Below, piece after piece: positions 1 to 64,000 of a stretch of DNA of 64,000 nucleotides. Positions within the stretch are counted from its first letter, which is position 1; each line of letters opens with the position of its first letter. The notes beneath the pieces were generated by a model. The model had not been told where the DNA came from, did no database searches, and saw only the letters and a program-made list of their open reading frames with translations. The DNA comes from Tribonema minus (Eukaryota > Sar > Xanthophyceae > Tribonematales > Tribonemataceae): the NCBI GenBank assembly GCA_017506865.1, contig JAFCMP010000157.1, positions 1,054,001-1,118,000 of the forward strand, read 5' to 3'. Position numbers and translations under genes: made by a program.

Positions 1-3000
1 CATCAGCATCAGTGGAATTGCACCAAAACAGAGTCCAGCTGCATCACTCAATGGTCTGCCAATGTTCAAAAGAGTAAAAAGGCAATGCCATGCCCCCTTG
101 GTTCTCTTCACCATCAAACCCTACATTTGAAGTGGCAGCTGTGCTACATACTCCAGCACTGCCCCGGGGCCAGGATGCATCCCAACGAATTCCTGCCCCA
201 CGGACATGCTTGATACTTTATGACTTCATGCATACATGAGCTTCAGTACCTATGTCTTACACGCATGTACTCCACTATGTACCATATGCAGCATGGCTGC
301 AACTTGCCTGAATCAGAGCTGGTCTGTTGGTTGCCATGAGCATGGGAATTCCCAGGTTAGAATCGCACACCGAGTGCCGCTGCTGCTGCTCATTCTTGGA
401 CACCCAGTTATCAGCCTTATTAGCGCTAGTCTTGAAGCCAGTTGTGGCAGGGTACCACGCCCCCCCAATGCCCAGCGCTCCAATCTCCCAGTCAGCAAAG
501 GTGTAGGGGCGGAGCATCAGCATCTGCCCTATCTGATCGGCTAGCGTCATGCACTCGAGGACCCTGTCTACGCGTTGTTGGTTGGTCAGGTTGGGTTCTA
601 GCCACGCCCTTGCTGCTGCACAGCCAGTTCGCGCTGCGCAGGGAAGATCAAGGGGCAGTGCAGTCCTGATGTCAGCTGCAAATTCAAGGCATGATCATGA
701 TTTCACAGACGGTACTGCACGTTGGGTTTTGGGTGAGTCTGGTTAGGGCTGTCGTGCTGGAGAGCATAATACAGAGTCAGGATCAGGGTTAGGGCTAGGG
801 TAAGGGCGCTAGCAGGTCTAAGCGCGCATGCCTGGTAACTCTCTGGAACACTCCAGTAGCACAGGACCTGACTTGGCTCTATACCATTACGCAATTCGCC
901 ACCTAAAGATGCGCATGTCGTCACGTATGTGCCAGGATACCTGCAACTAACGCTACCATATTAAAACAACCCTTCCCGTAATCCGCATACCTGGTACTTG
1001 CTATGCTGCAGGGTGATGCATGTGGTCCAGGGTTGAAAGTCACAGTCGGGCACGATGGACACATCCTGTTCAGGGTTAGGCATCATGTAGTACGCTGCCA
1101 GAGACTGCGGTGATGACAACTGCTCAGGACAGATAATCTTGGTTGCTCTCCCATCATATCGACAAGCGTCAAGCGTCATGCTGTCAAAGTGCAGCACACA
1201 TGTACCTAACCCTAACGTAACCCTAACCCTAACCCTAACCCTAAGCCGCTGCCAGTGACCAGCACTGCTTGATTAAGCTGGCAACGATCGACGCCCCCTC
1301 ATTAGGGGTAGGTAGGTCTCATTAGGGGTAGGTAGGTCCAAGCGCAATGCCACATCGGCCCAACCAGCACGGTGCCAGTCTTGTCAATGACGTAGGCTTC
1401 ATGTCACCGATAGCGGTAAAGTCAGAAGCTGGTGGCATCGTGGAGGAGGGGTGCAGACCTGACTGCAATTGGGGCTCTATTCGGATATTGAGAGCTGAAT
1501 CAAGTGCGTTATCAAACAAGTATATGCTTGTCTGTTAGAGCAGCAAAAAGGGCGCTCGCATTGAGAAGCCTGAGGATGCCCAATCCCAATGTTATCTGAG
1601 TAGAGTGGTGACCAATGAGCATCAAACACTCAGAGACAAAGAATAATTGACCATGGCAGCTGGTTTGATGCCGATCGGCGGAGCTTCATCGGCGACCATC
1701 ACGCTCTGAGCAAGACACACTTGTAAAAAATCTAGCTCGAAGACAACTTTGAAAGTGCACTCACATTTGGGTTTGGCGATGAGCTGACAAGGCAGCACGC
1801 CTGTGGAACACGATGTAGTAACAGAACCCGTACAGCACTGCTCTGCGCCGCCCTGGCGAGTTGCACAACCGGGCCCCCCACAGGTCCCGCAGTCTGCTGA
1901 ACAGCATGCTGTGCGGCTGCTGCTGATGATGCCATTGTTGGGGCACGCGACTGAGACAGAGGTCACACATGCATGCACGCCGCATAGGTGTCAGAACGCG
2001 ACTGCAATTTTAGAGGCTTTTCAAAGCTCAAAAGCAATTGCCAGAAGTCGCTATATGCCATTGTTTTACCATATGATAACATTGCAATGGCACGCTAAGT
2101 AGTAATGACTGGGCGATTGCTTGCACCTGATTGATTGATCCTGAGTTCATGTTTCGGACTCCGCTGGATTGGTAGAATTTGAAAAGGTTACTTGAATCTA
2201 TGGTCAGTTGCAAGTCTAGACAGTTCAAGTCCTGCACCGCACGCACCATGACGCAACGATTATTGGGCATGCCCTACTGTAGTAGTACCTGCCAGTGCCA
2301 TCACATGCTGCTGACCGTTTAGGGCCTTTGTTAACCATCGCTTTGGTGAGCAAATCTGCCTGCACAGTGTCCCTCTGAGACGAGGCGTCAGACAGACTGT
2401 TTGGCCTACGTGATGTCATTGCTAGTGCTTCAAGTATTCAACTTGAACTTCTTGAAGGCATCAAGTTGGCTTCAGCATTTCGACAACCCTGAAGTCAAGA
2501 CCATTCGCTAAAAATCATGTGCCGCATACTTGAAGACGCTGTGCAGACCGAGTGCAGCTGAGGAAGGCATGCATTAATTGTTCTTGATGAATCACTTACT
2601 AGTAGATCTAGTAGTACATCCCGGCTTAGCTAACACATAGCCTAAAGTATACTGCAGTATCGACAACGGGGCTACTGCAGGTGGACTTGAAAAAGTCAAG
2701 CCCCCATTTGTTGACATATGATGCGCTCTCAGGCACCGAAGTCGGCATGAAGGAACTACGGTAGCTAGTGGTATGATTGAAAACATGTTCTGTTTGCGAT
2801 GAGTCTCTCGGGACAAAAGCAAAGGCAACAGTCAACACATGGTGCATTGACAACTTTCTGAAGATGATTGGCCCATTTGACCGAGGAAAACGCATTGATA
2901 CTCGAAAGTTGCTGCTTTCCTGCAACCTCGCTTGCACAAATATAACATCATTTAACCCAGCACCGAAGCAAACTCCAAGTTCACCTGAGCTCGAGCCTTG

Positions 3001-3560
3001 CAATGGAAAGTTATGTTCGGCAGTTTCAATGTCAACAAACAAAGCGATGTGATGCTCTCGATCGTGTCGAGCATCGTCGAGCACACAGCATTGTAACTTG
3101 TGTACATGCACTACAGCTCGGCGAGGTTGATCTGCTGTGTTTTTTCAACTTTGTAAAATAAAGAATCTGCGTGCGGCAAAAGTGCCCGAATGTGTTGCGG
3201 TGTAATTCGTCGCTTGACAGGATTGTGAGCAACGACAAGCACGGTGCAGCCGTCATGCTGCTGCACTAGCATGCTGCTGCACTGCTTAGCTACTGCAGCT
3301 CTGAAGGGTCGCTCTCACCGATTGGTACCTCGTCGCCTTGCAATGCAAGCGCCAGGGATGCGCAGAGCGCCTGTATACACGCCACCCTGCAACCTCTTGC
3401 TCGCATTGTCCGCTCCTGTGAAGGCTTGCTTGGCGCTTCAGCGAGTATTTTCAGCCCGATTTTTTTTTTCCCGGCTGGTTCAAATCCTGCCGGTTTGAGC
3501 GAAAGGCCAAGGTTTTGGGGGGGGATTTTTACAAGTAGGGCATAGAATTGTCATGTAGGG
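1..3560. other. Non-coding flank, no supported gene
   Basis: I see no open frame with a recognisable domain, codon structure or splice pattern here. The longest frame (2626-3111, minus, 161 codons) matches no family I know. The stretch holds short telomere-like tracts (about 787-808 and 1205-1245), and a tRNA B-box-like string (ggttcaaatcc, about 3478-3488) lying in a short hairpin. It is probably old intergenic or decayed transposon DNA. Confidence 0.5.
1205..1245 (-). repeat. Interstitial telomere-like (TTAGGG)n tract
   Basis: About six near-perfect CCCTAA units on the plus strand with one interruption. A looser relative lies at about 787-808 in the opposite orientation. TTAGGG is a common eukaryotic telomere unit. 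Both tracts are short and flanked by unique DNA, so they look like interstitial scars rather than a chromosome end. Confidence 0.7.
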
Positions 3561-3759
3561 GATCCCTCGAGGAAGGAGCTCAATAGTAGACACCGTGTCT
3601 GCGCCTACACCACTCTGTAGCTGCCAGTGCTGCGGAAACACTCCATTGCTGGACCTCCAGAGGGATCAAATGTTGTGTTGCGCGGCGCACACGGCGCACC
3701 CTTCCTTTGTGGCAACGTGTCAAAAGACACACGGTTTGTTGTCTATATATATAGTTGAA

Positions 3760-4050
3760 CTGTATGATACATATCATACAGTTCATGGGCTGTATGTCTC
3801 TGTGTGGCAGTCAGTGCATGTGCTGTATGTCATTCAGCGTACATATCATACAGTTCATGTGCTGCATGTCTCTGTATAGAATCAGTGCATGCGCTGCATG
3901 TCTGGTACATGTGCTGTACGATGCAGGCCGTAGGCTGTATGTCCTGTGTGACCTATGATGCATAAGTAACATACAGTTCGTGGTCTGTATATCTCTGTGT
4001 TTCTGTTGTCCCTGTGTGGCATGTAATGCATCATGGACTGTATGTGTTTT
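3760..4050. repeat. Left minisatellite flank (target array)
   Basis: Degenerate tandem units built on the phrase ctgtatgtctctgtgt followed by a gcatgtaatgcat-like or catacagttcatg-like phrase. The same array, in the same orientation, reappears at about 41700-42140 on the far side of the Polinton-like element. This indicates that the element inserted into an existing host minisatellite. Confidence 0.75.
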
Positions 4051-4078
4051 GAAGTGGGTAAGACGTCTTACCCACTTC
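4051..4078. other. dif-like 11-6-11 palindromic site, left tip
   Basis: Perfect 28-bp palindrome: arm gaagtgggtaa, core gacgtc, arm ttacccacttc. The matching site at the right tip has the same two arms and core gatatc. Two 11-bp inverted arms around a 6-bp centre is the geometry of tyrosine-recombinase core sites such as bacterial dif. The element encodes a tyrosine recombinase 1.3 kb away. That this is its recombination site is inference. Confidence 0.6.
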
Positions 4079-4240
4079 ATTGGGTTAAGCCGGGGGGTTA
4101 ACCGGGGGCACAGAGGGGGTGAATTCACAATTAACCATGAACTGGGGATTCCCCCTGTATATCCTCAGAACGACCTCTCACTTATCCACGGGGTTGACTA
4201 GGGTTTAGAAAGGGTGAATGACAGGTTAACCATGGGTTGT
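4079..4240 (+). repeat. Left terminal inverted repeat of Polinton-like element
   Basis: Runs inward from the tip palindrome and matches, imperfectly and inverted, the sequence just inside the right tip. Shared phrases include ttaagccggggg, gaattcaca, catgaactgggga and ccacggggttgactagggtt. Identity by eye is roughly 80-90 percent. Confidence 0.75.
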
Positions 4241-4270
4241 ATGAGTTCTCCGGTGCACATCCAGATTTCA

Positions 4271-4300
4271 AACCCTAACCCTAATCCTAACCCTAACCCT
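4271..4300 (-). repeat. Telomere-like tract inside the element's left end
   Basis: About five CCCTAA units with one variant, lying between the left terminal inverted repeat and the foldback block. Unlike the tract at 1205 it is inside the Polinton-like element. Confidence 0.6.
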
Positions 4301-4314
4301 CGAACCGCCGGGTC

Positions 4315-5390
4315 CGAGAGATGTGTGACAGGCTGGAACGATCGATTGATACTATCGATTGATTCGAATGTTCAACATCGAGTTTAAATGCCAAATGCCA
4401 AATGCCAAGTTTCATTTCTGGGTCCCGGAGGTTTCTTGGTCTGGGAGATCTGTGACAGGCTGGAGCGATCAATCGATACTATCGATTGATTCAAAAGTTC
4501 AACATCGAGTTCGAATGCCAAATGCCAAATGCCAAGTCTCATTTCTGGGTCCCGGAGGTCCCTTGGTCTGGGAGATCTGTGACAGGCGCGATCAATCAAT
4601 TGATACTATTGATTGATTAAACAGTTGAAGTTCTGGCAGCAGTCAAACTTCAACCTGAAGTTCAGTTTGTCAAACACGCTAAAGCATATCATTCATACTT
4701 CAAGTTGAAGTTCAACTGCCAGAACTTCAACTTCTGAATCAATCAATAGTATCAGTTGATTGATCGCGCCTGCCACAGATCTCCCAGACCAAGGGACCTC
4801 CGGGACCCAGAAATGAGACTTGGCATTTGGCATTTGGCATTTGAACTTTAAGTTGGGGCGTGGGGGGTTGAGGTTGAATTTCAACTTGGAGTTTGAGTGC
4901 TGATGCTCAGCATAGTCGGTGAACTTCAACTGGATGTTTGAGTGCTGATGCTCAGCGTGGTCGGTGAACTTCAACTTGCAGTTATAGTGTGACATACCGT
5001 CGGGGCTGGTATGTCACGGCGTGTCCCGCCTCCCGCCTCCCGCCACTGCCCGAGCCCTCGGACCTCAGACCCCATGCAAGCCCACGATTTTGTTTGAGCG
5101 CCTGCAATATATATCCAATTTTTGCTGCTTGCAGTCTTCACAAACCTCAACTTGAAGTTTGACAGGTGATGCTCAGCATGATTGAACTTCAACTGGAAGT
5201 TACATGGGTGATGCTCAATTGAGTCGGTGAACTTCAACTTGAAGTTGAGGTTTGACGCGCAAGCAGCATGAATAAATATATATTGCAGGCGCTCAAAATT
5301 GCTTTGGCCTGAGTGAGGGTCTGAGATCTGAGGCCTCAGACAGCGGCGGGAGGCGGGAGGCGGGACACTACAAGCAGTATGAATTGAATA
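4315..5390. repeat. Foldback and tandem-repeat block
   Basis: Units of about 127 bp repeat in tandem at about 4322-4448 and 4449-4575, with a partial third unit. Each holds a triple gccaaat run, the phrase tttctgggtcccggagg, and a palindromic atcgatactatcgat core. An inverted partial copy lies at about 4735-4855. A second pair of inverted copies (gcctcccgcctcccgcc at about 5030 and ggcgggaggcgggaggcggg at about 5345) encloses repeats of the phrase gtgctgatgctcagc. No coding frame was seen. The block separates the terminal repeat from the first gene and could hold replication or promoter signals. Confidence 0.65.
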
Positions 5391-5426
5391 TATATTGCTG
5401 GCTGAAGAAAGATTACTTTTTTTAAT

Positions 5427-6653
5427 TTACAGATTGAACATGCTCTGCCAACGTTGCATCTCAGCAACTGCGCCGGCCTCCACTTCGCGAGCGCTGTTGA
5501 TGATGACTTTGAGACCGGCCACCTTGTTTCGAACCATGAGTTCCAGGTCTGAGTCATCTCTCGAACGCTTTCTCGAGGGCTCTGATTGCTCGACCGCTGG
5601 CTCGGCCTCTGGCTCTGACTCGACCTCTGACTCTGACTCTGACTCTGGCTGCGGCTCCGGTTCAGGCTGTGGCTCGGGCTCCGGCTCGGCCTGTAGCTCC
5701 GGTGCGCCCCCCGCGGGCACGTGCTCGATGTCAGCGTAATGCGCGCTCGTCTCAGCGCTCTTGTGGCAGAACAACTCCTTTAAGACGAATAGGAACAACG
5801 TCTTCTTCTCAACGACGTGAAAATAGTACCAGGCAGCTCCGAGGGCGCGGCTGTGGTGGGGGGTGTATGGGACGTCAAACCTCTCGAGGTACGCTGCGAG
5901 CAACTCAGAGTACTCTGGTAACGTCTTGATGCCCTTATCAATCGCGGTCTGAAGCGCAGAGTAACTGCCAGCGTAGCACTTCTTGAACTGCGCGACCGCT
6001 GCAACGAACTCCTGCGGCGTCACATCGACCACGGGGAATGAGAAGGGCTCTGCGTTGTTCTGTTTCTTTGACAGGTTGCTGATGATGACGTGGGTGTCTG
6101 CCCTCAGCGGGTCCACGCTGAACTCGCCGATGTGAAGGCATCTCAGGCGCCTCATGGAGACCACCATGAGGCAGAGCACGATGTTCCACCACTGCGCCGG
6201 GAGTGTGCCGTCCGGCGGCTGCAGGGCTGTCGTCCGCACCGTCTGCGCGCTCATGTCGATGATGGGATCAGAGTCGAACTGCAGGAAGCCGAGGCCGATG
6301 CGTCGGTCGATGGCGGCTTGCTGTCGTGTGTCCGACCTCTTCCTGAAGTCTGGAGCTGCGCAGTGTTTCCTCATGGCATGTACATCAGCACGGTCGCCGG
6401 CGTACTCGTCCTTTAACCAGCGCATGACGCCGCTGAGCATGGGTCCCACGCACCCCACGCTCGAGATGGGGCCGAACGCAGCGTCCGGCTCGAACTGCTC
6501 TTCGGCGATGAGATGGCACCACTCATTCATGTTCTGTTGGTTGCGCTCATCAAGGGGGAGGCTGTACCAGTAATCGACGTACTGTGTACCGATGTACCTC
6601 GTGCGCGGTGAGATCCTGGTCCCGGCCTCGATCTTTCGGTTGTTTAATGCCAT
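5427..6653 (-). CDS. Tyrosine recombinase (YREC) of the Polinton-like element
   Basis: 408 residues from an ATG at 6653. The C-terminal half of the catalytic domain shows an early Arg in RRLRCLHIGEF, a box-II-like HHSR (in TPHHSRALG), and a terminal HK-SAETSAHYAD stretch whose Tyr would be the nucleophile. This is the Arg...His-x-x-Arg...His/Trp...Tyr layout of tyrosine recombinases, found in Cryptons and in many Polinton-like viruses. After the catalytic domain comes an acidic Glu-Pro/Glu-Ser low-complexity linker, a basic RKRSR patch and a short helical tail. The protein would cut and rejoin DNA at the element ends, plausibly at the dif-like tip palindromes. The frame looks whole. Assignment to the family is firm; the site is inferred. 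Confidence 0.85.
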   Translation of the reverse strand: MALNNRKIEAGTRISPRTRYIGTQYVDYWYSLPLDERNQQNMNEWCHLIAEEQFEPDAAFGPISSVGCVGPMLSGVMRWLKDEYAGDRADVHAMRKHCAAPDFRKRSDTRQQAAIDRRIGLGFLQFDSDPIIDMSAQTVRTTALQPPDGTLPAQWWNIVLCLMVVSMRRLRCLHIGEFSVDPLRADTHVIISNLSKKQNNAEPFSFPVVDVTPQEFVAAVAQFKKCYAGSYSALQTAIDKGIKTLPEYSELLAAYLERFDVPYTPHHSRALGAAWYYFHVVEKKTLFLFVLKELFCHKSAETSAHYADIEHVPAGGAPELQAEPEPEPQPEPEPQPESESESEVESEPEAEPAVEQSEPSRKRSRDDSDLELMVRNKVAGLKVIINSAREVEAGAVAEMQRWQSMFNL

Positions 6654-6779
6654 CTCTGTGCCTTAACCATGGGATGAGATAAAAACGAGGGCCCGGCGTA
6701 CGCATGGCGGCGCAGTCGGCGCAGACTGCGCATGGTGATGAGCGCGACGATAAAAATGTATGCATGTGTTTAGAGGGAT

Positions 6780-7106
6780 ATGACCGCCATCTGCTCTGTT
6801 CATTGCGTACAGCTGGGGCACAGCGCCCGACAGCTCATGGTTGTATCGCTCGAGGGACTGAACGAGGCCGACGCAGATGGCTACTACCCGCTGCATCGAG
6901 CCGTCACGCGACAGGCGGCGTGCGTTCGCGCGCTGCTCGAAATGGGTGCTGATTACAATGTTTACGATGGGGCGGGGCTCACGCCGTTAGGTCTGGCGCG
7001 ATCGCTGCAGAAGCGCGGCGCACTGCAATGTTTGCTTGACCGTGGAGCACGAGTGTACAACAGGGAGCACTATAAACATGTAAATAACATTCAAGAGTTG
7101 TTTTGA
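6780..7106 (+). CDS. Small ankyrin-repeat protein
   Basis: 108 residues from an ATG at 6780; a second Met at residue 20 is also a possible start. Two ankyrin-type units are visible: DADGYYPLHRAVTRQAACVRALLEMGAD, then a unit starting VYDGAGLTPLGLA and ending LLDRGARV. The TPLH-like turns and LL-x-x-GA ends are diagnostic. Ankyrin repeats bind proteins, and such small proteins are frequent accessory genes in algal viruses. It lies head-to-head with the recombinase gene (about 130 bp apart) and converges on the DUF5710 gene with a 7-bp gap. Function in the element is unknown. Confidence 0.7.
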   Translation: MTAICSVHCVQLGHSARQLMVVSLEGLNEADADGYYPLHRAVTRQAACVRALLEMGADYNVYDGAGLTPLGLARSLQKRGALQCLLDRGARVYNREHYKHVNNIQELF

Positions 7107-7113
7107 ATATTGA

Positions 7114-7500
7114 TCAAAGATCGCTCAGGTCGAACGCATCGAATGGTTTCTCTGCCGGCGCTTGCTGCAGCAGCGGTTTCGCATATGCCATGTACTTCAT
7201 GTTCGGCATCTTAGCGAAATTGAGTTTGATCAACTTGTGGAACGCCGCAGCGTCGCGCGCGAACCAGCACTTTGAGGCGGGGTCGAACGATCCACCAAAG
7301 CGCTTCGCCTTGAGGCGGTCTGCGTAAGCGACGTTGAGCCAGAGACGCTGCGGACCTAAGGGCTGCACGTCAGTGAGACTGAGATGTGCATACGGCGTGT
7401 CGGCGTACCACGACTTGTCCTTGCAGTCCCACTTCGCGCCGGCAGCGCGCGCCAAATCCTTCTCAGTGTACTTGACATTCAGAGTGGTTCGCACGCTCAT
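7114..7500 (-). CDS. DUF5710-type two-repeat protein
   Basis: 128 residues from an ATG at 7500. Two copies of one module are visible: LNVKYTEKDLARAAGAKWD followed by KSWYAD, and LNVAYADRLKAKRFGG followed by KCWFARD. The LNV-Y...K..GA.WD...W.. pattern is that of DUF5710, a small module found beside primases, topoisomerases and helicases in plasmids and viruses. Here it sits downstream of the polymerase/helicase gene on the same strand, which fits an accessory replication role. That role is inferred. Confidence 0.65.
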   Translation of the reverse strand: MSVRTTLNVKYTEKDLARAAGAKWDCKDKSWYADTPYAHLSLTDVQPLGPQRLWLNVAYADRLKAKRFGGSFDPASKCWFARDAAAFHKLIKLNFAKMPNMKYMAYAKPLLQQAPAEKPFDAFDLSDL

Positions 7501-7589
7501 GTTTGCAAGTAACCCTCAGTTAACAAATAAACACGACAACTACACACTTCGCTTGTGGCAAGGATGGCAACACACATTTCATTGTTTTG

Positions 7590-10500
7590 TTAGTTGACTC
7601 GCACCCTCTTTGCCTCTGGCGTCTCCCACTCCCGCTCTGCTTGCACCTCTATGAACTCTGAATCGCTCATGTCCTGCTCCTGCATGGCGTCGTTGACGTC
7701 GGCACGCCGCTTGCGCCACCGCTTGTTGGCCGCCTCCACCCTGATCAAATTCTTCGCCTGCGCGAGGGGGTCGTCATCGGCCGGCTCGACGGGCACCTCG
7801 AACAGCCCCTTCAGCTCCTCGAGCCGCCGGGTGCTGTCCGCCGCCGAGGGCGTGAAGTCGCCGGCCGCAGTCGCAGGCGCACTCGGATTGCGACACTTGA
7901 ACCACTGCTCCATGTCTAGGGGGGGGTAGAGTTGAAGCGTCTGCGCCATGGGCTCCGTGAGATGGAGAGGTTTGTTTTTGAGTACGTTGTAGCCCAACGC
8001 CCTCTCCAGCACACCCGGTCCTTCACGGCGTCTAGGCTGCACGTGATATTGCGGCACATGCGGACGGCAGCCATCGCCTTGAGCACAGACACCACCGCCT
8101 TCTTGTCGAAGTCCCCCTCGACCACGGGCGTCTTGCGGTCGCACACGCCCTCGAGACCCATCGCCTTAGCTTGTCGCACAGCGTGATGGTGTGGCGGGGA
8201 GATACTCGCAGCATCTCTGACCCCTGCCGCGTGTACTGCTCGTACGTGTCCTGCAGCAGTGCCGCGTCGCCGTCGGACGCGGCCAGTATCCGCTGGCATG
8301 TGAGCGCCGCACCGCTGCGCGCGACCGTGTCGATCACGACCGCCGTGATCTTTCGAGGGTTGGTGTCCGGCATGTCGTGCGCGATCCTGACCTTGGCCGC
8401 GGCGTCCTCCAAGTTGTATATCGTGATGCCGCAGTGCTGAAGGCCCTCGAGGAACGCCGCCTTCCCCCCTTTGACGTTGCACCCGGCCGCCACCTTCTGA
8501 AGGTCATTGAAGCACTCCGAGGCGTCCATGAACGGCTCGACGACGACCTCCGCGATGCGCGCATCTCGAGCGTCCTTCCTCGCCTCAGCCACTTCCTTGA
8601 TCGCGATCTTGAGGTCGATCGACGCCTGCTTCGAGAGCCCTGCTGCGTCGACCTCCCAGTTGTACCCCTTGAGGGACGCCATGTACTTGAAGTACGAGAG
8701 CCACTTGCCGGACGTCTGGGTGTACGACCGCTCCACGCGATCGTAGGCGATGATCTTCTGCAGCAGGGGCGTCGCCGACTGAGTGCTGCGGCTCACCGTG
8801 CCGGGATGCGCGCAGCCGCTCGCCGCCAGCTCATCCTTCACCTGAGCCGTGAACGTTGCGAACGCCTCGTTGCCGTACCTGAGTTTGAGCAGCCCGAGCT
8901 TGAACGCCTTGTCGAGACCCTCTCGCGTGATCCCCTCGAGCCCGCCCTCGGCTCTGTCGCCAACGCCGAGCCAGATCGTGTTGCTCGATACGTTGCGGAA
9001 GCGGCCGCACATCTGGTGCGCTGCGCGCGCGGTCGCGACGTTGAGGCAGGGGAAGAGGAAGATGGCGTCGATCTCGCCCTCATAGCTGGGGCCCGCCGTG
9101 ATGCACGAGGTGAAGATGATGATCTGATGTTTGTCCGACGCCGCGTTGATGTTCTTGACGTCGTCGAGGTTGGGTGAGCCCCTGTGGTAAACGCCGATGG
9201 AGCCCTGCGTGTGGCCCTCGAGCAGGTTCTGGAGGTCCTTGGCGCGCGCCTTGCCGAGGCACAAGACCCCCAGCCGCTGCTCGTCACTGGCCATGGCGCA
9301 CATCTGCTTGATGGCGACGAGGTCATCGACCTGCTTGACGTCGCGGCTGATCTTCTGCGTCTTGCAAACGACCTTGTGCACCAGCGAGGACACGTCGTCG
9401 GAGTCGACGACGCGCTGCATGTTCATCGCCCTCTGCAGCGCCGCCTCTCGCACCGCGCCCTCGCTCTCGTTGGCGTCCCGCAGGGCATCGAGGGCCTCCT
9501 TTCTCGCCCTGTCGAGAGCGATGTGGGAGATGACATCGTCGACGGCGCCGTCGACGCCGCAGTCCGCGTCCATGCCCACATACATCTTGCAGTGCCTCAT
9601 GAGGTCATCGAACTGACTGAGGTGGAACTGCTTGTGCGACCCGTTGACGCCGTTGGTGGATGAGTTGACCGTGGCGAGGGTGCTGCGGCACTCGTGCGAT
9701 ATGATGAGGTCGTAATGCCCCTCCACGCGGTGGATCGACTCCCATTCGACGATGACGTGCGGGAATTTTGTCGGCCTGATGAGGCCCTTCCCGCAGCCGC
9801 CGAAGTCCTCATCCTGGTTGTACTTGGCAAAGTCGACGGGGGGCGCCCCGTCTTGTGCCGCCCACGTGGCCGTGAGCCGATCGCCGATGCTGTCAACTTG
9901 CGAGCACCTCATGGTGACCCACAGCACGGTCCACCCCAGCGCGCGCAGGTGCTTGACTAGCTCGACGCACGCCTCAGTCTTGCCGCTTCCCATACCCGCG
10001 TCGAGGAGGACGTAGATCGCGAAGCCCAGCAGCTTGATGAGAGCTTCGCGGTCCATGTACTCACCCTCAGGCTCGTCGGCCTCGACGGCCTCGTCGGCCT
10101 CGACGGCCTCGTCGGCCTCGACGGCCTCGACGGCCTCGTCGGCCTCGACAGCCTCGACTTGCGCAGGGCTTTGCCCTACGAGGGTGATGCCGGCGGCGGC
10201 TGCCTCGGCGCGCAGGTCGACGAAGGGAATCTCCTTCTCGATGACGGATACGGAGGTGAAATCTGTCTGCTCGCGGACGGCGGCGGTCAGCATCGCCGCG
10301 AACCCGTCGGGGGCGTCGCCGTGGGTCATGAAGCCGTCCAACATGTAAGCGCTCACCTCCATACCGCGGCTCTGCGCAGTCTCCACCATGACCTGAGGAC
10401 AGCAAGATGAGGTGCACCTCAGGCTTTGAGACTGAAAAAATGTTAACTTGGGATTTCAGGGGGTGAAGTGGCGTGGGGAGGCCGGCTGGGGATGCAAGAT

Positions 10501-11561
10501 TCATATATCTATAGGGACCTCTAATCCCAAAATGGTGAAGTGCCAAGCGCCTTTTCCTGTCACTCACCCTCCTTAAGAGCAAAGTTTCGTTTTTTTCACA
10601 CTAGAACCAGCTTATTAAGAATGGGGGGGTGGCAGACCCCCCGCACCTCAGGCTTTGAGACTGAAAAAATGTTAACTTGGGATTTCAGGGGGTGAAGTGG
10701 CGTGGGGAGGCCGGCTGGGGATGCAAGATTCATATATCTATAGGGACCTCTAATCCCAAAATGGTGAAGTGCCAAGCGCCTTTTCCTGTCACTCACCCTC
10801 CTTAAGCGCCAACTTTCGTTTTTTCGGTCACTCACCCTGAGAATGCCGGCCATGAACTGCCCGAGGACGTCGCCGATGACCTTCCCGCGCACGTTCGGCT
10901 TGCCCTACTTCTTGGCCGCCACGTCCGGGTACGCCCTGACGAAGCAGGCCTGCACGCGTTCGCACTCGTCTGCGAAGCGGTGAAGCCACGCGTCGCCCTT
11001 CAGCTCCTGTCTCGAAAAGTTGGTGAGGCCGTTGAGGATGGATAGGAGTAGGGATTTGGCGGAGCCGCGCCCCAAGCCGATCCTCTCACAGACGCCTGTC
11101 AGAGTGGGCTCGCGGTTGTCGCAGTACTCGTCGATCATGGGGCACGGAATGTTGATCATGCGACACACGTCCTTGCACACCGTGAAGTAGGCGTTGGCCA
11201 TGTCCCAGTCGCGGAGTACGCCGCGTGTCAGCGCGTGGCGGGTGTATGTGGGCGCCGTCTGCAGCGACCCCTTATACTTGGCGTACAGTGGGCCCGACCT
11301 GCGGTTCTTCCCGTACGCGTACTTCATATCCCTCGCTCCGTCCTCCTTCTGAGTGCGCGCCAGCATGTTTGCCATGGCCTGCATGCCGTCCTCGTAGTGC
11401 CTGTCGGTGCTGCGCTTCTTGCCCTTCTCGGCGGCGCCCTTGGCCTCGAGGTGGCGCACCAGGTCGGGGTTCTTGCTAAGGAGGCTCAACACCTCCTCGT
11501 TGACAAACTGACGCACCGTGTTCGGCGCGATGTCCGGCATGAACTGCTTGGAGGCTGCCAT
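7590..11561 (-). pseudogene. Replication gene: polymerase-like N-part plus UL9-like SF2 helicase, broken
   Basis: Start taken at the ATG at 11561 (MAASKQFMPDIAPN). The N-terminal part holds RDWDMANAYFTV and GSAKSLLLSILNGL, and after the spacer YMLDGFMTHGD. These resemble motifs A, B and C of the TV-Pol group (relatives of family-A DNA polymerases and T7-type RNA polymerases). TV-Pols are, to my recollection, often fused to UL9-like helicases. The following part has a Walker A (LLDAGMGSGKTEACV), ISHECRSTL, TSCITAGPSYEGEIDA and HQMCGRFRNV, typical of the herpesvirus origin-binding helicase family. A run of Ala-Asp-Glu-Ala-Val-Glu repeats links the two. It carries about three breaks. Confidence 0.75.
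10393..10835 (-). other. Probable GT-AG intron with an internal 229-bp tandem duplication
   Basis: On the minus strand the spacer begins gtgagtgacc and ends gtcctcag, and the coding phase matches across it (MAGILR before, VMVETAQ after). Inside, 10414-10577 and 10643-10806 are near-identical direct copies with a constant offset of 229 bp. The unit carries its own gtgagtgaca donor-like end and a polypyrimidine stretch, so an intron-within-intron or introner-type origin is possible. Confidence 0.6.
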
Positions 11562-12279
11562 GGTCCGTTGTCTGGTGCCTCGCAAAAAAATGGAGCCAGA
11601 GTCAAAGACATCACGGGGAGTTGTGGTGTGAGGCCGGCGTCCTGTGCATGGTGCATTCGCTGAACACTCTGTGACACCCCAACTGCCAGTTTCCGGAACA
11701 ATGTGCAAAATCTCCTCAACGCTGCTGTGGCAGGTGCAGTGGCAGCGCGCTGTTGCTGTGATGGCGCAGCGCTGCGTTATACAGCGCTACTGCGTGCACC
11801 GCTGCTTGCTGTGCAGTGCGCAGGCTACAACTGCAAAACACAAGTTTGAGTTCCTCCGGAGCAATGTCAACAGATGCACTCACCAGCGCTGTAGGCCACT
11901 GCGCTGCTGTGCCTGCACTGCGCTGCGCTGCTGCTGCTCTCACGCTGCTGCTGCCACGCTGCTGATGCCCACTGCTATTGATGCCCCACGCCACTGCGCC
12001 CTGTGCTGTTGTCAAAAAAGCGCGACGAAGCTGCCTTCGTCACGCTTTGTTCCCTGCTGGCGCTGCGCTCATAGGAACACTGATGAAGAGTCCTCAACAT
12101 TCTTTCCGTAGTGTAACCGGTGCCTGAACGCTTCTATGAAGCCTGAGGTCACCGGTTCAATTCCCCTTCGGTTCAATGTTGAGAATTTTTCATTTCAGCC
12201 TCTCAAAGGGCTGGGGTGCCCTAGTCGGTTCCTTGCCACGCTGTCTAACGTCAATCTGATTGATTTCAGGTCGAAGTTG
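11562..12279. other. Gene-free stretch upstream of the replication gene
   Basis: About 700 bp without a supported gene. It contains gctgctgtgcagtgc-like short repeats (11740-12000) and a tRNA-like sequence near its end. It probably held the promoter of the minus-strand replication gene before the LINE arrived. Confidence 0.45.
12095..12181 (+). other. tRNA-like sequence next to the LINE 3' end
   Basis: A 7-bp pairing at the ends (caacatt / aatgttg) could form an acceptor stem. An A-box-like stretch (tagtgtaaccggtgcc) and a B-box match (ggttcaattcc, 12154-12164) are present. The T stem pairs poorly and extra bases lie before the 3' stem, so this is a relic or a tRNA-derived sequence rather than a working gene. 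Confidence 0.3.
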
Positions 12280-12341
12280 TATATTATGTCCTGGACCGCA
12301 TGGGCTGCGCGCACGATAAATCGGGCTTGCAATAACTAAAT

Positions 12342-15300
12342 CTACGGAGGAGCCGGCGGTTCGGCGCTGGCCGGCGAGGGCCGCGGCACTTGCAACAGTG
12401 CGATGCGGCGGTAAGCGCTGACGTCGCCATCAGGGGCAATGACTGCGTTCCAGTTGTCGATCACGACACGTGTGAGCGCGCGCTGTAGCGCGAGGGAGGT
12501 GCGGCGGCGCCAGAAGGCAACGCGCTGCGCGAGATTGTAGCTGCCCTGCGAGCTCTGCTCGGCGAGTGCGTGTAGCAGCGCTTGGGTGTCGCGTGACATA
12601 GCGCCGAAGTGGTCAAAGGCTGCGGAAAATAGGGTGTGTGTAGTGGGGTCCAGGGCCCCTGAGACTACGTATGTGTCTATCTTTTCCTGCGAAGCCGATT
12701 CAAGCACGCGCTGCACATCGCGCGCGCCCCCCTGAGCCTGACGGAGGCGGGAGGGGCATGAGCTGTCACGTATGGTGACGTCTATGCAACAAGCTACTTC
12801 AAAGCCGCCGCGCAGTTTAGTGCACCGGCCTGCTGCTACCGCGTCGGCGCTCGGCTGCACTTTAGGGACTGGAAGGCAGACCTGGTTGCTGCCAAAGACG
12901 ATGTCCATGAACTTGTTGAACCCGTGGCGCGCCGCGTAGCGGCGGAAGGGGGCAAGGGTGTCCCGGTCGAGACCGCGGAGGTGGGCCACCTGCTTGAGCA
13001 TCTGAAAGAGCGCGTCTGCGAGCAAGTTGTGTCGCGTGACGTTAAGCCCTTGTGTGCAGCGGCGCAGGTGGGCACCCGAGTCCACTGGTCTATGGCACTT
13101 GGGGCACCGCGCCGCAGCGGGGGCGGGGCGCTCCACGCCCAGGTGGCGCCGCAGCGTCTCGCGGAATTCCGGCGGGGACATGGTCTCCGCTGGGTCAGTG
13201 CTCGGCAATTGCGCCAAGAAACCCATGGCCCCCTTAGAGGCGCCGCTGCGCCACGCCGCGACTGCTTCCAACGCATTTGCTGCTTCAAGCCGACGCAGCT
13301 GCGTGGCGGCGAGCGCTGCGTCTAGCACCCGTGATAGCGCCGCTTGACGCCGCGGCAGCACGGCGGCCGGCGGGGCCTGGGCAGAGCCTGGCTCGCGCGC
13401 CACCGCTGGCGCAGCAGCGCGGCGCGCGCCGGCGCGAGTCCGCATGCCCGGCCCCGCAGCTCCGCCTGCCCGTTGCAGCAGATCGCGCAGCGCCCGCCAT
13501 GCGCCGTCGTCCTGGCGCCAGTCCTGGTACCAGACCGTGGGCAGGAGCAGTGCGAGGGCCGCTGCAGCCTCATCGCTGCCGCTGCGCAGCTGCTGCAGGC
13601 AGGTAGCTATCTGGGTGAAGGTGAAGCCATAGCGGGCATGCTCTAGGACGCGGCTGCGTGCCGCCACTGGAAATGCCGCCAGTGCCGGCCCCATGCACTC
13701 GAGGGAACGTGCAGCAAATGCGGCACATGCACGGGGCGCCGCGCCCAGCACGCCAAAGCCACCACTCCCCAGCCGCAGATGCACGCGTACCTGCTGATGT
13801 GCTGGTAGCGTCACTGGGGCCTCGCCACCCCAGTCGGCGCCGCGTACCCATGCCACTGCCGCCGCCCACAGAGAGGGCGGCGCCGCCGCCGCCGAAACCG
13901 CCGGCGGGCCGCGGCAATCGTCACCCGCCGCCGGCGCGCGCTGGTGGGCCGGCGGCGTAAGACCCGCCGATGGCTCCTGCGCCAGCGCGGCCACGGCCGC
14001 TAGCGTGATGGCGTCGAAGCGCCGTAGCTCCTCGTGCGTGAGGGATGGCGCTGTATTGCGCGAGACATGCCCTGCGCGGGCGGGGACGGCAAGACGCAGA
14101 ATGGAGAAGGCAGCCTGCACATCCTCCATCTGCACAAGCTCCGCAACCAGGCGGTCGGTGCCGGGGGCACGAAGGGTCGCCGCCACTTGCGCGCGCACGA
14201 AGCCCTCGGTGCCGACCGGCACCCCCATCAGCGTGATGCCGTCGTCACATACTGGTACGGGGACATTGGCGGCGGCAAAGACGGCGGCGGCGCGCTCGCG
14301 GGCGCCGCCTGAGGCCGGCACCACCGCCGCGCATTTCGTGACGTTGACCTGAATGTTGAGCTCGCTCAGCGCCTGTTGTATGAAGCAGAACGCGCGGCCA
14401 ACGTGGTCGAGCACCGGCGCGTCACAGCTGGGCGTCATGATGGTGAGGTCATCGAGGTAGCCCGGAAGCGCCAGTTGCGGGAACTTGGCGCGGGCAGCCA
14501 CCATGGTGCCGCGCAGTGCCAGCGCGAACAGCAGCGGCCCCAATGGGTCGCCCTGCTGCACGCCCTGTTGGGAGAGGATGATGGCGGCGTCGGCGTGCCC
14601 ATCTAGGCCAAATTGTAGCCAAGGGGCCCGGCCGGGGCCGTAGATGTGCTCGACGTAGCCGTACAGGCCAGGCAGATGCTCGGCCACCGCGGTGAGGACT
14701 GCCGAGCGCGACAGCGCGTTGAAGGCATTACTGCCGTCAATGGCAAGGAGCACGCCGCCGCACTCATGCGTGAGCTGCGCCATGAGCGCCACTCTCTCTG
14801 CGCCCCCCCGCGCGCCGACCCCAAACTGGCCAATTGGTTCCAGCAGCGCGGAGACGCGGTCCCGGGTGTCCGTGCAGAAGGTGCGGGCGAACAGGCGGCG
14901 GATGGTGTCGCCGCACGCGATGGGGCGCGCCTTCTCGCCCACAGCGCTGAGGCGCGCGGCCGCGTGAAGGCGCCAAAAGGGGGCGGGCAGCGCGGCGGGG
15001 GTGGAGTACACCGCGGTACCCAGCCACGCCAGCAGCTCAAGGAGCCAGTCAACCGTGCGCCCCGACGTGTGCGCCGTGTGCCGGACGCACTGCTGGAGGT
15101 GGGAGTTGCGCAGCCCAGAGGGACCGGCGGCCGAGCCAGGGTTGGCGGCGAGGATGGCCTCGCGTAGCCCGTCCGCCGTGAATGAAGCGCAGTTGAGTGG
15201 TGCCGGCGCCGCCAGCGCCGCCGCCGCCACCAAGCTGCGCGCCCGCGATGCCGCGGCATCCAGCTTCGCAGACGCATCGCCAGCTGGGTGTTTAGCCTGC

Positions 15301-16508
15301 AGTTTATGCAAGGTAGCAGAGTCGCGGGGGGCAGATGTGTCAGCACCCTCCGCCAGCAGCCGCGCGGCGCGCCCGACGCCGCCCGGCTGCCGCGCCGTCG
15401 CCGCCGCGCGTTCCCGCACTGCCGCCGCCGCCTCCGTCATAGACCTAGCGCGGCGCGTGCACGCACGGGCGGCGCCGCGGCGGCAGAAGGCCAGCGCTGT
15501 GCGCGTGAGCAGGTCCAGGTCGCCTGCCACGAAGGCCGCAAAACGGTGCGCCCGCGGCAGGGAGCCGTCGGGTACAAGCAGCAGGCACGGCAGCAGATGC
15601 AGCAGCTTGCACCATGCACCGGCTGTGGCGGACGCCTGTGCCGCTGCCTCAACCCCGTGTGCCTGCGCTACCGCCGTCTGCGCTTCCCGGAGGCCCGCCA
15701 GCGTGGCCGTCAAGGCGGCTGTGAAGTCCGAGCGGTGCTCCAGGCGAATGCGGCGGCCGACCACCAGTTGCTGCTGCAGAACATAGTCAAAGGAGAGGTC
15801 GTCAAGCGCTGCGCGCGCGGGCGAGAGCGGCGCCAGCGTCCAGAGCGGAAGCGCGCTGCGCCATGTTGGCCCTGCCGCAGCCACAGCGGCAGCTGCGCGG
15901 GCGCCGGGGCCGCGCGCGCCGCCGCTGGCTGTAGAGAGGGGGAGGATGGGGGGCAGAGGCGCGACGCGGGGCCCGTGTGGCCGCTGCGTTGCGGCCGCCC
16001 CCCGGGACTTGTACAGGTGGTCGCGCTGGTGCAATTTCGTGCGCACGCACCCTGGCTCGCCGCACGAGGCGCATGCGCAGAGTAGCAGCTCGGGTTCCAC
16101 GGCGTAGTAGGTGCCCGCGCCGGCTCGGTGGAGAGTCAAACACTCATCGTCGACCGCCTGCATACGCGCGAGAAAGTCGGCAGGCACATTCGGATGCTCG
16201 CGGCGCTGGTGATCCGCCAGCGTCGTGGCGATGCGGCGCGCCAGCGCCAGCGACGCCGACGTCTGCGCCGTGAGCGTGTTCGCCTCCCCGTTCCGGCGGA
16301 GGCGCGGTTTGGGCACTGGCACCCGAAAGAGGCAGCCAGTGTCATATAAAGGGCAGCGCGGATAGATGGCAGCTGTTGCAGGCTGAGCGGGCGCCTGCAC
16401 TGCCTCAGGCTGCGCAGGGTCTATGCCCGCCGCGGCAGCCGCTGCTGCAGCAGCAGCTGCCGCAATGGCCGCCGGTGCGGCTCCCCCTGAAGTAGAGTCA
16501 GACATCAT
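12342..16508 (-). CDS. LINE ORF2: zinc fingers, reverse transcriptase, CCHC knuckle, restriction-like endonuclease
   Basis: 1388 residues from a double ATG at 16508. Order of parts: an Ala-rich start; two Cys/His zinc-finger-like segments (about residues 52-165, with CPLYDTGCLF...DHQRREH and CACASCGEPGC...H); reverse transcriptase with LLAIDGSNAFNALSRSA (about 588), QQGVQQGDPLGPLLFALAL and the catalytic YLDD (about 685); a CX2CX8HX3C knuckle (about 1133-1150); and a restriction-like endonuclease core around FEVACCIDVTIRDS (about 1233). Such proteins nick the target and prime reverse transcription from the nick. N-terminal fingers plus a C-terminal nuclease fit site-preferring LINEs. It lies 33 bp after ORF1. 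Confidence 0.8.
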   Translation of the reverse strand: MMSDSTSGGAAPAAIAAAAAAAAAAAAGIDPAQPEAVQAPAQPATAAIYPRCPLYDTGCLFRVPVPKPRLRRNGEANTLTAQTSASLALARRIATTLADHQRREHPNVPADFLARMQAVDDECLTLHRAGAGTYYAVEPELLLCACASCGEPGCVRTKLHQRDHLYKSRGAAATQRPHGPRVAPLPPILPLSTASGGARGPGARAAAAVAAAGPTWRSALPLWTLAPLSPARAALDDLSFDYVLQQQLVVGRRIRLEHRSDFTAALTATLAGLREAQTAVAQAHGVEAAAQASATAGAWCKLLHLLPCLLLVPDGSLPRAHRFAAFVAGDLDLLTRTALAFCRRGAARACTRRARSMTEAAAAVRERAAATARQPGGVGRAARLLAEGADTSAPRDSATLHKLQAKHPAGDASAKLDAAASRARSLVAAAALAAPAPLNCASFTADGLREAILAANPGSAAGPSGLRNSHLQQCVRHTAHTSGRTVDWLLELLAWLGTAVYSTPAALPAPFWRLHAAARLSAVGEKARPIACGDTIRRLFARTFCTDTRDRVSALLEPIGQFGVGARGGAERVALMAQLTHECGGVLLAIDGSNAFNALSRSAVLTAVAEHLPGLYGYVEHIYGPGRAPWLQFGLDGHADAAIILSQQGVQQGDPLGPLLFALALRGTMVAARAKFPQLALPGYLDDLTIMTPSCDAPVLDHVGRAFCFIQQALSELNIQVNVTKCAAVVPASGGARERAAAVFAAANVPVPVCDDGITLMGVPVGTEGFVRAQVAATLRAPGTDRLVAELVQMEDVQAAFSILRLAVPARAGHVSRNTAPSLTHEELRRFDAITLAAVAALAQEPSAGLTPPAHQRAPAAGDDCRGPPAVSAAAAPPSLWAAAVAWVRGADWGGEAPVTLPAHQQVRVHLRLGSGGFGVLGAAPRACAAFAARSLECMGPALAAFPVAARSRVLEHARYGFTFTQIATCLQQLRSGSDEAAAALALLLPTVWYQDWRQDDGAWRALRDLLQRAGGAAGPGMRTRAGARRAAAPAVAREPGSAQAPPAAVLPRRQAALSRVLDAALAATQLRRLEAANALEAVAAWRSGASKGAMGFLAQLPSTDPAETMSPPEFRETLRRHLGVERPAPAAARCPKCHRPVDSGAHLRRCTQGLNVTRHNLLADALFQMLKQVAHLRGLDRDTLAPFRRYAARHGFNKFMDIVFGSNQVCLPVPKVQPSADAVAAGRCTKLRGGFEVACCIDVTIRDSSCPSRLRQAQGGARDVQRVLESASQEKIDTYVVSGALDPTTHTLFSAAFDHFGAMSRDTQALLHALAEQSSQGSYNLAQRVAFWRRRTSLALQRALTRVVIDNWNAVIAPDGDVSAYRRIALLQVPRPSPASAEPPAPP

Positions 16509-16541
16509 TACGGTGGATGAGGGGAGCGCCGCACCGGCGGC

Positions 16542-19034
16542 TTACAGGCCCGAGGCGCCGCCGCCTCCCTCCGATGCCGGCGGCTGGGCCGTCGAGGTGG
16601 AGAGGAAGCGGTCGGCGGCGGACTGACCTTGGGGCAGCCCGCGCGCGGGGCGTGCAGCGGGGGGTTCCGCCGCCGAGCCCGGCGTGCGCTCAGCAGCCGT
16701 GCGCTTGCGGCTGGCGCGGGGTGTGCCACTGTCGGACATAAGCGCGCTGCTGTCACTGGCAGGCATGGGGGGCTGCCTACTGCGCGAGGGGGAGGCGCTG
16801 CAGTCGCTGCCGTGCCGAGCCGCTGGCGACGATGCGCGCCGACACCGCGAGCGCCCGCGTGAGCAAGAGCGCGGCGGCTGCCGCGGCGCCGCCGCTGCCT
16901 CCAGTGCCACCGCGGGGTCCGCTGCCGCGCTTGCGGCCGCTGCCGCTGCCGCGCTGGCAGCGCCTACAGCAGGCGGCGGCGCGCCCGCCGCCGCCGCGCC
17001 TGCCGCCGCCGCGCCCGCCGCCGTTGCCCCGTCCGCCGCCACCGCCGCCGCAGCGCCAGCCGCTGCAGAGCTAGCCTCAAGGTCTCCCGCCACGGGCGTG
17101 GTGGCCACCGCGCCGGCGGCGTCCGCCGCCGGCACCGCCACGCTCGCAGCGCGCGCCGCTTCCGCTGTCAGCTGCGCCTCGAGTCGAGCGGTCGCCGCAG
17201 CGTTGCGCACCTGCTCTCCTTCGCGCAGGCTCCGTTGCTGCGCCGCCAGCCGCTCCGCACGAACTTGCTCTGCCAGAGACCGGTCGCGATCGGCCTCAGC
17301 AGCCCGCTTTCCCGCCTCGGAGGCTGCCAGCAGCTTTGTCAGTGCCTTGACCTGCTGCTGCAGCCCCTTCCGCGCGGTCCTCCCCTCCAGGATGCCCCCC
17401 TGCAGCTGCTGAATGCGCTGCTCCTGGCCCAGCTGCGCAGGGTCCGCGTCGGCCGCCGGCGGCGGCGGCGAGGCGCCCGGCGACGCGCTCGCCAGCGCGG
17501 GCGTCGAGGCGGCGGCAGCGTCCGTCGCGGCGGCGCCGGTCGCCGCCGGCGCTGGGGGGTGCGAGGCGGCGGCGCCGGTGGGCGCACGCTGCGTCGCGGC
17601 GGCTGCCGCCGCGGCGGCTGCAGCCGTGGCTACCGCAGGGGCACCGGCGGCTGTGCCAGTGGCGGCGGCTGGCGTGGTGCAGGCCGCGGGGAGCGTGGTG
17701 TGCGCGCAGCGCGTTGCCCGGCACTGCTGACCCGGGCGCGTGAAGTGCCGTCGCAAGCAGGACGGGCACGCTGTCAGATTGTCAGGGCCCAGCAGCCGCA
17801 GCGCTACTTCCGTGCCGTCCACCGCGCATAGGACCGAGTGCGCGAGTCGCCGCGCAACGCCGCGGACCACTGTTAGCTCCCAAACACCCGCGGCGCCTGG
17901 CGATGCCGCCGACGCCGGCGCCGCGGATGAGGCCGCACCGTTAATGCCTACGCCGCAGGTCTTCAGAGCGCTGGCCAGCAGCAGAAAGGCGGCGGAAGTG
18001 CCGCCGCCGCCCGCCCGCAAGCGCACCGGCGCGATGGGCATGCCAGGAGCTGCGAGTGCGGGCGCAAGCAGCATTGCAAGCTGCGCTGCAGACCACGCCG
18101 CCGGCGCGCCGCGCACGGTGACCGTGACCGGGGCGCTCATGTCACCAGCGCGGGTGATGCGCAGGCGGAAGCCGCTGAAGCTGAAGTCAGCGGAGTCGCC
18201 GACCGTTCCGAGCGCCGCGTCAACGAGCGCGGCCGGCGCCCGCAAGCATAGCGTGCGGAAGTCATCGCGAGGCGACAGAGGCCCCAGCGTCTCTGCACCC
18301 TTGAATAGGGACGCAAGTGAGGCAGCGTCTCCAGCGCCGGCCCTCGCCGCGTCGTGCATGTGCGTGAGCGCCGCCGCTAGCAGCTGCTGGCGCCCCCGCG
18401 TGAGTCGGGCGCGGCGCTGTGCAGCCGCCGCAGGGGTGCTGCGCTCGCGCTCGTGAGGCTGACGGGCCGGCGCGAGCTCTGCTAACAGTGCGCGGACGCT
18501 GGCCGGCAAGGCAGCCAAGTGCTCCTGGGTGTAGCAGGTGACTGGATCCACCGTAAACGAGACTAGGTCTGTGCCGGCTGCCGCCGCCGGCGGCACAAAT
18601 GGCTGTCCCTCCGCTGTCGGACGGCCCTGCACGCGCGCCGCCATCGCCATGAGGCGGCCCGCAGCGGCTCCACCCTGGCGCCCCACCGCCGCGACAGCGG
18701 GGGGCACGAAGAAGTACTGCTCCTGTTCCGCGGCGTGGAACATCTCGCTCGCCTGTTGGTATAGCTGCCCTGGAGTGAGGGCGGATGGGGCTGGGGTTGG
18801 CGTGTAGCTGCCTCGGGGAGTGAAGTAGGCTCCATCGTGGCCGTGCAGCAGCCGTGCCTCCTCCCGAAGCAGGTTGCTCTTCGCTGTAAGCGACGGGGGT
18901 GTTGTCGCAGTTTTGGCGGCTTTGGCCGCCCACGAGGCAGCAGCAGCAGGAGGGGTGGCCGCGCGACCATTTGGGCCAGCTGGCGTGTCGCCAGTCGCCG
19001 CTGGCAGCACCACCTCCATCGCTTCGGATGGCAT
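16542..19034 (-). CDS. LINE ORF1 protein
   Basis: 830 residues from the first in-frame ATG at 19034 (MPSEAMEVVLPAAT); the frame is open further upstream but without an ATG. The protein is very rich in Ala, Pro and Gly. About residues 420-440 hold a Cys/His cluster (CPSCLRRHFTRPGQQC...C..H) that may bind nucleic acid. Further on is a likely coiled coil (LQQQVKALTKLLAASEAGK and the helix after it) and an Arg/Ser-rich patch near the end. ORF1 proteins of LINEs bind element RNA and multimerise, and coiled coil plus zinc cluster fits that. I recognise no named domain. Confidence 0.6.
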   Translation of the reverse strand: MPSEAMEVVLPAATGDTPAGPNGRAATPPAAAASWAAKAAKTATTPPSLTAKSNLLREEARLLHGHDGAYFTPRGSYTPTPAPSALTPGQLYQQASEMFHAAEQEQYFFVPPAVAAVGRQGGAAAGRLMAMAARVQGRPTAEGQPFVPPAAAAGTDLVSFTVDPVTCYTQEHLAALPASVRALLAELAPARQPHERERSTPAAAAQRRARLTRGRQQLLAAALTHMHDAARAGAGDAASLASLFKGAETLGPLSPRDDFRTLCLRAPAALVDAALGTVGDSADFSFSGFRLRITRAGDMSAPVTVTVRGAPAAWSAAQLAMLLAPALAAPGMPIAPVRLRAGGGGTSAAFLLLASALKTCGVGINGAASSAAPASAASPGAAGVWELTVVRGVARRLAHSVLCAVDGTEVALRLLGPDNLTACPSCLRRHFTRPGQQCRATRCAHTTLPAACTTPAAATGTAAGAPAVATAAAAAAAAAATQRAPTGAAASHPPAPAATGAAATDAAAASTPALASASPGASPPPPAADADPAQLGQEQRIQQLQGGILEGRTARKGLQQQVKALTKLLAASEAGKRAAEADRDRSLAEQVRAERLAAQQRSLREGEQVRNAAATARLEAQLTAEAARAASVAVPAADAAGAVATTPVAGDLEASSAAAGAAAAVAADGATAAGAAAAGAAAAGAPPPAVGAASAAAAAAASAAADPAVALEAAAAPRQPPRSCSRGRSRCRRASSPAARHGSDCSASPSRSRQPPMPASDSSALMSDSGTPRASRKRTAAERTPGSAAEPPAARPARGLPQGQSAADRFLSTSTAQPPASEGGGGASGL

Positions 19035-19211
19035 GAAACGACTTGAAGTTGAAATGGGGCGGGCCCTGCCCCGCCCCTGGGACACGGTGGCGGCTGCCCC
19101 TCGTGGAGGGTGCCGAGCGTTGGCTGAACAGCAGGCACACAGGGTGGGAGTCACCAACGTGGCGCCAGCAAAATCCACCCAGAAACGTTTTGTGGTTGCT
19201 GAAGTTTTCAA

Positions 19212-19660
19212 GGTCGAAGTTGGGGCTGCACTTCAAATGCAGTATGACGATTCAGCACAAAGCAAAGTACCCGGGTCCCCCAGAACGCAGGAGAGGTAAC
19301 ATCAACGGTGTAAAGAGACTGAAATCATTCTTTAATCCTTTTTGCATTTTGAATCAATCGGGCATTGCCGCCGCCCTTGCCGCCGCCGAAGGAGTGGCTG
19401 ACCGGGCCTCATGATGTCGGCCGAGATTTCAAAGTAAAGTTCGTTAGTTAGTTATTGATAATTAACAAACAAACACGAGTCCTCCTAAGCGAATCTCACG
19501 GCAGCTCCTGGAGCGGACGCTCGGCGGCGGCAAGGGCGGCGGCAAGGTCTTGCACTTTTACAGAACCCCCACTTCAAAAATCTCAACTGAACTTTTAAAT
19601 TCGAGCTGAGAAATCCCAATTGGGCAATATGGGAATGGAACAGCATTCCCAATTTGAAGG
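19212..19660. other. Gene-free stretch between LINE and next gene
   Basis: About 450 bp. It contains a short inverted pair of Gly/Pro-codon-like triplet runs (ccgccgcccttgccgccgcc at about 19370 and its inverse at about 19530). No supported gene was seen. It probably contains the promoter of the gene starting at 19661. Confidence 0.4.
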
Positions 19661-20140
19661 ATGCCGCCCCAGCTCAGTCTCACTCCCCCCGGCAACATGG
19701 CTTTCAACATGTTGCCTTTCAACACGCCCACCGTCGCCATCCTCAACGCTGTGAGTACGATGCGCTGGTCCCATGCCCACGCCGGTGACTGTAATCTCGG
19801 CGTCATCATCCACTACACGAGCGAGAGCGGCACGCGCGCTTCGTACGAGATCTACACAGGGGCCGAGGACCTCAACGGCGTATGGCGCACCCGCGCTGAC
19901 CAGGTGATGCCCTGTTTCGTCCGCGGCCACCGCGCCGAGGGCTACAGCTTCCCGCGCACGGTCTCCTGGACCTCCGTCGAGCAGTTCAGGGAGTGGGGTC
20001 TCATGAGCCTCATGGACTACGAGAGCCGCGGATGCACACTCGAGTACATTGCGCTCTTCGATGGCGGCGACCGCGATGCGGACCCCACGTACGTGTGGCG
20101 CCGCCCCCGCGAGGCGGAGACGATCTCTCCCGCGCAGTAA
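19661..20140 (+). CDS. Unknown protein of the Polinton-like element
   Basis: 159 residues from an ATG at 19661, preceded closely by an AT-rich leader. I do not recognise a family. The composition is that of a compact soluble protein (Trp, Tyr and Asp rich, no low complexity, no membrane segment or signal peptide). It ends just short of the convergent integrase gene, so the two are tail-to-tail. The frame looks whole, and the sequence is even in codon use along its length, which supports a real gene. Confidence 0.6.
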   Translation: MPPQLSLTPPGNMAFNMLPFNTPTVAILNAVSTMRWSHAHAGDCNLGVIIHYTSESGTRASYEIYTGAEDLNGVWRTRADQVMPCFVRGHRAEGYSFPRTVSWTSVEQFREWGLMSLMDYESRGCTLEYIALFDGGDRDADPTYVWRRPREAETISPAQ

Positions 20141-20157
20141 ACACCGCCAACATCCGT

Positions 20158-21495
20158 TCACCCTTGGTGCTGAGCCTTCCACAATGCCTGCTTCTCTTCC
20201 CATGCTTTGAGCGCTGCCGGATCCTGCCACTCTCGAATATGCTTGTCCTTGTCGTCCGTCTGTACCACCTTGACCACGTCGCCGCGCGTCACGAGACGGT
20301 CGAAGCCCTCCAACCGCACAAGGTTCGTAGCTGGGCTGTGTGAAATGACACTCCACAGCTTCTCGCCATAAGTGGCGACATGGCTCGCTTTGAACTGGTG
20401 TCACAGTGCCTTTCTTTGAGCGACAAATTTCTTATTCGTGACGGTCACATCGAGTTGCACCTTGTCACCAGAATGAAGTGGAGTGTTGTACTTGGCATTC
20501 GGGTCCGTGCCAGATGAAGCCTGCCGCAGCCGCTGTACCACCAGCTTCCTCACGCGCTCAGGGAGGTCATTCACTGCGAGGTCCACGGGGCGGAAGCCGT
20601 GCGCAGAATTCACTGAATTGTTCAACGCGGCCGTCGCCTTCCTCAAGTTCACTGCGAGGTACGCCGCGCCCTGGCGGTCGCGCAGAGAGTACATGTACTC
20701 CTTGATACGACGATTCGAACTCTCACACGCCCCCTGTGACAAAGGGTTGTGACTAACACCAAATAACTGTTTGAAGCCCATCTTCTCAGCGAGTGCGTTC
20801 ATTGTTGCGTTCTTGAACTCCAGTGCATTGTCAGTCTTTAGCACGCCCACTTTGTGTGGTAATTCTTCCAGAATTTTTGCAATTGCTGATACAACAGTCT
20901 CTGCTGACTTGCCTTTGACCACAGCGATGTATATCATTTTTGTGAATGTGTCAATGATCGTGAGACATCTGGCTGTCAGCTTGTTGTCTTTGAGCGTCGT
21001 GTTATCGTCAACGCCGCGTTTCAGGTCAGTCAGGTCCGCCTGGAGCACAGAGCCTGGCTTCGTGGCGATCACCGCGTGCACACGCTGCGACCGCCGCCGC
21101 TGGCGCCACTGCGCGTGCTGTTCGTTCACCTCGAGGTACCTGCGCACCTGCGTGTTGGATATGCCGATGAAGCGCGACGCCATCATTTTTGCCAACTTGT
21201 TCATGCCCATCGCCGCGGGCAACTCATTGTACTCTGCATCCAGCACGCGAAACACGAGGTCCTGCGTCACGATCATGCGCCCTTGATACGAATACACGTC
21301 GTCCCCCTCGTCTTTCAGTTCGAGCCTCTCGGGCCACCTCGCGAGCAAGTCTTTTTGGTTACGAAACTTGTAGCAGCGCGCAAGTTTGAGATCGCGCGCC
21401 TCGCTCGCCGTCGCGTGCAGTGAACTGACGCCCTTGGCCATCTCCACCAGCTTTTCAGCCACGTCGACTGAGGCCGCTTCACCGCTTTCAGCCAT
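20158..21495 (-). pseudogene. rve-type (Polinton) integrase, broken
   Basis: Start taken at the ATG at 21495 (MAESGEAASVDVAEKL). The retrovirus-like DDE core is clear: first Asp in SVLQADLTDLKRG, second Asp in LKTDNALEFKN, and Glu in GACESSNRRIKEYM, with the usual spacing. Upstream lies a helical DNA-binding-type region (FIGISNTQVRRYLE), and downstream a basic beta-rich tail (LHSGDKVQLDVTVTNKK). This is the integrase class of Polintons and inserts linear DNA through its terminal repeats. It carries about one break. It sits just inside the left edge of the LTR insertion at 21618. An element with both this enzyme and a tyrosine recombinase is unusual. Confidence 0.8.
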
Positions 21496-21617
21496 CGGCG
21501 GTACACTTGTGAGTGAAGCGCAACATTTTCTTGGCACAAAAGTGAACAAGCCTCGCCATGTGCCTCCGGCGGCTGAGAGCGTGGCTGTCGCCTGCAACGC
21601 CTGAACTCAGCGACCCC

Positions 21618-21622
21618 CTCGT
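21618..21622. repeat. Target-site duplication ctcgt, left copy
   Basis: ctcgt immediately before the left LTR; the same five bases follow the right LTR at 33765-33769. A 5-bp duplication is usual for Ty3/gypsy elements and confirms insertion of a complete unit into the Polinton-like element. Confidence 0.8.
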
Positions 21623-22031
21623 TACACAAGCTGGTACTATATAGAGTATCATTCTGTGAATGGTCTGCAAGGTACGGTCTTACTTTGGGTTGTTGTTGTT
21701 GGGCTGCTTCAGTAGAAGGCTCCTGCGTTGCTGGTTGGTGGTCTTGGTTCGTCTCTGCTGCCTGGTTATTTGGGTTATAATCCCCTGATCAAAGGTCAGC
21801 ACTCAACTTCAACAGTTGAGCACTGCGCCTATGTCCAAGGAACCCCAGGCCTTGTGAGACAGCAACCAAGGTCCAACTCTATTGATTTACAGCAACTACG
21901 GACCTTATTACATCATATAGCAGACAATTAGGACAATTCCACACGATAAGTATATTGAGACATAGAACTGTGCGGCAGTACTGAGAACGTTCCCCATGGA
22001 CTGTTCCCAAACTACGCATTTAACCGTGACA
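21623..22031 (-). repeat. 3' LTR of family 1 element
   Basis: 409 bp, ending gtgaca on the plus strand and matching 33356-33764 along its whole length with about three differences. Left edge set by the ctcgt target duplication. Confidence 0.9.
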
Positions 22032-22369
22032 ACTCCCCCTTTTCAGGCTCTGTGCACTAGAGCGAAGCGCGTCTATGCACTGAGCACACTTGGCAGGGAT
22101 CAACGCTGACCAGTGATTAAACAACGGTTAGAAATGTAAACGTAATTCTGCTTTGACCAATTGTCACCCTCAACTCATATGAACAGGCTGCTACCCAAAA
22201 TGTGATCGGTCCTCCATTTTGGCAGGGTCACAAGGGGGCCTGGCAGTATGAGTACGCGTGCCGTACTTGCTGCTCTCGGGCACAAGTCTTGGTCTCACGC
22301 GACGCATCTTCAAAGTTGTAACATGTGTTCATCGGAGCGATGCAACAGCATGCTACTGCAGCAGTCACT

Positions 22370-25300
22370 TCAAGTGATGAGCTGTGTCTCAGTCTCATCT
22401 TCAACTTCAATGTCAATGACCTCTTGGGCAGCACCTGTGCTCCCAACGGTGGTCAGCAATAAATTCCAGCTCGACATGGGGCAGCTGCCCGCCTCAGCGG
22501 AGCTGGCCGCAACGTAGTAGTCAGGCCTCAGCTTGACCGTAGTCAACTGCTGAGCCGGCATGCCATTGAAGCGAATTCGAAACGTGAACTTGCTGGCGCG
22601 GGGCATGAATTCAACCAGCTCTCCGCGGCTCCAGCCCGTTCCCGTCCTGACACGTACAATTTGGCCAGTATACGCGGCGCCAAAGTCATGTGGCATGACT
22701 GGGCACAGGGTCTGCTCAATGACTGGGTTTGTGGCTGTGCTGCCCAGAGCGGTGGCGCGCGCGCGCACTGACTCTGCTAAGGCAATGGCACCCAAAAGCT
22801 GCTTCTTTGTGAAGTCCTCCCAGTCACTGTCTTCATAGCGTACACGCCAGTATGGCGCGGCGTACCCTGCCACTGATCCCTATATGTATGTCACATGTTC
22901 CAGCAGGCTCTCACGGTGCTCGCGCATGACTTGAGTGCCCATTGGAATCAGTGTCAGCGCAGCATCCTTGGTCATTACCCGTCGGTCCTCTCGTGGAGTA
23001 CATTGGGCATAATCTGGCATGTCATCAGCCCGGCGCAGCTCATAGAGCGCGTGAAACACATCCAGCGTCCAGGGCATGATCAACTCGAGCGCCTCGTCTT
23101 CAGTTTTCCACCCGCTAAGGGATCCATCTCTGGTCACCCAACGGTAGTCCCACGAGCCATTGGCATTCGCGCGGCGGTCCGCCAGGCGGTACAACCACTC
23201 GTTGAGCGGGACATCTTTCAGTTGCTCCTCAGTGAGCATCGCGTGGGGGTCAGTGGCCTCCAGGTGCTCTGGGCGCAAGTGAAACGGCTTCATGTTCATC
23301 ACATGTGCACGGGTGCGGCGAATGCGTTTGCCCATCATGCGACAGGAGAACGACAGGCCTTGGTCACCGGCGTCAGTGATCACCACCCAGGGGCCCAGAA
23401 ACTTGGGGTCAAGCTTCTTTGAGCGGCCCTTCTCATTGACCTTTCGTATCATGACCAAGTCCCCAACTTGCACGCGCAGCGCGCGCTTGACGGCCTCATT
23501 GTGGCGTGACACTCTTTCTGCCTTGCGCTCAAAAGCGTCGTGGGCAACCTGGTGCGCTAAGCGCAGATTTGAGATTCTGCGCTCAATCTCCGCGTTGAGC
23601 TCACTCGGGCGGTCATCTTGCATGAAAGCGTCGTATGGCAGTGACGCTTCGCGACCATACATGCAAAAGAAGGGTGTGAGACCCGTCCCCTCGCGTGGTG
23701 TACTGCGCAATGCGTACTGTATGGCTTCAACACCCTCGTGCCAGTTGTCTTGCTTGACATTCACCCAAGCCGTCAGAGCTAGCCATGATTCTCTCATTCA
23801 TGCGCTCAGCCACTCCATTTGACTGGGGGTGGTAGGCACTGGTGTCAATCTTCTTCACCTTGAAGATCGTGACCAAATCGGCCACAACCGCATTCAAGAA
23901 TTCTTTTCCTTGGTCTGAGACCAGTTCTTCAAACAGCGCACCCATCTCCAAGAACACTTTGAACAAGAAGCGGGCAACTGTCTTGCAAGTTTTGTCTTTG
24001 ATAGGGCACATCCACACAAAGCCGCTGAGGCTATCCACCACCGTAATGAGGCCTACATGTCCCTCGCTGGACTTAATAGAGGCCATGGTGATGTCAGTGT
24101 GCGCGCGTTGGAGTAAGCGCGTGGGGGGCACCAGCATTTGCTTGGCCTTGCCAGTCCCAGCCTTTTTACGCTCCAAGCACGCGGTGCAGCTAATCACGTA
24201 TGCGCGTATGTCCTGGTTCATTTTGGGCCAAAACCAGCGCTCAAATATGCGCAGTTGAGTGGCGCCAACGCCAGCATGGCTCGCTGTGGCATCATCATGG
24301 CCCAACCTCAAGACTAGGGCGCGCAGGCTGTTGGGCACTACCCACTGCTTCAGCACCTGGCCACGCTTTGGGTGACTAGTGGCAAAGTGTACAAGTAGGC
24401 CATCATCTTCTTGATTGTACCATTCCTGATTTGTCATCAGGTGCAATGCCAGCTCGCTATCCTGGGGGAGTGCACCTCCTAGGACCACGCGCAGCACGGC
24501 AGCGCAGAATGGATCGGTCTGTTGCACTTCAATCACTGCCTCCCTGCTCAGCATAGCTGGCGTAGGCATGGTCTGGCCTGCGATCACCTCTTGTACGAGG
24601 GCTGGCGCGGGCCTCGGTATCTTGCGCTTCTTGCTGCGGTCTGACGGCTCTGCGTCAGCGCTCATTGCGTCAGCAAGCTGAGCGCTGCCAGGGGTGGCGG
24701 CCTCAGGCTGAGCGCTGCTAGCAGCTGTGCGCGCTTTCTTTGCTGCCCTCTGTCTGGCTACACTGGGCTGGCCGGCACTGCCGTCATGAGACGTGCTTCT
24801 AGCCTCGTCCATGCACGCGTTGGCATACATACCCATGGTAGCAGGTGTGAGTAGTGCTAGAGATGGGGTTCCCCCGTCATCTTGTCGCAAAGTCTCATCA
24901 AACGTTTCGTCCAGCAGTTCAATTGTTCCTTTGACTGAAAGCTTTGCAAGGCGCGCTGCAAGGCTGTTGTGCTCGCTGGCGCTTGCAATAGCTAGCTCGT
25001 TGAAGTCAAAAGGCACGCCGTACTCAGTGCTCACCATGCGTCCTCGGAAGGCCGAAACCTTGACCGAGGGCTGCTTGGGGAGTTCGTCCGTGAACGTAAC
25101 CCCCGAGGGTGGCGCCTCGTAGCATGGTATGGCATCTGACCATTGCTCGTCGGCATGATCATACAGGCGTGGCGTATCAAGCTCTGATTGCATAGGCAGC
25201 CGTGATGGGCCATCAGCATTTGAATTTGCGAGGCCTGGGCGGTGCTGCACTGAGATGTCATACTCAAGCAGCCGCATTGCCCAGCGCATGAGCTTTCCAC

Positions 25301-28300
25301 TGTTGTCTTGCAATGTCAAGAGCCAGCGTAATGCTGCAGCATCTGTGACCACTGTGATGGGCATACCCCACACATATGGGCGGTAGTGGTTCAGGGACAA
25401 GACAACTGCTAGGCATTCCAGAGCAGTGGCCCCCAGCTTTGCATCTTGTACGGAGTTAATTTTTGAAAAATAACCCACAACCACCTCCTTTACCTCCTCC
25501 CCTTCAACAGTGCGCCGGCGTCCCGGTGCGGGACCCGGTGCAGCTTCATTCCCTGCCAACTGCTTTACAGGCTTGAATTGTGTCAGTATGCCGCTGCATG
25601 CGGTTTGTGACGCATCAGTGTACAGCACAAACGGCAAGTTGAAGTCTGGGTGGGCTATTAGCTCCGCAGAGCACATGGCTGCTTTCAAGCCATCATATGC
25701 TTTTTGTCTGCGCGCATCCCAAATCATATCTGCATTCGTCTTGGTGCATTCAACTAGCGGTGCGGCAAGTGCTGCAAAGTCGCGCACATACCGGCGGTAG
25801 TAGTTGAAGCAGCCTAGCACTGTCTGCACCAGTTTCTTGTCAGCCTTCCCATTTTTAGTGGGGTTGCTCATGTCCATCATCGCTTTCAATTTCTCAGGGT
25901 CTGGGCGTAAGCCATTGGCCCCCACAATGTGTCCCAAGAACTTAATTTCATTCTTGAAGAGGAGACACTTGTGCCTGGCCACACTCATGCCACCATTCTT
26001 GATGCGCCTCAGCACTTCACGAATGTGGGCAATGTGTTCCTCAATTGTGTGATCATATATCAATACATCGTCGATGTAGACCGATGCGTAGCTGCTCAAT
26101 GTCTCCTCACCCAGTACGTCATGCATCAGTCTGGTGAACTGTGCAGGCAAGTTCACCAGTCCAAATGGTGCCACGGTGTACTGCCACAGACCTCCATCAG
26201 GTGTTCTGAATGCGTTCTTTTCCTTGTCACATCCTCTGATTGGCACTTGATGATAGGCGCCAGCCATATCCATGGAGGATATGTATTTGGCCCCCTTCAT
26301 TTTGTGTATCATATCGTCTATGTTGCCAATGCCTCGGCAGTCGCGCTTGGTGACCGCATTCAGCCTTCGAAAGTCCACACAGAAGCGGATCTTGTCACCT
26401 TGCCTGGCTAGGACAGGATTGCATGCCCAAGGGCCCGAGGAGGGCTCGACTTGGTTGCGCACCGCCATGGCGCGCACATGATCCATGATGTACTCTGCTT
26501 CTTGCTGTGCCCACCTTCTTGCCTTTTCAGCAATGGGCATGGCATCACCAGTGTCAATTTCGAACTCCGCCAGGTTTGTAACTGTGGGATTCTTGGGGTC
26601 CTTGGCAAAGACAGTGGAGTGCTCCAGTATCACATCCATAAGGTGGTCGGCGTAGGTGCGACCATCTTTTGCAATACCGTACAGCTCGCCAGTCTTTGGC
26701 AGCATTTCTCGGAGTTCTTCTTCCGTGCACGCTTCTTGAGTGGTCCGGGTAGTTGGGACTGACTCTCGAGCACTTGCAGTGGCCGATGCAACGGGGCACG
26801 CGTTCTCATCTTTACCTCCAGCGGAGTTGGCTGCGACAGCCTGAGTCCGCAAGGTATGAAGTGCGCGCAGCGACGCCATTCTGAAGACTGGGTCAGGGTG
26901 CAGCTCAGAACTAGCTTCTAACAGCTTGTCCATCAGCAGCGGCTCCGTGACGTCATCAAATTCAATGATGTCTTCCTTATCAGCGGGTGTCAGCTCCCCT
27001 AACAAGGTGCTTCTGGGTACCACAACAGGCAGGTGCGAGTGGTTCACCAGGCGTACTTGCATAGTACAGCAGGGCCTAGCGATCACCATACTCTCAGCCA
27101 CTTTAACACCGCGGTCGCCTAGGGCGAGCAGTGTCTGTGTGTCAATGGGGCGAATCACAGCTTCAAAAGGCTGTACCCCCATGATGGGGGGGAAGGGTGC
27201 AACTTCAACATCAGTAGTCGAGTTGGGGGGCAGTAGCACGTCTTCTGTCATACTCACTGCGCGGCGCGCCGGTGGTGGGCCACTGGCTTCGCCCACTAGC
27301 AGTGTCTGCCTGGTCTGCACTGAGCTGACCTTCTGGTGGCCTTCAGCGTCGGTGCGTTCCCTCATGCGCAGCGTAGGGCCTTTGGCGCCTAGCGGGGCAT
27401 ACGTCATCTCGGCGTAGTTAAATGTTGAGTGGTACATGCCAAAGAAGTCACCACCAACAATGGCGGGAATCTCAAGATTCACAACATAAAACTTGTGCTG
27501 TACGAGGAAGTCTCCAAACCGCAGAGTGGAGTGGAATACACTGTCACCCTGTATCTTGACTAGCGTAGAGTCGTCAGCAAGTTCAATGACCGTGTGGTCC
27601 CCCTTTTCAAGTGGGCCTACTGCTCCCGAAGCAATAGCATTCGCTTGTGTCATTGACATTATTGAAGTTTCTGAGCCGCTGTCCAGCAGGGCTTTAAACT
27701 CAACTTCCTTCAATGCCCGTTGGCCATGTTTCTGGGTGCGTGCAATCAGCGTACCGAACCGCTGTTTGCTGGGCTTTCCAGTAGGCTGCATCACACGTTC
27801 GTAGGCACGTCCAGGCTCATTGGGAGCGGACACGCGGGCAATTGCGGGCAATTCAAACTGTGTAGCGCCTTTCTGCGATGAGCGCTGCGGCTCATTGGGC
27901 ATAAATGCGCGCAACGCCACATGTAGTTCCTTTACTGCGGGCAATTCAGTGTGTGTAGCACCTTCATGCGATGAGCGCTGCGGCTCATTAGGCATGGGCG
28001 CTTCATGCGATGAGCGCTGTGGCTCATTAGGCATGGGTGCGCGCAATGCGGCAGGCAGTTCCCCTGCGGTGTTTGTTGCGTCAGTGGGCAGCACAGAGTG
28101 CTGGTTGCGCGCGCGCTGCACCGACTCGAGCTCTCTCAGTACGGCGGCCATAGCGCTAACCCTAGCACTGCCTAACCCTAGTTGGCGTGCCAGCTCAAGT
28201 GGGGTTGGGCTGGTCAGGTCGTCGGTATCTAGGTCATGCGAGTCAGCCCTGTCAGAGTCAGAGTCATTGTCTGAGTCCTCCACGAGCTCTGGCACGTCAC

Positions 28301-31300
28301 CAGCTTCAGACTCATCATCAGAGTCCACAAGGTCTGGTAATTCATCCATTTCGGGGTCATACGTGGGGGGCTGGTAGTCCCACCGCTCAGTCTCAAACTG
28401 CGCAAGTTGCAGTCGCGAAATGCGAACTGACTGGGGGTTTTCAGCGACGTGCATGTGCTTGCCTTGACTCACTGCCATCCATTCGGGCGGGGGTGCAGTG
28501 CAGTCGTGGTCTACGCGGTGGCCTCTTGGGTTCAAGCACTCATGCTCAGCAACCGGGGGCAAGTCAAATACACCAGATCCCAGCAGCGCTACGCCAAGGT
28601 GGAATGCCATGCGAGGCATAACCATGTTGACAAGCCACAACTTCAAATCTTCAACCCTGGCACATGTTGGCAATGGCTTTGTGAAGGTGAGCAATACAGC
28701 AAGCTCCTTCAGCGACAGCACGCGCGCGGCATCCACTGGACCAGCATCAAGTACACAGGGCACATGAGCCAGCAGGTCCCGTGGGGGCTTCCCTGGGTGT
28801 CTACGCACAGGGCTGGGCATGCAATCATCAGCGTCAAACACGGCCTTGAAACCCCTCGAACGGGGCTTCCAAAAGAATGTTGTCTCAGGGCAGCGCAAAA
28901 ACGCACGCACAGAGGTCTGCGGACTGGCACGTTCAATTGCATTTAAAAGGGCGCCAAAACGGTCGAGCGCTGCCCCAACAGAGGGGCCGGTGCGCACAAT
29001 CAGGACATAAACTCGGCGACGGTGGCAAGGCACACCGAAGTCCGATCCCTTGAGCTTGGAAACGTACACGCAATAACCGTGCGTCAGCAGCTGCGCCTGC
29101 GCCTGGCTCCAAATCTTGGAGCTGAGCATGGCGACGACGTTCTCAATCAACACGCAGCGCAGCTTGGCCATGATAATAAGCTGCGCGGCGAGTAATGTCA
29201 CTTGGGCGGCTTCGCCCTCCATCTGCAAACCGTTTGCAAAGTCGGTGCAAGGGGGGGAGATAGTGGTCAGGTCACGATCCAATGTCACCAGTGCCTTGGT
29301 AACGGCAGGATCGCTAAGACATGACTGCATGACACTATCAACTTCAGGGTGAAGAGATCTGTAGGCTGCGCAAACGCGGCTACACTTGTCAACGGCAAGT
29401 GCAGTTTTAACCGCGAGCCCAGCTCTTCCTACCTGTTCTAGTCCTTCGTCCCAGCCTCCAAGGCCGCAGCAGAGTGATGCGTGGACGACTAACCGCGCAG
29501 TCCCAAGCGCCGTCTCAACGGTCTGGGGTCTCTGTGGAGCACGGTCACCAACAGGCACGACAACAGGTGCTGCAGTCAGCGAAACTGCAAGATTGTCGGC
29601 GCTCATGGTGGCGTTTTGGGCAGCCTCTACAGTGGGCATACCTGAAGCATCATCAACAGCTGATGGCGCAACTGCATCTACCCCGCCTGGGGCAACGCAC
29701 GTGTCAAGCATTTCAACATCGGCAATATTGGGGGGAGAGGCTAGTGCACCATGTACTAGCGCGTCCCTAGGCATGCGTTCATCACCTACAGGTGCAGCAG
29801 CGCTCAACGGAGGTGCTGTAGCCGCAGGGGCAATCAGTGCAGCAAGCAACACGCGTATGTCAGGCACGCCTACTGGCGTGTCAGCAACTAGGGCAGGTGC
29901 TGCAGTGCCTGCATCAAGCGTGTTCTCACATGGGGGCAGGGTCATGATGTACGCCGCCAGCTCGTCACGGCTCAGCTCGCCGATGGGGCGCGCGGCGTTG
30001 ACGCGCGGCGCTGGGGCCTGAGGTGCGGGCGCAAGGGGCGCCGGGGCGCGGAACTGCAGCGGCGCCGCGAGGGGGCGCTGCGGCATCGGGCCACCGGGGG
30101 GCGCCGCAGGCCGCATGCCACGGTTGCGCGCGTCCAGGCGGCCCTGGTGTAAGATAATGGCCGCCTCCGAGCACTCCGGCTGCGCCTTGTGCCAGGCCGG
30201 CATGATGCCCGAAGGTACCCACGACTCGCAGTTGTGGCAGCGCCAGTCGCCGTTCTCGCAGTACCACGAGGGGTCACGGGGGCGCATCGGCAAGCCGCGG
30301 GCGTTTGGGGCCTGAAAGCGGCGGGGCGGCCCCTCCTGCGGCCTGGGGATCAGCGCGGCGGCGGCGGCGGCAGCCGCCGCTGCGGCGGTGGTCGCCGCGG
30401 TCTTCTTTGCAGCAGCTGTCTTGACGGCGCGGCGGCCCTTGCTGGAACGCGCCTTGCGCTTCTTGCTCTGGTTGCGGCGCGTGCCGGATGAGTCGCTGTC
30501 GGAGACGCTGGCGTCAGTCGAGTTGGCGTCGTCTGCTGAGCCCTTGCCGTTCCTGTTGCTCCATAAGCTGTGAGCCTTGCTGGCAAGCACGGAAAGCGCT
30601 TCGGCGTACACGTTGTCAACAGTGATGCTCAGACCCTTGCGCTCAGCGGGGGTTAAGTTCTCGATGAAGCGAGATCGGACGTAGTCCGTGTTGTTCTTGT
30701 ACCCAGCCGCGCGGCCGAGGCGCGTCAGTCGCAGGTTGAAGTCACGCGGGTTCTCACCGTGCGCGCGCAAGAGGTTAGCAAATGCGCGCGCGGCATCAGC
30801 CTGAGCAGTTGGGTTATCGAAATGCGCGATTAGAGCTGCACGGCGCTGCGTGTAGTCCATGGCAACCCAGCCAATGACACGGCCACCCACGTCTATCGTG
30901 AGAGACGGGGTCACCTTGTTCGCCTTTTGCGCCGCCTTAGCCAGGGCCGTGGAGTAAGCGCGTGGGTCAATGCCCGACTCCACCAGCGCCGCGTGCAGGC
31001 CGTCGAGGGTGCCGCCGCATTCGCCCGCCACCCTGGACATGGGGTTCACCAGTCCGAGGTCTTTAGCAGTGGAATAATCACGTGGGTTTAGGGGAAGAAC
31101 CACAGCAGGGCCCTCAGCAATGCTGTCAGCACTGCCACCGCCGTTAATGTCATTGACGCGCGACTCCCCCTTCTTGCGAAGGTGAGCGCGGCCAACAGGC
31201 GAGGCCAGCATGGCAGGCATTTCGTCCTTTGCAAACGCGCGCAGGCGACGCTCGACATCAATTGCATCTGTTGTGTCACGTAGCAGCTGGGCGCGGGCGC

Positions 31301-31877
31301 GGGCCCTCGTGATCGCGGCCAGAACCGTGCGAGGCTGTTCAGCGCGAAGCTCGAAATCAGCCCTGGCATTGGTTAACTGTTCGATTTCCACGGCAGACAG
31401 TCGGACTTGGTACCTAGCAATTTCTCTCTCCTTGCCCGCGCTGCCCTGCGACGTGCGTCTGGCATGAGCCTGCAACGTCTCGAGGCTTTTCAGGCGTTCC
31501 GTGCAATCAGCTGCCTCACCGGTGAGGCGCTCGAGCCCTGAGGTTGCGCAGTCGTGCAGGCCGGTGAGGATCTCTTCGATGGTCGCCATGGCGAAAGAGT
31601 CGACATGGAGGTCAAGCGAGGGCGGCGGCAGGGGGGCCTCGGCGTCCTCGTCGCCGCCCTCTTCGGCATCGTTGCTGTTCTCGTCGTCGCCGGCGTCCTC
31701 GGCGTCTGCCCCGTCCACAGCCTCAGCGAGGGGGTCGGGGGCAGCGGCGTCGTCGCCGTCGTCGTTCTCGGGGTCCTCCACGGAGGACTCGGGCTCATAA
31801 TCGGGTTGGCCGGGCTCGGGGACAGGGGCCCTCTTGGAGGCTGCCCTTCCCTTCCCCCCTCTTTTGGAGTGGGCCAT
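22370..31877 (-). pseudogene. Gag - cytosine methyltransferase - Pol coding region of family 1, broken
   Basis: Starts at an ATG at 31877 (MAHSKRGGKG). Parts by approximate window position: acidic, helical Gag (30300-31877); a Cys/His zinc segment (WRCHNCESWVPSG, about 30150-30270); a C5 cytosine methyltransferase (about 28560-29480) with motif I CCGLGGWDEGL, motif IV SPPCTDFANG, motif VI ENV and motif VIII CHRRRVYVL; aspartic protease (LLDSGSETSIM, about 27690); reverse transcriptase with YIDD (about 26060); RNase H (about 25250-25660); integrase zinc finger and DDE core (about 23780-24290); GPY/F-type tail; a chromodomain-like segment (about 23080-23200); and a Tudor-like segment (about 22800-22870). 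Carries about two breaks. The methyltransferase part looks whole. Confidence 0.85.
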
Positions 31878-32042
31878 CTGTTCCCGTCGGGCAAAATACA
31901 ACGCAAGAGGTTAGCAAGGCACGCTAACTAGTTGCCATAAATGCTGGGCTTACATACGCTGTGAGTGTATGCGTCTGATAGCACGAGGCCACATGCAAAT
32001 GGCGGGTGATATCAATTGGGGCACTGTTGAAAACGTGTCAGG

Positions 32043-32142
32043 TGTGGTGCTCCTGGCTTTATAAGCTTTTTTGCTCAGTGGTAAAGCCAGGAGCACCACA
32101 GTTGGTTCCGCTACAAACGGCCGGGTTCGAATCCTGTTGGAG
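32043..32142 (+). other. tRNA-like sequence with a 19-bp inverted repeat
   Basis: 32043-32061 and 32082-32100 are perfect inverted copies (tgtggtgctcctggcttta and its complement). Overlapping the second arm is a tRNA-like run: possible acceptor gcttttt, A-box gctcagtggtaaagc, B-box gggttcgaatcctg (about 32123-32136) and a 3' strand tggaggc that pairs with the 5' end mainly by G-T pairs. A 36-bp piece of it recurs at 32461-32497. It lies inside the family 1 leader. Confidence 0.4.
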
Positions 32143-32460
32143 GCAGGTTCTTTCCTTGCGCCCAGACGGCCACCCATTAGACACGTGTCAATCATTCCCC
32201 GTGAGAGCCCCACACCCGTTCGGCAAAAAACTGTTCACCTCCAGCAGCCACCCGATCAGTCACTCCGAGGCGCGTTGCACGAAGCGTAATAGTCGCGATC
32301 CTCTGAGGACTCGGCACGGGTCGCGTTGGCAGCAAGCCGTAATAGTCGCGATCTGTAGCCCCAATCGGTGGCTTGAGGGACCAAGCCTAGGTAATGGCGG
32401 GGGGAATGTGGTATCCTGGCACCCCAGAAGGGGACGGCTACCCTGCCAAGTGTGCACAAG

Positions 32461-32497
32461 CTTTTTAGCTCAGTGGTAAAGCCAGGAGCACCACAGA
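32461..32497 (+). repeat. Second copy of the tRNA-like 5' half
   Basis: Repeats gctttttagctcagtggt and the following aaagccaggagcaccacag from the tRNA-like sequence at 32064-32100, then diverges. The B-box half is not repeated. Confidence 0.6.
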
Positions 32498-33355
32498 GGC
32501 AGCACACACGAAATGCTGTCAATTTGGGTTCAAGTAAGGATACCAGTGAAACCGTCCCACCGGAACACTGCGTAGAGCCTTGCAAGTACTGTTCTGAAGT
32601 GTGATAGTGGTGAGGCCCACAGTTCGCACGTGGAACAGCAGCATCGTAGGATGTAGCATTGCGAGTTTCAGCTTGTTTTGCGGGCAGTCTACATGCCACA
32701 CCTCACGAGGTCAAGACGATGCAGGACCCTATGGTGCAAAGTCAAACAAGAGAGGCCAACTCAACCTCTCAAGACGCACTGTGTACAGCAGGGCGCTTAC
32801 GCTTGGCAGTTCTCTAGCGCTGAGAAACAAGGAGGGGAGTCATCGAAGACATGCTCAGCCCGTGGAATAGTGTGTCGTAACACTCGTACCAAGCTCCCAT
32901 AATCTCGCCACGTTGCTGCAATGCTTGTCCTAATAATCCAGGACACTCAAGAGGTTGCACGCTCGAGAGTTCCTAAGTTGACTGAGGCAGCGCTGCGGGT
33001 TCGGGTTAATCACACGCAACCAGGGCACGGTTGCTGCAACGACGCATGCGATGGACAAGCCGACCATACGCATGCATGGATGACAAATACTCTGCGCTCA
33101 GAGCAGCTTGGACCAGAGGCTGCCATGTTGCGAGTCAGGTCTACAAGTTGCTATTCGGTCTATTCGGAGATGAAGTAGAAATTGAAGTGAAAATGAATCG
33201 CGCGGGCGTCCCCTACCACGATGGCAAGTGTGCTTTGGACGAGTGATAGAATGGAATATTACGAGGGGAGCGATAGTATTGGATGGATGAACGAGTGTTG
33301 TGAGCGTGCGAGGCGTTGAAAGGAGATGCAGGTTCGCCTGATTTTGGAGCCAGTT

Positions 33356-33764
33356 TACACAAACTGGTACTATATAGAGTATCATTCTGTGAATGGTCTG
33401 CAAGGTACGGTCTTACTTTGGGTTGTTGTTGTTGGGCTGCTTCAGTAGAAGGCTCCTGCGTTGCTGGTTGGTGGTCTTGGTTCGTCTCTGCTGCCTGGTT
33501 ATTTGGGTTATAATCCCCTGATCAAAGGTCAGCACTCAACTTCAACAGTTGAGCACTGCGCCTATGTCCAAGGGACCCCAGGCCTTGTGAGACAGCAACC
33601 AAGGTCCAACTCTATTGATTTACAGCAACTACGGACCTTATTACATCATATAGCAGACAATTAGGACAATTCCACACGATAAGTATATTGAGACATAGAA
33701 CTGTGCGGCAGTACTGAGAACGTTCCCCATGGACTGTTCCCAAACTACGCATCTAACCGTGACA
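33356..33764 (-). repeat. 5' LTR of family 1 element
   Basis: 409 bp, same length and sequence as the left LTR apart from about three positions. Followed by the second ctcgt copy at 33765-33769. The promoter of the element should lie here, reading toward lower coordinates. Confidence 0.9.
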
Positions 33765-33896
33765 CTCGTCCAACCTCTGCTTCAGCCTCCCCCGACGCTC
33801 CCCCGCACGCAATCAGAGCCCCACAGCTTAACAAGAATGCTAAGCAACGAGTTTTGGCAAGAGTACGGCGTCATTCGTGTAGATTCAATTCATTGA

Positions 33897-34300
33897 TCAC
33901 ACCACCTGCAGATTCGAGGCGTCCTCATTGAGGGCGTTCGTGCCCAGGTTGTGAGACACTAAAAAATTCACGAGGTTGACTTGGCTAAATGTGTTCAAAG
34001 TCCCCTCCCACACAGATTTCGTAATGTTTTTGTATGCGATTTCGCAACCCATTGAAGGCTGCGTGATCGTACCGGCCTGGTTTCTTGTGTACAATGCCTG
34101 AAGCAGGCCGTACAGCAGACGCTCAGTGCTCAGCTGTCCCCCGTGCCGATGGAGCCCGTCCCCGAGATCACCGCGTTGATGGCGCTCACGGGAATGATGT
34201 AAGAAGCGGACGAGATGCTTACCGTGCCCGTCGTAGCGTAGCTCGCCGTCGGCAGGAAAGAGGCTATCGCGACCATATTTGTCACACGACAACATTTTAT
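33897..34300 (-). pseudogene. Small structural-type gene remnant next to the fibre gene
   Basis: Minus-strand coding signal with Ser/Thr/Ala-rich beta-type sequence (SASYIIPVSAINAVISGTG and, further on, NLVNFLVSHNLGTNALNED) in more than one frame. I do not recognise a family. It lies directly downstream of the fibre-like gene and could be its distal part or a separate small virion gene. It carries about one break. Confidence 0.4.
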
Positions 34301-34301
34301 C

Positions 34302-35263
34302 TTACACAAAGTGCGAGATGCGGATATTGTTCATTGTGCCGGTCGCTATCACGTTTGTAGTCGGGCTCACCACCATCGCCAGGGTGTAAATTTGCCCTGT
34401 TGTAACGGCCAGAACGGCATTGAAAGACAACGTCGTGTAGCCGGGTCCGTAGCTGCAAACACCCCATGTCGTCATTGTTGATGCGACATATACAGCGCTT
34501 TTCTTGGATTGCCATTGGAAAGACAAGCCTGCGTTTCCCGTGCCGGACGTTTGGTAGTTGATGTCAGCCTCCACCAGGATGTTACTCCCGAGAGCCTGGA
34601 TCGTCGATGAGGCAACGTCGTAGCGAGTTGATGCACTGACGTTGACGTATGTCTGCGAACTTGGCAACAGGTAGCGAGCGAGCAAGCCACCGAGATCTCC
34701 ACCCGTGATCGCCCCCGTATTGCTGATGGCCATCACCTCGGTGCCCCCAGAGCAGAATGAGAACTTCGCAGCGGGATGGGCGTTGAACCATAGCGTGTTC
34801 CCATTTATTCCGATCGCATAGTCACTCGTAGAGAAACCCGCACCTGTGGGTAGAGGACAATCCGGGACCTGGCAGCGGTGCCCGGAGCACCGGCAGTAGT
34901 CCCGAACACGACGCCGGTGAGCGTCGTCACACCCGTCACAGCCAGGGTGGAGCTGAGCGCTGCAGCCCCCGTAACGGCCGCCGTACCCCCCACAGCCAAG
35001 TTGCCTGCGACGTTGCCGACGTTCTGATCCGTGTACCGCTTCATCGTCTTCCACGTATCCCGCGTTAGCACCGGCTTGGTGCCACGTTTGGCATCTTGCG
35101 CGACGCTCAGCGCCAACTTGGCGCGCTTGTCAGGGGGAGCCTCCATGGTGGGCCTGTCGCCCCGTGCGATGCGCGTCTCGATCTCCGCAGTCGTGATGCT
35201 CGTGCCGCCGTTCGTCACGAAGAAATTGCTGGCATCTGCCCCAGAGTTCGTGATGCTTGCCAT
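34302..35263 (-). pseudogene. Fibre-like protein, broken
   Basis: Start taken at the ATG at 35263 (MASITNSGADASNFFV). After a helical N-part comes a Gly/Ala/Thr/Val repeat stretch (NLAVGGTAAVTGAAALSSTL and similar) typical of trimeric tail-fibre shafts. A beta-rich globular end follows (STSDYAIGINGNTLWFNAH ... VVSPTTNVIATGTMNNIRI). Fibre genes of this kind occur in Polinton-like viruses and phages and serve host attachment. It carries about one break. The assignment rests on repeat style and context, not on a specific domain. Confidence 0.55.
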
Positions 35264-35331
35264 AGTAGTAGTGGTAGATACTGTTATTTTTTGCGGCTCG
35301 TCGCGCACGTCGGCCGCCGGCGATGACGCGT

Positions 35332-36879
35332 TCACATCTTATTGCGGTTGTCGTCACGCTTCGCGGCGCGCCTCGTGCGCTCGCTCTCCGCGCGCGCCTT
35401 GGCTCGCGTCTTCGTGCCGTTGACAATGTAGGTCTTAGGCGGCTTCCGCTTCTGCTCCTTGTCAGCTGCTGCCTTCTCCTGCATACCGAACGCCTGCCTT
35501 GCCACCTCCAGTTCCTTCGCCTGCTTGATAAGCCTCAATGACTCCATTGTGAGCGCCATCATGTCGGGGCTGTCACCCTTCAGTGCATCGGTCGCCGCGT
35601 TTGCCGCAGCGATCAACGTGGCGTCGCCGTGTGTTCTCCCCTGGTGGTAAAGGTGGTGAAACACCTTGGTGAGTACGCGCTTGCTCTTCGGCCTGGGCGG
35701 CGCGGTGAACGGTACTGCGTCGGGCGCGGGGCCCATCGCGACGACGGCGTTGAATTCGGGCAGCGGTGCCACTGCGGGCACTGTGGGAACCGCAGCGCGC
35801 ATCGCCTCCAACGCCGCTGCTGCCGCAGCTGCGACTTCTGCCGGGTCCTTCGCGGGCGGCGGCGACGGCACGGCTGCGGCGGTGTCAAAATTCACTGTGT
35901 CGGGTGTGGCACCATCTCCCGCATCCTGGTACACCACGAGCTGGCCCGGTGGCCCCAGGTTTACGGGCCCCGCGGGCATGCCACTCGGCGCGGCGTGACG
36001 CGGCAACTCACTCCGTAGCGTGCTGAATAGCGCCCCCACCTCTCTCCTCGCTTGCCTGTTCTCACCGATAATCGAGTTGCCAAACGCTATCTGCTACTGC
36101 GCGATCATGCGCGTCACGCCCGACGCGTCACCGAACCCCCGCTGTAAGTCTGCGATCATTCTCTGGATGGGTCCCACGGCTTCACGCAATGCAGCCGCCA
36201 CGCCCGGTGGCACATGGGGGAGCGCATCATCCACCTGCATCGGTGCCTCGAGCGCCAGCATCGGCGCAGTCGATCCGTCGTTGAGCGTCATGGGCCGGCT
36301 GGTCTGCGCACCGGTGTGCGTCATCCGCCTCGCTGTGAGCGACTGCTGCACCTGAGTGCCGACGGCGTTCATCGAGGGGGGACGTGTCTGCGACGCGACC
36401 GCAGCAGTCGAGAGTGCGTCTGTCTGCGACGCGCTCGCGTCAGTCGCGGGATTGAGCGTCTGCGATGCGCTCGCGTCGGTCAAAGGCGTCGCCTGCACGC
36501 CGCGTTCAGCACTGTTCACAGTGGGGTAGTCAGGGAGCACGAAGGTGTCTGCGTCCTCGGCCTGCATGTCACGCAGCGACACGCCCGGAGGCTCTGGGGC
36601 AGGAGCCGTTGTGACAGGCGCCGGAGGCTGTGGCGGTATCAGGAACGGCAGCAGAGACAATGTCATGAGGTCAGTCGCCCCCCCGCCGCCGCTCCCGCCT
36701 CCACTCCCCCCGCCGCCGCTGCTGACAACCACCGGCGCGGTCGCGGGCGCAGCTGCTCCCCCCACCCTGACGTTCACTTTGGTGATCTGTGAGCGGCTCA
36801 CGCTCTTGTGCTTCAAGAACACCGTCTTCTTGCGCTTGACTGCCTTCTTCTTCTTCCGATACAATACTTTTTTAGACAT
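35332..36879 (-). pseudogene. Basic, low-complexity virion-type protein, broken
   Basis: Start at the ATG at 36879. The first 30 residues are very basic (YRKKKKAVKRKKTVFLKHK), followed by a Gly/Ser-rich linker. Then come repeats of the form TDASASQT and VASQT, a Pro/Ala-rich region, and a Lys/Arg-rich helical C-terminus (RAKARAESERTRRAAKRDD). Basic ends with flexible linkers suggest a DNA-condensing or internal virion protein, but no family is recognised. It sits in the structural half between the fibre-like gene and the ATPase remnant. Carries about one break. Confidence 0.5.
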
Positions 36880-36903
36880 TAGTGCTCACCATTGTCTAAC
36901 ATT

Positions 36904-37193
36904 TTAATACATTAAAAAGCTGTTGGTCAACACTTGCCGTGGCAAGTCGGCGAAGAGGTACCCGTGGGGCTCCGCCGTGAAGTAGTTGAATTGCCGCTCG
37001 AATTCGCCCTTGGAGCAGAAGCCACTCACTTCTTCATACATCTGTTCAATCTCCATCCGATTCAGCTCTTCCCGCTGTTTGTGTGTCCGACAAGCGTTAG
37101 AATGGCAGGCACGCGGGAGAGGTAACGCGATTCGAGGGGTTGCACTTTGGGGAAGTTCGAATTGAGGTCTGGGATTGCACGCGGCTTCTTCAT
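36904..37193 (-). pseudogene. Packaging ATPase (FtsK/HerA type) remnant
   Basis: Starts at an ATG at 37193 with a conserved-looking lead-in (MKKPRAIPDLNSNF) and the Walker A stretch LTLVGHTNSGKS. Polinton and PLV genome-packaging ATPases have a GxxxSGKS-type loop near the N-terminus. A second piece resembling a C-terminus (KGEFERQFNYFTAEPHGYLF) lies downstream. The region is far shorter than the usual 200-250 residues, so this is only a remnant and cannot have powered packaging. Confidence 0.6.
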
Positions 37194-37214
37194 TTACATA
37201 TCACAACACAATTT

Positions 37215-37628
37215 TTAAACAAAATTGACGGTATGGGCGGCCGTGAATTTCGCGCGCTTCATGTCTTGGACGACCTCGCCGTGGCTGGCCCTCAGAGCCG
37301 CCACCTGTTCCTTGAGCCCGGCGAGTTCATCGGTGTGCGCGTGGATGCGCTCCATGAACACCTCCGCATCGATAAAGTCCACATCCATGTCGTCGTCTGA
37401 CGCATCCTCCAGTGCGGGCGCCGCCGCCTCCGGTGCGGGCGCAGGCGCGCACGCGACCACCGGTGCCGGCACAACCTTAGGCACGGGGACAACCTCTGCA
37501 GGGGGTGCCGGTGCCACCTCCGCGGGGGCGGGAGGGTCCGCGGCGGTTGCCGCCTTGGCTTCGAGTGATGCTCGACGGGCGGCCAGACACTTCGCGAACG
37601 CCGCCTGCTGAGCCTCCGTTCTCGGCAT
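37215..37628 (-). CDS. Unknown acidic protein with Pro/Ala linker and C-terminal helix
   Basis: 137 residues from the ATG at 37628 (MPRTEAQQAAFAKCLAARR). A short helical N-end is followed by a Pro/Ala/Val linker, an acidic patch (EDASDDDMDVDFID) and a likely coiled coil (RIHAHTDELAGLKEQVAALR). No family is recognised. It is divergent from the plus-strand gene at 37661, with only about 30 bp between the starts, so the two probably share a promoter. It fits the pattern of small virion or assembly proteins in this half of the element. Confidence 0.55.
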   Translation of the reverse strand: MPRTEAQQAAFAKCLAARRASLEAKAATAADPPAPAEVAPAPPAEVVPVPKVVPAPVVACAPAPAPEAAAPALEDASDDDMDVDFIDAEVFMERIHAHTDELAGLKEQVAALRASHGEVVQDMKRAKFTAAHTVNFV

Positions 37629-37660
37629 TTTTTCTCTTGTTACTGTGTACAACAGAAAAA

Positions 37661-37858
37661 ATGGCTCAGATTGTCACTGTTGATCTGTCGCGTTTCATCA
37701 CCGACGCCCCCTTCACGAGCAAAAAATACAACAGAGTGGTGGCGAACATACGCAAGACGGAGGCGAAGCAGCAGCGTCAGCTGAATAAAATCTTACTCGA
37801 CAAAGTAAGAGAGGACTTCGAACGGCATGTCAATCTCGGGGGCGCAGCAGCCGAATGA
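37661..37858 (+). CDS. Small unknown protein upstream of penton
   Basis: 65 residues from the ATG at 37661. Mostly helical and basic (VVANIRKTEAKQQRQLNKIL). It overlaps the start of the penton-like gene by about 30 bp in another frame. No family is recognised. Confidence 0.45.
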   Translation: MAQIVTVDLSRFITDAPFTSKKYNRVVANIRKTEAKQQRQLNKILLDKVREDFERHVNLGGAAAE

Positions 37859-38603
37859 CAGCAACGTGTACGTGTCGAGCCTGTGGACGACGAGGACGGG
37901 CGAGTACCACATCGACGTCGAAATAACGCTGCCGCGGCCCATCATCGCGGCGGACGGCTACAGCTTGAAGATGAGCATCCTCTCCCTCTCGCTCGCGAGC
38001 ACGCAGATGGCCGTGAATATTTACACGAACTCGCTCACGATTTCGGGCATAACGGCGACGCTCACGCCCGGGAACTATAGCGCCACCGTCCTCGCGGCAG
38101 CTCTCACGTCGCTGTTCCCCACTCGCTCCGTCGCGTTCAACACGTTGACCAGCAAGATGACGTTTTCGAGCGCGACGTCGATGGTCGTGAGCGGCTCGAT
38201 GTGCGACATTTTGGGGATCAAGCAGGGCGCGAGCGGTTTGGTGATATCGAGCGAACAAAATGTTGATCTCTCTGGTAACGACGCAATTTATGTCTACACA
38301 AGTCTATCAGTCGATTCCCTCAACGCCGCCCAAGCCAGCAAGAAAGGTCTCCTCGCCCTCATTCAAAACAACGTCCCCCCACTCGGCATCCTGCATTACT
38401 GGGACCCAGACTGCCGGCAAGGGGGCATCATCGGCGACCGAAGTATTTTTGGCTTCCATCTGTCATTGGCTGACAGTCGCGGGCGTGGTCTTTTGGCTTC
38501 GTTGCCATTTCAGTGTATGATCAAGGTCACTCAAGTAGCGACCGGTGTGCGAGACCTCCGACTGGAACGCCCGGGGTCGCTAACAGCGGATTTCGACAAA
38601 TAA
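37827..38603 (+). CDS. Penton-like minor capsid protein
   Basis: 258 residues from the ATG at 37827. It is beta-rich, with the stretch INIYTNSLTISGITATLTPG-like in its first half. The NIYTN...I..G.Y...L..AL pattern (here TPGNYSATVLAAALTSLF) is typical of the minor capsid (penton) protein of Polintons, PLVs and virophages, a single jelly roll that fills the vertices. It is followed by the small virion protein and the major capsid gene, the expected structural neighbours. The frame looks whole. An AATAAA signal overlaps the stop. The family call rests on motif style and context. Confidence 0.6.
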   Translation: MSISGAQQPNDSNVYVSSLWTTRTGEYHIDVEITLPRPIIAADGYSLKMSILSLSLASTQMAVNIYTNSLTISGITATLTPGNYSATVLAAALTSLFPTRSVAFNTLTSKMTFSSATSMVVSGSMCDILGIKQGASGLVISSEQNVDLSGNDAIYVYTSLSVDSLNAAQASKKGLLALIQNNVPPLGILHYWDPDCRQGGIIGDRSIFGFHLSLADSRGRGLLASLPFQCMIKVTQVATGVRDLRLERPGSLTADFDK

Positions 38604-38604
38604 A
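38599..38604 (+). terminator. Polyadenylation-type signal at penton stop
   Basis: AATAAA overlaps the penton stop codon (38601-38603). A second AATAAA lies at 39006-39011, just after the next gene. Such compact placement suggests that plus-strand transcripts end right after each reading frame. Confidence 0.4.
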
Positions 38605-38630
38605 ATATTTGTTTATTTCAAACGCTTGCC

Positions 38631-38996
38631 ATGGGTTTCGGAAAGTGGCTCTCTCAGCGTTTCAAATCTGCTGGTCGCTTCCTCGGTAAAGCTGTGAAAG
38701 GGGTCGGCGTTGCCGCGAAATGGATAGGGCACCACGCATTGCCCGTGTTGCGCGTAGGCACTGGTATACTGAGAGACGTCGCTTCGAACCCGATGGTGCA
38801 GGGGGTGGCGAGTGCCGCTCTGGGCCCGGAAGCCGGCATGGCATTAAACGGTATCAGCGCCGCTGCTGGGTTTGCGAATCAAGTTACGCGCGCCGCGCCC
38901 GCGATCGCCAACAGGTTCAGAACACCAGGCGGCGCGCAGAGATCGGTGCAAGATCTTGCGAGACTACAACAGCAATATCATCAGCTGAGGCGGTAG
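38631..38996 (+). CDS. Small virion-type amphipathic protein
   Basis: 121 residues from the ATG at 38631. The N-terminus MGFGKWLSQRFKSAGRFLGK is a basic amphipathic helix. It is followed by a Gly/Ala-rich hydrophobic middle (GVASAALGPEAGMALNGISA) and a Gln/Arg-rich end. This resembles membrane-active or capsid-internal small proteins found between penton and major capsid genes in PLVs and adenovirus-like systems (compare pVI). That comparison is by shape only. Gene spacing is tight: 27 bp after the penton gene and 40 bp before the capsid gene. Confidence 0.5.
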   Translation: MGFGKWLSQRFKSAGRFLGKAVKGVGVAAKWIGHHALPVLRVGTGILRDVASNPMVQGVASAALGPEAGMALNGISAAAGFANQVTRAAPAIANRFRTPGGAQRSVQDLARLQQQYHQLRR

Positions 38997-39036
38997 AATC
39001 CAGTGAATAAAATGTTGCATCCACTTCAAGATTGAG

Positions 39037-40717
39037 ATGAGCGTTCCCGCGGCTTTAGCTTACCCTCAGCAAAAGTCGATTGCCGTTTCTGCGATAAGCA
39101 GTAAATTCAGCAACCCGCCCGTGTCGGGCACGTCGTTTGCAGGAGGTTCAATCGTGAGCATTGACATCGCTGGGAGCGGACAAAGAGCATGCTGGATGGA
39201 CGCGAGTGGGACAATTTTGAACTTTACCGTCACGGTGACGTTAAATGGGGGGACTGCGCCTAATTGGGCTGCAATGGGATACAATTTCATCCAGAGCCTC
39301 AACCTGTACGCCGCTGCTGGATCGACGCAGATAGAAAGTGTGGCTCAATACAACGCGCTCCACGCGGCACTCAGGTGGGTGGGTGACAGATATGAGCTTG
39401 CTCAGGCTGTCCACGTATATACGATATTCATTTATGCCCTCACACATGCATTGCCTTTTGTTTCCCCAGGGATTGCTGCACGTCTCAAGACATGGTTAGG
39501 ACGAGGGACAGTATTACGCTGGGTGCCGACCCCACTCGTCTCCGCTCACCTGTCCCGAATCTGTACTCCTCTGTTCAGAGTTGTAGCTATGCCGTCCCCC
39601 TCGTCTCTGTCATCGGAACCCCTCCAAACACGGAGCGCTATTTACCGCTGCACGCGCTCAGTTCGCCCTTGCGGTGAGTTCAGTGATATGTTACTTCTGA
39701 AGTGTTTTTGATGAGACTGGCCCGTGACTCAAACCCATATGACCGATTACTGACTTGCCAACCTATGATCATGAGCAGGCTGGACATCGAGCTCGCCAAT
39801 GCGGCTACAGCGATCGCGAGCGGGGGCACTGTGGCCGCTACATCGGCGACGTATGCAATCACCGGCGTCACTCTCGACTGCGAATACATCACTCTCGCGG
39901 ACGATGCACACCGCTCGATCTGCGCGCTCACGAACAACCAGTTCGCTTGGTCGAGTTCCCAATGGCGTACGTACCGCAGTGTGCACGCGGCCGGCCAGAT
40001 GTCCAATGCGATCATGATCCCCAGTCGCGTGACGTCCATGAAGTCGCTGCTCATCGCGCAGAGGGAATCCGCGGCTGAGTTCGACCTCTCAAAGTCTTCA
40101 GTCACACAACGCCTGCGCAATGGTCTAAAACAATACCAAGTCAGGTGCGTAGGGATGCGAAATTGAAGTTTCCTGAAAGCACATATCAAGGCCGCGCATA
40201 ACGCCGTATATTGGGCTTATTGCTCACATACTCTTTGTTGCATCCCACAGGTGCGGCTCCACGTGGATCAATGCTACACCTGTAAGCGCGACTGGAACGG
40301 CCCTTCCTGCTTATATCGAGGCAGTGAGGGTTTTTTCCAACCCGGCGAGCGAATCCGGCTGCGGTCTGTTCGCGTCCGACTCCTGGGCGCTCGACACGAA
40401 CGTCGCGCCCACTGCCACTTCCGTGGAAGGGTCGTTCATCATCGGAGTGGAGCTGGAGGTACGTATTGTAGCGTTTTTGACACCCATATGATCTCAGTGT
40501 TGTATATTTGTTGCTAACTCATTGATTGCTTCTTGTTTTACAGGCATTTTCACAAAACGCCAAGCTCATTTCGGGTCATTCGACGAGCGCAAATTCGCTG
40601 GTTGCGGAGATCGCGTACGCATCCACGCCGCTCGGAGTGAACATCGACTGCTTCTGTGAGGCAGACGCATCCTTCTTCATAGACGGCAACACGAAGCAGT
40701 TCACCGTGGCTGCTTGA
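39037..40717 (+). CDS. Major capsid protein, double-jelly-roll type, with three introns
   Basis: Exons read as 39037-39374, 39779-40144, 40251-40458 and 40544-40717. The introns of 404, 106 and 85 bp all begin GT and end AG, and phase is kept across each join, giving 361 residues. The start MSVPAALAYPQQKSIAV and the end SQNAKLISGHSTSANSLVAE resemble PLV capsid proteins, whose last strands carry an SG-x-ST/AS motif. Beta-rich throughout, no membrane segment. It would form the trimeric hexons of an icosahedral shell. 361 residues is short for the family. It looks whole. Its end overlaps the convergent gene at 40701 by 17 bp. Confidence 0.65.
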
Positions 40718-41108
40718 GCTTCGTATCCACGAGCTCAAGATGCATCTGTGTGTAGTGATGTCCGATGGCAGCCGCCAGTGCCTGTGTAGACTGAACGAGC
40801 ACCCTGACTTTGAGTCGTCTCGGAGGCTGCGTAAAGTACAAGACGCCGTCGCCGTCGTTGGCGCCGTTGATGAGCGCCGCAGTCACCCACCCGTCACTGA
40901 CGACACTGGTGTCAAACGAGCGGGTGATCTCGGGTGCCTTGAACTGCACAGCGTAGCCCACGGCAGGAATCAAGGTGGCCGCCACGAAATTGACACTACA
41001 TTTGTACGCAGCAGGCGGAATGTACGGCATGTTAACCTCGTACAGGGCTGTCGAATCCGTCGCATTTACTGCGTCTGCTGAGCGAACCGTAATTGCGTAG
41101 TTGTCCAT
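40701..41108 (-). CDS. Unknown beta-rich protein at the right end
   Basis: 135 residues from the ATG at 41108 (MDNYAITVRSADAVNATD). Predicted beta-rich and soluble, with IPPAAYKCSVNFVAATLIP near the middle and a helical tail. I recognise no family. Position beside the capsid gene and composition suggest a structural or assembly protein. The frame looks whole. It converges on the capsid gene with a 17-bp overlap. Confidence 0.5.
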   Translation of the reverse strand: MDNYAITVRSADAVNATDSTALYEVNMPYIPPAAYKCSVNFVAATLIPAVGYAVQFKAPEITRSFDTSVVSDGWVTAALINGANDGDGVLYFTQPPRRLKVRVLVQSTQALAAAIGHHYTQMHLELVDTKLKQPR

Positions 41109-41189
41109 TTCTGCTATACATGTGATGTGTGATTTTTTTGGACAATCTGTGCATGTCGCGACATGCTGGGGGAGCACGTCAAGATTTGC

Positions 41190-41399
41190 CTCGAATCATT
41201 TTGGGTCTTGGGTCTTGGGTCTTAGGGGTTGTCAAAAGATATAGTTTATGGTGAAAAACAAGACAGGATTCGAACCCTCTACCTTCCCGTTCACACGGCT
41301 GAGGCCCTACCGATACGCCATCACATTGGACGATGATTGAAGGGAATTCTAAAATTGAGTACAGCTTGCTTAGGTTTCAGAAAAGCCGCTTATATGGGC
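41190..41399. other. Gene-free stretch with a tRNA-like relic
   Basis: Between the last gene and the right terminal repeat. It includes a short ttgggtc tandem run (about 41200-41222). On the minus strand it has a tRNA-like sequence: A-box-like tggcgtatcggtagggc and B-box gggttcgaatcc (about 41267-41278). The stems pair poorly, so it is a relic or a tRNA-derived repeat. Confidence 0.4.
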
Positions 41400-41658
41400 A
41401 CCCCAAGTTCGCAGTTAATGTGATTCCACCCCCTCTTTTCCGCGGTTGACCCCATGGATAAGTGAGAGGTCGTTTTGAGGGTATACAGAGGGAATCCCCA
41501 GTTCATGGTGAACGTGATTTCACCCCCTCTAAACCCTAGTCAACCCCGTGGATATGTAAGAGGTCGTTTTGAGGGTATATAGGGGGACTCCCCAGTTCAT
41601 GATTAAATGTGAATTCACCCCCTCCATACCCCCCGGTTAAACCCCCGGCTTAACCAAT
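41400..41658 (-). repeat. Right terminal inverted repeat, with an extra tandem unit
   Basis: Inverted partner of the left repeat. On this side the module containing gaggtcgttttgagggtat and ccccagttcatg occurs at least twice in tandem (about 41463-41520 and 41560-41620), so the right repeat is longer than the left. Confidence 0.75.
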
Positions 41659-41686
41659 GAAGTGGGTAAGATATCTTACCCACTTC
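41659..41686. other. dif-like 11-6-11 palindromic site, right tip
   Basis: Perfect 28-bp palindrome with the same arms as the left tip (gaagtgggtaa and ttacccacttc) and core gatatc. Only the two central bases differ from the left site. It directly abuts the resumed minisatellite at 41687 onward, so it marks the element's right end. Confidence 0.6.
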
Positions 41687-41699
41687 ATGTTTCAAGTGC

Positions 41700-42140
41700 T
41701 GTATGTCTGATACATGTCATGGGCTGTATGTCCCTGTGTGGCGTGTAATGCATAAGTATCATACAGTTTATGGGCTGTATGTCATGTGTGTCAGTCAGTT
41801 CATGTGCTGTATGTCATTCACTGCATGTGCTGTATGTCTCATAGAGTTCATGGGCTGTATGTCCCTGTGTAGCATGCAATGCGCGTGCTGCATGTACACA
41901 TCATGCAATTCGTGGGCTGTATGTATCTGGGTAGCATTCAGTGCATGTGCTGTATGTCTCATACACTTCATGTGGCTGTATGTCCCTGTGTAGCATGCAA
42001 TGCATGTGCTGTATGCAATGATTGTATTATTTAGTGCTTGGGTTGTATGTCACCTGCATAGTGTATCACAAAATCATGGGCTGTATGTCCCTGTGTAGCA
42101 TACAGTGTATGTGCTGTATGCAAATCGTGTACATGTATCA
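41700..42140. repeat. Right minisatellite flank (target array)
   Basis: Tandem degenerate units with catgggctgtatgtccctgt and gcatgtgctgtatg phrases, in the same orientation as the array at 3760-4050. Longer than the left part (about 440 bp). Confidence 0.75.
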
Positions 42141-43870
42141 TTCAGAGCATGCCCATCATCGTCATCTGCCTTATGCACGGTCAGTTTCAGACGATGCCCG
42201 GCGCTCATCTGAGGTCAGCACATGGTGGCGCGGATTGCGCTCGTACAAGCCCTGGTGCTAATCTGACAAGCAAAGAGTTCATAGAGCATTCACAATCTGT
42301 GCATAACAGGAAGTACACATCTGAGAGGTCAGTATATGTGAGACAGCATGTTATGATCGCCATCACCTGTCGCAAGCATGGTGATTTTGACCTGTGGCCT
42401 AACAGCGACATGATGGGTCTAGGTGCAAGGAGTGTGATCGTGAGCCCAAGTAGTCGCCTCTGCGAAAGGAGACCTGTGCAGAGGTGGAGCACCTCGTCAA
42501 AGCATGGCATCCCAGTAATGCTTTTTGCCAGCAGAGCTGTCATCGTGGAGTGATGACCCTATCCTGCTCACTTGCCTGCAATGCAACCATGAGCTGATTA
42601 CAACCGCACATTACTGCCACAACGGAATTGTCCGCAGATGCTGCGCAGGCCATGTTCTCTGTAACGATGTTAGGTGCATCGCCTGTCATTACTGGTCATG
42701 TGCGGCACACCCTCTTGCTCTGTTCTGAAACGAGGCCATGGCACCGCCCCGCAAAGCATTTGTGGCAGAAGCGAGCATGGAACCGTCCACTACGCGCTGA
42801 ATTGTCAACTGTGTCACTGTACAAGACTTTTATCACTTGAGCGACCTTTGAGCGTCTCCCTAACATCCCACTGCAGTGCCTCCGCAGATCCTGCCATGCT
42901 GCTGTCAAGGCCACAAGGCAAAGTACTATGCACCGATGACAATTGCAACGTATGCTTTGAGCACTCATTCGCCAGCCACCCCGTGCTGTCGTCTATATTG
43001 AGGAGATGAACGAAATGTCAGCTAGGCACTGCAGACCTTCAAGCGAGGAGCAGCCAGAGTTTGGGTGCGCTGCTGCCACTGTGAAAACCCACATTATGTG
43101 AACGCGTACAGCATCACCACTGACAGTTCGTACGGATGCCTCAAATCTGTACGTGAGAACATCACCAAGCAGTTGCTTGATGAACGTTCATGCGAGTACA
43201 GGCGCGAGGTGCGCTGCACCAATGAGGATGGTATGCATACGTACTCATATTCTCGTATTAAAAAGGGCCGCGAGGGAGGCCGGTTGTTTTGTGTGGACAA
43301 CATGAGGGGTCTGTGTGTGGCCCTGTTCAAGCAGGGCCAAGTCCGAGCAGCGCCGACACCGGGCGCGCTACACAGCCAAGCATCGCCGCACCGCGCACAT
43401 ATGCTATGACGCGCTCTGCAAGCTCCAGCGCCAGCGATCTGCTCAGGGCTGCAACTATTTCTTTCTTGTTGGCTGCAGCCCTGCGTTTGATTGCGCCCCC
43501 CTACCCCCTGCGCACAGTGCTGAGTGCATCGCCAGGTCCTTGACGAATCGGCTCGCCTGAGTTCCTAGCCGCCCGTATGACTCCTGCATACGTACACGTT
43601 TGACTTTATGTGACACGTCCCGGTGGCGTGACATTCATCATCGAGAATGATGGGGAACAGCACTTCCGGCCCTGGAGGCAGATTGGCAATAAACCTTGCA
43701 TCATGCGATTGAGGGCTTTGGACATCAGATGCACAGGGATGCGCGAAAGCATCGCATTGCAGAGACAATGGGGTGCCCGCTGCTTCGCATCGAGTCAATC
43801 ACCGCAACAGAAATCAATGTATTCATTGATGCTTTTCTGAGGGCCGGATTTACAAGTGATCTGGACATTT
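42140..43870 (+). pseudogene. Decayed endonuclease with Cys/His zinc modules
   Basis: The first part has two modules of the C-x2-HG-x-F...P..HL type (CLMHGQFQTMPGAHL and, later, CRKHGDFDLWPN), joined by FIEHSQSVHNRKY, which matches the usual F...A..VHg.kY linker. More Cys/His-rich segments follow. Near 43620-43850 are IIENDGEQHFRPW and, in another frame, MGCPLLRIESIT. The E-x-DG-x-QHF plus LLRI pair is the core of a PD-(D/E)XK nuclease family common in phages, giant viruses and some algae. The gene is split into several frames and is dead. It lies between the minisatellite and the second LTR element. Origin (host, viral or homing) cannot be told. Confidence 0.55.
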
Positions 43871-43941
43871 GATGCGGTCGGCGCATGTGCTGAGGAGCAT
43901 TGATGGCATTCTACTGCGAAGAGTGCCATCTGGAAGACACA

Positions 43942-44497
43942 TGACACGGGCAGCTGTATGTAAAGTAAACTATTTATGTAGCCTTCTGGCTTATGATGTT
44001 TCAACTCTATTATATTCGGCCGTTATTAGGGCCCAGGGCAATTGGTTCGAACTAGGGGAACATTGCAGGAAAACCCCTTAACCGGTGAGATCCTTGAGTC
44101 TCCCCAGATGAAGGGTTGTGCTTGCAAGGCCTCGGTTCTTGTCACTCAGCTAGGATACCACGGCTCCAGGATAGAGACAACTGAAGCCAACAACCATCAA
44201 CCATCATGGACCCGTCTAAATCAGCCCAAGCCAACGCTGCCCCATCTACAAGTAAGACAGGCTTAACATAACAAATATAACCCCAACCTTGTTTCATGGC
44301 AACCGAAGCAGGACCTGAACCTGCAACCCCCCGCTTCGCAGGCGGATGCCCTATCCGTTAAGGGGTTTTCCTGCAATGTTCCCCTAGTTCGAACCAATTG
44401 CCCTGGGCCCTAATAACGGCCGAATATAATAGAGTTGAAACATCATAAGCCAGAAGGCTACATAAATAGTTTACTTTACATACAGCTGCCCGTGTCA
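43942..44497 (-). repeat. 3' LTR of family 2, with 141-bp terminal inverted repeats
   Basis: Begins tgacacgggcagctg and ends cagctgcccgtgtca. 43942-44082 and 44357-44497 are inverted copies, identical or nearly so by eye, enclosing about 274 bp. The TG...CA ends and the adjacent polypurine tract support reading the whole 556 bp as one LTR. Most LTRs have inverted ends of only a few bases. Confidence 0.7.
44297..44366 (-). other. tRNA-Arg-like sequence with CCA inside the LTR
   Basis: Read on the minus strand: a D-arm-like ccttaacggatagggc; an anticodon arm with loop ctgcgaa (would read GCG, Arg); a good T arm (gcaggttcaggtcctgc); then ttcggtt, g and CCA. Encoded CCA after a discriminator base suggests derivation from a mature tRNA by reverse transcription. 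The 5' acceptor half is incomplete, so it is not a working gene. Confidence 0.5.
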
Positions 44498-44512
44498 ACT
44501 CCCCCTTCTCAT
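44498..44512 (-). other. Polypurine tract of family 2
   Basis: Reads gagaagggggagt on the element strand, directly before the LTR start. The family 1 element has the closely similar gaaaagggggagt at the same place. Confidence 0.7.
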
Positions 44513-44750
44513 GATTTCTCTGTCCCCAGAGAAACGCATAGCACCACAGGGATCAACGTTGCTACAGTTCTACGTTAGCGTATGTGTAATTCAATTTGCT
44601 TCACCTCCACACCCAACCTTTACAGACCCTCGTATAGAGTATCCACATAGGTACTGTGCAGCGCAATATTCGTTTAAGGCGCCGCTGCACAGCTCGAGGA
44701 TAGCTTCATGTCACAGCGCCGGCCAGCCACTGAGCACATGCGTGGTGTAG

Positions 44751-47700
44751 CTACCTCACATCACCATCGCTCAAATCCATGTCATCGCCACTGTATGAAT
44801 CTGAACCTCCCTGACCAGACTCCTGGCCCAAGGGGACCTCTTCTGCGACCGTGGTCAGCAGTAGGTTCCAACTGGACATAGGGTCTGCCTCAGCCTGCTC
44901 GCTTGTAACTGCGGTGCTGTAGTAGTCAGGCCTCAGCCGCACGGTGATTAAACGCGTGACTGGGTGCCCGTTGTAATGCACGCGAAATGTGTACTTGCCG
45001 GCCCGGGGCAAGTATTCCTTGAGCACTGCACGGCTCCAACCAGTTGCACTTTTGACTCTCACGGTCTGACCATGGTAAGTCGCACCAAAGTCTGGTGGGA
45101 TCCCAGGGCACATTTCCTGCACCACCTTGGGGCTAGAAACCGTGACGCCCAGATCCTTTGCGCGCTGCTGAGTGGCTTCAGCCAACGCAATTGCGCATTG
45201 CAACTGCCGCTTTGTGAAGTCCTCCCAGTCACCATCTTCATAGCGCACGCGCCAGTACGGGGCGAGGTAACCAGTGATGGTTCCCCATAGGTACTTGACT
45301 TGTTGCTTAAGCGCGCCGCGCTCCTCACGCACCACCTTAGTACCTCTCGGGAATAGGGCCAGCGCAGCCTCTTTCGTGGATACGCGCCGGTCCTCCCGTG
45401 GTATCCTCGTGGCGTAGTCAGGCATGTCATTCACATGCTTCAACTCGTAGAGCGCGTGAAAAGTATCGAGCGTCCAAGGCATGGCAACCTCGAGTGCATC
45501 GTCCTCTGTCTTCCATGTGCTCAACGTACCATCTCTGAGCAGCCAACGGTAGTCCCACGAACCATTGGGGTTGTACCGGCGGTCTACCAGCCTCTCTAGC
45601 CAGCCATCCTTGGGCAGTTGCTTAATGTCTTCCTCATTAAGCACCGCGTAGGGGTTGTCAAGTTCCATGACACTTGGCCTTAAATGAAAAGGCTTCATGT
45701 TGGTCACATGTGCCCGCGTGCGACGCACCCGGCGCCCCATCATGCGGCATGAAAATGACAGCCCAGATCCGCCAGTTTCCTCTGCTACCACCCATGGTCC
45801 AATGAATTTAGGGTCCAGCTTCCTGGAGCGTCCCTTAGCAGGCTTCTGCTTGATCATGACCAGGTCCCCAACTTTAACCTTCATTGCGCGCTTGACCGCT
45901 TCATTAGCCTTGTCAACTCTGCGCGCCTTGATGCCATATGCCTCATCAATAACCTTCTGTGCCATTTTGAGGTTGACGCGCTTGCGTTCAATCTCAGAAT
46001 GTAAGTCGCCACCATGCACTTCATCAGGGAAGGTTTCGAACGGCAGGGACGGCTCGCGGCCATACACACAGTAGAAAGGGCTCAGGCCTGTTTCTTCTCT
46101 GGGGGTGGACCGGAGAGCGAACTGCACAGCCTCAACGCCCTCATGCCAATTCTGTTGGGTCTTGTCAACCCAGGCAGTCAGAATGGCCATGATGCGTTCA
46201 TTTTGCCGTTCAGCGACCCCATTTGCCTGTGGGTGGTATGCACTTGTGTCAATTTTCATGATCCTGAAAATTGAGCACAAATCGCGCACCACAATGTTCA
46301 GAAACTCCTTGCCTTGGTCCGACACCAGCTCCTCTAACATGGATCCCATTTCTAGGATTACCTTGTACAAGAGCCTTGCAACCGTATGCATGTCCTTGTT
46401 TTTAATTGGCATGAGCCAGCAAAATCCAGAGCGTGCCTCAATTACTGTCAGCAGCCCTATGTGCCCCTCTGAAGACACCACCGAGGTCATGGTGATGTCA
46501 GTGTGCGCTCGCTGAAACATGCGAGTTGGCAGTGTTAACATCATCTTGGCCTTGCCAGTCGTAGCCTTCTTGCGCTGTAGGCAAGACATGCAACTAGTGA
46601 CATACGTGTGTACATCACTGCTGATGCGAGGCCAGTAGAAGCGCTCAAACAGGCGGACATACGTGGCGCTTGCGCCGGCGTGACCGGCCGTGGCGTCGTC
46701 ATGCCCCAGCCTCAAAACCAGAGGGCGCAGCGCGGCGGGTACAAACCATTGGCGCAGCACCATCCCGCGTTTGGGGTGGCTGGTGGCCAGATGTACCAGC
46801 AGGCCGTCCTCCTCGTGACAGTACCAGTCACGGTTCACCATTAAGTGTGCAGCCAGCTCACTATCCTGCGGGTATATATTGTCCCTCAGAGTGCGTGACA
46901 CTGCCTGACACAAGGGGTCCCGCTGCTGGAGCTCAATAAACGCTTCCCGGCTTAGCATTGCCGGCACAGGCGTGGTCCCATCAACTGGTTCAGGGACCAG
47001 TTCATGGCTGGGCCTGCTGAGTGTGCGCTTACGGCGTGGCTCCGACACCCCCTCTGTTCGCTGCGGGGGGATGGCGCCCCCTGGTAGCGGTACAGCGGTG
47101 TTGGCAGCGACCCGGCGGCGCTTGGCAGATATGCTCGCAGTCTTGCTAGATGCCGGGGAGTCCCAGTCAGACTCTGCCGCCTCATCCATGCATGCATTAG
47201 CATACATATGCAAAGTAGCTGGACTGAAAGACATCGACGCAGTCTCTCCATCCGTCCACGAAGAGTCTTCCTCGTCCAGCTCACATAGCAAAACATTGAC
47301 CTGTTGGACCGTAAGCGTAGCCAGCCTGGCTGCTATGCTTGAGTCCTCACTTGCATTCTTCATGGCTAGCTCATTGAGCGAGAAGGGAGTGCCCCACTCA
47401 TTGCTCACCAGTTTACCCCTGAAGTTGGCAATTTTAATTGCCGCTGCAGAAACATGTGACCCATGGTTGGTCGCCTTTGCTTGGTCAGCAAACTCCCCTA
47501 AGGGCGCCGCAAACTCTTCCACAAAATGTGCAAACTTCACCCCTGAAGGTGGTGCTGCAAAGCATGGAATTGAGTCTGACCATTGCTCGTCTGCTTGCTC
47601 ATACTCTCTAGGAGCGTCCAACTCTTTTTGCATAGGGAGCCTGGACAGGCCGTCTGCATTTGAGTTCACCAGGCCTGGTCGGTGTTGTACGGTAATGTCG

Positions 47701-50700
47701 TACTCCAGCAACCTCATAGCCCACCGCATAAGCTTGCCATTGTGGTCCTGCAAAGTCAGCAGCCATCGTAGGGCCGCCGCATCTGTAACCACTGTGACTG
47801 GGTTGCCCCACACGTAAGGTCGGTAATGGTTGAGTGACAGCACGACGGCCAGGCACTCTAGCGCGGTAGCGCCAAGTTTGGCGTCTTGTGTGGAATTAAT
47901 TTTTGAGAAGTAACCCACTACTACTTCCATTTCCTCCTTCCCATTTACTGTGCGCCTGCGGCCTGCCGCGGGGGCAGCTTCTTTGCCACTAAGTGCCTGC
48001 ACTGGTTTAAATTGCGTCAAAATGCCACTAGTGGCAGTTTGAGATGCATCAGTGTACAGCACAAATGGTAGTGAGAAGTCTGGGTGTGACACCAGTTTTG
48101 CCTCGCACATTGCCTTTTTTAATGCCTCAAAGGCATCGCGCCTGCGCCTATCCCATACCATTTCTGCATCACTTTTGGTCAGCTCCACAAGTGGGGCTGC
48201 CAATGTCGCAAAATCTTGAACATACCGCCGGTAATAGTTGAAGCAGCCCAGTACTGTACGTACTAGCCCCTTGTCAGCTCTCCCTTTGACATTCAATGGC
48301 GCGCTCATGTCAGACATTGCCTGAACCTTTTCTGGGTCCGGACGAATGCCCCCTGATCCCACAATGTGACCAAGGAACTTGATCTCAGTTTGGAACCATT
48401 GGCATTTGTGCCGCGCCACACTTAGACCAGCGTCTTTGATGCGTGATAGGACGTCACGGATATGCGCAAGGTGCGTTTCCATGGAGTCATCATATATCAA
48501 GACGTCGTCGACGTAAACCATGGCATATGCACCTAGGGCAGCGCCCAAAGTGTTGTGCATCAAGCGTGTGAATTGCGCAGGCAAATTCACAAGCCCAAAA
48601 GGTGCCACTGTGTACTGCCATAGCCCTCCATCAGGTGTGCGGAATGCCGTTTTAGGCTTGTCACTTTCGCGCAATGGTATCTGATGGTAGCCCGCGGCCA
48701 TGTCGACTGAGGACACGTACCGGGCGCCCTTCATTTGATGCACCATATCATCGATGTTGCCTAGACCTCTGCTGTCGCGCTTCGTGACAGCGTTGAGACG
48801 GCGGAAGTCCACGCAAAATCGTATCTTATCACCTTGCCTTGCTAGTACTGGGTTGCATGCCCATGGACCATTGCTAGGCTCCACTTGCTTGCGCACATGC
48901 ATGGCCTTGACATGTTCCATGATGTACTCTGCCTCCTTTTGCGCCCACCTCCTAGCCTTTTCAGCGATAGGCATTGCATCACCAGTGTCAATCTCAAACT
49001 CCATGAGGTTTGTCACTGTCGGATTTTTGGGGTCCTTTGCAAACACGCTCGCGAATTCGTTGAACACATCCATCAGATGCTCAGCATATGGCCTACCATC
49101 GGGGGCTTTCATATCATGAAGGTCACCTTTGGTGGGTAGCATCTCGCGTAGCTCTGCTTCAGTGCAGGGTTCCTGTGTGGTACGAGTGCGTTCTGTGCCT
49201 GGTGTAGCAGCAGACACATTAGCAGCACCATAGGTACCAGCAGCCTTCCCCAATGCAATTGCTCGCAGCGCCGCGGTTGCAGCGTAGCTGAACTCGCTGT
49301 TCGGGTGGTGAGCTGCAGCCACCTGCAAGAGCTGTTGCTCAAGCTTGGTCGCAGATGCGTCCTCCAACTCAATGATATCCTCAGGCGAAGCCGGCCGTGC
49401 CTCACCAATGAAGGTGTTTCTGGCCATAAGCACCGGCTGGTCTGAGAAGTTTACCATGCGTGCGCGCACAGGGTTGTGCGCGCCAACAATATCCACCGAC
49501 ATGGCGGCCTTTACGCCCCTTTCTTGCAACTTCAACATCGTCTGAGACATTGCGGGTTGTATTACTGCCGAGTAGGGGCTCAGCCCTTTCACTGGTGGGT
49601 GTAATGCAACTTCAACGTTCACCTCGGTGTGCGCTGGAATGAGTATGTCATTCACCAGGCACACGGCACGATGCGCAGGGGGGGCTGGTACTTTGGGGCT
49701 AATTTTCACAACCCCTGCGGTCTTAGCGCCTTGCCACACCGTCCCATGCGCTGCCTCGCTGCCTAGCATCTTCAACTTTGGGCCGTCCGAACCTAACGGC
49801 TGGTATGTCAAATCCTCATAGTCAAAGAGGGTTTTGTACATGCCAAAGAAGTCGCTGCCTAGAATGGTGGTGATGGCCAAGTCCACAATGTAGAACTTGT
49901 GCCGCACCAGCTTGTTACCAAACCGTAAGGTGAGGTGCAAAGCGCCTACGATCTTGACCTGTGTGCGACTGTCTGCCAGTTCTATGACTGAATGGTCCCC
50001 CTTCTCAAGAGGGCATGTCGTCCCTGGAGATAGCTCATCCGCCGTTGCTTTTGCCATGATGCCTGCCTCAGCGCCGGGGTCCAGCAATGAGACAAAGTCT
50101 CGTTCTTTGAACCCACGTTGGTGCTGCACGCGTGCCTTCAGCCTGGCAAACCGCTGCTTGCTGGGCTGGCCACTTGGCAACACAACTGTCTCTCCCGGCC
50201 TCACCGAGGCGGGATCCACTTCAGCGGCTTGTGAGCGGCTCGCTTCATCGTGTAGCTTGGCAGCCACAGCGCTCACGCGAGGGTTGCCTAGCCCACGCCT
50301 GCGAGTTGCCTCATGCACCGTGTCGTCAAAGTGATGCTCGTCTTCACTGGCGTATGCACCTTGTGAGGAGCCGCTAGGGTGTGACTGCACAAGTTCCTCT
50401 TCCTCAACTTCATCAACATCAGAGTCTGAGTCATTGCACGAGTCATTGAGCGCTGTGCAAGACCAAGGACCTGTGTTCAAACCTTCTGCACATATCATAT
50501 CAGGGGTGACTGCATACTGCCAAGCACTGTATCGTGCGGTGATGGCCGCAACCCTAGCCTGCACCTTGCCTTGCTCAGTAGGAGTCTCTGCCACATGCAT
50601 GTAATCTTCAGACCCTGGCAGCATCCATTCAGGGGGGGGTGCACTAGGGTCATGGTCCAGGCGGACACCCCGGGGACAAGGGGCGCCTACTTGAAGATCA

Positions 50701-53700
50701 AGCATGCCAGATCCCACAAGCCCAACGGCAATGTGAAAAGCCATGCGTGGCATGACTAAGTTTACAAGCCATAACTTCATGTCCTCAATGGTGGCCTTGC
50801 ATGGCAAGTCACGTGTAAAGGTGAGCAGGACAGCCATTTCACGCAATGACAGTACTCTTGCATTTTGCACAGGGCCAGCATCATGTTCATCATCAGCCAC
50901 ATAGTCAGCCAGATCCACTGGTGGTTTTCCAGGGTTCCGCCTGACCGGGCTGGGCATGCAGTCATCGGCATCATACACACTCTTGGTACCCTTCACGCGA
51001 GATTTCCAAAAGAAACAGCGCTCAGGGCAGCGAAGAACGCGCCGTACGGACATGGGTAATGATGAACGCTGAATTGCATTAATTAACGCCCCGAACCGTG
51101 CCATAGCGGTCGTGACACCAACCCCTGCCCGCGCAATCACCACATACAGCCGCCGCCGGTGGCACGCTATGCTAAAATCCGACCCCTTCAGCTTGCTGAC
51201 ATAGAGACAGTAGCCGTGGGCCAGCAGCAAAGCCTGCGCGCGCGCCCACGCCTTGGAGCTGAGCATGGATACCACATTCTCGATGACACAGCAGCGCAGC
51301 TTCGCCCTCACAATCAGCCGCGCCGCCATGATCGTCACCTCCGCCGCTGCCCCCTCAACGCCACTCCCGTTTGCATAATCTGTGCACGGGGGGGACATTG
51401 TGGTGAGGTCAGGATCCAGTTCAGCCAGTGCTATGGCTACTGCATCATCGCTCAGGCACGCGTTTAAAACCTTGTGGGTGCCAGGGTGCAGTTCGTGGTA
51501 CGCCTCACACACGCGGGGGCACTTGTCAACAGCAAGTTGAGTGTCCACCACAAGGCCTGCCACACTTGCCTGCTTTAAACCCTCGTCCCAGCCACCAATG
51601 CCGCAGCATATGGAGGCGTGTGTCACATGCCGCGCTGCACCCGCCACTGGCATGCCAGCATCAGGGTCCTGTGTCACAGCGGTAGCACAGACAGGCGATT
51701 CGCTTGCATTAGGTATGGTAACCGTATGCGGCGAACCAGTGTTTGATGGGGGAGTATCATTTGCACTATCACCTTCAAGTTGCATGTTAGCATCAGCCGT
51801 AGACTGCGACACTTCCGCGAGGGAAGGTACGCTGGGTAACGAAGGATGCAACATAGCCAGCAATACGGCGTCATTGTGCCCAGGCGCGCGCTCACGTGGT
51901 GAGGTTGCGATGGACGCGGAGACGCACATATCACGTTGACCAAAAGCATGTTCAAGTTCAACTGCGGCGCGCGCACCGCTGGTGCCACCCCCTGAGAGGG
52001 CCGCACGCGCGCGCGCGAGCGAAGTAGACTCACCCTGAGCCCTCTGCCAGGCCACAAAGGCCATCATCTTGTGATACTCGTCCGCCTCCGCCGGCGTTGG
52101 CGCAGCGGCAGCAGCCGCCGCTGCCACGACCGGCGCCTGCGGCATAGCAGCCGGGGGCGGAAAAGGGGGGCGAGGACCGTACCGCGTGTACTGATTCGCC
52201 TGATGTGCCGGTGGCGCGCCGCGCGGCTCACCGCGCGGCCCGCCGTACGGTGCGGCGCGGGGGCGGCGGGAAGGATCAAACGCCGGGCAGTTGGGCGTGT
52301 TGCGATGCATGTCAACGGCGATACCGCGCGGCAGCGTTGTCTGGCAGTCAAAGCATACCCAGTGAGAACGCGGGTTGAACTGCACCATGCCTGAATTGTC
52401 ATGCTCAGGCGCGGGGGGCCCACGCCTGGCGGGCGCGGCTGCCGGAGCCGACTTGGCGGCTACAGCAGCAGCTCGCACCTCCAAGGCTTTCTCCTTTTTG
52501 GCGAGGCGCCTCTCCTTGTCCGCCAGCGTTCTCTCCTTGCGCGCAATCTGCGAGGCAGAGGGCGTCTGGCGCGGCGCGTCACTTGCTTGCGACGCGTCGT
52601 CGCGCAAACTCTCAAGGTCAGAACCATCCTGCGACGTGGGTCCGCCCTTGCTCGCGGCATGGGCTTTCCCGTTCCAGGTGCGCTCAATGTGCTCCTGAAT
52701 GCTCGCAAGACCAGCGTCCTGCCAGCCCCTCCCCAGTGCAACCCTAGCGGCCGTCCGCTCCTTGGATGAGATGAGGCGTAAGTAGTGAAGCTTTTCAGAA
52801 AACTCACGAGAACTTTCGCTACCACCTGCCTGTACAACCATGTTCCGCACGCGGAGAGCCAACTCCCCAGGGCTCTCGCTCGGGAGACGCCTGGCTTGAA
52901 GTAGAGAATTGTACACCTTCTCTTGGGCAGCTTCAGAGTTGAAGTGCTCAATTATGGCTGCACAACGTTCTGCGTACGTTAGCTGCTCCCACCCCTTCCG
53001 CTTGCCGCCGACCTCTAGGGACAGTAGGCGCACAGTTGAAAGTAAGGGTTTGTCCTTCGACGCCTTTATGGCCACACTTAGAGCGTGGACCTTGACGTCC
53101 TCTGCCATGGAGCGCAGCGCAGCGGTGAGTGAGTCAAGCCTGGTGACACATACACCTACGCGAGAAGAGAGGTCGGCTACGCCGGCAATCCTACCAGCCT
53201 TCGCATAGACGTCTCCCTTGCCCCTGTTAGCAGCGTCAGCGCCGTCCGCTCGGGACGGTTCACTGCCATCGTCGCTGGGGGTCGTGGTGACCCCAGTGCT
53301 CGACGGCGCAGTATGAGACATCTGAATCGAGGCCGCCACGTCAACGCGGGGCGGGGCAACCTGGACCAAACGCCCTGCCTGCAAGTGCTGCACCAGCTGC
53401 ACCTTCTCGAACGCCTTGAGACGGCGCAGTGTATCTGCATCGCCAAGATCGCGATCCATGATTGCGTCGAGTTCTATGCGAGCAGTCTCCAAAGCGCTGA
53501 ATCTCTGTGAGTACGCGCAGCGGTCAACTTCTACCTGCTCCATGCTCGCCTTAAGACGTGGAAGCTGGTACGTGATCGCATAGAGGTCCGTCTTGTACAT
53601 TGTACGTTCAGGGGAACCCTCCTTGCTAGCATCGCGCAGGCCACGCAACACCTTAGCCTGGGCGTCAAGGTCCTGGAAACGTTCTTGCAGCTGTACCTCG

Positions 53701-54056
53701 TCTGCAGACAGTCTCGCCGAGGCAGATGCCCCGGACTTGTGCGAGGCCGCCAACAGCTCGAGCAGCCGGGTATAACGGGCTCTGGATACGGTTAGACCGG
53801 CACCAGTCTCACCCGCATCAGAGCTGGCGTCGTCACCGGCGCCAGCGCATATCTCGTCGTCGAGCTCCGCCTCTCGCTCGCTACCGCCAACGGCCGGCGC
53901 AGGAGGGGTTGCGGGCTCCTTTGACGACTTGGACTTCTTCGCGGGCTTCTCCGGCTTGTCAGCCGGTGCCGCATCAGCCTTGCCCTTACTCCCCTTTCTT
54001 TTCGTGGAGGAGTCCGAGTCTGCACATGGAACAGGATCATGTGTTGAGTCTCTCAA
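44751..54056 (-). CDS. Gag - cytosine methyltransferase - Pol polyprotein, family 2
   Basis: 3101 codons open from 54056. The first codon is TTG and the true start is uncertain. Order by approximate residue: charged helical Gag (1-550); zinc segment VCFDCQTTLPRG...H...C (562-589); C5 methyltransferase (about 810-1120) with CCGIGGWDEGL, catalytic SPPCTDYANG, ENV and CHRRRLYVV; retroviral-type aspartic protease region (about 1315-1400); reverse transcriptase (1685-1872, YVDD about 1848); RNase H (1995-2122); integrase HHCC finger and DDE core (2445-2625); GPY/F-type module (about 2752); chromodomain-like WDYRWLLRDGTLSTWKTEDD (2815-2870); Tudor-like YWRVRYEDGDWEDF (2919-2955). The methyltransferase would transfer methyl groups from AdoMet to cytosine C5. 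The frame looks whole. Confidence 0.88.
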   Translation of the reverse strand: MRDSTHDPVPCADSDSSTKRKGSKGKADAAPADKPEKPAKKSKSSKEPATPPAPAVGGSEREAELDDEICAGAGDDASSDAGETGAGLTVSRARYTRLLELLAASHKSGASASARLSADEVQLQERFQDLDAQAKVLRGLRDASKEGSPERTMYKTDLYAITYQLPRLKASMEQVEVDRCAYSQRFSALETARIELDAIMDRDLGDADTLRRLKAFEKVQLVQHLQAGRLVQVAPPRVDVAASIQMSHTAPSSTGVTTTPSDDGSEPSRADGADAANRGKGDVYAKAGRIAGVADLSSRVGVCVTRLDSLTAALRSMAEDVKVHALSVAIKASKDKPLLSTVRLLSLEVGGKRKGWEQLTYAERCAAIIEHFNSEAAQEKVYNSLLQARRLPSESPGELALRVRNMVVQAGGSESSREFSEKLHYLRLISSKERTAARVALGRGWQDAGLASIQEHIERTWNGKAHAASKGGPTSQDGSDLESLRDDASQASDAPRQTPSASQIARKERTLADKERRLAKKEKALEVRAAAVAAKSAPAAAPARRGPPAPEHDNSGMVQFNPRSHWVCFDCQTTLPRGIAVDMHRNTPNCPAFDPSRRPRAAPYGGPRGEPRGAPPAHQANQYTRYGPRPPFPPPAAMPQAPVVAAAAAAAAPTPAEADEYHKMMAFVAWQRAQGESTSLARARAALSGGGTSGARAAVELEHAFGQRDMCVSASIATSPRERAPGHNDAVLLAMLHPSLPSVPSLAEVSQSTADANMQLEGDSANDTPPSNTGSPHTVTIPNASESPVCATAVTQDPDAGMPVAGAARHVTHASICCGIGGWDEGLKQASVAGLVVDTQLAVDKCPRVCEAYHELHPGTHKVLNACLSDDAVAIALAELDPDLTTMSPPCTDYANGSGVEGAAAEVTIMAARLIVRAKLRCCVIENVVSMLSSKAWARAQALLLAHGYCLYVSKLKGSDFSIACHRRRLYVVIARAGVGVTTAMARFGALINAIQRSSLPMSVRRVLRCPERCFFWKSRVKGTKSVYDADDCMPSPVRRNPGKPPVDLADYVADDEHDAGPVQNARVLSLREMAVLLTFTRDLPCKATIEDMKLWLVNLVMPRMAFHIAVGLVGSGMLDLQVGAPCPRGVRLDHDPSAPPPEWMLPGSEDYMHVAETPTEQGKVQARVAAITARYSAWQYAVTPDMICAEGLNTGPWSCTALNDSCNDSDSDVDEVEEEELVQSHPSGSSQGAYASEDEHHFDDTVHEATRRRGLGNPRVSAVAAKLHDEASRSQAAEVDPASVRPGETVVLPSGQPSKQRFARLKARVQHQRGFKERDFVSLLDPGAEAGIMAKATADELSPGTTCPLEKGDHSVIELADSRTQVKIVGALHLTLRFGNKLVRHKFYIVDLAITTILGSDFFGMYKTLFDYEDLTYQPLGSDGPKLKMLGSEAAHGTVWQGAKTAGVVKISPKVPAPPAHRAVCLVNDILIPAHTEVNVEVALHPPVKGLSPYSAVIQPAMSQTMLKLQERGVKAAMSVDIVGAHNPVRARMVNFSDQPVLMARNTFIGEARPASPEDIIELEDASATKLEQQLLQVAAAHHPNSEFSYAATAALRAIALGKAAGTYGAANVSAATPGTERTRTTQEPCTEAELREMLPTKGDLHDMKAPDGRPYAEHLMDVFNEFASVFAKDPKNPTVTNLMEFEIDTGDAMPIAEKARRWAQKEAEYIMEHVKAMHVRKQVEPSNGPWACNPVLARQGDKIRFCVDFRRLNAVTKRDSRGLGNIDDMVHQMKGARYVSSVDMAAGYHQIPLRESDKPKTAFRTPDGGLWQYTVAPFGLVNLPAQFTRLMHNTLGAALGAYAMVYVDDVLIYDDSMETHLAHIRDVLSRIKDAGLSVARHKCQWFQTEIKFLGHIVGSGGIRPDPEKVQAMSDMSAPLNVKGRADKGLVRTVLGCFNYYRRYVQDFATLAAPLVELTKSDAEMVWDRRRRDAFEALKKAMCEAKLVSHPDFSLPFVLYTDASQTATSGILTQFKPVQALSGKEAAPAAGRRRTVNGKEEMEVVVGYFSKINSTQDAKLGATALECLAVVLSLNHYRPYVWGNPVTVVTDAAALRWLLTLQDHNGKLMRWAMRLLEYDITVQHRPGLVNSNADGLSRLPMQKELDAPREYEQADEQWSDSIPCFAAPPSGVKFAHFVEEFAAPLGEFADQAKATNHGSHVSAAAIKIANFRGKLVSNEWGTPFSLNELAMKNASEDSSIAARLATLTVQQVNVLLCELDEEDSSWTDGETASMSFSPATLHMYANACMDEAAESDWDSPASSKTASISAKRRRVAANTAVPLPGGAIPPQRTEGVSEPRRKRTLSRPSHELVPEPVDGTTPVPAMLSREAFIELQQRDPLCQAVSRTLRDNIYPQDSELAAHLMVNRDWYCHEEDGLLVHLATSHPKRGMVLRQWFVPAALRPLVLRLGHDDATAGHAGASATYVRLFERFYWPRISSDVHTYVTSCMSCLQRKKATTGKAKMMLTLPTRMFQRAHTDITMTSVVSSEGHIGLLTVIEARSGFCWLMPIKNKDMHTVARLLYKVILEMGSMLEELVSDQGKEFLNIVVRDLCSIFRIMKIDTSAYHPQANGVAERQNERIMAILTAWVDKTQQNWHEGVEAVQFALRSTPREETGLSPFYCVYGREPSLPFETFPDEVHGGDLHSEIERKRVNLKMAQKVIDEAYGIKARRVDKANEAVKRAMKVKVGDLVMIKQKPAKGRSRKLDPKFIGPWVVAEETGGSGLSFSCRMMGRRVRRTRAHVTNMKPFHLRPSVMELDNPYAVLNEEDIKQLPKDGWLERLVDRRYNPNGSWDYRWLLRDGTLSTWKTEDDALEVAMPWTLDTFHALYELKHVNDMPDYATRIPREDRRVSTKEAALALFPRGTKVVREERGALKQQVKYLWGTITGYLAPYWRVRYEDGDWEDFTKRQLQCAIALAEATQQRAKDLGVTVSSPKVVQEMCPGIPPDFGATYHGQTVRVKSATGWSRAVLKEYLPRAGKYTFRVHYNGHPVTRLITVRLRPDYYSTAVTSEQAEADPMSSWNLLLTTVAEEVPLGQESGQGGSDSYSGDDMDLSDGDVR

Positions 54057-55170
54057 ATATACCCCTCACCATCCAACAATAAGATATCCATCAGCCTGGG
54101 AGAACAAAAATTATTATAGTACTCATCAAGAGAGCCTCTCTTGGAACATGGGATGTCCCTGTGCGCTCGCCCGTGCAATTAGCCAGCCCGGGACGTGCAC
54201 AGAACACACCGGCACTCCCATGAGATGCATGTGGTTGCCAATCATAGCCACGCAAGTCAGTAGAACCACGGGCTCCCGCAACCGTGTCAACCGCGGCATG
54301 CTATGTCTCAATGCATTTGATTCTAGTGCGGCAGCGGCAGAGCAGAGTTACTGTTGTTGCTGCGCAAGCACCATATGCACACCTGTTTATCGTCGTAGTT
54401 AACGCTGTTGCCTAGCTGATTGTGGCCTGCACCAATCCAACACCTCCGGTATGCAACCGTTACCTAAGTTGCTCTGGGTAGCAACTTCAAGCGAGCGTCG
54501 ACGCATTCGCAAGACGAACTGTGATCATCAGCTCGATTACACCATCATCAGATGGTGCCGAGAAACAAAGGGTGGGGGGTGATGGGTAACCTCGCAAGCC
54601 CACTAATGCCCGTGCAAGTCAGTACGGGAGAACCCGTACCGCAGCTTTCGACAGTCAGCCTCATCATCTCAATTACACAGCGTTAACAGCCGACGTCATG
54701 CGAAGCAACTACGGGTGTGTGAGCCGCTGCTAAGCATGATTCCTCCGACACAGGCACTGGAGCTAGGGCGGCTCACGCAGCATAAAAGCACTGCTGCTCA
54801 GTGTTCACTTGGTAGCGACAGCTGGCACAACCAAGCAAAGGATGCGGCGTGCAGGCGCATATTTACAATGTGCATGCACACCGACCCCTGCGCTAAATTC
54901 CTCCTCGTAGCTGCCTCCAGTTAGTACGAGCGGTAACCAACACTCAGCGCGTCCGCCTCGCGAAGGGCCGATACTGAATGATTGGACGATTTCCTATTCA
55001 GTCAATTGGCCTACGTTAAGGAGCGGGAAAGCAACGTTGGCGCTCCAGAGCACGTGTTGATGAGGGCAAGCGAGGGCTAACGATACGATATTTAAGGAGC
55101 ACGTGTAGCTTGGTTCGTCAGGGCCCGCCAGAGCGAAGCAAGGGGTGGGTAAGGACTGTCTGTAGGTGCC
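54057..55170. other. Gene-free region upstream of family 2; left arm of an inverted repeat
   Basis: No supported gene and no LTR match. 54196-55170 (975 bp) recurs inverted at 63026-64000, apparently without a gap. It could include the family 2 leader or be unrelated DNA joined to it. Confidence 0.6.
54196..55170 (+). repeat. Inverted repeat X, left copy
   Basis: Ends tgtaggtgcc at 55170. Its inverted partner begins ggcacctaca at 63026 and runs to the window end, where it matches position 54196 exactly in register. I saw no mismatch in 975 bp. The pair encloses the second family 2 copy. Confidence 0.85.
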
Positions 55171-58100
55171 AGGCGTGGGCCCCCCGCGCCTGAGCATGAC
55201 AATTCAGGCATGGTGCAGTTCAACCCGCGTTCTCACTGGGTATGCTTTGACTGCCAGACAACGCTGCCGCGCGGTATCGCCGTTGACATGCATCGCAACA
55301 CGCCCAACTGCCCGGCGTTTGATCCTTCCCGCCGCCCCCGCGCCGCACCGTACGGCGGGCCGCGCGGTGAGCCGCGCGGCGCGCCACCGGCGCATCAGGC
55401 GAATCAGTACACGCGGTACGGTCCCCGCCCCCCTTTTCCGCCCCCGGCTGCTATGCCGCAGGCGCCGGTCGTGGCAGCGGCGGCTGCTGCCGCTGCGCCA
55501 ACGCCAGCGGAGGCGGACGAGTATCACAAGATGATGGCCTTTGTGGCCTGGCAGAGGGCTCAGGGTGAGTCTACTTCGCTCGCGCGCGCGCGTGCGGCCC
55601 TCTCAGGGGGTGGCACCAGCGGTGCGCGCGCCGCAGTTGAACTTGAACATGCTTTTGGTCAACGTGATATGTGCGTCTCCGCGTCCATCGCAACCTCACC
55701 ACGTGAGCGCGCGCCTGGGCACAATGACGCCGTATTGCTGGCTATGTTGCATCCTTCGTTACCCAGCGTACCTTCCCTCGCGGAAGTGTCGCAGTCTACG
55801 GCTGATGCTAACATGCAACTTGAAGGTGATAGTGCAAACGATACTCCCCCATCAAACACTGGTTCGCCGCATACGGTTACCATACCTAATGCAAGCGAAT
55901 CGCCTGTCTGTGCTACCGCTGTGACACAGGACCCTGATGCTGGCATGCCAGTGGCGGGTGCAGCGCGGCATGTGACACACGCCTCCATATGCTGCGGCAT
56001 TGGTGGCTGGGACGAGGGTTTAAAGCAGGCAAGTGTGGCAGGCCTTGTGGTGGACACTCAACTTGCTGTTGACAAGTGCCCCCGCGTGTGTGAGGCGTAC
56101 CACGAACTGCACCCTGGCACCCACAAGGTTTTAAACGCGTGCCTGAGCGATGATGCAGTAGCCATAGCACTGGCTGAACTGGATCCTGACCTCACCACAA
56201 TGTCCCCCCCGTGCACAGATTATGCAAACGGGAGTGGCGTTGAGGGGGCAGCGGCGGAGGTGACGATCATGGCGGCGCGGCTGATTGTGAGGGCGAAGCT
56301 GCGCTGCTGTGTCATCGAGAATGTGGTATCCATGCTCAGCTCCAAGGCGTGGGCGCGCGCGCAGGCTTTGCTGCTGGCCCACGGCTACTGTCTCTATGTC
56401 AGCAAGCTGAAGGGGTCGGATTTTAGCATAGCGTGCCACCGGCGGCGGGTGTATGTGGTGATTGCGCGGGCAGGGGTTGGTGTCACGACCGCTATGGCAC
56501 GGTTCGGGGCGTTAATTAATGCAATTCAGTGTTCATCATTACCCATGTCCGTACGGCGTGTTCTTCGCTGCCCTGAGCGCTGTTTCTTTTGGAAATCTCG
56601 CGTGAAGGGTACCAAGAGTGTGTATGATGCCGATGACTGCATGCCCAGCCCGGTCAGGCGGAACCCTGGAAAACCACCAGTGGATCTGGCTGACTATGTG
56701 GCTGATGATGAACATGATGCTGGCCCTGTGCAAAATGCAAGAGTACTGTCATTGCGTGAAATGGCTGTTCTGCTCACCTTCACACGTGACTTGCCATGCA
56801 AGGCCACCATTGAGGACATGAAGTTATGGCTTGTAAACTTAGTCATGCCACGCATGGCTTTTCACATTGCCGTTGGGCTTGTGGGATCTGGCATGCTTGA
56901 TCTTCAAGTAGGCGCCCCTTGTCCCCGGGGTGTCCGCCTGGACCATGACCCTAGTGCACCCCCCCCTGAATGGATGCTGCCAGGGTCTGAAGATTACATG
57001 CATGTGGCAGAGACTCCTACTGAGCAAGGCAAGGTGCAGGCTAGGGTTGCGGCCATCACCGCACGATACAGTGCTTGGCAGTATGCAGTCACCCCTGATA
57101 TGACATGTGCAGAAGGTTTGAACACAGGTCCTTGGTCTTGCACAGCGCTCAATGACTCGTGCAATGACTCAGACTCTGATGTTGATGAAGTTGAGGAAGA
57201 GGAACTTGTGCAGTCACACCCTAGCGGCTCCTCACAAGGTGCATACGCCAGTGAAGACGAGCAGCACTTTGACGACACGGTGCATGAGGCAACTCGCAGG
57301 CGTGGGCTAGGCAACCCTCGCGTGAGCGCTGTGGCTGCCAAGCTACACGATGAAGCGAGCCGCTCACAAGCCGCTGAAGTGGATCCCGCCTCGGTTAGGC
57401 CGGGAGAGACAGTTGTGTTGCCAAGTGGCCAGCCCAGCAAGCAGCGGTTTGCCAGGCTGAAGGCACGCGTGCAGCACCAACGTGGGTTCAAAGAACGAGA
57501 CTTTGTCTCATTGCTGGACCCCGGCGCTGAGGCAGGCATCATGGCAAAAGCAACGGCGGATGAGCTATCTCCAGGGACGACATGCCCTCTTGAGAAGGGG
57601 GACCATTCAGTCATAGAACTGGCAGACAGTCGCACACAGGTCAAGATCGTAGGCGCTTTGCACCTCACCTTACGGTTTGGTAACAAGCTGGTGCGGCACA
57701 AGTTCTACATTGCGGACTTGGCCATCACCACCATTCTAGGCAGCGACTTCTTTGGCATGTACAAAACCCTCTTTGACTATGAGGATTTGACATACCAGCC
57801 GTTAGGTTCGGACGGCCCAAAGTTGAAGATGCTAGGCAGCGAGGCAGCGCATGGGACGGTGTGGCAAGGCGCTAAGACCGCAGGGGCTGTGAAAATTAGC
57901 CCCAAAGTACCAGCCCCCCCTGCGCATCGTGCCGTGTGCCTGGTGAATGACATACTCATTCCAGCGCACACCGAGGTGAACGTTGAAGTTGTATTACACC
58001 CACCAGTGAAAGGGCTGAGCCCCTACTCGGCAGTAATACAACCCGCAATGTCTCAGACGATGTTGAAGTTGCAAGAAAGGGGCGTAAAGGCCGCCATGTC

Positions 58101-61100
58101 GGTGGATATTGTTGGCGCGCACAACCCTGTGCGCGCACGCATGGTGAACTTCTCAGACCAGCCGGTGCTTATGGCCAGAAACACCTTCATTGGTGAGGCA
58201 CGGCCGGCTTCGCCTGAGGATATCATTGAGTTGGAGGACGCATCTGCGACCAAGCTTGAGCAACAGCTCTTGCAGGTGGCTGCAGCTCACCACCCGAACA
58301 GCGAGTTCAGCTACGCTGCAACCGCGGCGCTGCGAGCAATTGCATTGGGGAAGGCTGCTGGTACCTATGGTGCTGCTAATGTGTCTGCTGCTACACCAGG
58401 CACAGAACGCACTCGTACCACACAGGAACCCTGCACTGAAGCAGAGCTACGCGAGATGCTACCCACCAAAGGTGACCTTCATGATATGAAAGCCCCCGAT
58501 GGTAGGCCATATGCTGAGCATCTGATGGATGTGTTCAACGAATTCGCGAGCGTGTTTGCAAAGGACCCCAAAAATCCGACAGTGACAAACCTCATGGAGT
58601 TTGAGATTGACACTGGTGATGCAATGCCCATCGCTGAAAAGGCTAGGAGGTGGGCGCAAAAGGAGGCAGAGTACATCATGGAACATGTCAAGGCCATGCA
58701 TGTGCGCAAGCAAGTGGAGCCTAGCAATGGTCCATGGGCATGCAACCCAGTACTAGCAAGGCAAGGTGATAAGATACGATTTTGCGTGGACTTCCGCCGT
58801 CTCAATGCTGTCACGAAGCGCGACAGCAGAGGTCTAGGCAACATCGATGATATGGTGCATCAAATGAAGGGCGCCCGGTACGTGTCCTCAGTCGACATGG
58901 CCGCGGGCTACCATCAGATACCATTGCGCGAAAGTGACAAGCCTAAAACGGCATTCCGCACACCTGATGGAGGGCTATGGCAGTACACAGTGGCACCTTT
59001 TGGGCTTGTGAATTTGCCTGCGCAATTCACACGCTTGATGCACAACACTTTGGGCGCTGCCCTAGGTGCATATGCCATGGTTTACGTCGACGACGTCTTG
59101 ATATATGATGACTCCATGGAAACGCACCTTGCGCATATCCGTGACGTCCTATCACGCATCAAAGACGCTGGTCTAAGTGTGGCGCGGCACAAATGCCAAT
59201 GGTTCCAAACTGAGATCAAGTTCCTTGGTCACATTGTGGGATCAGGGGGCATTCGTCCGGACCCAGAAAAGGTTCAGGCAATGTCTGACATGAGCGCGCC
59301 ATTGAATGCCAAAGGGAGAGCTGACAAGGGGCTAGTACGTACAGTACTGGGCTGCTTCAACTATTACCGGCGGTATGTTCAAGATTTTGCGACATTGGCA
59401 GCCCCACTTGTGGAGCTGACCAAAAGTGATGCAGAAATGGTATGGGATAGGCGCAGGCGCGATGCCTTTGAGGCATTAAAAAAGGCAATGTGCGAGGCAA
59501 AACTGGTGTCACACCCAGACTTCTCACTACCATTTGTGCTGTACACTGATGCATCTCAAACTGCCACTAGTGGCATTTTGACGCAATTTAAACCAGTGCA
59601 GGCACTTAGTGGCAAAGAAGCTGCCCCCGCGGCAGGCCGCAGGCGCACAGTAAATGGGAAGGAGGAAATGGAAGTAGTAGTGGGTTACTTCTCAAAAATT
59701 AATTCCACACAAGACGCCAAACTTGGCGCTACCGCGCTAGAGTGCCTGGCCGTCGTGCTGTCACTCAACCATTACCGACCTTACGTGTGGGGCAACCTAG
59801 TCACAGTGGTTACAGATGCGGCGGCCCTACGATGGCTGCTGACTTTGCAGGACCACAATGGCAAGCTTATGCGGTGGGCTATGAGGTTGCTGGAGTACGA
59901 CATTACCGTACAACACCGACCAGGCCTGGTGAACTCAAATGCAGACGGCCTGTCCAGGCTCCCTATGCAAAAAGAGTTGGACGCTCCTAGAGAGTATGAG
60001 CAAGCAGACGAGCAATGGTCAGACTCAATTCCATGCTTTGCAGCACCACCTTCAGGGGTGAAGTTTGCACATTTTGTGGAAGAGTTTGCGGCGCCCTTAG
60101 GGGAGTTTGCTGACCAAGCAAAGGCGACCAACCATGGGTCACATGTTTCTGCAGCGGCAATTAAAATTGCCAACTTCAGGGGTAAACTGGTGAGCAATGA
60201 GTGGGGCACTCCCTTCTCGCTCAATGAGCTAGCCATGAAGAATGCAAGTGAGGACTCAAGCATAGCAGCCAGGCTGGCTACGCTTACGGTCCAACAGGTC
60301 AATGTTTTGCTATGTGAGCTGGACGAGGAAGACTCTTCGTGGACGGATGGAGAGACTGCGTCGATGTCTTTCAGTCCAGCTACTTTGCATATGTATGCTA
60401 ATGCATGCATGGATGAGGCGGCAGAGTCTGACTGGGACTCCCCGGCATCTAGCAAGACTGCGAGCATATCTGCCAAGCGCCGCCGGGTCGCTGCCAACAC
60501 CGCTGTACCGCTACCAGGGGGCGCCATCCCCCCGCAGCGAACAGAGGGGGTGTCGGAGCCACGCCGTAAGCGCACACTCAGCAGGCCCAGCCATGAACTG
60601 GTCCCTGAACCAGTTGACGGGACCACGCCTGTGCCGGCAATGCTAAGCCGGGAAGCGTTTATTGAGCTCCAGCAGCGGGACCCCTTGTGTCAGGCAGTGT
60701 CACGCACTCTGAGGGACAATATATACCCGCAGGATAGTGAGCTGGCTGCACACTTAATGGTGAACCGTGACTGGTACTGTCACGAGGAGGACGGCCTGCT
60801 GGTACATCTGGCCACCAGCCACCCCAAACGCGGGATGGTGCTGCGCCAATGGTTTGTACCCGCCGCGCTGCGCCCTCTGGTTTTGAGGCTGGGGCATGAC
60901 GACGCCACGGCCGGTCACGCCGGCGCAAGCGCCACGTATGTCCGCCTGTTTGAGCGCTTCTACTGGCCTCGCATCAGCAGTGATGTACACACGTATGTCA
61001 CTAGTTGCATGTCTTGCCTACAGCGCAAGAAGGCTACGACTGGCAAGGCCAAGATGATGTTAACACTGCCAACTCGCATGTTTCAGCGAGCGCACACTGA

Positions 61101-63020
61101 CATCACCATGACCTCGGTGGTGTCTTCAGAGGGGCACATAGGGCTGCTGACAGTAATTGAGGCACGCTCTGGATTTTGCTGGCTCATGCCAATTAAAAAC
61201 AAGGACATGCATACGGTTGCAAGGCTCTTGTACAAGGTAATCCTAGAAATGGGATCCATGTTAGAGGAGCTGGTGTCGGACCAAGGCAAGGAGTTTCTGA
61301 ACATTGTGGTGCGCGATTTGTGCTCAATTTTCAGGATCATGAAAATTGACACAAGTGCATACCACCCACAGGCAAATGGGGTCGCTGAACGGCAAAATGA
61401 ACGCATCATGGCCATTCTGACTGCCTGGGTTGACAAGACCCAACAGAATTGGCATGAGGGCGTTGAGGCTGTGCAGTTCGCTCTCCGGTCCACCCCCAGA
61501 GAAGAAACAGGCCTGAGCCCTTTCTACTGTGTGTATGGCCGCGAGCCGTCCCTGCCATTCGAAACCTTCCCTGATGAAGTGCATGGTGGTGACTTACATT
61601 CTGAGATTGAACGCAAGCGCGTCAACCTCAAAATGGCACAGAAGGTTATTGATGAGGCATATGGCATCAAGGCGCGCAGAGTTGACAAGGCTAATGAAGC
61701 GGTCAAGCGCGCAATGAAGGTTAAAGTTGGGGACCTGGTCATGATCAAGCAGAAGCCTGCTAAGGGACGCTCCAGGAAGCTGGACCCTAAATTCATTGGA
61801 CCATGGGTGGTAGCAGAGGAAACTGGCGGATCTGGGCTGTCATTTTCATGCCGCATGATGGGGCGCCGGGTGCGTCGCACGCGGGCACATGTGACCAACA
61901 TGAAGCCTTTTCATTTAAGGCCAAGTGTCATGGAACTTGACAAGCCCTACGCGGTGCTTAATGAGGAAGACATTAAGCAACTGCCCAAAGATGGCTGGCT
62001 AGAGAGGCTGGTAGACCGCCGGTACAACCCCAATGGTTCGTGGGACTACCGTTGGCTGCTCAGAGATGGTACGTTGAGCACATGGAAGACAGAGGACGAT
62101 GCACTCGAGGTTGCCATGCCTTGGACGCTCGATACTTTTCACGCGCTCTACGAGTTGAAGCATGTGAATGACATGCCTGACTACGCCATGAGGATACCAC
62201 GGGAGGACCGGCGCGTAGCCACGAAAGAGGCTGCGCTGGCCCTATTCCCGAGAGGTACTAAGGTGGTGCGTGAGGAGCGCGGCGCGCTTAAGCAACAAGT
62301 CAAGTACCTATGGGGAACCATCACTGGTTACCTCGCCCCGTACTGGCGCGTGCGCTATGAAGATGGTGACTGGGAGGACTTCACAAAGCGGCAGTTGCAA
62401 TGCGCAATTGCGTTGGCTGAAGCCACTCAGCAGCGCGCAAAGGATCTGGGCGTCACGGTTTCTAGCCCCAAGGTGGTGCAGGAAATGTGCCCTGGGATCC
62501 CACCAGACTTTGGTGCGACTTACCATGGTCAGACCGTGAGAGTCAAAAGTGCAACTGGTTGGAGCCGTGCAGTGCTCAAGGAATACTTGCCCCGGGCCGG
62601 CAAGTACACATTTCGCGTGCATTACAACGGGCACCCAGTCGCGCGTTTAATCACCGTGCGGCTGAGGCCTGACTACTACAGCACCGCAGTTACAAGCGAG
62701 CAGGCTGAGGCAGACCCTATGTCCAGTTGGAACCTACTGCTGACCACGGTCGCAGAAGAGGTCCCCTTGGGCCAGGAGTCTGGTCAGGGAGGTTCAGATT
62801 CATACAGTGGCGATGACATGGATTTGAGCGATGGTGATGTGAGGTAGCTACACCACGCATGTGCTCAGTGGCTGGCCGGCGCTGTGACATGAAGCTATCC
62901 TCGAGCTGTGCAGCGGCGCCTTAAACGAATATTGCGCTGCACAGTACCTATGTGGATACTCTATACGAGGGTCTGTAAAGGTTGGGTGTGGAGGTGAAGC
63001 AAATTGAATTACACATACGC
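55168..63020 (+). mobile_element. Inverted 7853-bp copy of family 2 coding region
   Basis: Matches 44578-52430 in reverse orientation with equal length (7853 bp), so no net insertion or deletion. It starts within Gag and stops just before the polypurine tract, so it has no LTR. About a dozen amino-acid differences in 2545 residues separate the two copies. It lies between the two copies of repeat X, three bases of which (gcc) overlap its left edge. Not a normal retrotransposition product. Confidence 0.85.
55210..62847 (+). CDS. Methyltransferase - Pol polyprotein of the inverted family 2 copy
   Basis: 2545 residues from the ATG at 55210 (MVQFNPRSHWVCFDC). It begins at the zinc segment and lacks the upstream Gag. 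Order by window position: methyltransferase (about 55960-56870, with CCGIGG, SPPCTDYANG, ENV and CHRRRVYVV); protease region (about 57480-57560); reverse transcriptase (58560-59150, YVDD); RNase H (59500-59960); integrase finger and DDE core (60880-61410); GPY/F-type module (about 61780); chromodomain-like (62020-62160); Tudor-like (62330-62380). The frame is open throughout despite the rearranged context, so the copying event is recent. Confidence 0.85.
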   Translation: MVQFNPRSHWVCFDCQTTLPRGIAVDMHRNTPNCPAFDPSRRPRAAPYGGPRGEPRGAPPAHQANQYTRYGPRPPFPPPAAMPQAPVVAAAAAAAAPTPAEADEYHKMMAFVAWQRAQGESTSLARARAALSGGGTSGARAAVELEHAFGQRDMCVSASIATSPRERAPGHNDAVLLAMLHPSLPSVPSLAEVSQSTADANMQLEGDSANDTPPSNTGSPHTVTIPNASESPVCATAVTQDPDAGMPVAGAARHVTHASICCGIGGWDEGLKQASVAGLVVDTQLAVDKCPRVCEAYHELHPGTHKVLNACLSDDAVAIALAELDPDLTTMSPPCTDYANGSGVEGAAAEVTIMAARLIVRAKLRCCVIENVVSMLSSKAWARAQALLLAHGYCLYVSKLKGSDFSIACHRRRVYVVIARAGVGVTTAMARFGALINAIQCSSLPMSVRRVLRCPERCFFWKSRVKGTKSVYDADDCMPSPVRRNPGKPPVDLADYVADDEHDAGPVQNARVLSLREMAVLLTFTRDLPCKATIEDMKLWLVNLVMPRMAFHIAVGLVGSGMLDLQVGAPCPRGVRLDHDPSAPPPEWMLPGSEDYMHVAETPTEQGKVQARVAAITARYSAWQYAVTPDMTCAEGLNTGPWSCTALNDSCNDSDSDVDEVEEEELVQSHPSGSSQGAYASEDEQHFDDTVHEATRRRGLGNPRVSAVAAKLHDEASRSQAAEVDPASVRPGETVVLPSGQPSKQRFARLKARVQHQRGFKERDFVSLLDPGAEAGIMAKATADELSPGTTCPLEKGDHSVIELADSRTQVKIVGALHLTLRFGNKLVRHKFYIADLAITTILGSDFFGMYKTLFDYEDLTYQPLGSDGPKLKMLGSEAAHGTVWQGAKTAGAVKISPKVPAPPAHRAVCLVNDILIPAHTEVNVEVVLHPPVKGLSPYSAVIQPAMSQTMLKLQERGVKAAMSVDIVGAHNPVRARMVNFSDQPVLMARNTFIGEARPASPEDIIELEDASATKLEQQLLQVAAAHHPNSEFSYAATAALRAIALGKAAGTYGAANVSAATPGTERTRTTQEPCTEAELREMLPTKGDLHDMKAPDGRPYAEHLMDVFNEFASVFAKDPKNPTVTNLMEFEIDTGDAMPIAEKARRWAQKEAEYIMEHVKAMHVRKQVEPSNGPWACNPVLARQGDKIRFCVDFRRLNAVTKRDSRGLGNIDDMVHQMKGARYVSSVDMAAGYHQIPLRESDKPKTAFRTPDGGLWQYTVAPFGLVNLPAQFTRLMHNTLGAALGAYAMVYVDDVLIYDDSMETHLAHIRDVLSRIKDAGLSVARHKCQWFQTEIKFLGHIVGSGGIRPDPEKVQAMSDMSAPLNAKGRADKGLVRTVLGCFNYYRRYVQDFATLAAPLVELTKSDAEMVWDRRRRDAFEALKKAMCEAKLVSHPDFSLPFVLYTDASQTATSGILTQFKPVQALSGKEAAPAAGRRRTVNGKEEMEVVVGYFSKINSTQDAKLGATALECLAVVLSLNHYRPYVWGNLVTVVTDAAALRWLLTLQDHNGKLMRWAMRLLEYDITVQHRPGLVNSNADGLSRLPMQKELDAPREYEQADEQWSDSIPCFAAPPSGVKFAHFVEEFAAPLGEFADQAKATNHGSHVSAAAIKIANFRGKLVSNEWGTPFSLNELAMKNASEDSSIAARLATLTVQQVNVLLCELDEEDSSWTDGETASMSFSPATLHMYANACMDEAAESDWDSPASSKTASISAKRRRVAANTAVPLPGGAIPPQRTEGVSEPRRKRTLSRPSHELVPEPVDGTTPVPAMLSREAFIELQQRDPLCQAVSRTLRDNIYPQDSELAAHLMVNRDWYCHEEDGLLVHLATSHPKRGMVLRQWFVPAALRPLVLRLGHDDATAGHAGASATYVRLFERFYWPRISSDVHTYVTSCMSCLQRKKATTGKAKMMLTLPTRMFQRAHTDITMTSVVSSEGHIGLLTVIEARSGFCWLMPIKNKDMHTVARLLYKVILEMGSMLEELVSDQGKEFLNIVVRDLCSIFRIMKIDTSAYHPQANGVAERQNERIMAILTAWVDKTQQNWHEGVEAVQFALRSTPREETGLSPFYCVYGREPSLPFETFPDEVHGGDLHSEIERKRVNLKMAQKVIDEAYGIKARRVDKANEAVKRAMKVKVGDLVMIKQKPAKGRSRKLDPKFIGPWVVAEETGGSGLSFSCRMMGRRVRRTRAHVTNMKPFHLRPSVMELDKPYAVLNEEDIKQLPKDGWLERLVDRRYNPNGSWDYRWLLRDGTLSTWKTEDDALEVAMPWTLDTFHALYELKHVNDMPDYAMRIPREDRRVATKEAALALFPRGTKVVREERGALKQQVKYLWGTITGYLAPYWRVRYEDGDWEDFTKRQLQCAIALAEATQQRAKDLGVTVSSPKVVQEMCPGIPPDFGATYHGQTVRVKSATGWSRAVLKEYLPRAGKYTFRVHYNGHPVARLITVRLRPDYYSTAVTSEQAEADPMSSWNLLLTTVAEEVPLGQESGQGGSDSYSGDDMDLSDGDVR

Positions 63021-63025
63021 TTCAT

Positions 63026-64000
63026 GGCACCTACAGACAGTCCTTACCCACCCCTTGCTTCGCTCTGGCGGGCCCTGACGAACCAAGCTACACGTGCTCC
63101 TTAAATATCGTATCGTTAGCCCTCGCTTGCCCTCATCAACACGTGCTCTGGAGCGCCAACGTTGCTTTCCCGCTCCTTAACGTAGGCCAATTGACTGAAT
63201 AGGAAATCGTCCAATCATTCAGTATCGGCCCTTCGCGAGGCGGACGCGCTGAGTGTTGGTTACCGCTCGTACTAACTGGAGGCAGCTACGAGGAGGAATT
63301 TAGCGCAGGGGTCGGTGTGCATGCACATTGTAAATATGCGCCTGCACGCCGCATCCTTTGCTTGGTTGTGCCAGCTGTCGCTACCAAGTGAACACTGAGC
63401 AGCAGTGCTTTTATGCTGCGTGAGCCGCCCTAGCTCCAGTGCCTGTGTCGGAGGAATCATGCTTAGCAGCGGCTCACACACCCGTAGTTGCTTCGCATGA
63501 CGTCGGCTGTTAACGCTGTGTAATTGAGATGATGAGGCTGACTGTCGAAAGCTGCGGTACGGGTTCTCCCGTACTGACTTGCACGGGCATTAGTGGGCTT
63601 GCGAGGTTACCCATCACCCCCCACCCTTTGTTTCTCGGCACCATCTGATGATGGTGTAATCGAGCTGATGATCACAGTTCGTCTTGCGAATGCGTCGACG
63701 CTCGCTTGAAGTTGCTACCCAGAGCAACTTAGGTAACGGTTGCATACCGGAGGTGTTGGATTGGTGCAGGCCACAATCAGCTAGGCAACAGCGTTAACTA
63801 CGACGATAAACAGGTGTGCATATGGTGCTTGCGCAGCAACAACAGTAACTCTGCTCTGCCGCTGCCGCACTAGAATCAAATGCATTGAGACATAGCATGC
63901 CGCGGTTGACACGGTTGCGGGAGCCCGTGGTTCTACTGACTTGCGTGGCTATGATTGGCAACCACATGCATCTCATGGGAGTGCCGGTGTGTTCTGTGCA
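63026..64000 (-). repeat. Inverted repeat X, right copy (runs off the window)
   Basis: Reverse complement of 54196-55170 in perfect register. It is cut by the window edge, so the full repeat length is unknown. Five bases (ttcat, 63021-63025) separate it from the inverted family 2 copy. Confidence 0.85.

Follow-up and report, generated by a model that had tools for sequence, protein, structure and literature searches.

A Ty3/gypsy retrotransposon polyprotein of Tribonema minus carries a C5 cytosine methyltransferase (MT) domain ahead of its protease (PR), and this MT-bearing element is a family with a set of related families rather than a single element. Selection keeps the MT, more weakly than the reverse transcriptase (RT). 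On balance, we lean towards the reading that the MT between gag and the protease is packaged with RT and integrase, methylates element DNA and marks new copies.

The window, that is, the whole stretch of 64,000 nucleotides that was analysed, contains the reference element, copy A. The 3101-codon Ty3/gypsy frame that an earlier sequence-only reading had placed at 44751-54056 was recovered at these coordinates; its strand, which that reading had left unstated, is minus, and the plus-strand reading of 44751-54056 contains many stops. The features of copy A are as follows.

44751..54056, minus strand: Ty3/gypsy polyprotein of copy A, 3101 codons, in the order gag, MT, protease, RT, RNase H, integrase, chromatin-reader-like segment (stop-to-stop frame 44754-54065)
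52287..52355, minus strand: gag zinc motif C-x2-C-x12-H-x5-C, distinct from the CCHC knuckle (motif reading)
50637..51659, minus strand: C5 cytosine methyltransferase domain, with the motif IV Cys codon at 51384-51386 (PF00145, motifs and AlphaFold2 model)
49617..50099, minus strand: protease-like segment, LLDPGAE...ILGSDFF (motif reading)
48327..48989, minus strand: reverse transcriptase (Pfam)
47667..48179, minus strand: RNase H (Pfam)
46017..46799, minus strand: integrase, H2C2 plus rve (Pfam)
45057..45899, minus strand: C-terminal segment with weak chromodomain-like and Tudor-like matches (profile matches)

Pfam placed RVT_1 at residues 1743-1899 of copy A, RNase H at 1993-2119, the integrase zinc domain at 2439-2497, and rve at 2511-2602. 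The order protease-RT-RNase H-integrase within one pol fits a Ty3/gypsy LTR retrotransposon. No in-frame ATG was found before residue 153 of the copy A frame, and the N-terminus is provisional, as it may involve splicing or another start.

The placement of the MT after the gag zinc segment and before the protease, in the same reading frame, had been proposed from the letters and is borne out by a Pfam match and by the order of the motifs. The profile search suggested as a check returned a C5 methyltransferase match: DNA_methylase (PF00145) matched residues 814-978 of copy A (E 4e-11, 43.3 bits, cut-off 22), reached 51.9 bits against the cut-off of 22 on the MT domain alone, and matched 13/13 members of the MT alignment A1 at E ≤0.01. 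Motifs I (CCGIGGWDEGL), IV (SPPCTDYANG), VI (ENV), and VIII (CHRRRLYVV) were all found in copy A in the order described, and candidates for motifs IX (VLSLREMAVLLTF) and X (LVNLVMPRMAFHIAVGL) follow motif VIII; the motif numbers are those of the C5 methyltransferase series. The AlphaFold2 model of the domain had a pTM of 0.81 and a mean pLDDT of 78.3, with values mostly >90 in the N-terminal lobe, 57 around the motif IV loop, and mostly <50 in target-recognition residues 213-267.

The A1 profile matched 52 PDB sequences at E 0.001, with DNMT2 tRNA methyltransferases best (E 3.7e-26), followed by HhaI (6e-21) and DNMT1 (6e-19); HaeIII was also matched, and no DNMT3-named structure was among the 52. 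No PDB match was obtained with the copy A MT domain alone. The element MT thus does not look like Dnmt3, a comparison that uses the PDB names matched by the profile, the MT tree having been built without Dnmt3 rows. The NCBIfam dcm profile was found in 12/13 MTs, with copy A below its cut-off. In protein searches, 5 matches were obtained with the copy A MT domain, 15 with the MT alignment, and none with the full polyprotein when the search was restricted to the MT region. Relatives of the MT were present among metagenome proteins (P0004-P0006 and P0009), and none carrying copy A's MT domain were found in viral contigs. Protein P0007, recorded as JKP88DRAFT_250746 of T. minus (Xanthophyceae, Stramenopiles), is 100% identical to locus L034 along its full 469 residues. 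The element MTs are ~20-27% identical to protein matches outside the element families. They have the catalytic motifs of the N-terminal lobe in common with C5 MTs of the Dcm, HhaI, DNMT1, and DNMT2 types, but differ from these in sitting in a retrotransposon polyprotein and in their divergent target-recognition part.

A search of the 158-Mb assembly with the copy A MT gave at least 31 full-length matches with 98-100% identity and 0 stops, eight of which, copies A and D included, sit in 3104-codon frames. An MT was paired with an RT when the MT match lay ≤4.5 kb upstream on the same strand; because only the best candidates were scored and listed, the MT/RT counts are lower bounds. Close copies elsewhere keep the domain: an MT lies upstream of 33/36 RTs that are 98-100% identical to that of A, at a distance of 1.75-2.06 kb, and the remaining 3 are at contig starts. 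Together with the 31 near-identical MT copies, this rules out a one-off fusion, an outcome that the sequence-only reading had allowed for. The element has also been copied recently. Among the matches listed, an MT was upstream of 11/14 RTs at 89-97% identity to A, 17/23 at 72-79%, 43/61 at 60-71%, and 9/16 below 60%, amounting to at least 113/150 for all RT matches listed for A's RT. The other 37 of the 150 listed, some in long open frames, may include MT-free relatives. Upstream of the best 150 RVT_1 matches in the genome, an MT or MT-like match was found in at least 125 cases. Many copies have shortened frames.

The suggested comparison of dN/dS between MT and RT showed that the MT is under purifying selection across copies and families, more weakly than RT. 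By the Nei-Gojobori method, the MT values of copy A against its three nearest families were 0.14-0.19: copy A against L037 gave 0.152 for MT, 0.207 for PR, and 0.021 for RT; against L038, 0.138 for MT and 0.027 for RT; and against element C, a related element in the window, 0.188 for MT and 0.069 for RT, with dS near saturation. Values were also obtained for L014 versus L031 (MT 0.221, RT 0.084) and for the degenerate pair L035 versus L036 (MT 0.167, RT 0.027), and L013 versus L023 gave 0.211 for MT and 0.284 for RT over 92 codons. More distant MT pairs had higher dN/dS values of 0.20-0.38 with saturated dS, including 0.20-0.32 for A against L012, L020, L026, and L028, also with saturated dS; the MT values were 0.254 for L019 versus L022 and 0.379 for L012 versus L026. 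In pN/pS, the linkers flanking the MT were less constrained than the parts of the MT, among them the target-recognition part: for A versus L037, the MT parts gave 0.17-0.27, PR 0.27, linkers 0.37-0.40, and RT 0.05, and for A versus C, the MT parts gave 0.37-0.38, PR 0.42, linkers 0.56-0.70, and RT 0.20. Out-of-frame comparisons (RT of L019-L022; pN/pS of L038 past PR) were left out.

The MT tree (29 rows) and the RT tree (20 rows) contained the same three clades, each on one side of a branch, under the labels T1-T3 assigned beforehand from MT type. Clade support was 99/96, 100/99, and 96/89 in the MT tree and 75/100, 73/100, and 99/98 in the RT tree, in which the outgroup row (the 12-kb element of the window) had a branch far too long for rooting. 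In T1 (A, C, L012, L020, L026, L028, L037, and L038), the MT lies ahead of the protease. In T2 (MT rows L013, L014, L023, and L031; RT rows also L011 and L018), a protease-like motif precedes the MT, as read by regular expression in loci whose frame reaches far enough. With the same regular expression, no protease-like motif was found in T3 (MT rows L019, L022, L035, and L036; RT row also L021). A single branch (90/92) separated all element MTs from the host genes L001, L002, and L004 and six bacterial-type rows, a moderate support from a tree with few references, several long branches, and a joined-long-branch warning that includes T3. One MT capture with later relocation would be the simpler reading of these trees. 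A broader scenario, which we put forward tentatively, is that most visible Gypsies of T. minus stem from one old capture of an MT that was neither Dnmt3 nor near the host genes seen; the domain would later have crossed the protease, joined C-terminal chromatin readers in one clade, giving a writer plus reader in one polyprotein that would let the element both create and recognise a chromatin niche of its own, and become a spreading non-catalytic module in another.

The reader-like matches in the C-terminal segment of copy A consist of a weak chromodomain-like match (CDYL2, E 0.01) and PTM_DIR17_Tudor at 22.0 bits (E 1.4e-4), below the curated cut-off of 27.2; the same profile gave 15.5 bits in L026 and was absent from the listed matches of the broken-off ORF of element C. 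The combination of an MT with such segments in T1 suggests a writer-reader element. In the related brown alga Ectocarpus, Gypsy-10_Ec32 has a C-terminal Tudor domain, and a T. minus homologue has been reported (PMC12477816, in excerpt); the Tudor-like match in copy A is weak. The excerpted account of Gypsy-10_Ec32 mentions no MT, whereas copy A has one, and the two lineages are set side by side here by description (PMC12477816).

In the window, copy A is one arm of a larger structure and lacks its own 5' LTR. The features of this locus are as follows.

44357-55171, minus strand: element stretch of copy A (locus comparison)
55168..63021, plus strand: copy B, a partial inverted copy, 99.6% identical to A, with its MT at 55939-56946 (sequence comparison)
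63025..64000, on to 73698 outside the window, plus strand: copy D, nearly full, 99.8% identical to A (sequence comparison)
43942..44296, plus strand: left outer LTR of the compound insertion, 355 nt (identical partner at 73699-74053, outside the window)
44297..44356, minus strand: tRNA-like stretch of 60 nt with an anticodon arm (GCG), ending in CCA, in the primer-binding-site region (by eye)
21622..33764, minus strand: element C, a related MT-bearing Gypsy, with its MT at 28506-29504 (LTRs 21622-22031 and 33355-33764)

A direct repeat, CACA, flanks both outer LTRs, and copies A, B, and D between identical LTRs look like one ~30-kb compound insertion in head-to-head and tandem arrangement, perhaps of joined cDNAs; it may also be an assembly error. 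The tRNA-like stretch adjoins the left LTR, resembles the 3' part of a tRNA, and far exceeds the usual length of a primer binding site; ARAGORN called no tRNA at 44297..44356. The assembly contains three exact occurrences of its first 57 nt, including C180:83607-83663 and C517:523517-523573, which both sit a few kb from MTs of the A family. Element C has plain direct LTRs of 410 nt that are 99.3% identical, with a CGAG repeat on both sides, and its frame stops early within the integrase. LTRs bounded by a target-site duplication, as expected of a Ty3/gypsy LTR retrotransposon, are thus present for element C (CGAG) and for the compound insertion (CACA). The protease active-site motif (near 50085 on the minus strand in copy A) reads D-P-G in copies A, B, and D versus D-S-G in element C. 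Adjoining element C, another retroelement (12342-21597, minus strand) has RVT_1 and rve matches, and no MT match was found in it at E 1e-3.

That retrotransposons can carry a DNMT is already known. As the sequence-only reading had stated, MTs captured by retroelements have published precedents in other algae and dinoflagellates: the excerpted 2018 study describes DNMT-bearing retrotransposons in dinoflagellates and charophytes, reports de novo CG methylation in yeast by isolated SymbioDIRS-Dnmt3 domains, and proposes self-methylation of retrotranscribed DNA (PMC5890265). The closest description in these excerpts is KnitGypsy-Dnmt3 of Klebsormidium nitens, likewise an LTR Gypsy in several copies with an MT in the Pol frame under purifying selection (PMC5890265). 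It has, however, an MT of the Dnmt3 clade and a DIRS-like repeat arrangement, whereas the T. minus MTs gave no DNMT3-named match and element C has plain LTRs; the T. minus element also differs in its MT ahead of the protease and in its stramenopile host (PMC5890265, as excerpted). SymbioLINE-Dnmt and SymbioDIRS-Dnmt3 of Symbiodinium are also many-copy retrotransposons with a C5 MT, but they are LINE and DIRS-like elements, SymbioDIRS with a Dnmt3, in contrast to the Gypsy with gag-MT-PR order in T. minus (PMC5890265, same excerpts). Among open-licence papers, the literature searched (subscription papers, preprints, and supplements being outside its scope), none was found that describes an MT in retrotransposons of Tribonema or xanthophytes. 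As far as these searches reach, the new features are the stramenopile host, the Dnmt3-unlike MT, the coexistence of gag-MT-PR and PR-MT-RT orders, a clade with degenerate MTs, and the joined reader-like segments.

In the mechanism that we lean towards, the MT would be packaged with RT and integrase as part of a single Gag-Pol-like precursor, and the protease would free it, or it would work as a fusion. It would then methylate element cDNA in the particle or right after integration, with CpG as the most likely target. For the element, the probable gain would be that new copies arrive premarked and are quietened and tolerated; alternatively, the C-terminal reader-like segment would steer copies to methylated chromatin.

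CpG transitions were enriched in comparisons of element copies. Between A and D, they occurred at 7/1386 CpG sites vs 5/4617 others (odds ratio 4.7, p 0.009); odds ratios were 4.0 for A-B (p 0.0012), 3.7 for B-D (p 0.017), 2.7 for L013-L018, 2.6 for L024-L026, and 1.8 for L021-L022, with no enrichment in the element pair L014-L016 (1.4, p 0.53). The LTR pair of element C differed at 0/20 CpG and 3/168 other sites. Enrichment was also seen in a non-element control pair, L002-L003 (odds ratio 2.6, p 0.0007), and the footprint may therefore originate from the host. The transitions fit CpG methylation somewhere in the genome, which either host or element enzymes may have made. The CpG observed/expected ratio was 0.82 in A and 0.83 in C versus 1.02 and 1.06 for two stretches nearby, and 0.67 in L010; two T2 loci showed no depletion (1.02, 1.14). 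CpG depletion was rejected as a mark of self-methylation, since the elements are not singled out, given the T2 values of 1.02-1.14 and the enriched control pair. According to an excerpted survey, T. minus has DNMT5, a DNMT4-like protein, HELLS, and CDCA7 (PMC10538959). Standalone C5 methyltransferases of a different type, reading GGFPCVGLS, are encoded at loci L001 (C223:937874), L002, and L003; L001 adjoins a frame that by eye resembles a nucleotide kinase and is perhaps in an inserted viral stretch. L004 (C523:358815-359333), named by eye, is probably the host DNMT2 gene, with at least two exons and the motif SPPCQPYTRIG.

Degenerate MTs bear on whether catalysis is what keeps the domain. 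At motif IV, L035 and the metagenome relative P0009 have S-T-R-C instead of P-P-C, and L036 has lost the motif by deletion; L035 and L036 both retain the rest of the domain, and the fetched stretches of both are open. These loci (on C15 and C214, respectively), where an MT search of the genome had listed no match, were tried as MT-free Gypsy controls and rejected because degenerate MTs are present. The L036 family has at least 28 genome matches that run from query residue 96 or 100 to 315, several of them within frames of 3452-3455 codons, and 27/28 of these places have a neighbouring piece covering 1-71 or 5-71, with residues 72-95 (Cys included) unmatched, a gap taken from match coordinates, the letters having been read in L036. 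The gap shared by 27 of the 28 places implies that the family spread after the loss of motif IV, and methylation in cis therefore cannot be essential for all these elements; it is possible that intact families help this one in trans. The same observations favour an alternative in which any methylation is a by-product and the domain persists chiefly for a role without catalysis, either binding cDNA, RNA, or chromatin or helping the precursor to fold, as does the MT dN/dS of 0.167 for L035/L036, which resembles that of intact pairs. Conservation elsewhere speaks against it. Among 34 MT rows (4 of them repeat fetches of the same places, with six fragment or host rows left out), the P-C of motif IV is kept in all 32 other than L035 and L036, and ENV of motif VI is kept in 32/34, being missing in L034 and ENA in L036; R-x-R of motif VIII is present in 13/13 aligned MTs, degenerate ones included, and T1 retains the full motif set even where RT is 55% identical to that of A (L028). 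We consider this alternative unlikely.

An action on RNA in the manner of DNMT2, with genomic RNA or the tRNA primer as substrate, is suggested by the best solved relatives, the DNMT2 tRNA methyltransferases (E 3.7e-26), and by the use of tRNA primers by LTR elements together with the 60-nt tRNA-like stretch at the LTR. However, HhaI and DNMT1 follow closely, and the catalytic half accounts for most of the coverage of the best matches. The tripeptide CFT in the target-recognition part is a mark of DNMT2, and it is absent from the copy A MT domain; moreover, the DNMT2-like L004 of T. minus lies outside the element MTs in the tree, on a long branch. An RNA substrate rather than DNA is accordingly judged highly improbable. 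Somewhat less improbable, though still very unlikely, is a role against the host or rivals, in which the MT methylates their sequences or shields cDNA from nucleases or self-integration. The head-to-head, near-identical copies in one insertion fit self-integration as a real hazard, and MT or MT-like elements dominate the best RT matches (125 of the 150 listed), but such joining happened despite the MT, as the compound insertion shows. Finally, the shortened frames of many copies might point to a decaying passenger or an assembly artefact; the 31 stop-free full-length MT matches, eight of them in 3104-codon frames, the purifying selection on the MT, and the metagenome relatives P0004-P0006 and P0009 leave this reading next to no probability.

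Stramenopiles would be a third eukaryotic lineage beside the two in the excerpts of PMC5890265, with another MT type in another position. Intact MT families and a motif-IV-deleted family in one genome constitute a natural experiment on the puzzle of why a transposon carries an enzyme used for transposon silencing, and the comparison between them is sharpened by the negligible 5mC reported for Ectocarpus (PMC12477816, in excerpt).

Elsewhere in the window, a frame of 785 aa at 8032-10389 (minus strand) matched Herpes_ori_bp (PF02399, 36.4 bits, cut-off 20). Diverged short tandem and inverted repeats were observed at 41396-42123 and 3760-4855, with parts common to both places.
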